This document shows positions 1 to 64,000 of a stretch of DNA of 64,000 bases, one piece after another. The notes below the pieces were generated by a model. That model did no database searches and was not told where the DNA came from. It saw only the letters and a list, made by a program, of their open reading frames with translations. The stretch comes from Oscillospiraceae bacterium. GTDB lineage: Bacteria > Bacillota > Clostridia > Oscillospirales > Acutalibacteraceae. Made by a program: the position numbers and the translations under genes. Each line of letters begins with the position of its first letter. The stretch's first letter is position 1. The stretch spans positions 101,750-165,749 of the forward strand of contig CADABX010000001.1 of assembly GCA_902786285.1 (NCBI GenBank). Reading direction: 5' to 3'.

Positions 1-3000
1 GACCTGCTTTGCATAAGCGGTGTCGTCAAGCGCCTTGAACGTAACCTTGTCTTTGATGTCGGGGATACCGAGCGCTTCAAAGACCGGAACGATGAATCTG
101 TCGTAGCCGTCGCCGCCCGTGATATGGACGCCGTCGAGGATGATGAGATCCTCTTCGGTGAACAGCATACGGAGTACCGGAACCAGCGGCGTCAGGATCT
201 GGCTGATCAGATCGAGCACGCTGTTATAGTCTGTAATGCCGAAGCTGTTCGTGTTGCTCAGGTTGATTTCGTATTCGTATACCGGGGTCGTGGTAACGTT
301 GCCGTCGTCATCCTTTTCGTAGACGATCTTATAGTCGTCGCCGTCTTTTTCGGTCTTGACGATCTTGTTGTCATCAAGCACGTAGGCGGTCACGCCGGTG
401 ATTTCGTCTTCTTCGTTGTAGGTGTACAGCCAGCCGTAGCCGTCCGCTTTCACGGTGCGGGTCTTGCTGACGAATTCGCCTTTGCCGTCGAGCGTTACAA
501 CCGTCTGGTCGTTCGCGCTGCCGCTCACCGTAATGACGTAATGAACCTTCGTTGCGTCGTTCTTGTCGGTGATGGTGGTCACGTTGCCTTCGGTTGTTGC
601 GGTTTCGTCGTCGCCGGCTTCGATGATGGTGTTGTCCTCATAGACCTTCGCGGTCTTAAGTCTGTCATAAGCTTCCGCCCATGTGACCTTGCCGTCGCTG
701 TCCTTATCATAAATCAGCTTTCCTTCATTATCCACTTTACCGAAGTATGTCTCGAAGGCATTGCTCTTCATGAAGTGTTCCAGCGTCAGGTCAAGACCGT
801 CCACGATTTCGGGCAGCATGCCGATCACGTTGGTGATGGTCTCGTTGCCGCCGATCGCGTTGACAAGCAGACCAACCAGCTTGGTTGCAAGACCGGCCTT
901 GAAGTCTTCGCCTTCGCCGCTGTCTTTCATCAGACCGACTAGCAGGTTTTCAACCATTTCCTGCGTGGTAGAGCCGCTGATGGTCAGACCGCCGAGCGTG
1001 CCTTCCGGCAGCAGGTCGATCACGGCCGGGATGATGCCGGCAACCAGCGTGTCGATCTGGGACGGAAGCGCTTCAAGCTCATCCTTCTTGATGTCTGCGG
1101 CTTCATAGTCGATGCCGGTTTCCTGCGCGATCTTCGCTTCAAGCTCCGGATATTCGCTCTGAACTCTTGCCGGCTTATACTCAACCTTGTACCAGGAGAG
1201 CAGGTCAACCAGCAGACGTTCGACCGGTTCTGCGTCGTTAAAGATCGAATAGATCAGAACAGCCATCAGGTAATCGGTCTTCGGATCGTCAAGATCGAAG
1301 TGATCGCCGAGTTCTTCGTTCACGCCGAGGTTCGCGTAGTTGATCTTCAGCAGACCTTCCACGAGACCGCGGATGCCGTCGTTGAAGACGATCCAGTTGA
1401 GGACTTCAAGCAGGACCGTTTCACGGTCGACCACATAGGATTCCGTTTCGGTGACCGGGTCGCGCTTCAGCGTACCGTCGCGTCTGTTCAAAATGGTAAC
1501 CTGATCATCGCCTTCGCCTCTGACAAGCCTTTCGATCTCTGTGAATTCCGCGTATTCCTTCATGCTGTGGTGGGCAAACAGCCACGCGCAGGAGGCAAGG
1601 TCGATGAAGATGGTGTCGGGCAGGATGTCGCTCAGAACGAGCTTGGTTTCCGTGCCGGTCTCTTCGTCCTTGCTGATCGTGATGGAAACGCTGTCGATCA
1701 GTTCTTGCAGGATGTCAAGGATCGTGGTGTTGTCGTCGGATGCATCGCCGGGCGCCTTGCGCGGAGCCATGTTCGGCTTCGGAGCGGCGGGTGCATCTTC
1801 GTCTTCGATCAACGGTTCAAAGATTTCCTGAACGAGTTCGCTGTTGTCCGGTTTTTCGGGCGTTTCAGCGTCTTCGATCACGTCGAGCAGATACTGTGCG
1901 AACTTGGCGCCTGCGGAGCCGTTGCCGCCCGGTGTTGCCGGAGCATCTTCGTCGCCGTCGTCTTCTTGTTTGTTTGCATTTTCAACAATGCCCTTGAGCA
2001 TGTCTTTCAGCATGCCCATGATGTCGATCTTATAGATCGCCTTGATCTTGTCGGTGATCGTCGTGACCGGAGCAAGCAGGTTTTCAATGATCTTATCTGC
2101 GCCGTTGCTGATCAGGAAGCGTGCCAGATGCGGCAGGATGATCAGCAGCGTGTTGACCGGACGGTCGCACAGGGATTCAACCAGCGCCCAGATGGCATCA
2201 ACCAGTGTGTCAAGGATCAGTTTGTAGTTGTTGTCGGAATCATCCGTATCCGCAGTCAGCTTATAGATATGCGTGGTCGGATCTTCCGTGATGGTTGCGG
2301 TCTCGCCGTAAACAGCCTTCATGAAGTCTTCGGGCTTTGTCAGACCAGCCGCAAGATACAGCTCATTGGAGTCTGTACGGATCTTGGACGCATCCGCCTT
2401 GTAGAGCTTGTCAATGGCAAGCGCCTGCAGCAGCGGCAGGATCACGGTCTGATAGCCTTCGAGGCCTTCGATCTTGATCTTGTCATAGATTTCCAGGTGG
2501 TTACCTGTGAAGAGCAGTTCAAACACGCCGTGCAGCGGCTTGATCAGGCTCCAGACGAGGTTGACCAGGGTGTCAAGACCTTCCTTCGCGTCTGTGAGGT
2601 TGTTCAGACCCCATTCGACATGGATGCGAACGGTCTGCTGCTGTTTGTCGGTTGCAACTTGGACCGGGTTGCCGTCTTCGTCCTTGATGACTTCGCCGGT
2701 ATCCGGATCCTTCTTGTCTTCCATAACCATGACCGGACGCAGGGTCTTTTCAACCCCGACGGTCGTGTCTTCGGTGATCTTGCCGGTGGCAAGGTCGATG
2801 AGTGCGCTTGTCAGACCTTCGGTTGCGCTGTAAACCTTCGCGGTCGTCTCTTCGCCGTCATCGTTGGTGCCGGTGACGTATTCATAGACGAACTCAAGGT
2901 TGTCGGCCGCAACTTCGTTCCACTTCTTGTGGCTGCCGATAATGCTGCTCAGCTGGCTGACGTTGCCCTTCACTGTTTGCGGTGTGAAGGAGTAGCCTGC

Positions 3001-6000
3001 GCCGTCGAGCACCTTGACGATCACATTGATGATGTTCGTCGAGCTACCGGTACCGAGCGTATTGATCAGCATGGAAACAAGATCGTTGAGCATATCGTCG
3101 GAAAGCAGCTTCGAGGTGATGAGCTTGCTGACGATATTCTTCAGCGTCAGATCTGTGTCGGGCGTCAGGCCGAGCTTGATCAGCAGACCGGTTTCGTCCG
3201 CTTCGGTCGCCGGGTCGTCCACTGCAAGCAGCTGATCCTTGAACAGGTTGAGGATCGTGCCGACCAGATTGTCAAGGTTATCAATCGCCGCGGAGGTCTT
3301 CACACGGGAGATCTCGGAGACGAGCTCATCCTTGCCGGCATCCGGATTTTCGTCAAGGACGCGCTTGTTTTCGGCAAGCACTTCTTCGAGCGTGTTGTAG
3401 CCGGCGTCTTCATAGAATTCATAGTGGGTTTCGCTTTCGACATCGGCAAGAACGATTTCTCCGCCGCCCTTGACCTTGTAGCCGGTGAGCAGGTCAACGA
3501 TCAGATCGACCAGCGCTTCCGGATTGTTGAAGACGTTGGTGAGGACTTCGTCCAAAACGTCGTCTTCATAGTCTTCGTCGGTGATGTCTTTACCGAGCAG
3601 GTTGCCGATCATTTCCATGATCGTCGTGTTCTTCTTGATGAAGGTCACGAGGAACATCAAAACTTCTGCCTTGCTGACGGAAACCTGACCCTTGCTGTCG
3701 ATGCGAACAAGATTGTTCACGTCGCCTTCATAGCCAGCCGGTTTCGTCGAGCCCATCGGGTAGTTTTCATCCGTAAGGTCACCATAGGAGTCACCGATGG
3801 CGGCAATGCTCTTGATGAATGTGCGCAGGGCATCCGCGCGGAGTGCAGCTGCATCGTCCTTCAGCGTAGCCGCCTGGGCAGCGTCGGCTTCTGCTGCTTC
3901 AGCAAGCTTCGCCTTAGCTTGTGCCTCAACAGCTTTACCATCCAAAATCGGGGGATCTGCTTCAGTCTTTCCGGGAACATACAGGAAGAAGACGATGCTG
4001 TGCGTATAATCGGTGGTGTCGTCTTCCGGTGCATCCTTCGGCTTCAGAATACCGGACAGGTCGAATTCAAGCGAGCTGAGCAGGCGGAAGATCGTCTGCG
4101 TGAAGTTCGGTCTTTCGCCCACATAGTTGGTTTCAATCTCGCCGGTTGTTTCGTTGTATTCAACCTTCGACTGCAGCAGGTTCTGGATCGCTTCCCAGCT
4201 GACCTGTTCGTCGCCGCGCATCATGGAGATGACGCCTTCGAGCACAGCGGCAAGAATTTCGTCAATCTTCAGGGTAAGGATACCGGCGATGGGATCCTCA
4301 GAGCCCGGAATGTTCCAGCCGATGATGTTGGTCAACGTCGTGACCGGGATCAGCAGGTTTTCAACCAGTGTTGTCAGACCGTCGGCATACAGGAAGTAGG
4401 CCAGCGTCGGCAGCGCCTGGGTCAGCGTTGCGATCGGGAACGTGGTCACGATTTCAACGAAACCGAGCACGTCGTTCGCGATATACTTGATACAGGCTTC
4501 CATGCCGCTTTCGTTGTTGTAGGTCATCTGACCGTTCAGCAGCTTCTGATAATCTTCAGCACTCAGCAGGTCGGCCTTGATCTGCTGGTCGCCGGTTCTG
4601 CCGGAAACGCGGTTGATGTATTCCAGCATGGTCTCGCCGGTGGGCTTCGAAGCGTCGGCGGGGTTCGTATTGATGTAGTCCAGAATCTGCTCCAGACCAA
4701 GCGCGTTGAACAGCGGAACAAAGACGTTCGCGTAGCCGTCCACGCCCTTGATGCGCAATGCACCCGGATCGTTCTCGTTGGTCGGATCCTTGAACAGAAC
4801 CAGATCCTTACCTGCGAACAGGGCTGCAAAGACATCCTCCAGCGGGGAGATCATCAGCCAGATGTCGTGCAGGAAGCTGTCCTTCTTCGCAAGGAACTGT
4901 TCCTCGCTGGTGCCGCTGGTGATGCTGTCAAGGTTCCAGCTCCAGTACGGGGTGGCGTCCTTGTTGACCTTCACAGTCAGCTTGTATTCGTTGTGGCTGG
5001 CTTCCAGCTGCGCTTCGGTCGGGCAAATGATCGGATCGCCGGTCTCTTCGCCGTCTTCATCCTTCGCGATGATGAACGCCTTCAGGAAGTTGTAGTCGGA
5101 CTTGTATTCCTGTTCCTTGCCTTCTGCATCCGTGTAGGTGTAGACGTACTTGCCGCCGTCCTTCACAAACGGATATTCGGAAGCGGTCAGGGACTTCGCA
5201 TAGACGATTTCGTACTGGCCGGTCGCCTCGTTGTATTCCTTCTTGTCGACCTCGTTGCCTTCTTCGTCCTTTTCTTTCTCGGAAAGCTTCACCGGCTTGC
5301 CGTCCGGACCCGGAATCAGCAGATCGCTGTCTTCATAGGTCTGATACTTCCAGTTGATGTTGCCTTCGCCGTCTTTATAGTGGTTTTCAATGATCTGCGC
5401 CCAGTCGAAGTCGACCGTTGTGCCGCCGATCTTCGCCGTGCCGGCGTCAGCGTCGATGGTGTTTTCATCGAAGCCGTACTTCATGTAGGACACAAGACCG
5501 GTGCCGGTCGCGATCTTATAGAAGTTGGCAGCGGTGAAGTTGATGCCCGCGGAGGTCAGAATGTTCATCACTGCGTCGAGCGTGCCGCTCGCGCCGCCGA
5601 TCAGACCGAACAGACCGTTGGCAACCATGTTGATGAAGTCGTCGGTCAAAACGTTCGTGGAAAGCAGACCCTTGAGCAATGCCCACAAACCGGAACCGTT
5701 GTTGTAGTCTTCCACGCCGGTCAGGAAGTCAAGGCTGATCATGCCTTCGTCATACAGTGCGCTCAGCACGTCGGGCAGCGCCTTCTGAATGACGTAGTCG
5801 AGGTTGGCGATTGCGTCTTCAACGTCCTGCTTGGTGAACAGCTTTTCGCCGTCTTCGTCTACGGCAACACTGTCCCAATCATAGCCGTGGTTTTCGATGT
5901 AGTATTCGTTCCACGCGTCGGACTGCATCGTCGCTGTGATCTCGCTGTCGACTTTGTTCATGTACTCATAGAAGTAGTACTCGCTGCCGTCCGGGCTGTA

Positions 6001-9000
6001 TTCGGTCAGCAGGTCGATGATGAGACCGGTGAGGATGTCCACGCGCTTCGCGGAGTAGTCGTGGTCTGCGCCGTCCGCTGCTTTTGCAAGCGTGTTGAGG
6101 TTGTTCACGATGTTCGTGATGATGCCCTGGATTCTCTGGTTGGATTCCACGTCATAGGCGGTCTGAACGCCCATGTCGGTGAAGATCTTCATAATTGTGT
6201 CGCCGAGGAAGATCACAAGATCCGGAGAGAGCACCTGACGCAGCAGGGTGATCAAAAGCTGACCCGGAGCCGCCGTGAAGTAGGTAAACTTCACATTGGT
6301 GTTGGCGGTCGCGTGATAACGCTTGGTCGGGAGCAGCTCCGCATAGGTGGAGCCGTCGGCGGCAAGCGCTGCAAAGTCGAGCGTTTCTCTGTAGGTAGAA
6401 TAGGCGTTTTCCTTCGCTCCGCTGATCAGACGGGACAGCAGCTCGTTGAGCAGGGTTTCAAGGTCAAGGTACTTGTTCAGCAGACCTTCGATGTCGAGCG
6501 CGATGATGCGTTCAAGCACCGGATCCACGATCTTGAGCAGCTGAAGCACCGGGGCAATCAGGTTCTGCACCGCGATGGAAAGGTTGGTGGTGTCGCTGCC
6601 GACCTGCTTATACATAAAGTATGCAAGGTTCGGGAGCACGGAGCCGAGCACGGTGATCGGGTTCTTGAGAAGGCCCTTCAGGTTGTTTTCACCGTACAGC
6701 ACCTGGCCGATACCGGTCAGAAGCGCGTCGAGCGGAGACTTCGCCATCGGCACAAACCGGTTGTTGCCCTTCAGGTTATTCCAGTTGATCGTTTCAAGGT
6801 TCGCAGCAGTGAACGAATTGGTCGTATACACGCTGTTGTTGAACTGGAACTGATACACGCAGGCGTCCGTATCTTTCAGACCGAAGGCCTCAAAGATCGG
6901 CACGATACCTTCGCTGTAGCCGAAGCCGCCGCGGATGGTCAGTTTGTCTGCAAGGGTGATCGGTTCGCCCGTCAGAATGAGGTTGAGGATCGGCGCCAGC
7001 GGCTGCAGGAACGCTTCCAGGAAGCCCTTCAGCTTGTTATAGCGCGCGATGCCGGTCTGGTTGGTGATACCGAGCCAGTCGATGTCGTCGGTGGCTCTGT
7101 TAAAGCTCATTTCCGCCCAGGACAGATCGTCGATGCTCTTGCCGAGCTTGGTCGCCTGACCGCTGATCCACTGCGCGATGGAAGCGCTGCGGACGCCGGT
7201 TGCGGCCGCCGGACCTGCGCCGGTTGCGGCGTTATAGAAGCCCTTCGGCGAAATGTCGAGGTCGATTCTTCTGGTCAGGTTGACCACACGGCCGAGAATG
7301 TCGGTGTCGGCAATCAGCTTGGAGAGGATACCGATATTGTCGTTGGTTTCGCCGGTTTCTTCGTCGGTTGTCGGAACATGGGAACCGAACAGGAGATCCA
7401 TCAGGATGTCGACCAGCTCGTTGGAGCAAAGGATTTCGGAAACGGCGTCTTCCAGATTGTCAAGGTCGCCGGAGATGATGCGGTCAACGATTTCCGTCAG
7501 ACCGTATTTCTCGATGATCGGCTTGAGCGCTTCAATGTTCGAAAGAATCTGACCGATCAGCGGCACAAGTCCATTGATGATCTTGTCGAGCGATTCAGTG
7601 GCCTTGTTGGCCTTCGCCATCTTCAAGTCGAACGTATTGTTGCCGTTGCGGTCGGTGCCGTTGTCGGCAAGGATGGTATCCAGATATTCGCCGAGCTGGA
7701 ACTTGGATCTCCACTTGGTGTTGGGGGTGACAACCTCAAGCAGGACCTCGGACGGATCCTTTCTCTGGAAGTTCTGATAGTTGGTCGCGATGGTATCGGT
7801 ATAGGTTTTGGTCGTAACCTTATACTCATTCAGCAAGTCGATGAGAATCGCCATCACGTTGTCGGCGTTGCCGTCAAGGATGCGTCCGACCATGCCCATG
7901 ATGTCGGTCGGCTCTTCGCCGGTTTCCGGATCGGGCTCGCTGGTAATCAGACCGCTGAGCAGCGGCAGAATCTTATACCATGTGCCGTCGTCTGCAATCC
8001 AGCGCAGCACTTCCAGCAGCACAACGCCGGGCTGCGTTGCAATCTTCCAGTGCGTGTAGCCGTCTTCCAGCGCTTTGCTTGTGACGGAGCCGGCCGCCAG
8101 CAGGCGGTTGACCGGCAGCGACAAAGGCACGGCGCTCTTCTTGTTGTTGGCAATCGCGTTGGCTGCGCCGGTATTCGTCTTGGAATACAGCCAGTCAAGC
8201 AGCCCGTCGCCGAGCAGGTTATAGAGCGTCTGGGTCAGCAGACCGCAGTCGGTGAAGTAATAGGTGGTGTTGCCCTTCTTATAGGAAGCAACTTCTGTTT
8301 CGGAAACCTCGCCGGTCTCCTTGTTATATTTCATCAGGGATTTGTGCTCGTCGTCGCCAATCGGCACCTGGCTCACGTTCGTCTTTGCCGTGCAGCCGAT
8401 CAGACCCTGCAGCACGCCGTCGATGCCGGTGGAAAGGTCGATGCCGACCTTGTCGCGCAGGAGCGCTTCAATGTCAAGCACGTCGCCGAGCTTCAGCGTG
8501 TAGACGTCGAAAGAAAGAACCTTAAAGATGATGCTGATGTTCTTCAGCTTCGGAACAAGCTGGTTGTCGTCGAGCATGGCAAGCAGGTTCGGCAGAATGT
8601 CAAGAATCGTTGCAACCGGCTTGACAAACAGGGTGCCTTCCATCCACTGGATCAGCGGCTCAAAGATGTGCTGCCACAGATCGCGGCCGTAGCCCTTGCT
8701 CTGCTTGATCACGTAGCACTGACCGAACGCCTGTTCGGTTTCGGTGTCGCTTTGAATCTGAGATTTGCTTACATAGTTATTGATGCCGAGCAGCCAGTAG
8801 AGCGGCTCAAACAGACGGGTATAGAGGTTGTCTCCGGACAGACGCAGATTCACGTCCAGACGGTTGGAGCCAACGCCGACGTTGGATTCCACGTTGGAGG
8901 ACGCGCCGGTCAGCGCGGTACGCAGCACAGCGCCGAGCGGGCCGAACATGGCAGCCAGCGCATAATAGAGCGTCTGCGGGTTTCTTGCGTCGAGCTTCCA

Positions 9001-12000
9001 GGTGTTCTGCGGATTGGTTTCCATTGCGGTCCAGTCAACAACCTGGCTTTGGCTAACGTCAAACGCACCAACGCTTCCTCGACCAAGATACGGGAAGCCT
9101 GTAGATCTAGATGTCTGCTCGGCTGTTCTACCGGTCTTCGTCCAGAAGGAAACATCCTGTGTATGCCAACCAAGCGCAGCTGCCGACCAACATGCCGCTT
9201 TATCTGTGAAACGGGTCGCGGTGTTCACAGCGGTGATGACGTTGGAATAGTTATACGGCAAATGCTGACCATCATAGAAATAGGACCATTTGACGTCGCC
9301 GTCGCCCACGTCACGGGTACCGAACAGGTGCGGCGAAACGGGCAGACCGCGGCGCAGAATGCCGGAAAGACCCTGCATATAGATGTATGCGACGGAAATA
9401 TCAATCGGGTCCGCGTTGGTCCAGACGCCGTCGGTGATCATGCCGCCGATGGCAGGATAGATCGTTTCAAACAGCGTGTTGAGCAGCTTGCCGTTATAGA
9501 GCATATCCACGATCAGGTTGATCAGGAATTCGCGCAGGTTCTTGATATCGTCGCCGACGGCAACGGTCTTGTTTTGACCGGTGCTGGTGTCAAGGAAGGT
9601 ATATGCCTGCTTCCATTTACCGAGCAAGCCCTGCTTCTTCGGCGTCACGCCGTCTGCTTCATAAACGATGTTGCCCTGGTCGTCCTTCACATCCACGGTG
9701 ACCAGTTCGTCCAGAATGGAACCGACGTCATCGGAAACCAGGATGGCGTCAAGGTCGGTGACCGCGCTGCTGAGCAGGGTGCGGATGGTGGCGTCGCTGG
9801 CGTTGGAATAGTTCTTCAGGCCAACGCTGTTGACCGCCGCCGTGATATTGTCAACCTTAATCGCGTTGACAGACGAACGCCAGCCGTAGGTCTGCTGCGC
9901 GATGCCGCCGACACCGAACAGATATTTCTGAATTTCGATATCCGCGCCTGCGCCGGAACCGCGTGCGGTAATCAACTGACGCAGATTCGTTTTGAAGGTG
10001 TTGGCGCTGTTATAAGCGCTGGTTGCGGAATTATAAAGCGTCTGCAGCTCCGACTGGGTGTGTTCGCCGGCCTGGGCAACATAGGGAACGCCTGTGCCAT
10101 CCAGCCAGTTGAACAGGTTCGCCGGGGTGATTTCCAGATTGCCGTACGCTTCGATGATCGCTTCAAACGTATAATAACGCGCACCGGAGGAACCGTAATA
10201 CTTGTTGACAATCGTGTCAAGCTTGGTATACAGGCGATCGATCGCGGTCGTCTTGATCAGGTGATCGTAGTCACTGTACGCCTTGAAAGCCTCTTCTGCA
10301 GCGGCCAGAGAGGCGGTGTTGAAGGCGTTGTTTTCTTCGTCGGTACCGTCGGTCTTCCAACCGTTACCGAACACAAGCGCAAACAGCTCGCCGCCGGCGT
10401 CCTTGGTCGACTTGATGGTGGAATACAGCGCAGAGAAGTCGGTATAGATGTTTTGCAGGTTTTCCTGCGTCTGACCCTTGAGGATCGTCGACTTCATAAA
10501 GGCGTCGGCCTGCGCCTTGCCAAGGAACGCGCTTGCGCCGTTTGCGCTGATCTGCGCGCTCTTGATCTTTGCAAGGATCGTGTTATACCCATCTTCGGTG
10601 ATGGTGTTCAGGCTGTTGTTGTGGTTCGGGTTGGGAACCGTACCGAACGACGTGCTGATATCACCGAACGAGCCGTAGGGCAGAATGTCGCCGTCAACGT
10701 TGGCGATCATCGCCGTTGCAGCCGTCACAAACGCCTCGGCGTCCTGCTTATCCGGGATGCCGTTGCCGTTGGTGTCAAGATAGTCGCCGTCGTGATACTG
10801 GCTTTCGTCTACGCCGTCCCACGCGTTGCCGGTGCTGGTGTTGTTCAGCCACGCAGCCGCCTGTTTTTCGCTGCTGCGGTCATAGCTCGGCACTTCGCGG
10901 TCCACAAGCTCCATGAACGCGTCGGCATATTCCGAAGCAAACTGCTTGGCAACGTTTTTCTTCGCCGCTGCAAGTGCTGCGCCGACGGTGGAAGCGCTGC
11001 TGACCCAAAGGTCGCTGTGGATCGAGCCCAGTCCGTCTGCCTTGTTATAAAAGCCGTCTGCCATCAGCGGGAGAATCTGTTCAAAGATGTTGTTGAACTG
11101 ATAGTCCTGCTGATTTTCAAGATTCAGGCAGATCTGAACAAAGCGGTTATAGTAATCCCGCTTTTGCGCACCGGTATAGGCCGAGGTATCCTCAGCCATG
11201 ATGGCGTTGAGCTGCTCGGTGTAATCGGCAGCATACGCCTTATAGATCGCGCCCATAAGACCGTTCTGGACCCAGTCGTTGGTCTCTTCCCATGTTTTGC
11301 CGACCTGCGGCGCAACATAGGCATCCCACAGCTCTGCGTCAGACGCGGAACCCGACAACTGTGCAACCAGCGAAAACGCAGACAGCGTATTGGAACAGGA
11401 TGTCGGGCCCTGCACCAGCGCCATGATCTCGTCAACTTCCATGTTGTCGAAATCAAGGTTGAACCACGTCTTGAACGCATCGTCGCGCACGCAGTCCTGC
11501 AGCGCCTGCTTGATATCGGCAACCGTGAGCTGATCGTTCGCTTCGGGATCCATGACCGTTGTCTGGTTCCAGGTGCAGCCGGCGGGGTTGATGTTGCCGC
11601 CCGTCGTGTCAAAATGCACCGTGGTGGTATAATAGGTCCGATTCGTCTCGATGTTCGCAATATTCGGCGCCCACGCGAGGATGTCGTAGCCCGTGCCGAT
11701 GTTGAGTGTCACATCGGACGTGGTGCCGTTGAACTTGAAGTAGCTCAAGAAGTTCGTGACATCCGTCAGACTCGGGTTGCTTGTCGCAGACAGACCGTTG
11801 TTGCTTTGCATATAGGCGATTGCCTGATCCACGGCCTGCGAATAGGTCTTGGAATCGTTGTTGCAATACACCTGCACAAAGTTGTAGAAGGCCTGCGCCG
11901 TCTGCATCCAGCCGGAATGGTAGCCGTCAACTTCCACTTTCCAAACCGTGCCGGCATCAATTGCAGGCACGCGGGAAGTGTCCGGCTCCGCAGCGTGCGC

Positions 12001-12168
12001 CAGATCCCAGCCGTTCTTGAGGTCATCATACACGTTGGTGATCGTGTTGAGAAGTGATCTCGCCTGCGTCGAAGCGTCTGCACCGAGCACGGTGAAGCAG
12101 ACCGAGACGCTTGTCACGATCATCATGATGGCCAGCAAGCAACTTAATGCTTTCTTTCCAAGTTTCAT
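1..12168 (-). CDS. Giant secreted modular protein, 3' end outside window
   Basis: The frame is open from an ATG at 12168 (AGGAGG 8 bases upstream) to base 1 with no stop: at least 4,056 residues. The first ~30 residues are a signal peptide (MKLGKK, then a hydrophobic run ending near VLGADA). The rest is mostly alpha-helical, Leu/Ile-rich sequence without membrane segments or enzymatic motifs that I recognise. It is built of large modules. A signature resembling GGDGYDRFIVPVFEALG recurs near 61-120, 2405-2480, 4690-4755, 6880-6940 and 8660-8710, and a second one (LLVDLLSWYKV-like) near 1210, 3490, 6020 and 7840. There are calcium-loop-like motifs at about residues 460 (DTNGNGIPDKQD) and 3820 (DKDSDGKVTWAE, a good EF-hand loop). 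A surface or extracellular structural/adhesive role is inferred only. I do not recognise the family, and any cell-wall anchor would lie beyond the window. Confidence 0.85.
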   Translation of the reverse strand, partial: MKLGKKALSCLLAIMMIVTSVSVCFTVLGADASTQARSLLNTITNVYDDLKNGWDLAHAAEPDTSRVPAIDAGTVWKVEVDGYHSGWMQTAQAFYNFVQVYCNNDSKTYSQAVDQAIAYMQSNNGLSATSNPSLTDVTNFLSYFKFNGTTSDVTLNIGTGYDILAWAPNIANIETNRTYYTTTVHFDTTGGNINPAGCTWNQTTVMDPEANDQLTVADIKQALQDCVRDDAFKTWFNLDFDNMEVDEIMALVQGPTSCSNTLSAFSLVAQLSGSASDAELWDAYVAPQVGKTWEETNDWVQNGLMGAIYKAYAADYTEQLNAIMAEDTSAYTGAQKRDYYNRFVQICLNLENQQDYQFNNIFEQILPLMADGFYNKADGLGSIHSDLWVSSASTVGAALAAAKKNVAKQFASEYADAFMELVDREVPSYDRSSEKQAAAWLNNTSTGNAWDGVDESQYHDGDYLDTNGNGIPDKQDAEAFVTAATAMIANVDGDILPYGSFGDISTSFGTVPNPNHNNSLNTITEDGYNTILAKIKSAQISANGASAFLGKAQADAFMKSTILKGQTQENLQNIYTDFSALYSTIKSTKDAGGELFALVFGNGWKTDGTDEENNAFNTASLAAAEEAFKAYSDYDHLIKTTAIDRLYTKLDTIVNKYYGSSGARYYTFEAIIEAYGNLEITPANLFNWLDGTGVPYVAQAGEHTQSELQTLYNSATSAYNSANTFKTNLRQLITARGSGAGADIEIQKYLFGVGGIAQQTYGWRSSVNAIKVDNITAAVNSVGLKNYSNASDATIRTLLSSAVTDLDAILVSDDVGSILDELVTVDVKDDQGNIVYEADGVTPKKQGLLGKWKQAYTFLDTSTGQNKTVAVGDDIKNLREFLINLIVDMLYNGKLLNTLFETIYPAIGGMITDGVWTNADPIDISVAYIYMQGLSGILRRGLPVSPHLFGTRDVGDGDVKWSYFYDGQHLPYNYSNVITAVNTATRFTDKAACWSAAALGWHTQDVSFWTKTGRTAEQTSRSTGFPYLGRGSVGAFDVSQSQVVDWTAMETNPQNTWKLDARNPQTLYYALAAMFGPLGAVLRTALTGASSNVESNVGVGSNRLDVNLRLSGDNLYTRLFEPLYWLLGINNYVSKSQIQSDTETEQAFGQCYVIKQSKGYGRDLWQHIFEPLIQWMEGTLFVKPVATILDILPNLLAMLDDNQLVPKLKNISIIFKVLSFDVYTLKLGDVLDIEALLRDKVGIDLSTGIDGVLQGLIGCTAKTNVSQVPIGDDEHKSLMKYNKETGEVSETEVASYKKGNTTYYFTDCGLLTQTLYNLLGDGLLDWLYSKTNTGAANAIANNKKSAVPLSLPVNRLLAAGSVTSKALEDGYTHWKIATQPGVVLLEVLRWIADDGTWYKILPLLSGLITSEPDPETGEEPTDIMGMVGRILDGNADNVMAILIDLLNEYKVTTKTYTDTIATNYQNFQRKDPSEVLLEVVTPNTKWRSKFQLGEYLDTILADNGTDRNGNNTFDLKMAKANKATESLDKIINGLVPLIGQILSNIEALKPIIEKYGLTEIVDRIISGDLDNLEDAVSEILCSNELVDILMDLLFGSHVPTTDEETGETNDNIGILSKLIADTDILGRVVNLTRRIDLDISPKGFYNAATGAGPAAATGVRSASIAQWISGQATKLGKSIDDLSWAEMSFNRATDDIDWLGITNQTGIARYNKLKGFLEAFLQPLAPILNLILTGEPITLADKLTIRGGFGYSEGIVPIFEAFGLKDTDACVYQFQFNNSVYTTNSFTAANLETINWNNLKGNNRFVPMAKSPLDALLTGIGQVLYGENNLKGLLKNPITVLGSVLPNLAYFMYKQVGSDTTNLSIAVQNLIAPVLQLLKIVDPVLERIIALDIEGLLNKYLDLETLLNELLSRLISGAKENAYSTYRETLDFAALAADGSTYAELLPTKRYHATANTNVKFTYFTAAPGQLLITLLRQVLSPDLVIFLGDTIMKIFTDMGVQTAYDVESNQRIQGIITNIVNNLNTLAKAADGADHDYSAKRVDILTGLIIDLLTEYSPDGSEYYFYEYMNKVDSEITATMQSDAWNEYYIENHGYDWDSVAVDEDGEKLFTKQDVEDAIANLDYVIQKALPDVLSALYDEGMISLDFLTGVEDYNNGSGLWALLKGLLSTNVLTDDFINMVANGLFGLIGGASGTLDAVMNILTSAGINFTAANFYKIATGTGLVSYMKYGFDENTIDADAGTAKIGGTTVDFDWAQIIENHYKDGEGNINWKYQTYEDSDLLIPGPDGKPVKLSEKEKDEEGNEVDKKEYNEATGQYEIVYAKSLTASEYPFVKDGGKYVYTYTDAEGKEQEYKSDYNFLKAFIIAKDEDGEETGDPIICPTEAQLEASHNEYKLTVKVNKDATPYWSWNLDSITSGTSEEQFLAKKDSFLHDIWLMISPLEDVFAALFAGKDLVLFKDPTNENDPGALRIKGVDGYANVFVPLFNALGLEQILDYINTNPADASKPTGETMLEYINRVSGRTGDQQIKADLLSAEDYQKLLNGQMTYNNESGMEACIKYIANDVLGFVEIVTTFPIATLTQALPTLAYFLYADGLTTLVENLLIPVTTLTNIIGWNIPGSEDPIAGILTLKIDEILAAVLEGVISMMRGDEQVSWEAIQNLLQSKVEYNETTGEIETNYVGERPNFTQTIFRLLSSLEFDLSGILKPKDAPEDDTTDYTHSIVFFLYVPGKTEADPPILDGKAVEAQAKAKLAEAAEADAAQAATLKDDAAALRADALRTFIKSIAAIGDSYGDLTDENYPMGSTKPAGYEGDVNNLVRIDSKGQVSVSKAEVLMFLVTFIKKNTTIMEMIGNLLGKDITDEDYEDDVLDEVLTNVFNNPEALVDLIVDLLTGYKVKGGGEIVLADVESETHYEFYEDAGYNTLEEVLAENKRVLDENPDAGKDELVSEISRVKTSAAIDNLDNLVGTILNLFKDQLLAVDDPATEADETGLLIKLGLTPDTDLTLKNIVSKLITSKLLSDDMLNDLVSMLINTLGTGSSTNIINVIVKVLDGAGYSFTPQTVKGNVSQLSSIIGSHKKWNEVAADNLEFVYEYVTGTNDDGEETTAKVYSATEGLTSALIDLATGKITEDTTVGVEKTLRPVMVMEDKKDPDTGEVIKDEDGNPVQVATDKQQQTVRIHVEWGLNNLTDAKEGLDTLVNLVWSLIKPLHGVFELLFTGNHLEIYDKIKIEGLEGYQTVILPLLQALAIDKLYKADASKIRTDSNELYLAAGLTKPEDFMKAVYGETATITEDPTTHIYKLTADTDDSDNNYKLILDTLVDAIWALVESLCDRPVNTLLIILPHLARFLISNGADKIIENLLAPVTTITDKIKAIYKIDIMGMLKDMLKGIVENANKQEDDGDEDAPATPGGNGSAGAKFAQYLLDVIEDAETPEKPDNSELVQEIFEPLIEDEDAPAAPKPNMAPRKAPGDASDDNTTILDILQELIDSVSITISKDEETGTETKLVLSDILPDTIFIDLASCAWLFAHHSMKEYAEFTEIERLVRGEGDDQVTILNRRDGTLKRDPVTETESYVVDRETVLLEVLNWIVFNDGIRGLVEGLLKINYANLGVNEELGDHFDLDDPKTDYLMAVLIYSIFNDAEPVERLLVDLLSWYKVEYKPARVQSEYPELEAKIAQETGIDYEAADIKKDELEALPSQIDTLVAGIIPAVIDLLPEGTLGGLTISGSTTQEMVENLLVGLMKDSGEGEDFKAGLATKLVGLLVNAIGGNETITNVIGMLPEIVDGLDLTLEHFMKSNAFETYFGKVDNEGKLIYDKDSDGKVTWAEAYDRLKTAKVYEDNTIIEAGDDETATTEGNVTTITDKNDATKVHYVITVSGSANDQTVVTLDGKGEFVSKTRTVKADGYGWLYTYNEEDEITGVTAYVLDDNKIVKTEKDGDDYKIVYEKDDDGNVTTTPVYEYEINLSNTNSFGITDYNSVLDLISQILTPLVPVLRMLFTEEDLIILDGVHITGGDGYDRFIVPVFEALGIPDIKDKVTFKALDDTAYAKQV

Positions 12169-12181
12169 TGTGATTCCTCCT

Positions 12182-12532
12182 TGAATCATAATTGTGTATA
12201 TGCTTAACATAGGAATTCCCTATAATAAACCCGGATTTTACCCGCATTTTTTGGTGAAAACCTAAAAAAGGGCAGAATTCACCGATAGAGACACCTATAA
12301 CTGTACCAAGTATACACCTTAAAAAAAAGCAATGCAATATTTTTTTTTATATCTTTTTATTTTCTACATTTTGAATAAACCGCCGGTTTTCCGTTTGTGA
12401 AGATTGACTTTGCGTGGTTGACAAATTTGTCATAGATGTTTCCCGCCTGTTGCAAACTGTCTGCTTTTTTGCCGTACGCGCCCGGCCGCCGGGCAAGCCA
12501 AACACGCATCCCGCCCCACAAGCGGGCAAAAG
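12182..12532. other. Intergenic region upstream of the giant gene
   Basis: About 350 bases without a convincing gene. The part next to the giant gene is A/T-rich and should hold its promoter, but I cannot fix -35/-10 boxes with confidence. A perfect 12-base palindrome (GACAAATTTGTC) lies at 12420-12431 and could be an operator. A GC-rich inverted repeat (GCCCGG...CCGGGC) lies near 12479-12494. Confidence 0.4.
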
Positions 12533-12556
12533 AAAAACCCGCCGAAGCGGGTTTTT
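12533..12556 (-). terminator. Rho-independent terminator of the InlB-repeat gene
   Basis: AAAAACCCGC-CGAA-GCGGGTTTTT forms a perfect 10-bp stem with a 4-base loop. It starts 15 bases past the stop of the gene ending at 12571, and a T-run follows on the minus strand. Confidence 0.85.
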
Positions 12557-12570
12557 CAAAACAGGGTTTA

Positions 12571-15500
12571 TCAATAGTTTGCGTCCGGGCAGCAGCGGAA
12601 TTCGCCGGTGATGAGCTTGATGATCTTGTGGAAGAAGCGGAAGATGCTCGGCCACAAGCCGCTCTTATGGCAGGTACAGTCGCAGCCGTGTCCGCTCGGG
12701 CGGGTCACAGTGAGCACTGCGCCGCCCGTGATGCGGCCGTTTTCGTCAACGGTGATGGTGCCGGAGGCGCTGTTGATGCCGTTGCCGTCGATCTCAATGC
12801 GGTAGGTCTTGGCTTCGGGCACCTGAACAACAGCTTTGCCGCTGCCGTCGGTCACGCCGGAAGCGACCAGCGTGTTGCCGTCATAGACGCGTACGTTGGC
12901 GCCGGAGACCGGGTTGCCGTTGCTGTCTTTCACATTGATGGTCAGGTTAATCATGCCGGTCTTGTCGAGCACGACGCGATCCTGAATGTGGCAGACGGAG
13001 CATTCACGCAGCTCATAGCCGTCGGTCGTTGCGGTCGGGTTCACGCGCTCAAGCACGGTCCAGGTATGACCGTTGGCCTTGCCGTTCGCGATGGAATAGC
13101 TGTAGCCGCAGGCGCAGGTGTAAACCGTCTTGGCAGGATTCGTGCAGTCTGCCGGGGTGTTGGTGATCGCATAGTTGTGCGCTTCCTGAACAAGCACCGG
13201 ACGGATGACCAGATCGGACGTCACGTTGGTCGGCTCCTGATCCCAGCCGGTCACTTTCCAGTGGCCGTTGGAATCTGCCTTTCTGGTGGGCGCGGGCAGT
13301 GCGGGCGCCTGTGCGCTGACGTCGCTGCCGCCGGCAACGTTGGTCAACGTCTTCACGGCAACGTAGTCGCTGCCGCCGCGGTCAGCCCAAACGACGGTGT
13401 AGGTCTTGGGCGTTGCAGTGAACACGGCGATGTAGTTTTCGTCACCCTTGCAGATGATCTTCGCAACGATGTCGCCGGTGGCTTCCCACTTGCCGGTTTC
13501 TTCGTTCTTCACAGCCTTCTTCCAGCCTGCGAAGGTGTAGGTCGCGGTCGCGTCTTCGTCCTTGGTCGGCGCGGTTACCTCGAGTTCCTCGTTGTAATGC
13601 GCATAACCGTTGATGTAAACACGTGTGGTGCCGTCATCCTTATAGAATGCCAGCGTGTAGTTGACAAAGTGTTCGTCATAGGTTGCAATCAGCGTCACGT
13701 CCTCAGCAATTGCAAACGTATCCTTCAGAACGTCGCCGGTGGCTGTCCACTCGTTGTCCGCGTTCTTCTCGGCCTTCTTCCAGCCTGCGAAGGTGTAGCG
13801 GTAGGTTTCGTCCGCCGCCTTGGTCGTGTCGGGCTTCGAAACAGTGTTCAGCGTGCTGTTCTTGGCAACCGTTACCGGTTCCGAAGCAACGCCGTTGACC
13901 ACGAAGGTCACGGTCACGTTGCCGACCGGATCTGTGAAGTCACGCTTTTCGGTTTCGTCGCAGCGGCTGCACTTATAGACGGTGTAGCCCTGAACCGGTT
14001 CGCTGCCGTTCCAGGACGGCGCGATGGTTTCCACGAACACGGAGAAGTCATGGCCCTTCGCATTCGTATCGCGCTCTTCCGCAACGACGGCAGGATGATA
14101 CAGGCAATACTGAACCTCGTGTCCCTTTTCGGTGCAGGTTGCCTCTTTGGTTTCAACCCATGTGCCGGAAGGAATGTGTCCGGTCGGCGCAAGGTCGTCA
14201 ACCTTCTGTTCGTGCGCTTCGTTCCAACGGCAGACACGATAGGTCCAGCCGGCTTCTTCGCAGGTTGCGGGGTGGTTCGCGCTATAGACTGTGGTGCTCC
14301 AACGGTGCGCGTTTTCGTCGATCGGAAGCTCTTCGGTCTGCTCCAGACCGCACTTCTCGCAGAAGCGGTTCCGTTCGCCTTTGGCGCTGCAGGTGGCAGC
14401 CGTCTTCACAACCCAGTCACCCCAGGTGTGTTCGCCGGTTGCAATCAGATCTTCATATTCATGTGCGCGAAGGTCTTCTGTTGATGTGTATGTTGCAATC
14501 TCCTCACCGCAGCGGCGGCAGGTGATCGTGACAGAGCCGTTTTCGACGCAGGTCGGCTGCTTGATGCGGATCTTTTCGCTGTGGCCGAGCGCCGGGGTTT
14601 CGGTGGCTGGGGTCAGCGTCTTGCCGCACAGACGGCAGACGTCATAGCTCGAGCCCTTTTCGGTGCAGGTCGCGGCGGTTGCAACAGCCTTCGGGCTGTG
14701 GCTGCCGATGATCTGAACCACGCGGCGGCTCATGTTGCCGGCTTCGTCATAGGCGGTAATCGTGTATTCGCCCGCTTCGTTCAGCTTGTTGGAAACGGTT
14801 TCCAGCTCTTCGCCGCCCTTGGAGATGAAGTAGTAGGAGCCTGCGTCAACCGCAATGGTGACCTCGGTGCAGAACTTCGTCTGGGTTTCAGGTGCAGCAG
14901 CAGGCGTCACATCCGGGTTCAGCGCGGCATCAAAGCCGGTGTCGGTAATGGTGATTACGGGCGCCGTGCCGTCGTATTTCAGCGGTGCGGTGCTGATGTA
15001 GAACGTGTTGCCGCAACGGTCCACGATCTTCACATAGATGATGAAGCTTTCGCCGTCCTCAACATCGATCTCGTTCGCAACCTGGCTGACGATATCGCTG
15101 AAGTTCGCCTCGGTCGCGCCGGGGTTCTGCTCATGATATTCCGCATAGTTGAAGCAGTTGTACCAGCCGCCGGAGGTTTCGTCCCCGGTCACGGTGGCAG
15201 GATCCACTGTCGTCTTGGAGGCATGGATATAAATGTCTCCGGTCTGGCTGCCGGCGCCTGCAGCGTTGTAGGTCAGTTCCTGATAATCATCTGCGTCTGC
15301 GCCCTCGGGGATCGCGGTCACGATTTCCTTGGTTGTCTTGTTGAAGTAGTAGGTCGTCACTTCCGCTGTATCGGCGGTGTTGATGATGAACGTGCTCTGG
15401 CCGGCGGTGAGGACTTCAGCCGCAGTGTCGGAAATCGTCATCCACTTGTTGCCCTTGACCATGATGCGGCCGGTCGGGGCCACGCCGTCGGTCAGCATCG

Positions 15501-18500
15501 GCAATGTAACGGTGCCTTCCTTTTTGCAGACCGGGCACATGATCGCGGCTTCGCCTTCCTGGAAGAAGGTCGGTGCAACCGTGGTTTCAACCACTTCATA
15601 TTCGTGCGGGTTCTGGGAGAACTTCGCCTTCACGGTGATGTCCTTTTCAATCGAATAGTCATCGGCCAAAATAGACGTGCCGAATTCTCCGGTTTCTTCG
15701 TCTTTCAGCAGCCAGCCTTTCAGCGAGTAGTGTACGTTATCGTCAGAACTCTTGACGGGCAGCGTACCAACGTTGACGTCTTTCAACAGCGTACCATAGG
15801 GGATCTTCTGCGTGCCGATCGTGCTTCCATCTTCATCGAGGAAGGTCACCGTCTTGACGTTCGCTTCCAATACGAACACCGGGATCAGTTCGATCTTACC
15901 CGCACGGTTTTCTGCGAGCCCTTCTCTGCTCATGTGATTTTCAGCGACCACGCGGTCTGCACGGGTCAGCACGTCGGGCGTGCCTTTATAGAGCCAACCG
16001 GCAAGGACATATTCCTTGTTCGGGTCTGAGCTATCAGGTGTGTTCGGTGCCTGATACGGCGCCGAAATCAGGGAGTTGTAAATGTAGGTTTCGTCCGGAC
16101 GGACTTTTTCGGTTGTGGGCGCAAAGTAGATGCCCTGTTTGCCGTTGATGGTGATGTTCTGCGCCGTGGTTGTCAGGTCAGGCTGATACCATGCCACGGT
16201 ATAGTAGACATAGCTCTTTCTGTAAAGCGCGGTGTAGGTCGCGTTGCCGTTCACTGTTTCGCTGACCGTCTTGTCCCAGCCGCGGAACTCATACTTATAG
16301 GTGTCGTCATCCGCACGGGTGGTATCAGTCGGAGGCGTAACTTCCTGACCGTATTCCAGTTCCTGCTTGTGGTCCGGCATCACGCCTTCTGCATCGGGCG
16401 TGCCATAGATGAAGTTGACGGTATAGATGATCGGTGTGCGGGTGAACTGTGCATAGACGGTTGTGCCGCCTTCGGGGACCTTCATGTTGCGGGTCGAGGT
16501 GATCGCCGGGGTGACCGGGTTTGCGCGATCATATTCCGTGGTTGCCCAGCCGCTGAATACATAACCCGTCGCGTATTCGTCGTCGTCCTTTGTCGGATCG
16601 GCGGTAATGCCCTCCGGCATATACGGGATGTTCTCCGCCGTGGTACCCTTCCAGGTCGCCAGCGTGCCGCTCTCGTCCGCATAGGTGATCGTATAGAGCG
16701 ACGCTGTGTCATACTGTGCGGTATAGGTCACGTTGTCGGTCGCGGTGCCTGCATATGCCGGCGCCCAGCCTGTGAAGGTGTATTCGTTGTCGTCGTCACG
16801 CCAGGTCCGGGTGACGTTGGCGTCCGCCGTCTGCTTCGCGGGAGTGACGCTCGTGCCGTGGTTGAAGGAGGTGTTGCCGTCGTTCAGCACGGTGCCGTCG
16901 TAGTCAACGAACTTGATGGTATAGTTTGCGGGCGTTGCGGTATACGTTGCGGTGAAGGTGCCGCTCGCCGTCACGGTTGCGCTCGGGGTGCCGCCCGACC
17001 AGCCGTTGAAGCTGTAGGTGTTGCCGATCGCGTTGCTGTAGGTCACGCCGGTCGGTGCGGTGCCGGTCAGCTTGCCGCCGGTGTAGCTTTCGGGCGCGGG
17101 AATCTCAATCGTTTCATTATAATGTTTGGTGTAAACGATTTGATTCGAAGCGTCATAGACCGTTGCGCCGGTCTCGTCGGTGCTGACGCCGACGAAGTTG
17201 AACGTCACGGTGTAGTCGATATACTTGCGGCCGTAAACGGCGACCCAGGTCTTGCTGCTGTAGACTTTATAGTCGGTCAGCGGGGTCTGCGCGTTGTTCT
17301 GCGGCACATAGGCGCCGGCGTCTTTGTCCCAATCCTGGAAATAGACGGTGTCGTTGCTGTTAACCTGCTCCGCCCAGCCGAGGAACGTATAGGTATAGGT
17401 CTTGCTCTCTTCCGTCGTTGCCGGGAAGGTTGCGGTCTTGTAGCCGTCGGCCTTATAGGTCAGGTTCGCGTTGCTGGTAGTCTCAGTGCCGTTCTTATAA
17501 GTAATAGTATACTTGGTTGGCGTGTTGCCCTTGATGCGATAAATCGCGCGGAACGTGGTATCGCCCTTCAAAACTGCAGTGGTATAGTTTTCGCCGACCA
17601 GCGCGCTGTTTTCGCCCTGGTGGTTGTTGCTCGCGTTGTCATACTGCTTCGCTTCCACAACTTCCCAATGGTCGAACTCATATTCATACGTGCCGTGGCT
17701 GGCGCCGGGTGCGTAGACATAGGAAGGATCATCGGGTTTAGCAGAAGCAGTCGTATAATCTGCTTTCTGATTATACTTGCCTGCTGCAGAAGTTTTCAGC
17801 ACAGTGCCGTCGTTGTTGATGTAGGTGACGTTGACGTTCTTTGCCCACCATGCGGCGTAAAATGTCTTATCCGTATAATTCAGATATGTGCTGGACGTAA
17901 TATTCCCAGTGTAACCACTGGAACTGGTCGTCGGCTTTGTCGCGCCATAATTATCAGTCTTTTGGCTGTCATAAACACCAATAAACTCATAACCGGCACG
18001 CTCACCGGCAGTTGCAACCGACTTTCCGGCATCGGTTGCACGGTTACCATAATAGGTAGTAAACGACGCTGTATGATTTGTCGTCAGCGTACCGCCATTG
18101 CCATTAAAAGCATAGGTATACTGTGGGTCGGTGAGTGTGTAGGTGGCTGTATTTGTTTTAGAACCGTATTTTGCAGTCACCGTCACCGTCTTGCTGTTTG
18201 TGTTGTTGCTCATTTTTGCGCCGTTGGCGATAGTTATAGTCGTAGAATCCGTTGCGCCCGAAGTGTTCGGCGTCCCAACGGTCGTGCCGGTGGTATAGTT
18301 CGCTGTGATTGTCGGCGAACCAGCTTTGCTCGTTGCAAGCCTGAACCCATACTGGTCAAGTGCATAAGACGTTACAGTAATTGTTGAACTATTAGTTTTT
18401 GGAATCGTCAAACTAGTCGGAGAGACAGAAACGTTGACGGAGGTAACTGCGGGGGCAGTACAGGTGACCGTGGACGTTGCACTCTTCCCTGAAGAACCAC

Positions 18501-18981
18501 TACCGTTCCAGCTTGTATCTGACGACATAGACCAACCGCCACCAGAAACACTGTATCCGCCTACCGAGCCGCTAGACCATGACACAGAGATCTTTTTTGA
18601 GCCAATAAGTGAACCATTCTTTTCCAACGTAGCGGACCAAGAAATACTGGTGGGCGTTCCTTGTACATTGGCAGTCAAAGTAAACGTACCGCTGTGTTCA
18701 CCACTGGAAAAGCTTGTTTTATTCAAGGTGGCGCTCGCGGTGCCAGTTCCGGTTCCGCCAATGGTGGATTTATTATATGTCACAGTTGCACTAAGACCGG
18801 AAGCGCCGTCGAAATTGCTTGGGGTGCTCCAATTATAAGTTATTGAAAGGGTACGAGTGTTGCCGGCCGTCGCCGCGTCCGCTTTTTCCGGCGCAACAAA
18901 CACCCACGCTGTGAGCAGCATAAGCGCAGCCATAAACACGGCAAGCGTGCGCTTGGTGTATGTTCTCATTGTTTTTTTCAT
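12571..18981 (-). CDS. Large secreted InlB B-repeat surface protein with Cys-rich C-terminus
   Basis: 2,136 residues. ATG at 18981 with AAGGAGG 9 bases upstream. Order of parts: signal peptide (to about residue 36, ending near EKADA); Ig-like region (about 40-290); a long series of InlB/Listeria-Bacteroides B-repeats (about 290-1190; recurring YTVTF...FxGW...xYTAxY); a mixed region; CxxC repeats of the form ATCTEKG...C-x2-CG (about 1460-1700); more B-repeats (about 1700-1960); a carboxypeptidase-regulatory-like fold (about 2020-2090); and a 40-residue tail with CDCTCHKSG, an aromatic/basic amphipathic stretch and CCPDANY at the very end. There is no LPxTG motif. B-repeat proteins are typically surface exposed; the binding partner cannot be told. 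The long plus-strand open frames over this gene are shadows. Confidence 0.85.
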   Translation of the reverse strand: MKKTMRTYTKRTLAVFMAALMLLTAWVFVAPEKADAATAGNTRTLSITYNWSTPSNFDGASGLSATVTYNKSTIGGTGTGTASATLNKTSFSSGEHSGTFTLTANVQGTPTSISWSATLEKNGSLIGSKKISVSWSSGSVGGYSVSGGGWSMSSDTSWNGSGSSGKSATSTVTCTAPAVTSVNVSVSPTSLTIPKTNSSTITVTSYALDQYGFRLATSKAGSPTITANYTTGTTVGTPNTSGATDSTTITIANGAKMSNNTNSKTVTVTAKYGSKTNTATYTLTDPQYTYAFNGNGGTLTTNHTASFTTYYGNRATDAGKSVATAGERAGYEFIGVYDSQKTDNYGATKPTTSSSGYTGNITSSTYLNYTDKTFYAAWWAKNVNVTYINNDGTVLKTSAAGKYNQKADYTTASAKPDDPSYVYAPGASHGTYEYEFDHWEVVEAKQYDNASNNHQGENSALVGENYTTAVLKGDTTFRAIYRIKGNTPTKYTITYKNGTETTSNANLTYKADGYKTATFPATTEESKTYTYTFLGWAEQVNSNDTVYFQDWDKDAGAYVPQNNAQTPLTDYKVYSSKTWVAVYGRKYIDYTVTFNFVGVSTDETGATVYDASNQIVYTKHYNETIEIPAPESYTGGKLTGTAPTGVTYSNAIGNTYSFNGWSGGTPSATVTASGTFTATYTATPANYTIKFVDYDGTVLNDGNTSFNHGTSVTPAKQTADANVTRTWRDDDNEYTFTGWAPAYAGTATDNVTYTAQYDTASLYTITYADESGTLATWKGTTAENIPYMPEGITADPTKDDDEYATGYVFSGWATTEYDRANPVTPAITSTRNMKVPEGGTTVYAQFTRTPIIYTVNFIYGTPDAEGVMPDHKQELEYGQEVTPPTDTTRADDDTYKYEFRGWDKTVSETVNGNATYTALYRKSYVYYTVAWYQPDLTTTAQNITINGKQGIYFAPTTEKVRPDETYIYNSLISAPYQAPNTPDSSDPNKEYVLAGWLYKGTPDVLTRADRVVAENHMSREGLAENRAGKIELIPVFVLEANVKTVTFLDEDGSTIGTQKIPYGTLLKDVNVGTLPVKSSDDNVHYSLKGWLLKDEETGEFGTSILADDYSIEKDITVKAKFSQNPHEYEVVETTVAPTFFQEGEAAIMCPVCKKEGTVTLPMLTDGVAPTGRIMVKGNKWMTISDTAAEVLTAGQSTFIINTADTAEVTTYYFNKTTKEIVTAIPEGADADDYQELTYNAAGAGSQTGDIYIHASKTTVDPATVTGDETSGGWYNCFNYAEYHEQNPGATEANFSDIVSQVANEIDVEDGESFIIYVKIVDRCGNTFYISTAPLKYDGTAPVITITDTGFDAALNPDVTPAAAPETQTKFCTEVTIAVDAGSYYFISKGGEELETVSNKLNEAGEYTITAYDEAGNMSRRVVQIIGSHSPKAVATAATCTEKGSSYDVCRLCGKTLTPATETPALGHSEKIRIKQPTCVENGSVTITCRRCGEEIATYTSTEDLRAHEYEDLIATGEHTWGDWVVKTAATCSAKGERNRFCEKCGLEQTEELPIDENAHRWSTTVYSANHPATCEEAGWTYRVCRWNEAHEQKVDDLAPTGHIPSGTWVETKEATCTEKGHEVQYCLYHPAVVAEERDTNAKGHDFSVFVETIAPSWNGSEPVQGYTVYKCSRCDETEKRDFTDPVGNVTVTFVVNGVASEPVTVAKNSTLNTVSKPDTTKAADETYRYTFAGWKKAEKNADNEWTATGDVLKDTFAIAEDVTLIATYDEHFVNYTLAFYKDDGTTRVYINGYAHYNEELEVTAPTKDEDATATYTFAGWKKAVKNEETGKWEATGDIVAKIICKGDENYIAVFTATPKTYTVVWADRGGSDYVAVKTLTNVAGGSDVSAQAPALPAPTRKADSNGHWKVTGWDQEPTNVTSDLVIRPVLVQEAHNYAITNTPADCTNPAKTVYTCACGYSYSIANGKANGHTWTVLERVNPTATTDGYELRECSVCHIQDRVVLDKTGMINLTINVKDSNGNPVSGANVRVYDGNTLVASGVTDGSGKAVVQVPEAKTYRIEIDGNGINSASGTITVDENGRITGGAVLTVTRPSGHGCDCTCHKSGLWPSIFRFFHKIIKLITGEFRCCPDANY

Positions 18982-19039
18982 AAGTGTAGTCCTCCTTAAG
19001 AAAAATCAAATTGGTTTGTGTGCGGGGGCCACCTCACCC

Positions 19040-19189
19040 GGCGCTATGCGCCACCCTCCCCGCCGGCGGGGAGGGCAAGGCCAACGCGCGCGGTGTGCCG
19101 AACGCTTGCAAAAACGAAAGCGCTCGTCTTGGCTTCCCCGCTGGCGGGGCGCGGGTCTCCGGTGGAGACCTTTGCGGCATCGCCGCAAA
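19040..19189. repeat. Cluster of five GC-rich palindromes
   Basis: Part of a gap of about 600 bases (18982-19586). In order: GGCGC-TAT-GCGCC at 19040-19052; a perfect 22-base palindrome of the CCCTCCCC/GGGGAGGG type at 19054-19075; CCCCGC-TG-GCGGGG at 19136-19149; GGTCTCC-GGT-GGAGACC at 19154-19170; TTTGCGGC-ATC-GCCGCAAA at 19171-19189. Short open frames here run in several registers and lack coding character. This looks like a structured intergenic repeat or decayed mobile sequence. I see nothing supportable in 19190-19586. Confidence 0.6.
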
Positions 19190-19586
19190 AGCGCCGACCG
19201 AGGCGGGAGCCGAGACAGCTGTCACGCGCCAACAAACGCAGTGGCAAAACCGAAGCCTTCCATGCGCGTGACTGATGAGGTGGAAAACCGCAAACCAAGT
19301 TGCCTTGCCTGCATCGTTTTGCCGCGTTTTGCCGGGAACGGATCCTCTGACCCGAATCGCCTTGTTCCCGAAAAAAGGGCGCAATGATACACGAAGTCAA
19401 TTTTAGTCACTATCAGTATAGCATCGAAAAGTCAAGAAAGTCAAGCGGCGATCTTAAAAAGATTTAGAACTGAAAAAAATTTGTTTTAATTGTTAAAAAC
19501 CGAACGGCAACGGTTGTGCAAAATGACTGTAGCGTCGCAAATGGATGTCACGCGCATTTCACGGACGTATCATAATCATGCCAAAA

Positions 19587-19660
19587 TTGTAGCGCCGGCG
19601 TTCCGCCGGCCAGAATTTAGATTTGGGTTTAGCCCGGCCGCCGATACGGCGGCGCTACAA
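19587..19660. repeat. REP/BIME-like element, upstream copy
   Basis: 74 bases bounded by an inverted repeat (TTGTAGCGCCG ... CGGCGCTACAA). It holds two hairpins, GCCGGC-GTTCC-GCCGGC and GCCGCC-GATAC-GGCGGC, joined by a short AT-rich linker. A second copy of the same architecture lies just after the transposase gene. This is the usual arrangement of repetitive extragenic palindromes with a REP-associated transposase. Confidence 0.8.
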
Positions 19661-19710
19661 CTGGTTGATTTTTGTTATGATGCATGATAATATCTATTGG
19701 GTGATGCAAT

Positions 19711-20166
19711 ATGCCAAATTGGAAACGCAGACGACTGGAAAATTACGATTATTCACAATGCGGCGCTTATTTTGTTACGATTTGTACGATTGAAAAATAC
19801 AATCTGTTTTGGAAAAACGACACATTTCAAAACATGGATGATATCCAGTTAACAAACCTTGGCGAGATTCTTAATGTATCAATGGAAGAATTACAACGTC
19901 ACTATCCTTTTCTCCAAATCGACAACTACGTTATCATGCCCAACCATATACATTTGATTATGGTCTTGACAGAACAACGGATGTCGTTATCAACAATTAT
20001 TAATCAATGGAAAGGGTATGTCACGCGAAAATGCGGCACGCCTGTTTTTCAGCCGTCTTTTCACGATCATATCATCCGAACTGCAGACGAATACGAAAAA
20101 ATATGGAACTATATTGAAGACAATCCCCGCAAATGGAACGAGGATAAATATTATTTGGCCCTGTAG
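19711..20166 (+). CDS. REP-associated tyrosine transposase (RAYT, Y1_Tnp family)
   Basis: 151 residues, ATG at 19711. RAYTs are single-domain HUH nucleases that cut and rejoin single-stranded DNA at REP palindromes. Visible family features are the HUH motif PNHIHLI (His79, His81), the C-terminal YIEDNPRKW block with probable catalytic Tyr134, and the N-terminal GAYFVTICT strand. Length fits the family. It lies alone between two minus-strand surface-protein genes, flanked by two copies of its presumed substrate repeat (19587-19660 and 20162-20234). The stop codon TAG is made from the first bases of the downstream repeat. Likely intact and possibly active. Confidence 0.9.
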   Translation: MPNWKRRRLENYDYSQCGAYFVTICTIEKYNLFWKNDTFQNMDDIQLTNLGEILNVSMEELQRHYPFLQIDNYVIMPNHIHLIMVLTEQRMSLSTIINQWKGYVTRKCGTPVFQPSFHDHIIRTADEYEKIWNYIEDNPRKWNEDKYYLAL

Positions 20167-20234
20167 CGCCGGCGTTCCGCCGGCTCGGACACAGCTAATA
20201 TTTAACCCAGGCCGCCGATACGGCGGCGCTACAA
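20162..20234. repeat. REP/BIME-like element, downstream copy
   Basis: Same design as the copy at 19587-19660: TGTAGCGCC outer end, hairpin GCCGGC-GTTCC-GCCGGC, AT-rich linker of different sequence, hairpin GCCGCC-GATAC-GGCGGC, outer end GGCGCTACAA. The hairpins are identical between copies and only the linker differs. It overlaps the last codons and stop of the transposase gene. Confidence 0.8.
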
Positions 20235-20246
20235 AATCGCCAAATC

Positions 20247-20279
20247 AAACAACCGCCCACGATTTGTGAGCGGTTGTTT
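20247..20279 (-). terminator. Rho-independent terminator, possibly bidirectional
   Basis: AAACAACCGC (20247-20256) pairs perfectly with GCGGTTGTTT (20270-20279). It sits 15 bases past the stop of the secreted protein gene ending at 20294 and also faces the transposase gene. Confidence 0.75.
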
Positions 20280-20293
20280 TAATCATATTCGTC

Positions 20294-22303
20294 TTACTTC
20301 GCCTTTGCAAGCTTCACCTTCAGCGGGCTCGAATACGCGCTGTAGGCGTTCTTGCTCTTGTTGTTGACCGTCAGGGCGCGGACCTTGAAATAGTATGTGC
20401 CCGGGTCGAGCGTCTTGATGCTGCAGGCCGTCTTCTTGGCGGTTGCAAGCTTCTTATAGTCGCCGTCCTTTTCCGTCGCGCAGTAGATCGCATACTTCTT
20501 TGCACCCTTCACGGCGTCCCAGCTCAGCTTGATCGTCTTCTTGGCGGCGTTCGTCTTGGCCTCCAGGCCCTTCGGCGTGGCAAGCTTGATCGTGAACTTG
20601 AGCGTCTTGCTGCCACTGTAATAGCCGATCAGCTTGATCTTGACCGTATACGTGCCGACTTTCTTTCTGCCGGACGCATAGGTCACCTTGTAGTCGGTGC
20701 CGTTCTTGAGCTTGTTGCCGTCGGCGTCCTTCACAACAACGGTCGGCTTCTTGGCCTTGCCGTCATAGGTATAGGCTGTTTTGGACAGCGCAAACGATTT
20801 CACGCGTCTGACCTTGATCGGCTTGCGTTCCAGTCCGCAGACCTTGCACACGCCGGTGACCAGGCCGTTCTTTTTGGTGGTCGCTTTCGTCACCGTGTCC
20901 AGATACTGGTGGGGCGTTTTGGCAACCGTTGTGATATCGGTTTTGGCGTCGCAGACGGTGCAGTGGTGCGATTTGTAGCCGCGCTTGGTGCAGGTGGCCG
21001 GTGTGTCGATCGTCCAGTCCTTGCTCCATTTGTGGCCGGAAGCCGGCAGCTGTTCGCGGTTGAAGGTTTCGCCGCAGTTTTCGCAGATCTGCCAGCGTTC
21101 GCCGCCGTTTTCACACGAGAAGTTGTCGGAATAGATCCAGTCGCCGAACTTATGGCCGGTGGCCGCAACAACCACGGTTTCGGACACGTTGCATTCCACA
21201 CAGTATTTCTTGATCAGACCGTTTGCTTCGCAGCTGACCGGTGTAATCACTTCGGTGGTGAAGTTGTGGCCCTTGGCCTCAAGCACCTTCACTTCCGATT
21301 CGACCTTGCCGCAGATCTTGCACTTTTTGCCCTCTGTGGAGCCCTTTTCGGTGCAGGTCGGCGCAACGGCAGGCACGATCTCCCAATCGTGATATTTTTC
21401 ATCCTTGGGGATCACTTCCTGCTTGACGAATACCGTATTGCAGCGCTTGCAGTGCTTGCCTTCGGTTTTGCCGTCCTCTTTGCAGGTCGGTGCAACCGCT
21501 TCGTCGATCACGATATCGTGGCCGAGCGCGGGCTTCACATCGCCGTCATAGGTGTCGCCGCAGGCCTTGCACTTGTAGGTCGTTTTGCCCACTTCTTCGC
21601 AGGAAGGCTCCACGGTCTTGACCTTTTCATACTTGTGGCCTTCCGCCGTGATCTTTTCGCAGCCGGACAGAACCGTGCCGCAAACGGAGCACTTCGTGCC
21701 GGCCTTGTTGCCGTCGGTGGTGCAGGTCGCAGGCTTCGCCTCCACATTGACCGGCTTGTGCTCTGCCGCGGGGATCAGCTCACGTTCGGTTGCGCCGCAG
21801 CGCTTGCAGGTGTGTTCCCTCTGGCCCGGCGTTTTGCAGCTGACCGGCTCACGCAGCGTGACCCAATCGCCCCAGTCGTGGCCGAGCGCGTTAATCTCAG
21901 TCGTTGCAGTGAGCACCGTACCACAAACGGAGCACTTCTCCCCGGCGGTGTTGCCCTTTTCGGTGCAGGTCGGGTCTTTTGCGGGAATCGGGACCTTGGT
22001 GTGGCCCTTGGCCGGAATGACCGGGGTGCCGTTTTCATAGTTGATATAGGTGCAGCCGGGATAGGTGCATTTCCAACCGCGGTTCAGACCGGTCTCGGTG
22101 CAGGTCGCGTCTTTGTGCTCCACATACGGTGCGCCCGATTTATCATATTGGTGTGCGTGCGGCGGAACCGTTCCCGACTCTCCCGACGTCTGGCCGGCGG
22201 GATCGGTCGTGTCGCCCTCGGCGGCGACGGAAACGAGGGTCAGCGTGCTCAGCAGCATCAGAACCGCCAAAAGCAGCGCGAGACTTTTTTTGAAGTATTG
22301 CAT
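20294..22303 (-). CDS. Secreted CxxC-repeat protein with YDG-like and FN3 domains
   Basis: 669 residues with a signal peptide (MQYFKKSLALLLAVLMLLS, cleavage near VSVAAEG). Residues about 50-480 are some ten repeats of about 40-45 residues with the core CTExG...KCxxCG...GHxx, four regularly spaced cysteines or cysteine/histidine sets each. Then comes a domain of the kind often seen after such repeats (TAYTYDGKAKKPTVVVKD, about 505-575) and a fibronectin type III-like domain (about 577-665, SWDAVKGAKKYAIY, YYFKVRA). There is no membrane anchor or sorting motif, so it may be released or held non-covalently. The same CxxC repeat occurs in the large protein at 12571-18981, so the two may work in the same surface layer; this is inference. 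Upstream spacing to lacZ suggests its own promoter. Confidence 0.8.
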   Translation of the reverse strand: MQYFKKSLALLLAVLMLLSTLTLVSVAAEGDTTDPAGQTSGESGTVPPHAHQYDKSGAPYVEHKDATCTETGLNRGWKCTYPGCTYINYENGTPVIPAKGHTKVPIPAKDPTCTEKGNTAGEKCSVCGTVLTATTEINALGHDWGDWVTLREPVSCKTPGQREHTCKRCGATERELIPAAEHKPVNVEAKPATCTTDGNKAGTKCSVCGTVLSGCEKITAEGHKYEKVKTVEPSCEEVGKTTYKCKACGDTYDGDVKPALGHDIVIDEAVAPTCKEDGKTEGKHCKRCNTVFVKQEVIPKDEKYHDWEIVPAVAPTCTEKGSTEGKKCKICGKVESEVKVLEAKGHNFTTEVITPVSCEANGLIKKYCVECNVSETVVVAATGHKFGDWIYSDNFSCENGGERWQICENCGETFNREQLPASGHKWSKDWTIDTPATCTKRGYKSHHCTVCDAKTDITTVAKTPHQYLDTVTKATTKKNGLVTGVCKVCGLERKPIKVRRVKSFALSKTAYTYDGKAKKPTVVVKDADGNKLKNGTDYKVTYASGRKKVGTYTVKIKLIGYYSGSKTLKFTIKLATPKGLEAKTNAAKKTIKLSWDAVKGAKKYAIYCATEKDGDYKKLATAKKTACSIKTLDPGTYYFKVRALTVNNKSKNAYSAYSSPLKVKLAKAK

Positions 22304-22397
22304 TACAATCTCCCTTTCATGAAATTGGTCTATACTTACATCATAAACCAGGAATATGGCAAAATCAATGAAGGATTCTTAAATTTTTCTGTCGGAT

Positions 22398-25541
<3,144 letters not shown>

Positions 25542-25561
25542 TTATCCTTTCGGTGAAGAAT

Positions 25562-26086
25562 TTAAAAGCGGACCAGAAGCAGGATCAAGCCTGCCAGCGC
25601 GCAAAGGAACGTGATGCCCCAGCGCTCGAGATAGGCGCCGATATAGCAGCCGATAAAACCGGGCGCGAAAATGATTTTTTGAAACAGATTGCCCTCACGG
25701 TAGATCTTTTCTTTCATATTCAGCGCGTCCTCGATCGACGGATAGCTGTTGACATACAGCGAAAACGCGAACCAGTAGGCCACGATGTCCACCGCCGTCA
25801 CGATCGGGTTGCTCATATGGAACACAAACGTACCGAGTACGGGACCGATGGCGAGCAGCAGCGCGAGCACCGCGTTGAACAACGCAGGTACAAATCCGAC
25901 GGCAAACGCGCCGCCGGCTTTCGGAAAGAGCTCATGCTCGATATGCGAGCAAAGCTCGTCGCGCCGCAGAAGACGGGTGTCCTCCATCGGAATGCCGTGG
26001 ATGCGGCAGACCATCTGTTCCCACAAACAGCGCACAAACGCGCCCGGGAAGGTCAGATATCTTGTCAGAATATAAAATGCCGTCAT
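25562..26086 (-). CDS. Conserved small membrane protein, function unknown
   Basis: 174 residues with about three hydrophobic segments (roughly 59-85, 92-112 and 152-172). The N-terminal region has a conserved-looking stretch (FPGAFVRCLWEQMVCRIHGIP) and a charged region rich in Cys/His (ELCSHIEHELFP). The pattern resembles uncharacterised clostridial membrane proteins, but I cannot name a family. Its ATG shares one base with the stop of the upstream TPR gene (TGATG), so translation is probably coupled. lacZ follows after 26 bases. Confidence 0.65.
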   Translation of the reverse strand: MTAFYILTRYLTFPGAFVRCLWEQMVCRIHGIPMEDTRLLRRDELCSHIEHELFPKAGGAFAVGFVPALFNAVLALLLAIGPVLGTFVFHMSNPIVTAVDIVAYWFAFSLYVNSYPSIEDALNMKEKIYREGNLFQKIIFAPGFIGCYIGAYLERWGITFLCALAGLILLLVRF

Positions 26087-27669
26087 CAGAATTCACCTCC
26101 GTCGTCCTGCAGGAGCTGTACCATTGTGATTTTTCCTTTTTGGAATTGTTTGATCAGTTTGGACGGCGCCATTCCTGCCGAAGCGAGCACCTGCGCCATC
26201 TCGTCATAGCCCTCCTGATTGTCGCTCAGCACACTGCAAAGCGCGTACAGATTGCACGAGGAGACGCTGTAAGCCGGTGTGCCGCGGGAGGTTGTAAAGG
26301 ACATGTAGTCCTCCATCGCCTGCATCGCCTTTTCATAATCGCCCTGCAGCAGATAGCCGACGGCGAACTGCTCCTGATAGGTCGGCGCAGCACCGGCGGA
26401 CGACGAAAGATGCGCCTTTGCGTCTTCGGCAACGGCAAGGATCTTTTCGGCGTCGGGCTCCTTCTGATAGCGATAGACGTTGGCCAACGATTTATAGGCG
26501 GCCGCCTCCTGCTTGTTGATGGCGAGACAGGCGTCGACATACGCCTTTGTGCCCTCCACGTCGCCCAGCTTGGACGACAGATCGGCCATCGTGGACAGAT
26601 ACATCCACGGATGCCGGTTTTCGTCGAGCTGCTGCACAAGCTGCAGCTGTTTGAGCTGCTCCTCGTTCGGCGCTTTTTGCACATTCAGCAGCACATAACG
26701 GTAAAACTCCACAAACGCGGCATTGTGGACAGGATTGCCGTCTTCGTCCTTTTCCAGCTCCAGCGCCTGCAATTGCTTGTCGCGCTCTTCAAAATCAACG
26801 TCGGTCGCGCCGTAATACAGAATATCCTGCATGATCTCATTGATCGCACTCGACGTCTTGGAAAGCGCCGCGTATTCTTCGGTCAAAGCAAGATACTGCT
26901 TGTTCCACGGCCGCTTGAGCGCCTTTTCGCCGAGATAGGTCGTCAGCACTTCGTTTGCGTCGCCGAGATAGCCCATATCCGAAAACGTCTTCGCAAGCTG
27001 CTTAACAGCGGTGACGGAATACGCATCCTGAAAACCGGTCACGGTCTGCAGATCGGCGCCGCTCTTTTGCGATATATAGTTGGAATAAAGCGCCGCGGCG
27101 TCGCTCAGCTCGCGCGCTTCATAGTGCATTTCCGCCTCCATCAGCGTGCTGTAGTCCGCGATATAAAACGTACTGAAATACAGCGATGCCCCCGCAAGCA
27201 CAAAGGTCAGAAGCAGCATCAGCACAGCCGGCACACGCAGACCCGAGGCCTTCATCACCTCTCGGCACTCTGTGCAATAGGGATAATCCTCGCCGAATGA
27301 CGTGTCGCGTCTGCGTTCGCCGCAGCAGGTGCAAAGCTCTTCTTCGGGGATCGCCTCGTCTTCCTGCGGCTCCTCCTGCGGTTCGTCCAGCGCCTGAATC
27401 AGCGGTTCGTCGCCCGCTTTATCCAGCTCCTGCTGCAACAGGTCGCGGATACCCTCCAATTCCTGCACCAGCGCGTCTTCCATCGCCGGCGCCGGCGCAT
27501 CCTGCGTGAGTGTTTCCGCTTCGGCTGCCGACTCTTTCGCAGCAGCTTCGGCCTCAGCCGTGGTTTCTTCTGCGGGTTCGTCGACCGCTTCAGGCGTTGC
27601 TTTTGTTTCTGCATCCGCCTGCAGCGCGTCTTCCTGCAGCGATTGTTCCTTGTTTTCCAACTCGTCCAA
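26086..27669 (-). CDS. Zinc-ribbon, single-pass membrane TPR protein
   Basis: 527 residues. TTG start at 27669 with GGGAGG 8 bases upstream. The N-terminal ~110 residues are highly acidic, low-complexity Glu/Ala sequence. Next is a zinc-ribbon (CTCCGERR...CTEC, about 127-148) and one transmembrane segment (VPAVLMLLLTFVLAGASLYF, about 160-180). The C-terminal two thirds is helical with tetratricopeptide-like repeats (for example AAALYSNYI, AAAYKSLANVYRYQ, GYLLQGDYEKAMQAMEDYM). TPRs usually mediate protein-protein contacts; here they would lie on the far side of the membrane. A secretion or envelope-assembly role would be a guess. It heads the operon with the membrane protein and lacZ and has a clear promoter upstream. 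Confidence 0.7.
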   Translation of the reverse strand: MDELENKEQSLQEDALQADAETKATPEAVDEPAEETTAEAEAAAKESAAEAETLTQDAPAPAMEDALVQELEGIRDLLQQELDKAGDEPLIQALDEPQEEPQEDEAIPEEELCTCCGERRRDTSFGEDYPYCTECREVMKASGLRVPAVLMLLLTFVLAGASLYFSTFYIADYSTLMEAEMHYEARELSDAAALYSNYISQKSGADLQTVTGFQDAYSVTAVKQLAKTFSDMGYLGDANEVLTTYLGEKALKRPWNKQYLALTEEYAALSKTSSAINEIMQDILYYGATDVDFEERDKQLQALELEKDEDGNPVHNAAFVEFYRYVLLNVQKAPNEEQLKQLQLVQQLDENRHPWMYLSTMADLSSKLGDVEGTKAYVDACLAINKQEAAAYKSLANVYRYQKEPDAEKILAVAEDAKAHLSSSAGAAPTYQEQFAVGYLLQGDYEKAMQAMEDYMSFTTSRGTPAYSVSSCNLYALCSVLSDNQEGYDEMAQVLASAGMAPSKLIKQFQKGKITMVQLLQDDGGEF

Positions 27670-27702
27670 GAAAATACCTCCCTAAATGAATCAGTTCATT
27701 TT

Positions 27703-27731
27703 ATTGTAACACCAAACGAAAAAAAATGCAA
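27703..27731 (-). promoter_or_regulatory. Sigma-A type promoter of the TPR gene
   Basis: On the minus strand TTGCAT (27731-27726), a 17-base spacer containing a T-run, then TACAAT (27708-27703). The start codon is 34 bases beyond the -10 box, leaving room for the GGGAGG ribosome binding site. Confidence 0.7.
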
Positions 27732-27815
27732 CCAAAGCCGCATTTTATCTGTAAAATAATACCCTGCCTGCATCAAACGAAGCTTAATATTCTATATTAG
27801 AAATAAAAAGGGCAG

Positions 27816-27848
27816 CAGAAAGGCCATGCTCGTCACATGGCCTTTCTG
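27816..27848 (-). terminator. Rho-independent terminator of parB/noc
   Basis: CAGAAAGGCCATG (27816-27828) pairs without mismatch with CATGGCCTTTCTG (27836-27848), loop of 7. On the minus strand it is followed by a stretch ending in TTTTTATT. It closes the rsmG-parB transcript. Confidence 0.88.
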
Positions 27849-27913
27849 TTTTGGGGGGTGTGAAAGAGAAAGATAGGATCTATCATAACACGGTTGCCCG
27901 TGCCGACAGCGGT

Positions 27914-28723
27914 TCAGCCGGACGTGCGCTGTGCGGCTTTTTTCGGAATCCGGATCTCATAGATATAATCGTTTTCGTTTTCCGTGCGCTTCAGCTGCGC
28001 GTCGATCCCGGCGCTTTTCATCGTGTCGAACGCGTTGTTGATCGTGTTCAAAAAGATGCGCACATCGCTGAACAGCCGCTTTGTGGTCCGTTTTGCCGGA
28101 TTCTTCTGTGCCAGAAAGTCCGCGACCAGCTTTTCCGTCTGCGAGACATTGAGCTGGCGCGCAATCACCTTTTGCAGCACCGGCACAACATCCGCCGCAT
28201 CCAGTCGCAGCAATGCGCGCGCGTGCCGTTCACTCAGCCCGTGCTCCGCCAAAAGCAGCTGTGCCTGTCCCGGCAGCGACAACAGCCGCAGCTTGTTGGA
28301 AACCGTCGACGGCGCCTTGCCCAGCCGTCGCGCGGCCTCCTCCTGCGAAAGGCCGAATTTCTCCATCAGCTGTTCGATCGCCATCGCTTCTTCAAAATAG
28401 CCGAGATTTTGCCGCTGCAGGTTTTCGATCAGCGAAAAAATCGCCGATTTCATCTCGTTGACATCCACCACGATGCACGGAATCATTGACATACCGGCAA
28501 GCTTTGACGCGCGCAGCCGCCGTTCGCCGGACACGAGCTCATAGCCGTTTTCGCATTCCCGTACCGTAATCGGCTGCAGAATGCCGTTCATACGGATACT
28601 GATTGCCAGATTGACCAGTTCGCTCTGGTCAAAGACGCGCCGCGGCTGGTGCGGATTCGGAACAATTTTTTCCGTCGGAATCAACAAGACCTGCCCTGCC
28701 GCACGCGGCTGCTCCTGAACCAT
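27914..28723 (-). CDS. parB: ParB/Spo0J family chromosome partition or nucleoid occlusion protein
   Basis: 269 residues, ATG at 28723 with AAAGGGAGG 7 bases upstream. ParB proteins load at parS as CTP-dependent clamps and organise the origin region. The CTP-binding/ParB nuclease-like fold covers about 15-110 with the GERRLRA motif (66-72) and the ENLQRQNL segment; the helix-turn-helix is about 124-150 (LSQEEAARRLGKAPSTVSNK), with a C-terminal dimer domain after it. Position after rsmG is that of noc in B. subtilis, but two perfect parS palindromes lie within 3 kb and I see no Noc site, so ParB is favoured. No ParA/Soj gene follows. A hairpin covers the ribosome binding site. Confidence 0.85.
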   Translation of the reverse strand: MVQEQPRAAGQVLLIPTEKIVPNPHQPRRVFDQSELVNLAISIRMNGILQPITVRECENGYELVSGERRLRASKLAGMSMIPCIVVDVNEMKSAIFSLIENLQRQNLGYFEEAMAIEQLMEKFGLSQEEAARRLGKAPSTVSNKLRLLSLPGQAQLLLAEHGLSERHARALLRLDAADVVPVLQKVIARQLNVSQTEKLVADFLAQKNPAKRTTKRLFSDVRIFLNTINNAFDTMKSAGIDAQLKRTENENDYIYEIRIPKKAAQRTSG

Positions 28724-28730
28724 GAGAAAA

Positions 28731-28769
28731 CCTCCCTTTGCTGCTTACATTCTAGCACACAAAGGGAGG
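28731..28769 (-). promoter_or_regulatory. Hairpin sequestering the parB ribosome binding site
   Basis: CCTCCCTTTG (28731-28740) and CAAAGGGAGG (28760-28769) form a perfect 10-bp stem with a 19-base loop. On the mRNA the 3' arm is the parB Shine-Dalgarno sequence itself, ending 7 bases before the ATG. There is no T-run, so this does not look like a normal terminator of rsmG. Confidence 0.6.
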
Positions 28770-28823
28770 CTTGTCCATTGAATTTTGTCGACAGAAATTG
28801 CTGTGTTGTCTCCGATTTCCGCC

Positions 28824-29537
28824 TTATCCGAGCGGAAACCGTGCGATTTTTGCCGAAGGACGCGGATATGGCGCAGGTGTGGGCGACGTCTTTTTCAATT
28901 CAATAATTGTCCGCTCGCCCGCCGTTTCCAGCTGCAGCGTGTGGACTGTCTCCACGCTGCCGCCGAGGAGGCCGATCGCCTTTTTAGCCCCGGTCAGTTC
29001 CTCCTGCGTTTTGGCGCTTTTCATCGCCAGAAACCGGCCGCCGACCCTGACGAACGGCAGGCAGTATTCCGACAATACAGCGAGATTTGCGACCGCGCGC
29101 GCCGTTGCGATGTCGAACTTTTCGCGATAATCGCCGCTCTGCCCCGCCTCTTCGGCGCGCTTATGCAACAGTTCAACCTCCAGTTCCAGCGTTTGGCTGA
29201 TGTCTTCAAGCACCGTCAGCTTCTTTTTTGTGCTGTCCAGCAGCGTCACGCGCAGATCTGGCCGCGCAATCTTGAGTGCAAGACCCGGAAACCCGGCGCC
29301 CGTACCGACGTCGATCAGCTTTGCGCCCTGCGGAATTTCCACCTTTGCCAAAACGGACAGGCTGTCTGCAAAATGCTTGACACAGATCTCCCGCGGGTCC
29401 GTAATAGCGGTCAGATTGATCTTTTCGTTCCAATCGCACATCTTTTGCGCGTAGAGATCGAACCGTTCAAGCGCCCGATCGTCGAGAAAAACGCCGAGCA
29501 ACGCGGCGAGATCCTTGAGATAACTGTGGTCAATCAT
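28824..29537 (-). CDS. rsmG: 16S rRNA (guanine-N7)-methyltransferase RsmG
   Basis: 237 residues, the usual length for RsmG (GidB). It methylates N7 of a guanine in the 530 loop of 16S rRNA (G527 in E. coli numbering) using S-adenosylmethionine. The SAM-binding glycine-rich motif IDVGTGAGFPG is at about 75-85, preceded by the family's WNEKINLTAI segment (36-45) and HFADSLS (55-61); RAVANLAVLSEY follows. The gene overlaps the 3' end of mnmG by 8 bases, so the two are translated together, and it precedes parB. Loss of rsmG gives low-level streptomycin resistance in other bacteria; this copy looks intact. Confidence 0.95.
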   Translation of the reverse strand: MIDHSYLKDLAALLGVFLDDRALERFDLYAQKMCDWNEKINLTAITDPREICVKHFADSLSVLAKVEIPQGAKLIDVGTGAGFPGLALKIARPDLRVTLLDSTKKKLTVLEDISQTLELEVELLHKRAEEAGQSGDYREKFDIATARAVANLAVLSEYCLPFVRVGGRFLAMKSAKTQEELTGAKKAIGLLGGSVETVHTLQLETAGERTIIELKKTSPTPAPYPRPSAKIARFPLG

Positions 29538-31458
29538 CGTTCTGCCCCTCCTGCTGCGTGTCCTTATGGTGCTTCTCGGCGCGTTTTTGTGCCTCCTGCT
29601 TGCGCAAATAGATCATCAAAACCGAAATGTCCGCCGGGCTGACGCCAGAAATGCGGCTCGCCTGCCCGAGATTCTGCGGTTTGACCCGGTTCAGCTTTTC
29701 CTGCGCCTCCATCCGCAAACCCGTGATTGTCTGGTAATCCAGCGTTTCGTCGAGCTTTTTGCTTTCCAGCCGGCGCATCTCCTGCGCCTGTGCGAACTGG
29801 CGCTTGATGTAGCCTTCGTATTTGATGGAAATTTCCACCTGCTCGAACACTTCCGCCGGCAGATCCGGTCGATCCGGGTCGAACGGCGCCAGTAATTTAT
29901 AGCTGAGCTGCGGCCGTTTGAGCAGCTCCACCAGCCGGCAGCCGGTCTTCATCGGCGATGTTTCACGTGAAACAAGCAGCTCATTCAGCGCATCGCCCGG
30001 TGCAACACTCACCGACGCCACACGCGCTTTTTCCGCCTCGATCAGCCGCAGCTTCTCCTGCAGCCGCTGATACTTTTCTTCACCCACAAGGCCGATCTCA
30101 TAGCCGCGTGCCGTCAGGCGGATATCGGCGTTGTCCTGCCGCAGCAGCAGCCGGTATTCCGAGCGCGACGTCATCATACGATACGGGTCGGAGCAGCCGC
30201 GCGTGACCAGATCATCGATCAGTGTGCCGATATAGGAGCTGGCGCGGTCGAGGACAAAGGGCTCCTTGTGCTGCAGCTTACGCGCCGCGTTGATACCGGC
30301 GATCAGGCCCTGCGCCGCTGCTTCCTCATAGCCGCTGGAGCCGTTGAACTGGCCGGCGCCGAACAGACCGGGCAGCGCTTTGAATTCCAGCGAGGGATAG
30401 AGCGCCAGCGGATCGACACAGTCGTATTCGATCGCGTAGGCCGTGCGCATGACCTGCACATGCTCAAGACCCGGCACCGTGCGCAGCAATTTCAGCTGCA
30501 CATCTTCGGGCAGGGAGGAGGACATGCCCTGCAGATACATCTCTTCCGTGTGTTCACCGCAGGGTTCGATGAAGATCTGGTGGCGTTCCTTTTCGGAAAA
30601 GCGCACGATTTTATCTTCGATGCTCGGGCAATAGCGCGGGCCTTTGCCGTCGATTTTGCCGGAAAACAGGGGAGAGCGGTGCAAGTTTTCGAGGATGATC
30701 CGTTTGGTCTCGCTGTTGGTATAAGTGATATAACATGGCAGTTTGTTTTGCGGTTGGAGCTCACCGTCAAACGAAAACGGCACAATCTGCGGGTCACCGT
30801 CCTGCCGTTCCAGATTGGAAAAATCAATGCTTCTGCGATTCACGCGTGCCGGTGTGCCGGTCTTAAACCGCCGGGTCGGCACGCCCAGGCGTTTGAGCGA
30901 CGCGGCAAGCTCTGTTGCGGCAAACATGCCGTCCGGGCCGCCTTCGTAGGACACGTCGCCCACATAGATGCGGCCGCCTAAAAACGTGCCGGTTGCAAGG
31001 ATCACACAGGCTGCCTGATAGATTGCTTCGAGCCGGGTCAGACACTTCCAGCGGCCGTCGTCGGTTCGGGTCAGGTCGACCACCTCGGCCTGAACGATCT
31101 CCAGGCCGTCCTGCAGTTCCATCACATGCTTCATATATTCGCTGTAGCGCCGGCGGTCGATCTGCGCCCGCAGCGAATGGACGGCCGGCCCTTTGCCGCG
31201 GTTCAAAATCCGGCTTTGCAGCGTATTGGCGTCCGCCGCTTTGCCCATTTCGCCGCCGAGCGCATCGATCTCGCGCACAAGGTGGCCTTTGGACGTGCCG
31301 CCGATGGACGGGTTGCAGGGCATATTGCCGACCCAGTCCATGTTGATGGTAAAGACGCCAACCTGCGCGCCGAGCCGCGCGGCAGCCAGACCGGCTTCAA
31401 TACCGGCATGGCCGGCGCCGATCACGATGACGTCATAGGATTTTGCGAAGTACTGCAT
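29530..31458 (-). CDS. mnmG: tRNA uridine-5-carboxymethylaminomethyl modification enzyme MnmG (GidA)
   Basis: 642 residues from the ATG at 31458, which has GGGAGG 5 bases upstream; a longer frame from 31479 would put seven odd residues (MRLSGGP) before it and lacks a ribosome binding site. MnmG with MnmE makes cmnm5U34 in tRNAs reading NNA/NNG codons. Visible features: FAD dinucleotide-binding motif VIGAGHAG (12-19), the family signature GPRYCPSIEDKIVRF, GQFNGSSGYEEAAAQG and the C-terminal helical domain with SGVSPADISVL. mnmE is not in the window; in B. subtilis it is next to mnmG. One parS site lies inside the gene and another just before its ribosome binding site. Confidence 0.96.
   Translation of the reverse strand: MQYFAKSYDVIVIGAGHAGIEAGLAAARLGAQVGVFTINMDWVGNMPCNPSIGGTSKGHLVREIDALGGEMGKAADANTLQSRILNRGKGPAVHSLRAQIDRRRYSEYMKHVMELQDGLEIVQAEVVDLTRTDDGRWKCLTRLEAIYQAACVILATGTFLGGRIYVGDVSYEGGPDGMFAATELAASLKRLGVPTRRFKTGTPARVNRRSIDFSNLERQDGDPQIVPFSFDGELQPQNKLPCYITYTNSETKRIILENLHRSPLFSGKIDGKGPRYCPSIEDKIVRFSEKERHQIFIEPCGEHTEEMYLQGMSSSLPEDVQLKLLRTVPGLEHVQVMRTAYAIEYDCVDPLALYPSLEFKALPGLFGAGQFNGSSGYEEAAAQGLIAGINAARKLQHKEPFVLDRASSYIGTLIDDLVTRGCSDPYRMMTSRSEYRLLLRQDNADIRLTARGYEIGLVGEEKYQRLQEKLRLIEAEKARVASVSVAPGDALNELLVSRETSPMKTGCRLVELLKRPQLSYKLLAPFDPDRPDLPAEVFEQVEISIKYEGYIKRQFAQAQEMRRLESKKLDETLDYQTITGLRMEAQEKLNRVKPQNLGQASRISGVSPADISVLMIYLRKQEAQKRAEKHHKDTQQEGQNDD
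29959..29974. promoter_or_regulatory. parS partition site inside mnmG
   Basis: TGTTTCACGTGAAACA, an exact 16-base match to the bacterial parS palindrome. It lies within the mnmG coding region, about 1.2 kb from the parB start and 11 kb from the origin. Confidence 0.93.
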
Positions 31459-31478
31459 AGGGCCTCCCGACAGGCGCA

Positions 31479-31494
31479 TGTTTCACGTGAAACA
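31479..31494. promoter_or_regulatory. parS partition site in the mnmG leader
   Basis: A second exact TGTTTCACGTGAAACA, ending about 20 bases upstream of the mnmG start. ParB bound here would sit over the mnmG leader, so an effect on mnmG expression is possible. Confidence 0.93.
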
Positions 31495-31637
31495 CAGCGC
31501 GGTTTCATTGGATAAAAAGAAGGAAAACGATCCGTTGTTCATTTTGAAGAGAATAAAGCAACAGAGCGCTATATTTCGATATTAGAATTTTATATAGATA
31601 TCTAAGTCCGTTTTTTCGTTTTTATATAACCATATTT

Positions 31638-32303
31638 TCACTGCTCATCCCGCAAAACCAGCGGCAACAGCTCTTTTGCGGCAGCAATGATATAGGTGGC
31701 GTTGTGAGCGCGGAATTCTTCTTCGCTCCCGTAGCCAAACAGTACACCGCAGCTGTCCACCCCGGCGCCTGCCGCGCCGTCGAGGTCATAGAGCCGGTCG
31801 CCGACCATCAGCACGCGGCGCCTGTCGGCGGCGCCGAGCTTTTCCATGCTGCTTTCGATCAGGTCGGTCTTGCTCGCGTGGCGGCTGTCGTCAAACGCTG
31901 TGCCGGTCACCGCGTCAAACAGATCGGTGATGCCGAGATAGCCCATCACATCATAGATCAGTGACTGCGGCTTGGAGGAGGCAATGCCGAGCTTCACGCC
32001 ATGCACGCGCAGCGTCCGCAGCAGTTCGAGCATTCCGGGATACAGCGCACATTCAAACACACCCGTTTTTCGGTAGCGGGCGCGGTAGCTTTTGATATAA
32101 GCGTCCACCCGGTTTTCCGGCACGCCGTAGAAATGGGTAAAGCTGTAATAGATCGGCGGGCCGATGAATTTTTTCAAATCCGACAGATCGGGCACCGGAT
32201 CACCCTGATCGCAAAATGCGAACTGCAGACTTTTGAGGATGCCCTCGCCGGTGTCCACCACCGTGCCGTCAAAATCAAAGATGACAAAGTCGTATTTTTT
32301 CAT
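31638..32303 (-). CDS. HAD-superfamily hydrolase, phosphoglycolate phosphatase-like
   Basis: 221 residues from the ATG at 32303, which follows AAGGA; an in-frame start 27 bases earlier lacks this signal. HAD motif I is FDFDGTVVDTG with nucleophile Asp10 and Asp12, motif II is the Ser in IASSKP, motif III is the Lys in SKTDLI, and motif IV is MVGDRLYDLDGA. The cap inserted between motifs I and II is the small helical type of the Gph/PGMB group, so the substrate is probably a small phosphomonoester such as phosphoglycolate or a nucleotide. It lies between an LCP protein gene and mnmG, with a terminator upstream, so it probably has its own promoter. Confidence 0.85.
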   Translation of the reverse strand: MKKYDFVIFDFDGTVVDTGEGILKSLQFAFCDQGDPVPDLSDLKKFIGPPIYYSFTHFYGVPENRVDAYIKSYRARYRKTGVFECALYPGMLELLRTLRVHGVKLGIASSKPQSLIYDVMGYLGITDLFDAVTGTAFDDSRHASKTDLIESSMEKLGAADRRRVLMVGDRLYDLDGAAGAGVDSCGVLFGYGSEEEFRAHNATYIIAAAKELLPLVLRDEQ

Positions 32304-32334
32304 AGGTTCCTTATCTATATATAAACACAAATAA

Positions 32335-32354
32335 GGGCGAACCGCGGTCCGCCC
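32335..32354 (-). terminator. Terminator after the LCP gene
   Basis: GGGCGAACC (32335-32343) and GGTCCGCCC (32346-32354) pair with one mismatch around a GC turn, followed on the minus strand by TTATTTGTGTTT. It starts just past the LCP stop codon. Confidence 0.65.
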
Positions 32355-32362
32355 ACATTTTC

Positions 32363-33514
32363 TTATCTTAATGATACCAGCTGGAAGGGGATGACACGGT
32401 CGTCGGCCAGTGTAATATTGCTCTCGCCGTAGATCGCGGTCTGAATCCGCTGGGCTGCAAGCTCAAAATCGATCAGCACCAGCGAGGTGCCGCCGATCAT
32501 GCCGGCCCTAAACACATCGTCGTCCGCGATCGTGGTCTGCTGAATCTCATAGTTGAGCCAGCCGTTGGTCAGACCCTGCACCCCGTAGGAGAGGATCTCC
32601 ATACGCGTCAGGTTCGTTTTCACATATTTGAACAGCATGTCAAGCGCGTCGTTCAGCTGTGAGATGCCGGCGCCCTTGGCGGAATCCATCAGCGCCATAA
32701 TGACCTTGCGCTGCCGCCGGGTCCGGCTGACGTCGGAATCGGAATCGCTTTTGCGGATCCGCGCATAGACCAGCGCCTCCCAGCCGTCCAGCTTGACCGC
32801 CGGCCCGGATTCGATGGTGTGCACCGTGGTGCGGTTGATATACTCCGCCTCATAATCCTCCACTTCGATCGTCAGTCCGCCCAACGCGTTGATGATGTCG
32901 GTGAAGGAGCTGAAGTCCACGGCAACGTAATAGTCGATCTTGATCTTGAAATCGTTCTGGATCGTCTCGATCAGTGTTTCCGGTCCGCCGAAGAAATAGG
33001 ACGAGTTGATCTTGCCGTATGTGTCCTTGTTGCGCGCGTTGATATAGGTCCACGTGTCGCGGAACAGGGAGGTCATATTGATCTTTTTCGTCTTTTTGTT
33101 GAGCGACAGGATAATCAGCGTATCGCTGCGGCCGCCGTTTTCCAACGCGTCGGCGGAATCGAGTCCGATCAGCAAAACATTGATCACGTTTTTGCTGGAA
33201 TAGGGGGTGCCGCCGTTGTTGGCCCATTGATACAGATAGTCGTTGAGCGAGCCGGCGCTGTTGATCGAATTGATGACGTCGATCATCTCGTCTTCATAGA
33301 TCTCGTCCGTAAACGAGGACGGCGCCGTCTGCTGCTTCGGATCCTCATACTGGATCTTGCTGAGCTTCGCATTGATATAGCCGATGCCGACAGCGAATAC
33401 AACAACCAGAACCGCCAGCAAAAAATAGAGGTTTTTGGCTCTGCGCCGCTTGTTTGTCCAAAAGAAACGGACAATGGGATTCCCTTTCTTTTGATTGGCA
33501 GTTTCACCGTTCAA
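32363..33514 (-). CDS. LytR-CpsA-Psr (LCP) family cell-wall polymer ligase
   Basis: 383 residues, TTG start at 33514. LCP enzymes move undecaprenyl-linked glycopolymers such as teichoic acids or capsule onto peptidoglycan, outside the membrane. There is a short basic cytoplasmic tail, one transmembrane anchor (about 29-46) and then an extracellular LCP domain with NVLLIGLDSAD, GGRSDTLIILSLN (Arg/Asp of the active centre), MTSLFRDTWTYI, KINSSYFFGGPETLIETI, and the late conserved RIRKSDSDSDVSRTRRQRKV. Length and motif order are those of complete family members. It follows gyrA by 32 bases on the same strand and may be cotranscribed; a terminator follows it. Confidence 0.9.
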   Translation of the reverse strand: MNGETANQKKGNPIVRFFWTNKRRRAKNLYFLLAVLVVVFAVGIGYINAKLSKIQYEDPKQQTAPSSFTDEIYEDEMIDVINSINSAGSLNDYLYQWANNGGTPYSSKNVINVLLIGLDSADALENGGRSDTLIILSLNKKTKKINMTSLFRDTWTYINARNKDTYGKINSSYFFGGPETLIETIQNDFKIKIDYYVAVDFSSFTDIINALGGLTIEVEDYEAEYINRTTVHTIESGPAVKLDGWEALVYARIRKSDSDSDVSRTRRQRKVIMALMDSAKGAGISQLNDALDMLFKYVKTNLTRMEILSYGVQGLTNGWLNYEIQQTTIADDDVFRAGMIGGTSLVLIDFELAAQRIQTAIYGESNITLADDRVIPFQLVSLR

Positions 33515-33546
33515 CCGGTTCCCTTCTTTCTTTTTCTATGCACAAA

Positions 33547-36048
33547 TTATGCTTCGTCCTGGCTTTGTTCTTCCGTTGCTTCCGTGTCCTCCGGTGCGTC
33601 CTCGTTCGCGATCGGCGCGGCCGAAACAACCGTTTCGCCCTGGGATACGCGCATGACGCGCACACCCTTGGAGGTGCGGGAATTGATATTGATCTGATTG
33701 GCCGGAATACGGATCACGATGCCGTCGGAGGAAATCAGAATCACATCGTCGCTGTCGCTGACCAGACACACGGAAACGACCTTGCCGTTTTTGTCGGTTT
33801 TATAGTTGGTCGAGCCCTTGCCGCCGCGGGTCTGGCAGCGGTATTCGCTCAGCTCCGAACGCCGGCCGTTGCCGGTTTCGCTGACGGTCAGGATGCGGAC
33901 CGTTTCGTCTGCGTCCTTTGCAAGCGCGCACATGCCGACCACTTCGTCGTCCTCGCTCTTGAGCTCGATGGCACGCACGCCGCGGGCGGTTCTGCCGATG
34001 GAGCGGGCGTCCGATTCGTGGAAGCGGATGCCGAAGCCGCCGCGGGTGGCCACATAGATATCGTCGTCTCCACCTGTCAGCTTGACCCAGGCAAGCTCGT
34101 CGCCCTCGTCGAGATTGATCGCGATGATGCCGCCCTTACGGATATTGCGGTATTCGTCGAGCTTGGTGCGCTTGATCACGCCCTTGCGGGTCACCATGCA
34201 AAGATAGTATTTATCTTCGCCGAAGTCGGGCACCCGGATCATGGCGCTGATCTTTTCGCCGGCCTCGAGCGGCAGGAGATTCACCACGTTCATGCCCTTG
34301 CTCTGGCGGCTGCTTTCGGGAATCTCATAGCCCTTGAGCCGGTAGGTGCGGCCGAAGTTGGTAAAGAACATGATATAGTCGTGGCTCGAGCAGGAGAACA
34401 TGGTCTGCACCACGTCCTCTTCGCGCCGGCTCATACCCTTGACGCCGCGTCCGCCGCGCTTCTGGATCGTATATTCGCTGGTCGGCATACGTTTGATATA
34501 ACCGAACGTGGTCAGCGTATACATGCACTGCTCTTCGGGAATCAGATCCTCCACATCCACTTCGCCGCTGACGGAGGCGATCTCGGTCAGACGCTCGTCG
34601 GCAAACTTCTGGCGCAGCGCCATCGCTTCGTCCTTGACGATTTCGAGCACGCGCGTTTCGGACGCGAGGATCTCGTTGTATTCGGCAATCTTTGCCTGAA
34701 TTGCTTTGAGTTCTTCCTCAATCTTGATCCGCTCCAGACCGGTCAACTGACCGAGCCGCATCTTGACGATGGCGTCCGCCTGGATCTCGTCGAGGTTGAA
34801 GCGTTCCATCAGCTGCTGCTTGCCTTCATTCTGGTCCTTGGCCTTGCGCAAAAGCGCGATGATCTCGTCGATATAATCGAGCGCAGTCTTCAAGCCCTCC
34901 AGAATGTGTTCGCGTTCCATCGCCTTGCGCAGATCAAAGCGCGTGCGGCGTTCGATGACCTGCTCCTGAAAATGGATGTATTCTTCCAGAATCTGCTTGA
35001 GTGTCAGAATCCGCGGCACACCGTCCACCAGCGCCAGCATGATGATGCCGTAGGTGATCTGGAGCTGCGTCATGGAATACAGCGAGTTCAGCACAACCTG
35101 CGGGTTCGCGTCCTTTTTGAGGTCGATCACAAGGTTCATACCCTCGCGGTTGGAATAGTCGTTGATATCGGCAATGCCTTCAATGCGTTTGTCCTTGACC
35201 AGATCGGCGATCGATTCGATCAGACGGCGCTTGTTGACCTGATAGGGAAGCTCCGACACCACGATCTGGAAGCGGCCGTTTTTGGCTTCCACAATCTCGG
35301 CGCGGGCGCGCACGGTGATTTTGGCGCGGCCGGTGCCGTAGGCGGCGCGGATGCCGGCTTTGCCCATGATGATGCCGGCGGTCGGGAAGTCCGGGCCTTT
35401 GATGTATTCCATCAGCTCTTCGAGCGAGGCGTCCGGATGGTCGATCAAAAAGCACATGCCGTCGATCACTTCGCCCATATTATGCGGCGGAATGTTCGTG
35501 GCCATACCCACGGCGATACCCGTGGAGCCGTTGACCAGAATGTTCGGAAACCGGGAGGGGAGGACCGTCGGTTCTTTGAGACGGTCGTCGTAGTTTGGAA
35601 TAAAATCGACCGTTTCCTTGTCGATATCGGTGAGCATCTCCATCGAGATCTTGCTCATACGCGATTCGGTATAACGGTAGGCAGCCGGCGGGTCGCCGTC
35701 GACGGAGCCGAAGTTGCCGTGGCCGTCCACAAGAAGATACCGCGTCGAGAACGTCTGCGCCAAGCGCACCATCGCGTCGTAAACCGACGCGTCACCGTGC
35801 GGATGGTAGCGGCCCAAAACGGAACCGACGGTGTCGGCGCATTTGCGGTAGGCCTTTTCGGGATACAGACCGTTTTCGTGCATCGTATAAAGAATACGGC
35901 GATGCACGGGCTTGAGTCCGTCGCGCACATCGGGCAGTGCACGCGACGTGATGACTGACATGGAGTAGCTCAAAAACGACGAGCGCATCTCCTTGTTGAG
36001 GTCAATATCTATAATCGTTTGGTTTTCGTAATTCGAAGTGTTGTCCAT
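33547..36048 (-). CDS. gyrA: DNA gyrase subunit A
   Basis: 833 residues from the ATG at 36048, placed 5 bases after AAGGTGA; a GTG three codons earlier is less well placed. GyrA carries the DNA breakage-reunion centre of gyrase, which introduces negative supercoils. The winged-helix domain has catalytic Tyr126 (AAYRYTE, E. coli Tyr122). The C-terminal beta-pinwheel carries the GyrA box [10 protein letters not shown], which distinguishes gyrase from topoisomerase IV. The C-terminus is acidic ([14 protein letters not shown]). In the quinolone-determining region the residue matching E. coli Ser83 is Ala87 ([10 protein letters not shown]), with Asp91 kept. It lies 26 bases behind gyrB in the same operon. 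Confidence 0.97.
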
Positions 36049-36074
36049 TGTAATCACCTTGCCTTTACCGAGCC

Positions 36075-38087
<2,013 letters not shown>

Positions 38088-38126
38088 TCATCCTCCGTAT
38101 CTCTTGATTCATCTATCGTAAAAATC

Positions 38127-38378
38127 TTAAAATGATTGGTTTTTCTGTGTTCTGCCCATCAGCGTTGCCACAGACACGGGCGAAATATAAACGGTCTGAT
38201 CCTTTGTCACAATAAAGGATTTCGGCAGATCGTAGGATACATATTTCACACGGCCGCTTTTTTCCGCCTGCGCCAGAAAATCGCGCGTCGTCTTGCTGAC
38301 GGTCGTGTTATCCATATCGAAAAAGCCGATGATCTCCTGTGTGGTGATCACGGTGTTTTGTCCGAGATGCAAATACAT
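38127..38378 (-). CDS. remB: RemB/YaaB, DUF370 family protein
   Basis: 83 residues (MYLHLGQNTVITTQEIIGFF ...). This small protein sits between recF and gyrB in many Firmicutes. B. subtilis RemB is linked to control of extracellular matrix genes, together with RemA, a DNA-binding paralogue; no RemA gene is visible here. The conserved start (YLHLG, TTQEIIGFFDMDNT) and the VYISPVSVATLMGR segment identify the family. It is 12 bases downstream of recF and upstream of gyrB, consistent with one transcript. Confidence 0.88.
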   Translation of the reverse strand: MYLHLGQNTVITTQEIIGFFDMDNTTVSKTTRDFLAQAEKSGRVKYVSYDLPKSFIVTKDQTVYISPVSVATLMGRTQKNQSF

Positions 38379-38390
38379 AAGCGTTCTTCC

Positions 38391-39482
38391 TTATATGATC
38401 TTACCGTTTTTCATCCGGATCGCTTTGCCGTACTGCAGATTCTGCACCGACGCGGGATCGCAGCAGGTGATAAATACCTGCCAGTCGCTGATGTGGTTGA
38501 GTATATAGTTTTGCCGGAAGCTGTCGAGTTCGCTCATCACATCATCGAGCAGCGCCACAGGCTGTTCGCCGGTAAAGCTGCGGATGACTGCCGCTTCGCC
38601 AAGCTTGAGCGCCAGCGCCGCCGAGCGCTGCTGACCCTGCGAGCCGTAGCTGCGGGCGGACAGATCGTTGATTTTGATCAAAAGATCGTCCCGGTGCGGA
38701 CCGACCGAGGTGCTGCCGGTGACAAGATCGGTCTTTCTTGCGGCACGCAGCAGATCGCGCATGCCCTGCCGGATCTCCTCTTTGGTATTGCCGCCGGTAC
38801 TGCCAGCTTCCTGATAGGTGATTTCCAGCGTTTCCCTTTTACCGGAGATCCCGCCGTAGATTTCGGTCGCGAATGTACTCAGACGGTGGATATATCCGAT
38901 CCGCTGGATCATGAGTTCTGCCGCGTAAAACGCGATCTGTTCCTCCCACACGTCGAGCGTGTCATACAATTCGCTGTGGTACATCAGATCCTTGAGCAGT
39001 ATATTGCGCTGCGCGAGCGCTTTATTATAGCCGGAGAGCGCCAGCGCATACTTCGGCTTGAGCTGGCTGATCGCGGCGTCCAAGAATTTGCGGCGTTCAT
39101 ACGGTCCATCCTTGATCAGCGACAGATGCACCGGCGAAAACACCACCGCCAGAAACGAACCCATCACTTTAGCCGGCGACGTCAGTTTGATGCCGTTTTT
39201 GGTAAACCGCCGCGTCTTTTCAATCGACAGCAGCAGATTCTGGTCGCGGCCTTCGCCGAAATAATCCAGCGACAGAGCCGCTTTTGCGCCGCCGAAGCCG
39301 ACACATTCCGTATCCTTCGCGCCGCGAAAGCTGCGGCACCCGGTAAACAACCAGATGCTTTCCAGCAGATTTGTTTTGCCCTGCGCGTTGTCGCCCCAGA
39401 TCAGGTTGACGCCGTCGCACGGCTCAAACACGGCAGACGCAATATTACGGAAATTTGTCAGCTCCAACTGCGTTACTCGCAT
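38391..39482 (-). CDS. recF: DNA replication and repair protein RecF
   Basis: 363 residues. RecF is an SMC/Rad50-like ATPase that helps load RecA on gapped DNA and restart replication. It starts with the typical RVTQLELTNFRNI, has Walker A GDNAQGKT (30-37), the ABC-type signature region SYGSQGQQRSAALALKL and Walker B ALLDDVMSELD. The start overlaps the end of the S4-domain gene by 10 bases, so translation is probably coupled. Complete and of normal length. Confidence 0.96.
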   Translation of the reverse strand: MRVTQLELTNFRNIASAVFEPCDGVNLIWGDNAQGKTNLLESIWLFTGCRSFRGAKDTECVGFGGAKAALSLDYFGEGRDQNLLLSIEKTRRFTKNGIKLTSPAKVMGSFLAVVFSPVHLSLIKDGPYERRKFLDAAISQLKPKYALALSGYNKALAQRNILLKDLMYHSELYDTLDVWEEQIAFYAAELMIQRIGYIHRLSTFATEIYGGISGKRETLEITYQEAGSTGGNTKEEIRQGMRDLLRAARKTDLVTGSTSVGPHRDDLLIKINDLSARSYGSQGQQRSAALALKLGEAAVIRSFTGEQPVALLDDVMSELDSFRQNYILNHISDWQVFITCCDPASVQNLQYGKAIRMKNGKII

Positions 39483-39721
39483 GTTACAACCTCATACTGT
39501 TGTTTTTCAAATTCAAAAAAATCGCCGTTCCGCAGCTTTTTGCCGCGTTGGGTACAAACAATACCGTTGACCTTTACAAGGCCGTCCTGAATCACAAATT
39601 TGGCTTCTCCGCCGGTGGAAACGACACTCGAAAGCTTAAGCGCGGAATCCAGACGGATATATTCGGTTTTGATCTGCAGCGTTGCGCGCTTTTTCGGCGC
39701 AACCTTGACATGTATTTTCAT
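39473..39721 (-). CDS. yaaA: S4-domain RNA-binding protein, YaaA type
   Basis: 82 residues from the ATG at 39721 (MKIHVKV); a longer frame begins inside dnaN and its extra 37 residues look non-coding. The protein is little more than an S4 RNA-binding domain: RLDSALKLSSVVSTGGEAK, VKVNG, RGKKLRNGD. It stands between dnaN and recF, as yaaA does in B. subtilis and many Firmicutes. The RNA target is unknown; related S4 proteins act on ribosomes. The ribosome binding site is weak (AAAAGAG), so it may depend on dnaN translation ending 26 bases upstream. Confidence 0.88.
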   Translation of the reverse strand: MKIHVKVAPKKRATLQIKTEYIRLDSALKLSSVVSTGGEAKFVIQDGLVKVNGIVCTQRGKKLRNGDFFEFEKQQYEVVTCE

Positions 39722-39747
39722 GGTCTGTTTCTCTTTTCGGGTTCTCT

Positions 39748-40842
39748 TCAGATTCTGACGGGCAGGACCAAAAACAGGAACGCTTCGCCCTCGGTCGGCA
39801 AAATCAGAATCGGCTGGTTGGCACTGTTGCATTCCACTTTGATCTCATCCGTTTCACACGCCTTGAGCGCGTCGAGCATAAATTTGCTGTTGAAACCGAT
39901 CTCCAGATCCTGGCCGACAACCTCCGCTTCCATCTTATCGGTTGCCGTACCGATCGAGGTGATCGAAGAAAACTTCATTCGGTTTTGGCCGATTACACAG
40001 CGTACCGGACTGGAACGGTCGGTGATGATCAGCGACGTGCGTTCCACACATTCGATCATGCGTCTTGTCTGTGCATGAATCGTTGTTGCCGCAGACAGAG
40101 GGATCGCCGCTTTATAATCGATAAAGTTGCCCTCCAGCAGACGGGAAATGATACGGTAATCGCCGACTTCAAACAGAATGTGACGCTTACCGACGGAAAT
40201 GGAATACATCTCCTCGTCGTTTTCGCTGAGCTTGACAATCTCGCCGAGCGATTTTGCCGGCACCACAAAGCTGACGGGCTCGCCGCTGTAGTCGATCTCT
40301 TCTCTGCGAACGGCCAATCTTGCGCCGTCCACAGCAACCAGCACAATCTTGCCGTCGCTGATTTCAAACTTGACGCCGGAATGGACCGGGTTGCGTTCGC
40401 TGGTGGAAACGGAGAAAATCGTTTTGCGGATCATATCCTTCAGAAGACCCTGCTGGATCACGATCGGAAATCCGCCGGAAATGGTCGGCAGATCCGGATA
40501 TTCCTCGGCGGAGGTGCCAATAATGGAATATTCCGTTTCACCGCTCTTGATCTTGCAGATGTTGCGCTCGTCGCTTTCAATGCTGACCGTTTCGTCCGGA
40601 AGCATGCGCAGAATGTCACAGAAGTTCTTTGCATTTAGGATGATGCTGCCGTTTTCCTCCACATCGGCTTCCAGATAGGTCTCCGTGCCGACTTCAAGAT
40701 CGTAACCGGTCAGACGGATGGAGTCGCCGAGGGCGTCAATCAGAATGCCTTCGATCGCCGGAATGGTGGATTTACTGGAAACGGTACGCTGCACATTCAT
40801 GCACAGCTTTGCAAGCTTTGCGCTGTCGCAAACGATTTTCAT
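39748..40842 (-). CDS. dnaN: DNA polymerase III beta subunit (sliding clamp)
   Basis: 364 residues from the ATG at 40842, which has GAGGAGG 8 bases upstream; an upstream start at 40932 would add an unlikely Thr/Phe-rich leader through the origin sequence. Three clamp domains of about 120 residues each are seen: MKIVCDSAKLAKLCMNVQR..., FPIVIQQGLLKDMIRKTIFSVS... and the C-terminal domain ending PTEGEAFLFLVLPVRI, where the usual end is the L-P-M/V-R peptide. It forms the ring that holds the polymerase on DNA and binds clamp-binding motifs of many partners. The origin lies immediately upstream. Confidence 0.96.
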   Translation of the reverse strand: MKIVCDSAKLAKLCMNVQRTVSSKSTIPAIEGILIDALGDSIRLTGYDLEVGTETYLEADVEENGSIILNAKNFCDILRMLPDETVSIESDERNICKIKSGETEYSIIGTSAEEYPDLPTISGGFPIVIQQGLLKDMIRKTIFSVSTSERNPVHSGVKFEISDGKIVLVAVDGARLAVRREEIDYSGEPVSFVVPAKSLGEIVKLSENDEEMYSISVGKRHILFEVGDYRIISRLLEGNFIDYKAAIPLSAATTIHAQTRRMIECVERTSLIITDRSSPVRCVIGQNRMKFSSITSIGTATDKMEAEVVGQDLEIGFNSKFMLDALKACETDEIKVECNSANQPILILPTEGEAFLFLVLPVRI

Positions 40843-41075
40843 AAATTTTTGCCTCCTCGCAAGAAAAGTAAGAATAAAGAATGTAGTAGTTGTAGTAGGG
40901 GATGTGAAAAACATGGAAAACAGGAAACGCACCGGAAAAACAGGGACTTTTCTTTTCTAAACGGCCTATGCAGAACCATGTGCAGAAATGGAAAAACAAC
41001 GCGCGTCTGTTTTCAAAACATGAAAAATGTGGAAACGAATCTGTGGAAAGTGAAATAAACTGTGGAAAACTTTGG
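40843..41075. other. Replication origin (oriC) core with DnaA-trio and DnaA boxes
   Basis: The dnaA-dnaN gap. Reading from dnaN: an AT-rich stretch (about 40860-40882), a DnaA-trio array TAG-TAG-TTG-TAG-TAG (40883-40897), a GGGG step (40898-40901), box-like ATGTGAAAAA and CATGGAAAAC (40902-40921), and farther on three boxes TGTGGAAAC (41028-41036), TGTGGAAAG (41042-41050) and TGTGGAAAA (41061-41069), all in one orientation. The order unwinding region, trio, GC-rich spacer, DnaA box is that of the B. subtilis basal unwinding system. Confidence 0.78.
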
Positions 41076-42392
41076 TTATTCGTTGATGTTTTTGATGATG
41101 TCGTCCACGGTCGCCTTCAGCGTCATGTTTGTCGCGAGTTTATGTTCCATCTCCTTAAGCGAATAGATCATGGTGGAATAGTGTTTATTGGAAAATTCCG
41201 CGCCGATCGCGCTCAAAGACAGGTTTGTCACTTCGTGGATAATATAAATTGCAACCTGCCGCGCCTGTGAGATGTTGGCGGAGCGTTTTTCCGACCGGAT
41301 ATCGGCCGGGCTGACGTTGAAGGTGCGCGAAACCTCGTTGATGATGTTTTCAACCGTAACCGGCGTCGGCGGATTGTCGCCCATAATATCGGAAATGGCG
41401 CGTTTTGCAATGGCAATATTCGGCCGTGCGCCCTCCACTTCCTGATAGGCCTTGATTTTTTTTACCGTGCCTTCGAGCTGGCGGATGTTCTTCTTGATGT
41501 TTTCCGCAATGAACGACACCACGTCGTCGCTGAGATCGACGTTGAGTTCTTCGGCCTTTTTCTTGACGATCGCCATACGCGTTTCCAGCGTCGGCGGCTG
41601 AATATCGGCGATCAGACCGCCTTCAAAGCGGGTGCGCAGCCGCTCTTCGAGCGTGAGCATTTCGCGCGGCGGACGGTCGGAGGAAAGCACGATCTGTTTG
41701 CCGGCGTTTTTAAGCGCCTCAAACGTGTGGAAGAATTCCTCCTGTGTGGTCTCCTTGTTCGCAATGAACTGGATATCGTCCACCAGCAGCACATCGCAGC
41801 CGCGGTATTTGTCGTGGAAGGTGCTGGTGCTGTGTTCCTTCAGATGATGGATCAGCTCGTTGGTAAAGTGCTCGCCGCTGATATAAAGAATGACTTCGTG
41901 CGGCCGCTGCCGTTTGATTTCGTGCATGATTGCGGAAAGCAGGTGCGTTTTGCCGAGTCCGGAGTGGCCGTAGATAAACAGCGGATTATACGCTTTGCCC
42001 GGATTGTTTGCAACATTCAGCGCCGCTGCATGCGCAAAACGGTTGGACGGGCCGATGATGAAATTCTGAAACGTATAGGCTGTTTCCTCCTCGGCAGCAA
42101 GCGACGCCTCCGGTTCGGCGGAAAAGCCGGTCTTCAGCTGTGCGGAATCATCCGGCGTCACATAATGCACATGGACGGGAAACCCGAACGCGTCCGCGCA
42201 GGCTTCTTCAATCAGCGAGGAGAACTTGTCCTCGATAATCTTTCGTTTGAAATCGCTGATCGACAGCGTGATGGTATCAGACTGGAAACTGACGAATTCC
42301 AGCGGTGAGAGCCAGACATTATAGGCAACTTCCGTTACGCGGGATCGCAGCAGTTCTTTGATAGATTCCCAGATTTCAACAAACGAATCCAT
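41076..42392 (-). CDS. dnaA: Chromosomal replication initiator protein DnaA
   Basis: 438 residues from the ATG at 42392 (AAGGAGG 6 bases upstream); the longer frame adds 12 residues without a signal. DnaA binds the origin, forms an ATP-dependent filament and opens DNA. Domain I is residues 1-80, a short linker runs to about 108, the AAA+ domain has Walker A GHSGLGKT (142-149) and Walker B LLVDDIQF, and domain IV has a helix-turn-helix. The domain IV signature, GGRDHTTV in most bacteria, reads SNKHYSTM here (401-408), and the preceding loop has SLSAIG instead of SLPEIG. These positions contact bases in E. coli DnaA, so box recognition may differ. The surrounding genes leave no doubt about identity. 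Confidence 0.96.
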   Translation of the reverse strand: MDSFVEIWESIKELLRSRVTEVAYNVWLSPLEFVSFQSDTITLSISDFKRKIIEDKFSSLIEEACADAFGFPVHVHYVTPDDSAQLKTGFSAEPEASLAAEEETAYTFQNFIIGPSNRFAHAAALNVANNPGKAYNPLFIYGHSGLGKTHLLSAIMHEIKRQRPHEVILYISGEHFTNELIHHLKEHSTSTFHDKYRGCDVLLVDDIQFIANKETTQEEFFHTFEALKNAGKQIVLSSDRPPREMLTLEERLRTRFEGGLIADIQPPTLETRMAIVKKKAEELNVDLSDDVVSFIAENIKKNIRQLEGTVKKIKAYQEVEGARPNIAIAKRAISDIMGDNPPTPVTVENIINEVSRTFNVSPADIRSEKRSANISQARQVAIYIIHEVTNLSLSAIGAEFSNKHYSTMIYSLKEMEHKLATNMTLKATVDDIIKNINE

Positions 42393-42602
42393 GATCGACC
42401 TCCTTATTTTTAAAACAAGCTGTTGCAAGAATGAAGAAATTATATTATAATAGGTATACTTGTTAGTAACTTAAAGATTATAGATAGGCAGAATACCTCA
42501 ATATAATTACATTACATTATAACATGTTTCAAAAGAACGTGTCAAGCATTTTTCCACATCTCAAAAAACGAATGTGAAAAAAACAAAAGGACGTGAAACC
42601 CG
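42393..42602. promoter_or_regulatory. dnaA/nth divergent promoter region
   Basis: AT-rich gap between divergent dnaA and nth. It contains a TATAAT on the minus strand (42449-42444) that could serve dnaA, and one DnaA-box-like TTTTCCACA at 42550-42558, which may allow DnaA autoregulation. No rpmH gene is present where B. subtilis has it. Confidence 0.5.
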
Positions 42603-43229
42603 ATGACAAAAAAACAACGAGCCGCTCTTTGTGTCGCCGCACTGAAAGAGGAATATCCCGACGCGCTGTGTTCCCTGAAATACACCGATCCGCTGCAGCT
42701 GCTGATTGCAACGCGGCTGTCGGCCCAGTGTACGGACGCGCGGGTCAACCAGGTGACGCCGGCGCTGTTCACTGCGTATCCCACTCTGGATGCGTTCTGT
42801 GAAGCGAAGGTGGAGGATGTGGAAGAGTATATTCATTCATGCGGCTTTTTCCGCGCCAAGGCGCGCGATATCGTCGGCATGGCGCAAAAGGTGCGCGACG
42901 AATTCGGCGGCGTGGTGCCGGATACCGTGGAAGCGCTGACAACGCTGCCCGGCGTCGGCCGCAAAACAGCAAACCTGATTGTCGGTGATATCTATCACAA
43001 ACCGGCGGTTGTGGCCGACACGCATCTGATCCGCATTACGAATCTTTTGGGACTTGTGGATACAAAGGATCCGAAAAAGGTGGAGTTCAGACTGCGCGAT
43101 CTGCTCGATCCGGCGGAAAGCAACGACTTTTGCCACCGCTGCGTGCTGCATGGCAGAGCTGTCTGCGTTGCAAGACGGCCGCAATGTGACAGTTGCTGCA
43201 TGAAGCCGTATTGCAAAAGCGCAAAATGA
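42603..43229 (+). CDS. nth: Endonuclease III, DNA glycosylase/AP lyase
   Basis: 208 residues, like E. coli Nth (211). It removes oxidised pyrimidines and cuts at abasic sites. The helix-hairpin-helix LPGVGRKTA holds catalytic Lys121, and Asp139 (VADTHLIR) is the second catalytic residue; both match E. coli Lys120 and Asp138. The C-terminal 4Fe-4S cluster is Cys188, Cys195, Cys198, Cys204 (C-x6-C-x2-C-x5-C). It is divergent from dnaA and followed by two tRNA genes with their own promoter. Confidence 0.95.
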   Translation: MTKKQRAALCVAALKEEYPDALCSLKYTDPLQLLIATRLSAQCTDARVNQVTPALFTAYPTLDAFCEAKVEDVEEYIHSCGFFRAKARDIVGMAQKVRDEFGGVVPDTVEALTTLPGVGRKTANLIVGDIYHKPAVVADTHLIRITNLLGLVDTKDPKKVEFRLRDLLDPAESNDFCHRCVLHGRAVCVARRPQCDSCCMKPYCKSAK

Positions 43230-43262
43230 ACGGAAAACGGGAAAAATTTTTTAAAAAAACTA

Positions 43263-43291
43263 TTGACAAACCAGAGACGTTATAATATAAT
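43263..43291 (+). promoter_or_regulatory. Consensus sigma-A promoter of the tRNA genes
   Basis: TTGACA (43263-43268), exactly 17 bases, TATAAT (43286-43291): a perfect match to consensus, 32 bases before the first tRNA. Confidence 0.9.
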
Positions 43292-43323
43292 AATCGAGCG
43301 TTGCGGCAAGCAATGCCCGTTGT

Positions 43324-43400
43324 GGCGGTATAGCTCAGTTGGCTAGAGCATTCGGTTCATACCCGGAGTGTCGTAGGTTCAAATCCCACTGCCGCTACCA
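43324..43400 (+). tRNA. tRNA-Met (CAT), elongator type
   Basis: 77 bases with encoded CCA. Acceptor GGCGGTA/TGCCGCT, D arm GCTC...GAGC, anticodon stem TTCGG/CCGGA around TTCATAC (anticodon CAT), T loop TTCAAAT. The sequence resembles the B. subtilis elongator tRNA-Met rather than initiator or tRNA-Ile2. The T stem GTAGG/CCCAC has one A-C mismatch. Confidence 0.93.
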
Positions 43401-43411
43401 TCTTTTAAAAT

Positions 43412-43518
43412 AACAGCTTCGGCTGTTTACATATAGAACAACAACAGCTCCGGCTGTTCACATATAAAAAATAACAGCCTCGGCTGTTCCGATATAAACA
43501 ACGAGAGCTTCGGCTCTT
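43412..43518 (+). repeat. Four tandem tetraloop hairpins at 30-base period
   Basis: Between the two tRNAs are AACAGC-TTCG-GCTGTT (43412-43427), AACAGC-TCCG-GCTGTT (43443-43458), AACAGC-CTCG-GCTGTT (43473-43488) and GAGAGC-TTCG-GCTCTT (43503-43518). Spacing is 31, 30 and 30 bases. Each stem is followed by ACATATA or a close variant (GATATA after the third). Three of the loops are of the UNCG class or close to it. They are transcribed with the tRNAs. Confidence 0.8.
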
Positions 43519-43527
43519 CACATATAA

Positions 43528-43602
43528 GGCCCGGTGGTCAAGCGGTTAAGACACCGCCCTTTCACGGCGGTAACACGAGTTCGATTCTCGTCCGGGTCAC
43601 CA
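43528..43602 (+). tRNA. tRNA-Glu (TTC)
   Basis: 75 bases with encoded CCA. Acceptor GGCCCGG/CCGGGTC, anticodon stem CCGCC/GGCGG around CTTTCAC (anticodon TTC), T stem ACGAG/CTCGT with loop TTCGATT. It shares the upstream promoter with tRNA-Met. Confidence 0.95.
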
Positions 43603-43691
43603 CATTCAGTTGATGTCGAACACTCTGCAGGTCAGAGCGGGAAGTTACTTTCTGAGGTTATCGTGTCTTGTTCGACTGAAATGAAAAAAGC

Positions 43692-43725
43692 GCAGGCAGT
43701 TCATTTAGAACTGCCTGCTTCTTTG
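43692..43725 (+). terminator. Terminator of the tRNA transcript
   Basis: GCAGGCAGTTC (43692-43702) and GAACTGCCTGC (43708-43718) form a perfect 11-bp stem with loop ATTTA, then TTCTTTG. Confidence 0.85.
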
Positions 43726-43734
43726 TATCACGAA

Positions 43735-44418
43735 AACCACGCGATAGTCGCGTGGTTCCAAAAAGCTTAAGCGAAGAGAAAAACAAAAGAACTCCTTTTG
43801 CGATATAATAAGGTGCGGTCTGCCAACTGCACAAAAGAGCAAAAGGAGGACATTCAGATGGGGCTGAATGACATACATAGTTTATCACATACAAAGTGGA
43901 ATTGCAAATATCATATAGTGTTTGCGCCAAAATACCGAAGGAAAGTATTTTACCAAAACAAGAAGGTAGAGGTAGGAAAAATATTGAGGCAGTTATGTGA
44001 CTGGAAAGGCGTGAACATAATTGAAGCAGAAGTATGCCCGGATCATATTCATATGTTAGTAGAGATACCACCAAAGATTTCAGTGTCAAGCTTTATGGGG
44101 TATCTGAAAGGAAAAAGTAGCACAATGCTATATGAGCAATTCGGCGAACTGAAATATAAGTATAGAAGCCGAGAATTCTGGTGCAAAGGATATTATGTGG
44201 ATACAGTAGGGAAAAACACAAGCCGAATTGCGGAATACATAAAGAATCAGTTAAAAGAAGATGAATTGGGCGAGCAGCTTACAATGACAGGAATGGGTCC
44301 CTATAAGAGCAAACGGTAAAAAGTAAACACGCGGTTGGCAGATCGTTTACACGTTTACGTGTCCCGCGAGGAACAGAGGGCTATGCCGCATGAGAAAAAC
44401 CACCCGCTTGGCGGGTGG
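43735..44418 (+). mobile_element. IS200/IS605-family insertion sequence (tnpA only)
   Basis: A single TnpA gene flanked by subterminal hairpins: AACCACGCGA-TAG-TCGCGTGGTT (43735-43757) on the left and CCACCCGC-TTG-GCGGGTGG (44400-44418) on the right. Such elements have no terminal inverted repeats and no target duplication, so the exact ends (probably within about 10-20 bases outside the hairpins) cannot be fixed. A 9-base inverted pair (TCTGCCAAC 43819-43827 / GTTGGCAGA 44334-44342) surrounds the gene. No tnpB/IscB is present. Confidence 0.8.
43858..44319 (+). CDS. tnpA: IS200/IS605 family transposase TnpA
   Basis: 153 residues from the ATG at 43858, which follows AAAGGAGG by 8 bases; a longer frame from 43798 lacks a ribosome site. 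TnpA is a dimeric Y1 HUH transposase that excises single-stranded DNA by recognising end hairpins. HUH motif PDHIHML has His63 and His65; catalytic Tyr127 is in SRIAEYIKNQ. Length is typical for IS200. The gene begins right after tRNA-Glu and its terminator and faces the mobilizable element. Probably functional; this is the only copy in the window. Confidence 0.92.
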   Translation: MGLNDIHSLSHTKWNCKYHIVFAPKYRRKVFYQNKKVEVGKILRQLCDWKGVNIIEAEVCPDHIHMLVEIPPKISVSSFMGYLKGKSSTMLYEQFGELKYKYRSREFWCKGYYVDTVGKNTSRIAEYIKNQLKEDELGEQLTMTGMGPYKSKR

Positions 44419-44427
44419 ATCATTATT

Positions 44428-44619
44428 TTATGCGGTTTTTCGGTTCGGCTTTGAGATTGGTATCAGTTTTTCAATTTTGAGAATCTGAAAGTGCACGAGC
44501 TTTATCTCTCGTTGTGGAAGGTGTTCAAAATCAATCTTTCTGCTCAGCTTTGCGTATTCCTGTTTTGTCCATTCTGCTGCGTTCATGCTGGTTATGATTT
44601 TCTGCGATTCTGATTTCAA
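44428..44619 (-). CDS. Small hypothetical protein at the element's left end
   Basis: 63 residues with a TTG start; AAAGGAGG lies some way upstream and fits better a different TTG in another frame (33 residues), so the reading frame is uncertain. The sequence (IDFEHLPQREIKLVHFQILKIEKLIP) has no motif I know. Its stop falls within about 10 bases of the IS200 right hairpin, so the original 3' end may have been cut by that insertion. It follows the ParB-like gene on the same strand. Confidence 0.3.
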   Translation of the reverse strand: MKSESQKIITSMNAAEWTKQEYAKLSRKIDFEHLPQREIKLVHFQILKIEKLIPISKPNRKTA

Positions 44620-44673
44620 ATCTGTTCAAATCGCGTCCTCCTTTCCTCATTGAATCAATCGGTTGCATCAAAA

Positions 44674-45510
44674 CTACCTCGCGTCTCTGTCTCGGTTTCG
44701 CAGGTATCTGGAATAATAAGCACAGGCTCTTTCGATAAAATCCTGCAGTTGTTTTACCGAATCATTCGGCCTGTAACGCTGGACAGATGCAATTGGAATC
44801 TTGATCGTCTCCACTTGGTTCGGTTTCGGCTGATTTAAGATTTGCAGTAGACTTTCCGATGTGAGTATCCTATCAATACTACGTTTTTTCATTTGACTTG
44901 CCTGTGAATAGGAGGGAGTTACTTCATTTTCGGCATAGTAATCGTAGATCATTTTTTGCATTGCTTCTGGTAGATAAGATAGCTCTACGGCAGGACTGAG
45001 TGCGATCCGTCCTTCGTCCACAAGATTGAGAAGCGGCTTTATTAAACGCGTCAATCGTATATACCTTTGTATCTGTGTTTCACTTTCTCTGACATTTTCT
45101 GCCACAAGTCCACGAGATGACTTCTGTCCAAGTCGGACAGAAGTTTTTCCTTGATGTGTAAGCGCATCAACTTTCATTTTGTAGGCGAATGCCTTCTCGG
45201 ACGGTAAGAGACGCTCTCTTTGCAAATTGCTGTCCACCAAACATATCACGGCTTCGTCTCTGCTCATAGGACGAATAAAGGCAGGAATTTTTTCGATCCC
45301 TGCCTTTTTACAAGCGTGTACTCTACGATGACCGCTGATGATTTCATACTCTCCGTTTTCCAGTGGCCTGACCATGATTGGATACATAACGCCGTAATTC
45401 AGAATGCTTTGCACAAGCAAATCCATGTCAAAATCATCTTTGATTTTGAATGGATTGTCACTAAACGGCACACATGCATCAATTAATATTTCTTCAAGTT
45501 TCATTATCAT
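44674..45510 (-). CDS. ParB/RepB-like protein of the mobile element
   Basis: 278 residues from the ATG at 45510, which follows AAAGGAA; the longer frame from 45552 adds 14 residues without a signal. The N-terminal half is a ParB nuclease/CTPase-like fold with ISGHRRVHACKKAG in place of the chromosomal GERRxRA and DSNLQRERLLPSEKAFAYK; a helical DNA-binding region follows (about 120-190). Plasmid and mobile-element partition or copy-control proteins look like this. It is downstream of the relaxase gene on the same strand. No partner ATPase is adjacent, so partition in the usual sense is doubtful; a role in maintenance or regulation of the excised form is a guess. Confidence 0.8.
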   Translation of the reverse strand: MIMKLEEILIDACVPFSDNPFKIKDDFDMDLLVQSILNYGVMYPIMVRPLENGEYEIISGHRRVHACKKAGIEKIPAFIRPMSRDEAVICLVDSNLQRERLLPSEKAFAYKMKVDALTHQGKTSVRLGQKSSRGLVAENVRESETQIQRYIRLTRLIKPLLNLVDEGRIALSPAVELSYLPEAMQKMIYDYYAENEVTPSYSQASQMKKRSIDRILTSESLLQILNQPKPNQVETIKIPIASVQRYRPNDSVKQLQDFIERACAYYSRYLRNRDRDAR

Positions 45511-45593
45511 AATAGTTTTCCTTTCCGCCCGTATGGCCGATAGCGCAGCCAAGATTGTAATAAGTCAAAAAGTACATAGAGCCGTCGAAGGAA

Positions 45594-46868
45594 TCAACGA
45601 TCCAGATTGTTGCGGTATCTGTTTTTCAGACAGGGATCGCGCCGCTTTTTTTCCCGTTCGGTTCGCAATCTCTCACGCTTCGCTTTTTCTTCAGCTTCTC
45701 TTTTTGCAAAAAGATTTCTAACCGTATCAAGAAATTTGTGCACGACTTCGGGAAAATGTTCCAGCGCGTCAAGAAACGGTTTGCACTTTTCTTTAAGCTG
45801 TTCATATTTCTTTTGCAGTGTGCAGAGCGCGTTTTTTTCGTCGTAATACAGACCGCGATAATGGCGCTCGCTTTCCTGCAGACGGTTGATTTCGCTGCGG
45901 CTGGAAATGCCTTCTTTAGCGAGCGCGGTGAGCTGATCGTAGTCCTCTTTTGAAACGGAATACTTGCCGGTGACCGGACTCTTTTTTCCTATCTTTTCGA
46001 TTTCAAGATAGGTCTTGTGAAGATCCTTTGCCGGTTCGTATGCGAGTTCGGCATCTCTTGTTTTCTGCTCGATTTCATTCAGTCTCTGTGTATCTTTTTT
46101 GATCTGATACTGCAGCGAGGTAAGATGTTCGACTGGGCTGCCTTTCATCCCGCGAGTAAAACCGGTGAAACCATGATCGGTCATATGCTGATAGAATTCA
46201 TCCTGTAAAACGCTGTAGGATGCTCTGAATTTCGGCTTGCCGTTTGCTCGGAGAATTGGATTGCCGCGGTCATCAAATAGCGGTTCAGTTGACGCCCATT
46301 TTTTGGAATGACTGATCTGATGGATTACTTCTTTTACTGTGCCGACGAGTGCCGGATCTTTGCATCGTTTGCTCCAACGGACTTCTTTTTCGACAACGGG
46401 GATCGCAACAAGATGCATGTGATAATGATAAACAGGTCGATCAAGATCATCGCTCGCCGCCATATTAATCTCATCCGCGTGCATTACGGCGGAAATGATA
46501 TTTCGTTCACCGTATTTTTCACAGGCATAATGGTACGCTTCTTCATAAAACTTTTTTGCGTATTCATACCCGCCGTTTTCTTCAAAGTACATCGTGTTGA
46601 CGTCGAAAATGATCTCGTCAAAAAGTACCGCGTCGGGTCGTAAACCCTTTCGTGAAACCTCTCCGGCTGCTTCCATTTCCCGTAAAATATCCATATACGA
46701 TTTCTCACCCGGATCTTTGAAATGGACGTTCATCGGAATGCGCGACGGCTCTACATTGACGTTGCCATAGTCTTTGTTTTTACGTTCCACATGTCGCTCA
46801 CACGCACCGATCTTTGCGGACGAATAGGTCTGTACACGGGCGCAGATCATATTCTTTTCGTTTGCCAT
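45594..46868 (-). CDS. mobV: MobV/Pre family relaxase
   Basis: 424 residues, ATG at 46868 after AAAGGAGG. MobV relaxases nick one strand at oriT and lead it into a recipient. The N-terminal domain (about 1-200) has the conserved start (CARVQTYSSAKIGACERH), the His-Ala-Asp-Glu segment (130-133) and the histidine triad YHYHMHLVAIPV (His148, His150, His152). The C-terminal part is a long coiled coil with charged, Lys/Arg-rich tail. An oriT-like inverted repeat with a pMV158-like nick sequence lies 37-74 bases upstream. No coupling protein or secretion genes accompany it. Confidence 0.92.
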   Translation of the reverse strand: MANEKNMICARVQTYSSAKIGACERHVERKNKDYGNVNVEPSRIPMNVHFKDPGEKSYMDILREMEAAGEVSRKGLRPDAVLFDEIIFDVNTMYFEENGGYEYAKKFYEEAYHYACEKYGERNIISAVMHADEINMAASDDLDRPVYHYHMHLVAIPVVEKEVRWSKRCKDPALVGTVKEVIHQISHSKKWASTEPLFDDRGNPILRANGKPKFRASYSVLQDEFYQHMTDHGFTGFTRGMKGSPVEHLTSLQYQIKKDTQRLNEIEQKTRDAELAYEPAKDLHKTYLEIEKIGKKSPVTGKYSVSKEDYDQLTALAKEGISSRSEINRLQESERHYRGLYYDEKNALCTLQKKYEQLKEKCKPFLDALEHFPEVVHKFLDTVRNLFAKREAEEKAKRERLRTEREKKRRDPCLKNRYRNNLDR

Positions 46869-46904
46869 TGTCTGTCCTCCTTTCCTTCAGTTTTCTGCGA
46901 AGCA

Positions 46905-46942
46905 GGTTACACAACATTCTGCCGAATGTGTGTAACCCACTA
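46905..46942 (-). other. Origin of transfer (oriT) of the element
   Basis: GGTTACACAACATTC (46905-46919) and GAATGTGTGTAACC (46924-46937) form an inverted repeat with one bulged base and a TGCC loop. On the minus strand the outer edge reads TAGTGGGTTA (46942-46933), one base different from the known pMV158 nick region TAGTGTG/TTA. Position just upstream of the MobV gene fits this family. A break between 46936 and 46935 is predicted by analogy. Confidence 0.7.
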
Positions 46943-47016
46943 TGACACTTTCAGCGAAGCTGCAAAGATGTCCGTGGGCAAGGGGAGAGCCCCTTGACTC
47001 CCATGCGGGGCTACGC

Positions 47017-48022
47017 TTAAAATGGCAGATCGTCGTCGAATAAATCTTCCTGCCATTTCTCATTTGCCGCATCGGCCGCCGGCATCGACCAGTACCAAGC
47101 AAAGCCGTCTTTTTCTGATAAAACGCCGGCATTTCTTTTGGCTTTTTTGATGGTCGATTTTTTGAATCCAGCGGCTTCCAGTTTCATTTCACAGTCGGTC
47201 GCAAGCATCCTTCCATCCCTAAGCATGCTTCGAATAAAGTCTGTTGCGGCATCCAATTTTTCGCACGGTCTGCCTTGTTTCGGCAGCAATGCGGACAGTG
47301 CCTGTTCCGCCGTCAGGTCAAGTTCATCGAGAAAATCAACGCCGTTTTCTTTCACCTCAAAGAGAATCGCAGAGCCGGTCGGCGCGAGATTTGACTTCAC
47401 CTGAACCATCACTCTTTCGCTCGGGTTTTCTTGATTTTTCGTTCGTGCAATCGCCAAAATACTTCGTACCGATCCGGCAATATCGATCGAACCGGAGGTG
47501 CGATAAAGCGGCGAAGTATCCCGAGATTTGTTCATATGTGCTATGATCACAACTCGCAGCGTTCAAAGAACAACTGTCTCCGATATAAGAACTGAGCGGA
47601 TCGAGGATCAAAAGACCGGCTTTGTATTTTTCAATAGCTTCTCTGATTCGGTTGTCGCCAAAGGTCAGATTCTTTTTCTTTTCGCTGATAAAAATCAGTC
47701 GGTCCCGGTCTCCGGCAGAAGCAGTAAACCGAGGCACAACAGTGTCGTCCGCGTCGTCTTCTGTCGTCTGATAGATGATGGTCATCGGTTCGTGCGCTTC
47801 ACTTTCATCCGTAAACGGCAGTGGTTTTCCCCGCGACAAGGTTGCGGAAAGCGCGAGCATCAGTTTGCTTTTTCCGTCGCCCGGATCGCCCTGAAGCAGT
47901 GTCACTTTGCCGAAAGGAATATACGGATACCAAAGCCATTTTATTTCCTTCGGCGTGATTTCACTTGCCCGGATGACTTCAAGTTCGACGTCAGAAAGAG
48001 GGTTGGTTTGATTGCTGTTCAT
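47017..48022 (-). pseudogene. RepA-like AAA ATPase, broken by internal deletion/frameshift
   Basis: Two overlapping frames make up one protein. The first (48022 to about 47560) has Walker A GDPGDGKSKL and Walker B LLILDPLSSYIGDS of the RecA-like helicase/RepA family. The second resumes with VVIIAHMNKSRDTSPLYRTSGS and runs to 47017. Between them the usual helix joining the NAA and VVIIAHMNK strands is missing, roughly 20 residues, and the frame changes near 47550-47565. This looks like a short deletion, so the replication/helicase function of the element is probably lost. The 3' part could be translated from its own ATG at 47550 but would lack the ATP site. Confidence 0.75.
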
Positions 48023-48194
48023 ATTGGTTCACACTCCTTTTTGAAATATAATTTGGGCATTCGATGACAATAGCACGGAAGCTCTGTTTGCATTTCCGTT
48101 TGCATTGTCTGCAGAGCATGTTATACGTTTTTCTGCCCCGCTCATTCAGAAAGATCGCCCATTCTTTCTTGAGATATTTCGGCATTCGCGGCAT
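47991..48194 (-). CDS. Small Cys-containing protein upstream of the AAA ATPase
   Basis: 67 residues, ATG at 48194 with GGGGGTGA upstream. It starts MPRMPKYLKKEWAIFLNERG and has three cysteines in LCRQCKRKCKQSF, suggesting a small metal-binding or RNA/DNA-binding protein. Such short basic proteins often precede the RepA-like gene in clostridial mobile elements; I recall the type but no function. The end overlaps the start of the AAA gene by 32 bases. Confidence 0.55.
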   Translation of the reverse strand: MPRMPKYLKKEWAIFLNERGRKTYNMLCRQCKRKCKQSFRAIVIECPNYISKRSVNQYEQQSNQPSF

Positions 48195-48695
48195 TCGATC
48201 ACCCCCTTTTTACGTTCGTCTGCTGCCGGCAGCCGATTTCGTTTTTACCGAAACACAAAAAGCCCGATCTCGCTGAAAACTGTCGGTTTTCGGGGCGATT
48301 TCGGGTATTTTTCTTCGTTTTAAGGCACCTCTCAATGGTAAAGCGATACCGCCCTTACCGTGCCTTATAGTTTTTATCGTTGCGTTTCGGGTATAAAAAG
48401 AAATCGATTCTTTTTTACGGAACCGATTCTTATGTAATACTATATAGTATAGGCCGAAGTCAGTACGATGCCGGCTTCCATTGGTGTGCCGACTTTATGA
48501 CTTCTTGATGACTTGCAAAAGGAAAAACCAAAAGTTTTTATCTTCCTTCACCATATCTATAGTCGAAGAATTGATTATTACCGTCAACTGCGTGACGGTC
48601 GATTTTGAAAGTGTGTGACAAATTCTTTTTGTACATTCGACGAATTCATGATTCTTTGATATGATGAAGCTACCAAGAAAACGGAGGTATGTTAA
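48195..48695. promoter_or_regulatory. Divergent intergenic region of the mobile element
   Basis: About 500 bases between the minus-strand plasmid-like genes and the plus-strand cargo. I see no convincing gene. A TATGAT at 48659-48664 lies about 15 bases before the AACGGAGG of tnpV and may be its -10 box. A short inverted repeat GTCAACTGCGTGAC (GTCA-N6-TGAC) lies near 48582-48595. The region probably holds promoters for both directions. Confidence 0.4.
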
Positions 48696-49121
48696 ATGGA
48701 AAGATTTATCATTGATGAGCGCACCGGCTGGGAATATGAATTGAAAGGCGATTACTATTATCCGACCGGCAGAGTCAGAAAAAACGGCGTAATGGTGCCG
48801 AAAGAAATGCCGGAAGATGATCAGGCAGAGGAGAAAAAACAATCAATCGGGATTTTGGGAGAACGTCATTTACGGTACATCAAGCAGTATAAAAAATCTA
48901 TGTATTTCGAACTGTATATTTCTGGCAAGTTGAACGCGTATCTTGCAAATGTCAACGTAGAGGCAACGGATTTATTGCTTCGGCTGGAAAACGATATGGC
49001 AGTGCAGGAGGGTGTAACGGAACAGATCAAATCTGAAGATCCAATGCGCTGGGTTGGGTTGATGAATAACATACGAAACAGGGCAATGAAAATTGTGAAC
49101 AGCGAATTGATATTTGCATAG
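48696..49121 (+). CDS. tnpV: TnpV-like transposon-encoded protein
   Basis: 141 residues, ATG at 48696 after CGGAGG. The N-terminus (DERTGWEYELKGDYYYP) and the body (GERHLRYIKQYKKSMYFELYISGKLNAYLANVN...) match the TnpV proteins of clostridial Tn4451-like elements. Their function is not established; they are not needed for Tn4451 excision as far as I recall. It is predicted to be soluble and helical. First gene of the plus-strand cargo, 125 bases before the AbiEi-like gene. Confidence 0.75.
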   Translation: MERFIIDERTGWEYELKGDYYYPTGRVRKNGVMVPKEMPEDDQAEEKKQSIGILGERHLRYIKQYKKSMYFELYISGKLNAYLANVNVEATDLLLRLENDMAVQEGVTEQIKSEDPMRWVGLMNNIRNRAMKIVNSELIFA

Positions 49122-49246
49122 ACCAATTTGTCAAAGCGGAGCCAAGCGCTTCGCTTTTTGGCTTATAAAAATATACAACATAGAAAAACATAAAACACTT
49201 GATATTTAGACGAAAATAATATATACTATTTTCTGCGAGGTGCATT

Positions 49247-49852
49247 ATGAGCAGACCAAACTATTTACAAGCAACAAAAAAAAGAATTGAAGCCGCCCAA
49301 TCCGGCTCTGTTTTTGTTGCGGCGGATTTTGCTGACATCGCAGAAACAAAGAAAATCAGCGATTGTCTGAACCGTTTGGAAAATGAAAAAACCATTCGGC
49401 GCGTGATGTTCGGCGTGTATTATAAACCTGAATACAGCAAATTGCTAAATGAAATCATTGCTCCTGCGCCTGATGCAGTTGCACATGCGCTTGCACGCAA
49501 TTTCGGTTGGACCATCGTTCCCTGCGGCGATACAGCGTTATATTTTCTTGGCCTTTCTACACAAGTCTCTGCGCAATGGTCTTACGTCAGCGACGGAGCA
49601 TATAAAGAGTATTTCTTTTATGATACAACCCTAAAATTCAAACGCACCACAAACAAAGAGATTTCAAAGCTTTCTCCAAAAACGGCGTTGGTGATTCAGG
49701 CGCTGAAAGCGCTTGGCAAAGAAAACATCACCGATGAAACGATTGAAAAAATCCAATCTCATACAACCGCTGTCGAGCGCAGGGCGATGCTGAAAGAAGC
49801 GCAATATGCAACAGCTTGGATCTATGAAGTCATCAAACGAATCTGCAGATGA
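49247..49852 (+). CDS. DUF6088/AbiEi-like type IV antitoxin family protein
   Basis: 201 residues. A winged-helix N-terminal half (VFVAADFADIAETKKISDCLNRLENEKTIRRV, about 20-75) is followed by the second domain (about 80-200; WTIVPCGDTALYFLGLS). This layout is that of AbiEi antitoxins, which repress their operon and counter an AbiEii nucleotidyltransferase toxin. No AbiEii gene follows; the next gene is RhuM, 22 bases on. It may therefore be an orphan antitoxin, a regulator of the downstream defence genes, or half of an unrecognised pair. Confidence 0.7.
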   Translation: MSRPNYLQATKKRIEAAQSGSVFVAADFADIAETKKISDCLNRLENEKTIRRVMFGVYYKPEYSKLLNEIIAPAPDAVAHALARNFGWTIVPCGDTALYFLGLSTQVSAQWSYVSDGAYKEYFFYDTTLKFKRTTNKEISKLSPKTALVIQALKALGKENITDETIEKIQSHTTAVERRAMLKEAQYATAWIYEVIKRICR

Positions 49853-49874
49853 AAAAGTGTGGAGGAAATAAAAC

Positions 49875-50858
49875 ATGAGCGAAATGATGATCTTTCAAAC
49901 CGAAGACCGGGAAGTATCTATTGATGTGCGTTTCGATACGGCCGCGGAAACAGTCTGGCTGACCGCAAATCAAATGGCAGAGCTTTTCGACAGAGATGAA
50001 AAAACAATTCGAAAACATATAAATCATATTTTTGAGGAAGGGGAACTCGTTCTTGAGAACAACACGCAAAAAATGCGTGTTGATGGTGTAAAACAACCCG
50101 TTTCATTTTATAACCTTGACGTTATCATTTCAGTTGGTTACCGCGTGAAATCTTTGCGTGGTACGCAATTCCGCCAATGGGCAACCAAACGTCTGAACGA
50201 ATATATCCGTAAGGGCTTCACCATAGACGATGATCGGCTGAAACAGCTTGGCGGCGGAGGATACTTCAAGGAACTGCTGGAGCGCATCCGCGATATCCGG
50301 TCGTCGGAAAAAGTGTTCTATCGACAGGTTCTTGATATTTACGCCACCAGTATTGACTATGATCCCCGTGCAGAGATTTCTGTTGATTTTTTCCGGAAGG
50401 TGCAAAACAAGATCCATTACGCCGTACACGGCGAAACAGCCGCCGAAGTCATTTATCATCGCGCCGACGCGGAAAAGGAATTTATGGGGCTGAAAACTTT
50501 CCGCGGCGATCGACCGCATCTTGCAGACACGGAAATTGCCAAAAACTATCTTGACGAAAAAGAGTTGCGCGCCATGGGACAGATCGTTTCAGGGTATCTG
50601 GATTTTGCCGAACGGCAGGCCGAGCGGGAGATTCCGATGACCATGCAGGACTGGGCAGCGCATTTGGACGGAATTCTGACCGCCACAGGTGAAAAGCTAC
50701 TGCTCGGTGCGGGCAGCGTTTCTCACGCGCAGGCAATCGAAAAAGCACACACCGAATACAAAAAATATCAGCAGCGTACCTTGAGCGCGGCGGAGCAGGA
50801 TTATCTGGATGCGATCCGGCTGCTCGACAAACGTGCTGAACAGGACGGAGAAGTATAA
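49875..50858 (+). CDS. rhuM: RhuM family protein
   Basis: 327 residues, ATG after GGAGG. It starts with the typical VDVRFD...TVWLTANQMAELFDRDEKTIRKHINHIFEEGEL, a helix-turn-helix-like Bro-N/RhuM fold, then YNLDVIISVGYRVKSLRGTQFRQWATKRLNEYI and a helical C-terminal half. RhuM was first noted in a Salmonella pathogenicity island. The biochemical role is not settled, and the family is common in mobile elements, often next to restriction systems or Fic/Doc toxins. Here it sits between an AbiEi-like gene (22 bases) and the type III methyltransferase (55 bases), so it may belong to the defence operon. Confidence 0.85.
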   Translation: MSEMMIFQTEDREVSIDVRFDTAAETVWLTANQMAELFDRDEKTIRKHINHIFEEGELVLENNTQKMRVDGVKQPVSFYNLDVIISVGYRVKSLRGTQFRQWATKRLNEYIRKGFTIDDDRLKQLGGGGYFKELLERIRDIRSSEKVFYRQVLDIYATSIDYDPRAEISVDFFRKVQNKIHYAVHGETAAEVIYHRADAEKEFMGLKTFRGDRPHLADTEIAKNYLDEKELRAMGQIVSGYLDFAERQAEREIPMTMQDWAAHLDGILTATGEKLLLGAGSVSHAQAIEKAHTEYKKYQQRTLSAAEQDYLDAIRLLDKRAEQDGEV

Positions 50859-50913
50859 ATAAAACATTTTTCGTGCTTCCTCATCAGTGAAATTGAGATA
50901 GGAGAAAAAAGTT

Positions 50914-52593
50914 ATGGCGAATAAACTTGAATTGACATGGTATGGGAAGGAACAGCCCATCGTCGTGGAACCGCGCCTTTTGATAGAAAATACAGCTTTG
51001 TCCAACTGCGCCAATGATCCGGACACGGAAAACATGTTGATCCATGGTGACAACCTATTGGCGCTAAAAGCGCTGGAAAGCAAGTTTGCCGGAAAGGTTA
51101 AGTGCATTTATATCGATCCGCCGTATAACACCGGTGAGGCTTTCGAATACTATGATGACAATCTTGAACATAGTATCTGGCTCGGATTAATGCATTCACG
51201 TCTCACACTTTTAAGGAATATTCTTTCTGACGATGGCTTTTTTTGCTGCCAAATAGATGATTCCGAAGGGCACTATTTGAAAACCATTCTTGATGAGATA
51301 TTTGGGAGATCAAACTATTTGACAACGATATATGTTCGCGTCCGGTATCCCGAAAAGACCCTTAAACAAGACATGGCTTTTCACAAGGAAATTGAACAAG
51401 TTCATATTTATAGAAAAACACCTTTGGCTAAACCTATTATGGACACTGTAGATGACGGATATGATAAGTTCAAATACAGAATCGATGTTAAAAGTGAACC
51501 ATCTAAGGTGATCGAACTTGGCGGCAAAAAATTGGAGGTTTATTCTAAAGATTCATATCAAATAATTGAAGAAAAAGGCTCGGAGTATGGTCTTAAGGAG
51601 ATTTGGGCTTCGGGGACTATACTGGACGGAAATTCTTCAGGTAGATTCTTCCGCGATTATTTAACTGGAAGATATGAAGAAGATGGATATGGCGTTCTAT
51701 ATAAAGTCTATGGCATCGGTGATGATCGCTACGATTACCGTTTTTTTACCGGCCCTAATAGGGTTGGGGCGACAAAAGGTAAATACTATCAAGGCGTACC
51801 TGTAGATAAAATTGAAAGTGGCAAAATGACAAAAGAAGTGCCAATCAACGGATTTCTCGACTTGGCTGCCAATTTTGGAAATTGTCGTCAAGAAGGTGGA
51901 TCAGAGTTTAGAGGCGGCAAAAAGCCTGAAATCCTTATAAAATACCTTTTATCCCATTTTTCTATGCCCGGTGATGTTGTGTTGGATAGTTTCCTCGGAT
52001 CAGGAACAACAGCAGCAGTGGCACATAAGATGGGAAGAAAATACATAGGTGTCGAAATGGGGGATCACGCATATAGTTTGTGTCAACCTCGTCTAAACAG
52101 GGTGATTGATGGTGATAAAACCGGCATTTCAACCTCTGTGAACTGGCAAGGCGGCGGTGGATACCGCTTCTATGAGTTGGCTCCATCCCTCATTAACGAA
52201 GACCCATTTGGTGAATATGTGATCAACGCTGATTATGACGCGGATATGCTCGCTGCGGCTGTGGCTCTGCATGAAGGTTTCGCCTATCAGCCGGACAACG
52301 GCCTGTTTTGGAAACAGTCAGTGGGTAACGAGAATAGCTATCTGTTCGTAACCACACGACACCTGAACAGTCCGTTCCTTGACTCTATCCGAAATACCAT
52401 GGAGGACGGCGAATATTTGATCATTGCTTGCTGCTCTTATGATACCGGTCTTGAAAAAGCGTATGATAATATTACAATCAAAAAGATTCCGCAGATGCTG
52501 CTGGATCGTTGCGAGTTCGGCAAAACGGATTATAATCTGAACATCGTTCATCCGCCGGTCTATGAAGATGAGGAGAAAACATGCGATGAGTAA
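50914..52593 (+). CDS. mod: Type III restriction-modification DNA methyltransferase (Mod)
   Basis: 559 residues. An N6-adenine methyltransferase of the beta group: the catalytic DPPYNTG motif comes first (68-74) and the SAM-binding FLGSGTTAAVAHKMGRKYIGVE last (from 360). The central variable part (about 140-330) would be the target-recognition domain. Type III Mod both modifies and, with Res, recognises an asymmetric site. GGAGAAAAAAGTT precedes the ATG. The stop overlaps the start of res by 8 bases (ATGAGTAA), so the pair is translationally coupled. The specificity cannot be read from the sequence. Confidence 0.93.
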   Translation: MANKLELTWYGKEQPIVVEPRLLIENTALSNCANDPDTENMLIHGDNLLALKALESKFAGKVKCIYIDPPYNTGEAFEYYDDNLEHSIWLGLMHSRLTLLRNILSDDGFFCCQIDDSEGHYLKTILDEIFGRSNYLTTIYVRVRYPEKTLKQDMAFHKEIEQVHIYRKTPLAKPIMDTVDDGYDKFKYRIDVKSEPSKVIELGGKKLEVYSKDSYQIIEEKGSEYGLKEIWASGTILDGNSSGRFFRDYLTGRYEEDGYGVLYKVYGIGDDRYDYRFFTGPNRVGATKGKYYQGVPVDKIESGKMTKEVPINGFLDLAANFGNCRQEGGSEFRGGKKPEILIKYLLSHFSMPGDVVLDSFLGSGTTAAVAHKMGRKYIGVEMGDHAYSLCQPRLNRVIDGDKTGISTSVNWQGGGGYRFYELAPSLINEDPFGEYVINADYDADMLAAAVALHEGFAYQPDNGLFWKQSVGNENSYLFVTTRHLNSPFLDSIRNTMEDGEYLIIACCSYDTGLEKAYDNITIKKIPQMLLDRCEFGKTDYNLNIVHPPVYEDEEKTCDE

Positions 52594-55237
52594 CTTTTTC
52601 CCGCAATACACCACAGATTACATCAGCGGTGTTATGTCGCTGCGCAAGCCGCAGACAAAATCTCTCAAAATTTTGGAAGAGATTCTAAGCAGCGTCTCGC
52701 TGCGCAAGGACATGAACCTGCGCGGCGCACTCGGTGCTGTTCATGCCCTGTATCCAACCTGTTCCGATTTTGAGCGGGAGTTTATGTCGCTGACCTTTGC
52801 GTTGGCAACCGGCGTTGGCAAAACGCGGCTGATGGGCGCGTTCATCGCGTATCTCTATACACAGCGCAATATCCGCAATTTCTTTGTTGTCGCTCCGAAC
52901 ACGACGATTTATGATAAATTAAAGCGTGATCTCTCGGATTCCGGCAGTCCGAAGTATGTGTTCCGCGGCCTTGGCTGCTTCAGCCGCGCTCCGCAGATCA
53001 TCACAGATGATGATTATAAAACAAAACAGATTTCGCTTTTTGAATCCGATATCCGCATCTTCATTTACAATATCGACAAGTTCAATAAAGAAGGCGCCAA
53101 CATGAAGAAGATCAACGAGATCATTGGCGACTCTTTCTATCAATATCTTTCTGCGCTGCCAGACTTGGTGTTGATCATGGACGAATCGCACCACTATCGA
53201 GCAGAACGCGGTGCAGCCGCTTTAAATGAGCTTCATCCTCTTTTGGGGCTTGAGCTGACGGCTACGCCGCTTGTTACAAAAGGCAGCAGACAGATTCCGT
53301 TCAAAAATGTTGTGTATGAGTATCCGCTTTCAAAAGCAATTGAAGACGGTTATACCCGGACGCCGTTTGCCGTTACCCGCTCTGACATCGACTTTTACAA
53401 TTTCGGTGACGAGCAGCTCGACAAAATGATGCTTCTCGATGGCATTGCCTGCCATGAAAATACAAAGCGCAAACTGGAAGTCTATGCTGCCAATCACAAC
53501 AAGCCAATCGTGAAACCTTTTATGCTTGTTGTCTGCAAAGACACCGATCACGCTACATGGGTAGAGAGTTTTATCCGTTCCGATCAATTCCGCAATGGTG
53601 CATATGCAAATAAGACGATCATTGTGCACTCCAAGCAGAAAGGCTCCGAGACTGAGGCAAATACGAGGTTGCTCCTTGGCGTTGAAGAACCGGAAAACCC
53701 AGTTGAAATCGTGATTCACGTCAATATGCTTAAGGAAGGCTGGGATGTGAATAATCTCTATACTATTGTGCCACTCCGCACGGCTGCATCAAAGATTCTG
53801 CGCGAGCAGATGGTTGGCCGTGGTCTGCGTCTGCCCTACGGAGAGCGCACCGGTGACCGTGATGTGGATGCCGTTATGCTTACAGCACACGATAAATTTC
53901 AGGATATTCTTGAGGAAGCCCAGCGCGGCGATTCAATCTTCAAGGCCGGCAATGTGATCAATGCCGCGGAACTCGTTCCTGTGCAGACAACCCAAGCACA
54001 GATGTCTTTCCATATGCCGCCGACTACGACGGAACAGAGAAATCAACCACTCCCCGAACTTCCGCAAACAGAAAAAACGAAGGCAATCATTGACAAAGCT
54101 GATGATCTGATCAAAAAAGCAGTTGTACACACGATTCAGTCAACGTCAACACATGCGGTCACACAACAGGATATAAAGCAAATCACAGCAGATGTTGCTG
54201 CTTTCATTTCTGAAGACCATGCCCTTGGAGAAGCTTTCTCAGAGAATAAAACAGCTTTGACTGCATGGATTGAGCAAAAAACGGAACAGACGCATCTTGC
54301 TGCAAAAGAAAAGTTTATTCCGATTCCTCGTGTCAGGATTACTGATTCCGGTGTGGAAGAATATGCTTTTGTTGATTTTGACCTTGATACGGCAGAATTC
54401 AACCATGTACCTATCCGTAACGAACTATTGATTCAAAATCTTGAAGACATGTCTGATCGTCAGCGCATACAGGGTGACGTGATTGATTTTGAAGGATATA
54501 ATCCGAAAAAAGTCATTTTGAATGAGCTACGGAAAAAACCGGAGATTGATTATGAAAAATGCTCCGCACTTCTATTTAAGCTAATTACACAGCTTTGTGA
54601 TCATTATGAATTTCAGCACGGGTCGAATGGTATGCTTAATATCGTTATGATGTTTAAACGTGATATAGCAAACAAGGTTTATCAGCAGATGATGCAGCAC
54701 TTCTATTGCAAAAACGGTTCGCTGAAAGAAGAGGTTGTTGACACACGCGATTATAATCTTACTCCGTCCTACAATTATAAAGAAAAAGTAGGTTTGTATG
54801 AGCCGTTCACGGAAGACATCCACTCTGTGTTGTTTACAGGCATAAAGAAAGGCGTTTTCAGCGAAGCGAAGTTTGATAGTAAAGAAGGTGAGCTAACGCT
54901 TGCCCGCGTGCTTGAAAGCGATCCGGATGTGCTAAAATGGCTCCGACCCCATCCACAGGAATTTAATATCACGTATAACCACGGTCATATATATGAGCCG
55001 GATTTTGTTGTTGATACAGAAAAAACGATTTATCTTGTAGAAGTTAAGGGTGAAGACAAGCTCAAAGATTCAGATGTAATCGCAAAGAAAGAGCGTGGCA
55101 TCCAATACTGTACGGTGGTTTCTGCCTGGGGAAAAGCTAACGGCTATAAAGAATGGCGGTATCTGTTTATCCCGTCAAAGCAGGTTATGCCTAGTTCTAC
55201 TTTTTTACAGCTTGCTGAGCGGTTTAAAGAGTTGTAA
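52586..55237 (+). CDS. res: Type III restriction endonuclease subunit (Res)
   Basis: 883 residues from the ATG at 52586, which lies within the end of mod behind GAGGAG; a frame from 52562 adds eight residues. Superfamily 2 helicase motor: Walker A ATGVGKT (74-80), DESHHY box (199-204), TATPL motif III and motif VI QMVGRGLRLP. The C-terminal PD-(D/E)xK nuclease is at about 805-820 (PDFVVDTEKTIYLVEVKGED). Together with Mod it should cut DNA after ATP-dependent sliding between head-to-head sites. No frameshift or missing motif is seen, so the system looks functional. Confidence 0.92.
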   Translation: MSNFFPQYTTDYISGVMSLRKPQTKSLKILEEILSSVSLRKDMNLRGALGAVHALYPTCSDFEREFMSLTFALATGVGKTRLMGAFIAYLYTQRNIRNFFVVAPNTTIYDKLKRDLSDSGSPKYVFRGLGCFSRAPQIITDDDYKTKQISLFESDIRIFIYNIDKFNKEGANMKKINEIIGDSFYQYLSALPDLVLIMDESHHYRAERGAAALNELHPLLGLELTATPLVTKGSRQIPFKNVVYEYPLSKAIEDGYTRTPFAVTRSDIDFYNFGDEQLDKMMLLDGIACHENTKRKLEVYAANHNKPIVKPFMLVVCKDTDHATWVESFIRSDQFRNGAYANKTIIVHSKQKGSETEANTRLLLGVEEPENPVEIVIHVNMLKEGWDVNNLYTIVPLRTAASKILREQMVGRGLRLPYGERTGDRDVDAVMLTAHDKFQDILEEAQRGDSIFKAGNVINAAELVPVQTTQAQMSFHMPPTTTEQRNQPLPELPQTEKTKAIIDKADDLIKKAVVHTIQSTSTHAVTQQDIKQITADVAAFISEDHALGEAFSENKTALTAWIEQKTEQTHLAAKEKFIPIPRVRITDSGVEEYAFVDFDLDTAEFNHVPIRNELLIQNLEDMSDRQRIQGDVIDFEGYNPKKVILNELRKKPEIDYEKCSALLFKLITQLCDHYEFQHGSNGMLNIVMMFKRDIANKVYQQMMQHFYCKNGSLKEEVVDTRDYNLTPSYNYKEKVGLYEPFTEDIHSVLFTGIKKGVFSEAKFDSKEGELTLARVLESDPDVLKWLRPHPQEFNITYNHGHIYEPDFVVDTEKTIYLVEVKGEDKLKDSDVIAKKERGIQYCTVVSAWGKANGYKEWRYLFIPSKQVMPSSTFLQLAERFKEL

Positions 55238-55341
55238 ATTTTGATAATTTTGGCTTTAGAATAACGAGATTTCTACTTTCACTGTTTGAATCAATATTTT
55301 TTAGTCTTCGATTGTATTAGAAAGAAGAGGAAGAAAAAGAT

Positions 55342-57258
55342 ATGTATGAGAAAGAACTCAGAAGAATACTTGATGCATCGCAAAACAATGCGCTTACATT
55401 CTTTGTTGGAGCTGGAGTTTCCGCTCTTTCAGGGGCACCGACATGGAAAGCTTTAATTGATGCAATTTGCGACGAGTTAGGTTGTGAAAAGAAAGGCAGT
55501 TATTCTTCAGAAGAATATCTTCAGATTCCTCAAATGTTCTACTATTCGCTTGGGGAGAACAAAACGGATTATTTTAAGTTTGTCAAAGAACAGTTGCCTG
55601 AAGCTGGATTACAATCAAATGAAATCCATCGTCAAATGCTTAATCTAAATCCAGTTTCTTTTATTACAACAAACTATGACACTTTACTTGAAGATACGGC
55701 AATACAGCATTGTCAGAGTTTTAAGGTTGTTTCTTCCGATGAAAAAGTCCCAACAATATTTGGTGATAGATTTATTCTGAAAGTACATGGAGATTTTGAA
55801 AATAATAATTTTGTTCTCAAAGAAGAAGACTATCTCAATTATAGTGAAGATTTTAAATTGATAGAAACACTTACCAAATCTATTTTTTCAACTAACACTG
55901 TCGTTTTTATAGGATATGGTCTTAATGACTATAATATAAAACTAATACTGAACTGGGCAAAAACGTTACTCAAGAATAATTTCCGGGAACCGATTTTTCT
56001 CTATACTGGTGATCAGCCACTAACAAATGAAGAGTTGCTTTATCATAAATCAAAAGGGCTTTCAGTAATTGAATGGCAAAAACTATCACCGTCTTCTGCC
56101 AATGACTATATAACCAGATACCAATTGTTCTTTGACGCATTGAACAGTCTATCTCAAACGTCTCTGGATGGGAAAAATGAAGATGCTGCTTTTGAAATGC
56201 TTTACAATCTGCTTCTTCCCTTGAATCGTATAAAAGCACTTCGCATTGAAGATGTTTCGCGGCGGCTCTCTCCTCACGTTATAATAAGAAACGATGGTTC
56301 TGTTAATCTTCCGAAAGATGAAAATCTGTTAATGAAAAAATTCTTGACTATTAATCAAATGTCAGAGGATCAACAGGGTAGTCTTAATAAAGAGACTTTA
56401 GAGAAGTATATGTGTATCCTTAATGTGTTTAAAAAAGCAAGGATACTAATGGTTAATGATAGACTACCATACAGATGCTTTATTAAGGAAGCGCCTTTTG
56501 CAGATGAAAACTGTCTATTATTTGATTATACGTCGATGAATGCGTTTTCGACAAAGGAATATACTTCTCTCGAAAAGAACTATACGAAAGCATTTTATCT
56601 TTCGAGGTTGAAACGATATGATGAAGCATTTTACCTTTTCTCAGAAGTTGCAAAACAAGCATTTGCCGAAAATAACTATTTGTTATACTACTTTGCAGAA
56701 TCAAATTGTATTAGCTTAGGTAAAATAATCAAAAATGTCAACATGTGGTTTAGTTGTTATGACCTCTCAGAAATAGAGTCTTTGTCACTTAGCAATTCTG
56801 AAATTGAAAACTTGTTTTATCGCCTTCCTGTTGAGTTTCGAAATACCTATGATAGTTTGAAAAATATACATAATACTAATATGCTCTACAAGTATTCTTA
56901 TGAATCTTTTGTTGATGGGCTAAAACTTCAAAATGCTATTGAATCAGAGTCTGTTGAATTTGGTTTGTCAAGTTGCGGTAAAGCAATTTGCAGAATCAAT
57001 GATTATTTGCACTTTTTGCAGGGGAATGGCATTATTGCTGATATTTTCACAGAGTATAAGAATACCGTCAAATATCTTATGTCATTGTTGGTATACAAGT
57101 ATTCGACTCAAAATAAAAAAGTAATACACAAACAAACATTTGCGTTTGAAAATGTGGATGAAATTTCTTTTGATGAAGTTGATTTCTATTGTTTTATTGA
57201 TTGCTTTAATGACAAAGAGATAAAAAGCTGTTCAATAAGTACAATATTGAAACCATAA
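55342..57258 (+). CDS. SIR2-domain defence protein, N-terminal part (frameshifted)
   Basis: 638 residues. The SIR2 domain (about 15-270) has FFVGAGVSALSGAPTW (20-35), the catalytic Asn111 in ITTNYDTLLED, and His149 in LKVHGDF, as in NAD-consuming SIR2 antiphage proteins such as DSR2 and ThsA. A helical region with TPR-like stretches follows. The last residues (SCSISTILKP) do not fit the domain; shifting by one base at ATAAAAAGC (57220-57228) joins it smoothly to the next open frame. Joined length would be 987 residues, close to long SIR2 effectors of about 1,000. The gene is strongly AT-rich compared with the restriction genes before it. NAD depletion on phage infection is the family-based inference; abortive infection is not shown here. 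Confidence 0.82.
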   Translation: MYEKELRRILDASQNNALTFFVGAGVSALSGAPTWKALIDAICDELGCEKKGSYSSEEYLQIPQMFYYSLGENKTDYFKFVKEQLPEAGLQSNEIHRQMLNLNPVSFITTNYDTLLEDTAIQHCQSFKVVSSDEKVPTIFGDRFILKVHGDFENNNFVLKEEDYLNYSEDFKLIETLTKSIFSTNTVVFIGYGLNDYNIKLILNWAKTLLKNNFREPIFLYTGDQPLTNEELLYHKSKGLSVIEWQKLSPSSANDYITRYQLFFDALNSLSQTSLDGKNEDAAFEMLYNLLLPLNRIKALRIEDVSRRLSPHVIIRNDGSVNLPKDENLLMKKFLTINQMSEDQQGSLNKETLEKYMCILNVFKKARILMVNDRLPYRCFIKEAPFADENCLLFDYTSMNAFSTKEYTSLEKNYTKAFYLSRLKRYDEAFYLFSEVAKQAFAENNYLLYYFAESNCISLGKIIKNVNMWFSCYDLSEIESLSLSNSEIENLFYRLPVEFRNTYDSLKNIHNTNMLYKYSYESFVDGLKLQNAIESESVEFGLSSCGKAICRINDYLHFLQGNGIIADIFTEYKNTVKYLMSLLVYKYSTQNKKVIHKQTFAFENVDEISFDEVDFYCFIDCFNDKEIKSCSISTILKP

Positions 57259-57269
57259 AATTTCAAAAC

Positions 57270-58304
57270 ATGGAGCGCATTGAAACAGCTGCAAACAACC
57301 TAATGGATTATTATGAATACGCAATTAAGGCATCAAAAAAAAGCATTGAGATATATGGGTTGCAAACGCAAATTAAGAATTGCATTACTTTACTAAGATA
57401 TGTCAACATTTCACAAGCGTTGGTAAATAGAGCCTGTAGTTTTATACTGACACATGAATTTATGGAAATACTAATCGATGACAAAGTGCTTTTTCTTGAT
57501 TATCAGCTAAATCGCAAAAATATGAAAAGTGAGATAACAGCAAAAAAAGTTGAGGATACTCTCATTTCTTATATTGATAAACATATTGTAGCATTAAACA
57601 AAGGCAAAGAATTCCACCTGACTTCTCGCAATTCCAATATAAACTATTGTAACCTGGTTCACTATCTTCCTTTGCCAAAGGAAGGATATGTTTCACGTCG
57701 GCTATCTATACGAGTATCACGTATTTTGAAAAACAAGCTTACTCAAATGTATCCTCACATTATTCAACATTACTCAGACTATGTTTCCGATTATCAGAGA
57801 AAAAGATTGATCACATGGGCAAATAAGCAACTTGAAGATGATTTTAGTTTTGACCTGTTTACTCTGCTGATTAAATTTAATGCTCGAATTGGTTCTAAAG
57901 TCAAAGCTCAACTTAAGACTTATCTTAGAAAGGAAATTGAAAAGGCAAAGGAAAGCAAAAGTAACAATGGAGTTTATGTTTACCCTGCCACTAACCCTTA
58001 TAATGAATTAGTTCAGGTTAGTTACTGGTGTTTAAGAAGGATATTGCGAGCGAAAGACTATAAAGAGTTTCTTGGCAATAGCGATGAGTTTGATTTCTAT
58101 TATGAATATTCAAGTTTTGATTTTAACAAATTTGATGTTTCTTGGCTACTGAATCTTTATCCACAGACATTTAACGAAATTTCTAAGAATAAAACTGTTA
58201 AGAATAAAATACGAATTGCCATTGTCAATGAATTGAAGAATGAAGAATTAGCGGAAAAAGATAAGAAAAATCTCCAAGATATCCTTATTAATTATTTTTG
58301 TTGA
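57270..58304 (+). CDS. C-terminal part of the split SIR2 protein
   Basis: 344 residues from the first ATG, but the frame is open from 57211 (QRDKKLFNKYNIETIKFQNMERIE), where it continues the helical region of the preceding frame. No ribosome binding site precedes the ATG and the gap to the upstream stop is only 11 bases, so this is most likely the rest of one gene. The sequence is helical, Lys/Tyr-rich, without a recognised motif; the C-terminal part of long SIR2 proteins is thought to sense phage proteins. It is followed by a terminator. Independent translation is unlikely but cannot be ruled out. Confidence 0.6.
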   Translation: MERIETAANNLMDYYEYAIKASKKSIEIYGLQTQIKNCITLLRYVNISQALVNRACSFILTHEFMEILIDDKVLFLDYQLNRKNMKSEITAKKVEDTLISYIDKHIVALNKGKEFHLTSRNSNINYCNLVHYLPLPKEGYVSRRLSIRVSRILKNKLTQMYPHIIQHYSDYVSDYQRKRLITWANKQLEDDFSFDLFTLLIKFNARIGSKVKAQLKTYLRKEIEKAKESKSNNGVYVYPATNPYNELVQVSYWCLRRILRAKDYKEFLGNSDEFDFYYEYSSFDFNKFDVSWLLNLYPQTFNEISKNKTVKNKIRIAIVNELKNEELAEKDKKNLQDILINYFC

Positions 58305-58417
58305 CACTTATATATTTTGTTTTCCTTATGTGAGATTAGAATCGCATTTAAACCATAAACATAAGAAAACTGCACTATATCGCCATCGGAGCATTTTTTC
58401 GATTTTGACAATACATT

Positions 58418-58452
58418 AAAAAGACAATTTCTTGCCATGGGATTGTCTTTTT
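58418..58452 (+). terminator. Terminator after the SIR2 gene
   Basis: AAAAAGACAAT (58418-58428) pairs with ATTGTCTTTTT (58442-58452), 13-base loop, followed by further T residues. Confidence 0.85.
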
Positions 58453-58463
58453 TCATTTCTCCC

Positions 58464-58523
58464 TTGACAAACGTAGAAAAATGATATATATTATGTCTAA
58501 ACCGAATAAGTCATTCGATTTAG
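58464..58523 (+). promoter_or_regulatory. Promoter and inverted-repeat operator of the LexA-like gene
   Basis: TTGACA (58464-58469), 17 bases, TATATT (58487-58492). Directly after the -10 box is an inverted repeat CTAAACCGAAT (58497-58507)-AAGTC-ATTCGATTTAG (58513-58523) with one mismatch. It covers the expected transcription start near 58499, so a repressor bound there would block initiation. GGAGGG and the ATG follow at 58526-58537. Confidence 0.82.
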
Positions 58524-58536
58524 AGGAGGGCTGAAT

Positions 58537-59148
58537 ATGCGCTCAAAAAACCCCGAAAAGATGAACGACATCTTGAAATACATTACGGAATACATGATTG
58601 AAAACCACGAACAGCCGACGGTCGCAATCATTGCCTCAGAGTTTCACAACTCCACCAGTACGATCCATGGATATTTGAAAGAGATGGATGAAACGGGGAT
58701 GCTGGCATATAAAGATGGACGGATTGAGCTGCCGATGGATAGTAAGATCGGATATGAAGAAAACACGGCGATTATATTGGATAACAACGCCTCCTGCGGG
58801 CCGGGCAACCCGGAGGAACAGAATATCCAGGCTTATATCAATCTGCCGGCGCGTCTTTTCCCTGAACGGAATCTCGTCGTTCTGACCGCAAAGGGCGACT
58901 CCATGGAAGATGCCGGCATCAGTGAAAACGATCTGCTTTTTGTGGACACTTCCGACCTGCCGAGGAAGGGAGACATTGTGGTTGCGCTGGACGATGAGGG
59001 CGAAACGCAGGTGAAGCGGCTGAGGGGCTATCGAAGCAAAGCACCAATTCTTGCTTATGAAAACCGGGAAAAATACCCGGACAAGCTGTGCGACAAGAAA
59101 ATCGTAGCCATTCAGGGCGTCGTGCGGCATATTCTGAAGCATTGCTGA
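58537..59148 (+). CDS. LexA-like self-cleaving repressor (S24 peptidase)
   Basis: 203 residues. The N-terminal winged helix (about 8-65) resembles LexA. The C-terminal latent protease has Ser122 (KGDSMEDAGI) and Lys160 (TQVKRLRGY), spaced like LexA Ser119/Lys156. The cleavage site 35 residues before the Ser is Cys87-Gly88 (NNASCGPG) rather than Ala-Gly; UmuD also uses Cys-Gly. On DNA damage RecA filaments would trigger cleavage and release the operon. The gene carries a strong promoter with an operator over the start site, consistent with autorepression, and heads a run with DUF6076 (14-base gap), a sigma-like gene and the recombinase. This suggests SOS-type control of element mobility. Confidence 0.88.
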   Translation: MRSKNPEKMNDILKYITEYMIENHEQPTVAIIASEFHNSTSTIHGYLKEMDETGMLAYKDGRIELPMDSKIGYEENTAIILDNNASCGPGNPEEQNIQAYINLPARLFPERNLVVLTAKGDSMEDAGISENDLLFVDTSDLPRKGDIVVALDDEGETQVKRLRGYRSKAPILAYENREKYPDKLCDKKIVAIQGVVRHILKHC

Positions 59149-59162
59149 ACGGATGTGTTCCG

Positions 59163-60314
59163 ATGGAAAAAGCCTTTGATCATATTATTGCGGACTATGC
59201 CGGAAACAAAGTCATGGTTAACGGTGCGGAACACCTGGTTGGTGAATGCAGTGTGGCTCTGCTGAACTGTTTTAATGAGCCGGATGAACTGGAGGCTTTT
59301 GGTGATCTGTCAGATGATATTCTTGCTGATTCCGTGTATGTTGAATCATCCGAAACGACACAGGATCATATCGACGTTCTGTGCGAGGACATTCTTTCCC
59401 TTCTTCGGCTGGTAAAAGATTTTCATCCTTTTGTGCCCTTTGCGACAGAAGTGCAGTTGGAAGCAGTTTGGGAATCCTTATCCGGTGAGATTATTGTTTC
59501 GCTGCGCCGCTTGTATCACGAATGTGCCAAGATTGCCGAAGAAACCGGCAAAGCGGTTCAAACGATCTTGCAGAGAGTGCGTCCGGACCTGGATGCGGAG
59601 CGCATTCTCGGAATCGTTACAAATTCCAATCGGCAGATTGCAAACATGATTACCCTTTACGGAGAGTATGGTCGGGATCTTATGTTCGCGAAGAATGAAA
59701 TAAACGTCTTGGCGGAGCGCTTTAGGCTGTTGAAAAAGCCGGACGCTACCCATCTGCTGCCGATCGCTTTTTATGCGCTCCCAAAGGTTGCAACGCCGAC
59801 AAAGGTACAATTCGTTAAAGCGGAGTTTGAGGGCGACCTGGAGTTTAAGCTGGCGAACCGTTATTTTTTCAGTCGGTATCTTGATTTTATCTTCTATGAT
59901 TTTTATCAGGGACTCGGGCTCGGGCACTATCCGAGAAGATGCGAGGTCTGCGGTAAGTATTTTCTGATGACGGACAGTCATCTGCAGCGTTATTGCAACG
60001 GACTTTCCGGAATCAAAAATCGCGCCGGAAAGGAGCTGACCTGCAGAGCCGTTGGAAAACAGCGTCGGCAAAAGGAGCTTGCCGAAAATGATCCGATCCT
60101 GAGAAAATACAAAACCGTTTGCAATGGCATCCGTAAGGATGTCAGCAGAGGAAAGATCACAGAGGAAACCGCCGAAGCCGCAAAGAGAGCTGCGAAAGAC
60201 TGTAAAGAAAAAGCAAAGCATAACAACGACTACGCAAACGGCGCTTATTTTACCGACATGAATAAAAACAGGTTCTACGCAATGGTGACGCCTAAAGATA
60301 CGCGCGTTGCATAG
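59163..60314 (+). CDS. DUF6076 family protein with CxxC motif
   Basis: 383 residues from the ATG at 59163; the longer frame overlaps the LexA-like gene and its extra residues look non-coding. The N-terminal 220 residues are helical without recognised motifs. The C-terminal part (about 255-360) has PRRCEVCGKYFLMTDSHLQRYC...GKELTCRAVG, four cysteines of a zinc-finger type also seen in DUF6076 proteins, then a Lys-rich region. Such proteins are found in clostridial integrative elements between a LexA-like regulator and a recombinase. Possibly a DNA-binding accessory factor; the function is unknown. It precedes the sigma-like gene by 19 bases. Confidence 0.65.
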   Translation: MEKAFDHIIADYAGNKVMVNGAEHLVGECSVALLNCFNEPDELEAFGDLSDDILADSVYVESSETTQDHIDVLCEDILSLLRLVKDFHPFVPFATEVQLEAVWESLSGEIIVSLRRLYHECAKIAEETGKAVQTILQRVRPDLDAERILGIVTNSNRQIANMITLYGEYGRDLMFAKNEINVLAERFRLLKKPDATHLLPIAFYALPKVATPTKVQFVKAEFEGDLEFKLANRYFFSRYLDFIFYDFYQGLGLGHYPRRCEVCGKYFLMTDSHLQRYCNGLSGIKNRAGKELTCRAVGKQRRQKELAENDPILRKYKTVCNGIRKDVSRGKITEETAEAAKRAAKDCKEKAKHNNDYANGAYFTDMNKNRFYAMVTPKDTRVA

Positions 60315-60333
60315 ACCACAGGAGGATGGATCG

Positions 60334-61341
60334 TTGTACGAAGAAGAAATGGAAGAGTTTGAATATGATTATGACGGTGAACAGCCGGATGAATCGGATA
60401 TATCTGACGAAGAGAAAGCGCCTGTGCCGGGGGTTGACCCTTACCGCATTTTTCGCAAACAATGCTCGCCGGAAAAAGCAGCCATCGAGGGCTGCAATTT
60501 GAATGAAACGATCCAGCGTCATTTTGAAACGTATCTTGCAGACGGAAGTGAGAACGCATGGAGTTGCTTTCTCTCGGCCAGTGAACCGCTGATTAATCGC
60601 GCTGTTTCGGCGTTTGAGGTGCAGTACCATATCAAGGGCTGTTTCGAGGATCTGAAGGGCGCGTTTTTACTCGGTCTCATGATGGCACTTCAACATTATG
60701 ACGCTAAAAAGGAAAAGATGTTTTTTGATTACGCCAAGCAATATGCCAAAAATGAAATGCACCGATTTGTCCGCACCTGCTATTACGGTCACTCGATTCC
60801 ATCGGACTATCAATATAGGGCTCTACGGAACGTGATGTATCTATATCATGAAAACAATGAGATGACCGATTATCGAGCGATCCAGTCGATTGCGAAGGAA
60901 ATCAAAAGCACGCCTGACGATGTGCAGGAATATCTACAGGCTGGTTTTCAAAATGAGTGTTTTGTATCCTATGAAAACCCGTGTCCGGATTCCAAAGAGG
61001 AGGAGTCTTCCTGTGAGGTGCTGGTCGGCAGCGATACGCTGAACCCCGAAGCCGTCTATTTCCAGAGGTTGCGCACAAACGCCGTGCTGGATGCCTTTGA
61101 TTCGCTGACCTACCGGGAAAGGGAAATGGTCGCCATGAAGTTGTCGTTCTGTCCCGATTGCCTGCATCCGCACATGATGAAAGGAAAAAATGGCACGTGC
61201 AGACCGAAACCGCCTCACGCTACATCCTATATCAGTATCGCGGAAGAGTTTGAACTGATTGACGGGGATTCGGCAAAACGAATCATTAAAGGGGCATTAT
61301 GCAAAATGAAAAAACAAATAAAACATGCTCGATGGGTTTAA
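60334..61341 (+). CDS. Sigma-70-like factor of the mobile element
   Basis: 335 residues from a TTG at 60334 behind AGGAGG (8-base spacing); an ATG overlapping that site is out of frame and a TTG at 60307 lacks a ribosome site. The N-terminus is very acidic (EEEMEEFEYDYDGEQPDESD). Region 2-like sequence is at about 95-150 (CFEDLKGAFLLGLMMALQHYDAKK...FFDYAKQYAKNEMHRFVR), region 4-like at about 250-330 (DSLTYREREMVAMKLSF ... ISIAEEFELIDGDSAKRIIKGALCKMKK). A CPDC...CRP insertion splits region 4, which is unusual. It may direct transcription of element genes or be only a structural relative of sigma factors. Confidence 0.7.
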   Translation: MYEEEMEEFEYDYDGEQPDESDISDEEKAPVPGVDPYRIFRKQCSPEKAAIEGCNLNETIQRHFETYLADGSENAWSCFLSASEPLINRAVSAFEVQYHIKGCFEDLKGAFLLGLMMALQHYDAKKEKMFFDYAKQYAKNEMHRFVRTCYYGHSIPSDYQYRALRNVMYLYHENNEMTDYRAIQSIAKEIKSTPDDVQEYLQAGFQNECFVSYENPCPDSKEEESSCEVLVGSDTLNPEAVYFQRLRTNAVLDAFDSLTYREREMVAMKLSFCPDCLHPHMMKGKNGTCRPKPPHATSYISIAEEFELIDGDSAKRIIKGALCKMKKQIKHARWV

Positions 61342-61403
61342 TAAAAATATCTGATGATTCAACATCTGATAAAAATAGAAAACACCTTCCTTTTTGGGCA
61401 TAG

Positions 61404-61491
61404 TTTTACTTGACTCATAGTTGACTGGAATGTGATATTTCACAAAGAACCCCCTATTTTTCATGGAATTATCGCCATTTTTTACTTGACT
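61404..61491 (+). repeat. Direct repeats upstream of the recombinase gene
   Basis: The 261-base gap before the recombinase contains TTTTACTTGACT twice (61404-61415 and 61480-61491), 76 bases apart, with further TTGACTGG/TTGACTC-like copies near them, and a small palindrome TGTGATATTTCACA between (61431-61444). These may be binding sites for the recombinase, the LexA-like protein or the sigma-like factor. Confidence 0.45.
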
Positions 61492-61614
61492 GGGTCTTGA
61501 TTGTCTCTATTTAAAAATATCTTATTTGATTCTTACGACAGAAATTTTTATCCTTTTGCACATTCGCAAAAGGGAAATATGTGTTGTATGCTTAGGTAAA
61601 GGATGGTGATTTTT

Positions 61615-63753
61615 ATGGCATTAAAATGTACAGTAGAAGATTTACGGGAAATTGAAATTGTCAAAAACCGCGCCGTGATCTACGCCCGCTACAGCTCGGA
61701 AAAGCAGAAGGAGGCCAGTATCGAGCAGCAGGTTAACGCTTGTATGGAATACATCACCCGCAAGGGCTACAGCCTGATTCGCGTGTATTCTGACAGTGCG
61801 AAATCTGCGTCGCACAACGTGGAGAAGCGCAGCGATTTCCTGAAGCTGATCGAGGACGCGGAATCCGGCGAGTTTGACGTTGTGGTATCTTATGCGTTGG
61901 ACCGGATCAGCCGCGAAGAGCACGGCGGTTTTTACGGCTATGAAAACGCGCTGAATAGAAACGGGGTGCGTATCGAGTATGCGACGCAGGTCTTTGACGA
62001 TGGCTACGGCGGCGAAATCTCCAAAGCCGTGCATGTGACCATGGCGTCGGAATATGTTGCCCAACTGCGCAAAAACGTGGTACGCGGTATGCGCGACAAT
62101 GTGGAAAACGGCCGCTTTAACGGCGGGAGCAGTATTCCGATCGGAATCAAGATCGTTGGCGAAGGAAAGAAAAACAAACGCTATGCCGTTGATGAAGCGG
62201 TCTGCCCGTATATAAAGCAAGCCTTTGAAATGTATGTGTCCGGACAAACGACCGGAGACATTATGGAGTTTCTGAACGACAACGGTGTTCGGACCTCGCG
62301 CGGAAAAAAGGTCAGCCGCGACACCGTCAACCGTATGTTGGCAAATCCGATCTATATCGGCAGAAGAGTCAGCAAGTTCAACAACAAGGTGGAACACAAA
62401 GTTTATACCGTGGATGGCGTTTGCGAACCGATTATTTCCGAAGAGTTATGGGAACGGACACAGGTATCCCGCCAAAAACGGCTCAACAGAGGAATGACCG
62501 AAGCCAAAAGGAAAAAATACATCTTGCGCGGCAAACTGTTTTGCGGCTTGTGCGGAACAGAAATGGTTGCCGACTGCGGGCGAAGCTCAACCGGTGAGAA
62601 ATATTATTATTACACTTGCGGACACCGCAAACAAGCAAGGGGCGGTGAGCGCTGCAGAAAGCAGCCTATTCCAAAGGAACTGCTGGAAAACTGCGTAATT
62701 GAGATTATCACCAATCGACTTTGGGATCAGGCGATGATCGACGAATATGCCTGCGCTGCAAGAGAAGCGGCAAAAAAACGGGAGGAAGATCCTCAGATTG
62801 TCAGACTTCGAGCAGAAATCAAGTCCCATGCCGAAAAGAAAAAGCGCGCCATGCAGTGTTATCTTGACACCGCTGACACGGAGTGGTATGATATGAGCAA
62901 GGATGAGGCGCGACTTCTCAAAGAATGTGAAGCCGAGCTTGCGACCAGAATCCGTCAGGATCATGCACCGAAGAACGCAGACGAGTTTCTTGCGGAGATC
63001 CGTCAGCTTCGAAGTGCGTGGGACGAAATGCTGAAGACTGATGCAGGCAGGGAACGGATCGTTCAGACCTATGTTGAGCGTATCGATATCTTTGATCCCG
63101 CGCCGGATGATCCCGGGAAATGCCGCTTGGATCTTTTGATTAGAACAGATACAGATGCGGAGGCCTCGGAGCATGTGCAGGCCGAAGTCGAATGTGCCGT
63201 TCGAGTATCTGAAAAAATGGGTCACCACAGCAGTCGGCTCAAAAGAGTCGGCTGCTTCATTTTTGATGATCTGCATCTGCTGCCCGAAACAGACCGCTAT
63301 GTGATTAAACCGAAAGACGGTGCGGACTCCATCGGATTGGAGTTTCTGTCCAAAGAAGCACTGCTGCAACGGGATTTTTCCGACGGCAAAACACTGATCC
63401 AGCCTGCGGTCGATTTTGACTATGAGGTTTCGTTTTATTTTATCAACGACCGCTTCGAATATGCGATGTATGCGCCGGATAAAACCAAAAGATGGGAACT
63501 CAAAGCGTATTCCTGCAGCGATGTGGACATTGCGTTTGCCAGGCGCTTTATTCACTGGAATACCATGGAACGCGGCATTCAGCGCGTAGATGCCTGCCGC
63601 ACGAAAGACGGCCGGCTGCTGCTGGTGGAGCTGGAGGATCTGAATCCGTATCTCTCTGTTCTGGAGGTCGATCCGCAGACCAGAGACCGGTTTATGAAGG
63701 ATTTTGTTGCCGCTTTGGAGCAGGCCTGCCTGCCGGACAAAAACAGCCTGTAA
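61615..63753 (+). CDS. Large serine recombinase fused to an ATP-grasp-like C-terminus
   Basis: 712 residues from the ATG at 61615, better spaced from AAAGG than the ATG at 61603. The N-terminal resolvase domain has catalytic Ser27 (YARYSSEKQ) and DRISREEHGG. A recombinase domain follows (about 150-260), then a zinc-ribbon (LFCGLCGTEM...YYTCGHRK...CRK, about 308-345), a coiled coil and the usual end region (about 470-530, RERIVQTYVERIDIFDP). Large serine recombinases integrate and excise such elements. From about residue 540 the sequence changes to an ATP-grasp-like fold: YVIKPKDGADSIGLEF, TLIQPAVDFDYEVSFYF, IQRVDACRTKDGRLLLVELE. The front part of an ATP-grasp enzyme is missing. Either the element inserted in frame into an ATP-grasp gene or it is a real fusion. 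A terminator follows 35 bases later. Confidence 0.88.
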   Translation: MALKCTVEDLREIEIVKNRAVIYARYSSEKQKEASIEQQVNACMEYITRKGYSLIRVYSDSAKSASHNVEKRSDFLKLIEDAESGEFDVVVSYALDRISREEHGGFYGYENALNRNGVRIEYATQVFDDGYGGEISKAVHVTMASEYVAQLRKNVVRGMRDNVENGRFNGGSSIPIGIKIVGEGKKNKRYAVDEAVCPYIKQAFEMYVSGQTTGDIMEFLNDNGVRTSRGKKVSRDTVNRMLANPIYIGRRVSKFNNKVEHKVYTVDGVCEPIISEELWERTQVSRQKRLNRGMTEAKRKKYILRGKLFCGLCGTEMVADCGRSSTGEKYYYYTCGHRKQARGGERCRKQPIPKELLENCVIEIITNRLWDQAMIDEYACAAREAAKKREEDPQIVRLRAEIKSHAEKKKRAMQCYLDTADTEWYDMSKDEARLLKECEAELATRIRQDHAPKNADEFLAEIRQLRSAWDEMLKTDAGRERIVQTYVERIDIFDPAPDDPGKCRLDLLIRTDTDAEASEHVQAEVECAVRVSEKMGHHSSRLKRVGCFIFDDLHLLPETDRYVIKPKDGADSIGLEFLSKEALLQRDFSDGKTLIQPAVDFDYEVSFYFINDRFEYAMYAPDKTKRWELKAYSCSDVDIAFARRFIHWNTMERGIQRVDACRTKDGRLLLVELEDLNPYLSVLEVDPQTRDRFMKDFVAALEQACLPDKNSL

Positions 63754-63788
63754 ACAGCATTCGCAAAGCATTTACTGAAACTGTCTGG

Positions 63789-63820
63789 GAAGACACCGAA
63801 AAGGGCGTCTTCTTTTTTTT
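63789..63820 (+). terminator. Terminator after the recombinase/ATP-grasp gene
   Basis: GAAGACACC...GGGCGTCTTC (63789-63813) forms a stem with one mismatch and a GAAAA loop, followed by eight T residues. Confidence 0.8.
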
Positions 63821-64000
63821 ACAGGAAAACGAAGATACATGGAAAAATATACAAAAACAGCCATTATTTTTAAGAAAAGAATCAGCAGGTTGTTTTTGAA
63901 TATGTTATGGTACAATTGATGGGTAACAAATAAAAGAAGAAATTCAACTCAAATGTGATATGATGTTAATAACCACAAAAACACATATCAAGGGAGAGCT
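63821..64000 (+). promoter_or_regulatory. Probable leader of a gene beyond the window
   Basis: No gene is seen. The stretch is AT-rich with TACAAT at 63911-63916 and TATGAT at 63959-63964 as candidate -10 boxes, and ends in AAGGGAGAG, which would be a ribosome binding site for a plus-strand gene starting just past base 64000. Confidence 0.4.

Follow-up and report, generated by a model that had tools for sequence, protein, structure and literature searches.

A large serine recombinase that probably reads from a putatively mobilizable element at tRNA-Glu into host DNA, with an in-frame ATP-grasp remnant

How does a large serine recombinase come to share a reading frame with part of an ATP-grasp enzyme? 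The window analysed here, a 64,000-nucleotide stretch of a contig from an Oscillospiraceae bacterium, holds on its forward strand one uninterrupted ORF of 716 codons (61603-63753). Residues 24-367 match the Resolvase (E 6.3e-20), Recombinase (E 3.2e-21) and Zn_ribbon_recom (E 6.9e-10) domains, all above their cut-offs, and the recombinase, through the attachment core inclusive, takes up 542 codons (61603-63228). The last ~160 residues, encoded in frame at 63265-63753, are the 3' part of a host ATP-grasp gene and begin at about residue 117 of the full-length family. A sequence-only reading of the window had described one frame passing from a recombinase into an ATP-grasp domain devoid of its N-terminal part, and this description is borne out by the extent of the ORF, the domain matches, the existence of real ATP-grasp relatives and the absence of ~117 residues. 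The explanation we favour differs from the two it had offered, insertion into an ATP-grasp gene or a new fusion enzyme: very probably an element integrated at the 3' end of tRNA-Glu, its own recombinase gene was cut at the core, and the ATP-grasp tail is accidental.

By its own sequence the window tail scores weakly and below cut-off (Pfam ATP-grasp_3, E 0.14; NCBIfam DcsG, E 0.052), and the family as a whole likewise scores under the Pfam cut-off. Since PDB sequence searches with the window tail and with the whole protein of L010, its close relative, gave no match, the ATP-grasp identity is taken from a fold search: the AlphaFold2 model of the full-length L010 protein (pLDDT 91.8, 51-sequence alignment) matches DcsG (6jil, E 2.3e-14), LysX and Ddl in the PDB. 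These ligases have the fold of the full-length L010 relative, complete with the N-terminal domain, whereas the window copy is without its ~117 N-terminal residues. The part from 63265 (86% nucleotide identity to L010 2822-3261) is nonetheless a genuine ATP-grasp remnant. Relatives are common, 570 being encoded among at least 594 pattern-matched stretches in genome contigs; the best 80 of at least 570 were retained for study, and the hosts among these 80 include rumen and gut Clostridia, methanogens, Streptomyces and Bacteroidota.

L010 (one contig with G157:C64) shares recombinase and upstream gene with the window at 97.35% identity as far as window position 63264, and has beyond that point an intact ATP-grasp gene with its own start. 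The window rejoins this gene 368 bp further in, and the 368 bp lost from the window copy include the gene start. An uninterrupted ATP-grasp gene, which the sequence-only reading had proposed to seek in a strain lacking the element, therefore does exist, but beside the same recombinase. Between window and L010, dS amounts to 0.085 for the recombinase (542 codons) and 0.666 for the ATP-grasp part (155 codons), and from nth to tRNA-Glu, upstream of the element, the host DNA shares 89.6% identity; the recombinase end has therefore moved between species independently of the flank, and element and flank have different histories. Over its left part the element matches that of G157 at only 78% identity, as against 97.35% at the right end, so it is a mosaic. 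The 368-bp loss would be an event separate from integration, and it could be a misassembly. It is unlikely, if not negligibly so, that the in-frame joint is an assembly artefact and that the real genome has, like L010, an intact ATP-grasp gene after the terminator: the source genome is a draft of 67 contigs, 90% complete, and the window contig stops 247 bp past the ORF end within a dispersed repeat, but the sequence itself bears no mark of a chimera. The main conclusion, that the tail comes from host DNA, is independent of whether the joint is such an artefact.

What marks the ends of the element is a tRNA. An intact tRNA-Glu(UUC) lies at 43528-43602 on the forward strand (ARAGORN), its 3' end ...GGGTCACCA forming the host half of attL, and the element extends from 43603 to 63227 (19,625 bp). 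The att core TCACCA is present in attL (43597-43602) and in attR (63222-63227, with host DNA beyond), and is common to both and to an empty site in G176. In attR this core closes a 29-nt mimic of the tRNA 3' end (GTTCG...TCACCA, 63199-63227, forward strand) which lies inside the recombinase gene and constitutes one attachment-site half; the element is thus bounded by an intact tRNA at one end and a copy of the tRNA 3' end at the other. The core ends 38 bp ahead of the ATP-grasp part, and in the interval, within the ORF, sits a strong terminator-like hairpin (63229-63256; 12-bp stem, -20.6 kcal/mol, z -5.45) separating the two parts of the frame, so that the terminator reported earlier just behind the ORF, whatever lies there, is joined by another inside it. 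At the empty G176 locus (L135), with the same nth neighbour, the tRNA ...GGGTCACCA is followed by a terminator hairpin which after TCACCA would translate as HHNSRFKRVGCFVLC; a hairpin homologous to it follows the recombinase of the integrated G166, which reads HHNSRFERVGCFVLH. Because a homologue follows tRNA-Glu in the empty G176, the ORF-internal hairpin with its T-run (63229-63264, forward strand) is the terminator of the host tRNA-Glu gene, now within the recombinase ORF. A second empty site, in G159 (L142), has nth upstream and a tandem tRNA-end unit behind the tRNA. A genus search for the recombinase end found four positives among 34 genomes, and in all four the left end of the element lies behind tRNA-Glu with nth upstream, both ends being on different contigs in G157, G152 and G166; related elements at one tRNA in four genomes would imply past recombination activity.

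These ends make it scarcely credible that the element inserted into the ATP-grasp gene itself with 63264/63265 as its right attachment site. The 3' part is present alone and in the orientation of the recombinase, as noted in favour of such an insertion, but the left end is marked by an intact tRNA-Glu, the stretch at 63229-63264 has its homologue behind tRNA-Glu in the empty G176, and in L010 the same right end adjoins an undamaged gene, which speaks against such an insertion barring misassembly of both L010 and G176. Nor was the missing 5' part found on the other side of the element or elsewhere in the 90%-complete source genome (best E 0.27). The earlier proposal of capture thus holds insofar as host DNA was captured in frame at the right end; the target is the tRNA-Glu 3' end, and the ATP-grasp joint gives way as right attachment site to the core at 63222-63227, with the tRNA-Glu terminator lying between.

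A selected fusion enzyme, in which the ATP-grasp domain serves the recombinase, is likewise very improbable. The frame is open, in L010 too (833 codons), and the ATP-grasp part shows no decay: w against L010 is 0.123, a single one of 77 outgroup-invariant columns is altered, with the same alteration in L010, and eight changes polarise to each of the two branches (four are unpolarised). Decay of this part is uninformative as a clock. Against such an enzyme stand the lack of ~117 N-terminal residues and the strong hairpin between both parts, as well as the relatives: different tails are found on the recombinases of G152 and G166, the ATP-grasp gene is missing from G152 and on a separate contig in G166, and among the first 20 of the best 80 ATP-grasp loci a frame continues from a recombinase in L010 alone. 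An ATP-grasp protein is present in 6 of 59 relatives, and of those six, the window's genome and G157 alone have recombinase-length frames, in each case at tRNA-Glu (the count leaves out a frame of 437 codons in G159); the fusion was thus seen at no unrelated site. The related recombinases of L104 and L105, examined for a shared tail as the sequence-only reading had suggested, are without the ATP-grasp part, and its alternative of a new recombinase/ATP-grasp fusion finds no support. The fusion is an accident of position, arising from read-through past attR together with the 368-bp loss, or with misassembly.

With the integration at tRNA-Glu as our preferred reading, the att site lies inside the recombinase gene and the integrated gene therefore runs into whatever host DNA follows. 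In each of the four genus genomes the recombinase frame passes through the core; with the first of the two core codons as number one, the integrated frames continue for 176 codons in the window, 292 in L010, 15 in L104 and 134 in L105, and the window recombinase once integrated has no stop of its own before host DNA. The first ~14 tail residues are alike in the window and L104 because both are read from tRNA-Glu terminators, and the two tails differ past that point. When the frame is instead read into the left ends, as in the deduced circle, all four tails end TLQ(V/L)RAGSYFLRLSCLVRLK-stop; that of G157 has other residues ahead of the common end and 6 nt more, in frame, its first 24 nt behind the tRNA being unlike the other three left ends (18 nt there), which is why G157 is without the GAAC arm described below. 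In the window the stranded recombinase 3' end (43604-43684, forward strand; 26 codons and a stop) is in frame only across the circular junction and reads to the same end in G152, G166 and G157, and right after its stop stands a hairpin which we read as the recombinase's own terminator (43692-43718, forward strand; -22.0 kcal/mol, z -6.0). The common left-end tails and this hairpin therefore make the natural 3' end of the gene appear stranded 19.6 kb away, beside the tRNA. A circular junction of the window element was nowhere observed, and its attP is a deduction from the two ends. Like the target, the ends and the empty site, the tail exchange is shown at the level of sequence, with the circular form deduced, and the C-terminus differs between integrated and deduced circular forms in the four genus elements as well as in five two-ended elements (the window element belonging to both sets).

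We propose that the presumably mobilizable element was integrated at the 3' end of tRNA-Glu(UUC) by its large serine recombinase, whose gene holds the putative attachment site in its own 3' end. In the circular form the gene would cross the core and end 26 codons on, at its own stop and terminator; integration would cut it at the core, leaving those codons, stop and terminator beside tRNA-Glu, and the integrated recombinase would read into the tRNA-Glu terminator and then into a host ATP-grasp gene deprived of 368 bp including its start. The natural tail may be needed for integration, and the host tail would then weaken the recombinase afterwards. Alternatively, a message ending at the tRNA terminator before any stop would be a non-stop message, and this might weaken the recombinase. 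By analogy with known systems, we infer that the tail exchange would alter the activity or stability of the recombinase, and that the enzyme would be changed by losing its natural tail, in the manner of the myxophage Mx8 and of what has been proposed for the rumA ICEs.

Exchange of the integrase C-terminus on integration is already published for both of these systems, in the passages covered of the reports concerned. In the rumA streptococcal ICEs, integration swaps the 3' part of the single serine integrase gene and changes its length and C-terminus, and like the window element they combine a large serine integrase with attR inside the integrase gene, according to the part of the report consulted (PMC4701971). 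The target described in the same passages is the protein gene rumA, whereas the window element uses a tRNA 3' end with a tRNA mimic in the att site, and its gene, unlike theirs, enters a tRNA terminator and then the next gene (PMC4701971). For Mx8, the relevant passages place attP within the integrase gene and describe a new C-terminus and changed behaviour upon integration (PMC6070905, PMC4701971, PMC4383910), with a reported difference in activity between integrated and free forms (PMC6070905); Mx8 Int is, however, an unrelated enzyme, a tyrosine integrase, and the effect measured there is inferred for the window (PMC6070905, in part). Islander-type islands, in the sections covered, resemble the window element in being flanked by an intact tRNA gene and by a duplicate of that gene's 3' end, and the 2014 Islander paper there speaks of tyrosine-family integrases as the only ones known to target tRNA genes; the window element differs in its serine recombinase and in a shared core of 6 to 11 bp (PMC4383910). 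A review of mobilizable elements from 2017, in the portion covered, assigns serine-integrase sites to the inside of genes (PMC5704250), and the word "tRNA" does not occur in the main text, as far as covered, of a large survey of serine recombinases (PMC10083194). No title or abstract among those listed dealt with serine integrases that use a T-loop mimic to reach tRNA ends, which is no proof of novelty; in the literature passages covered, serine integrases using tRNA ends with such an exchange do not appear.

Recombinase searches at the order level (394 genomes, 14 matched at E <= 1e-60) and at the family level (398 genomes, 4 matched at E <= 1e-20) extended the comparison to distant recombinases. 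The 29-nt GTTCG...CCA stretch stands in the recombinase 3' part at 17 of 22 loci (window, L010, L104 and L105 included), where the background density of a stricter mimic pattern (53 in 501,686 positions, true cases counted in) leads us to expect ~2 chance cases. A terminator-like hairpin lies directly behind the CCA in 15 of the 17; L159 and L161 have in place of this hairpin a GAAC arm 18-19 nt behind the CCA and look uncut for that reason, L161 doubtfully so. The five loci without the mimic are L112 (contig end), L167 (broken frame), L168, and L113 and L170, which run instead into the 3' ends of tRNA-Val and tRNA-Ala in antisense orientation. Among 12 oriented sequences the mimic is present in 11, the exception being G415, which runs into antisense tRNA-Val. 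In five of the 12 a tRNA immediately precedes the other end, and an arm with GAAC as its end follows the CCA at 18-19 nt: tRNA-Glu in the window and G432, tRNA-Val in G555, tRNA-Ala in G743 and tRNA-Lys in G716. In five oriented sequences the contig extends 2.4 to 11.8 kb upstream without a tRNA, and no attL was found in ~34 kb upstream in G183. The layout is the same in all five two-ended elements (window included), which were selected for having both ends in view: the circular reading stops 21-27 codons after the CCA, and a hairpin follows or overlaps that stop. Another long read-through is seen in L169 (G743:C23), where the recombinase frame has 878 codons, 384 of them past the tRNA-Ala core. 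On the genome contig L159 (G573:C27) the recombinase retains an uncut tail of phage type (NPNTFVTKNVFGFV) with the GAAC arm, and the element was possibly not integrated when sequenced.

Viral, phage and plasmid collections supplied 90 further loci, 80 of the 90 being the best of a longer list; the 29-nt stretch was found in 58 of them, against ~5 expected from background density, and was absent in 32. A script classed the 58 as attP form (36), integrated form (16) or unclear (6), the classes of L220, L249, L253 and L270 being doubtful. ARAGORN found five tRNAs in the 90 loci (tRNA-Leu twice, tRNA-Ala twice and tRNA-Ile once), each with the GAAC arm 18 nt after the CCA; in L273 the tRNA with its arm occurs without the 29-nt mimic. 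Sixteen attP-form tails were hand-picked from the 36 as alignable and in one phase, and 13 of these share NPN...K(H/N)xFGFV. Over the 16, pN/pS is 0.41 beyond the P' arm and 0.49 for the whole tail, with pS at 0.68, near saturation, and of the other two frames one has a stop in 16/16 and the other in 7/16, which points to a tail that is translated and selected. Tail conservation is nevertheless partly set by DNA motifs, the NPN part being dictated by the arm AATCCGAAC, which is read as NPN. No relative turned up for the window ORF in the phage collection or for the recombinase protein in viral contigs; the plasmid collection gave 270 records for the recombinase, all below 60% identity, and the exact joint and right-end patterns had 0 and 0 occurrences in viral contigs. 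The layout that makes such accidental fusions likely is, to judge from these loci, recurrent in elements and phages.

The same T-loop and CCA marks lie 24 nt apart in tRNAs and 29 nt apart in the elements. In the passages covered of a study of the Listeria (LI) integrase, the zinc-ribbon motif is 5 bp closer to the centre in attB than it is in attP (PMC3783163), and the spacing from T-loop motif to CCA seen here is LI-like in that respect. If the 5-nt difference is taken as the Listeria zinc-ribbon shift, the T-loop GTTCGA would be the motif, and the zinc ribbon of the window recombinase may thus read it; the LI motif and target are nevertheless unrelated to the window's, and the LI case was backed by binding tests (PMC3783163, in part). 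Tentatively, and at somewhat less than even odds, we speculate that an unnamed and large lineage of serine recombinases, in mobilizable elements and phages and mostly in Clostridia, targets tRNA 3' ends (Glu, Lys, Val, Ala, Leu and Ile seen) through this near-universal T-loop motif, whose distance to the core would be 5 bp shorter in the tRNA than in the element. The free form would carry a conserved tail of ~25 residues and the integrated form host-coded residues behind a tRNA terminator, a one-way tail swap that might set the direction of the enzyme or turn it down with no additional factor. A single enzyme family could gain access to many tRNA genes if the T-loop does serve as zinc-ribbon motif, which would be of interest for bacterial genome engineering, and the tail swap is a candidate way to control integrase direction. 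For annotation, odd recombinase "fusions" and variable C-termini would be explained as host read-through and not as domain architecture, and a sequence rule, a 29-nt mimic in an integrase gene and a GAAC arm 18-19 nt past the CCA, can mark both element ends.

The element itself encodes a Mob/Pre relaxase (45594-46868, reverse strand; PF01076, E 1.4e-43) and defence-type cargo at 49247-57258 on the forward strand: AbiEi-like, RhuM/PDC-S05, a type III methyltransferase and restriction enzyme, and SIR2 (ThsA-like). The defence-type region at 49247-58304 also holds a neighbouring protein without a match. Near the left end, an inserted segment with a 173-aa ORF (43722-44435, forward strand, ends approximate) is missing at this point from the other three elements, those of G152, G166 and G157, in which some 31 bp separate query parts 1-125 and 860-1996, and separate copies of it occur elsewhere; its ORF is presumably IS200/IS605-like. 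Two overlapping minus-strand frames at 47017-48022 resemble one interrupted gene, which we take to be a RepA/RecA-type ATPase.

An explanation by tandem elements was dropped because GGTCACCAC occurs twice on the forward strand and not on the other over the 64 kb. Four ~31-nt tandem copies of a short hairpin lie between tRNA-Met and tRNA-Glu at 43406-43527, and tandem units behind tRNA-Glu or its copy occur in L105 (5907-6088), L114, L130, L132, L142 and L104 (two units). These measure 165-186 bp (373 and 390 bp in L104), each with a hairpin and an inverted-repeat segment (GACGAGAATCG...CGATTCTCGTC or close) and ending in a tRNA 3'-end copy GGGCGATTCTCG(T/C)CCGGGTCACCA; they may be scars or a small non-autonomous element. 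A ~100-bp repeat, 96-100% identical, is shared by window 63893-64000 and the G000 contigs C63, C40, C48, C62, C14, C7, C6 and C45, located at or near many contig ends; it is probably a dispersed transposon end where the assembly breaks, the end of the window contig included. Far upstream, at 1300-12057, the window has a single ORF of 3585 codons.
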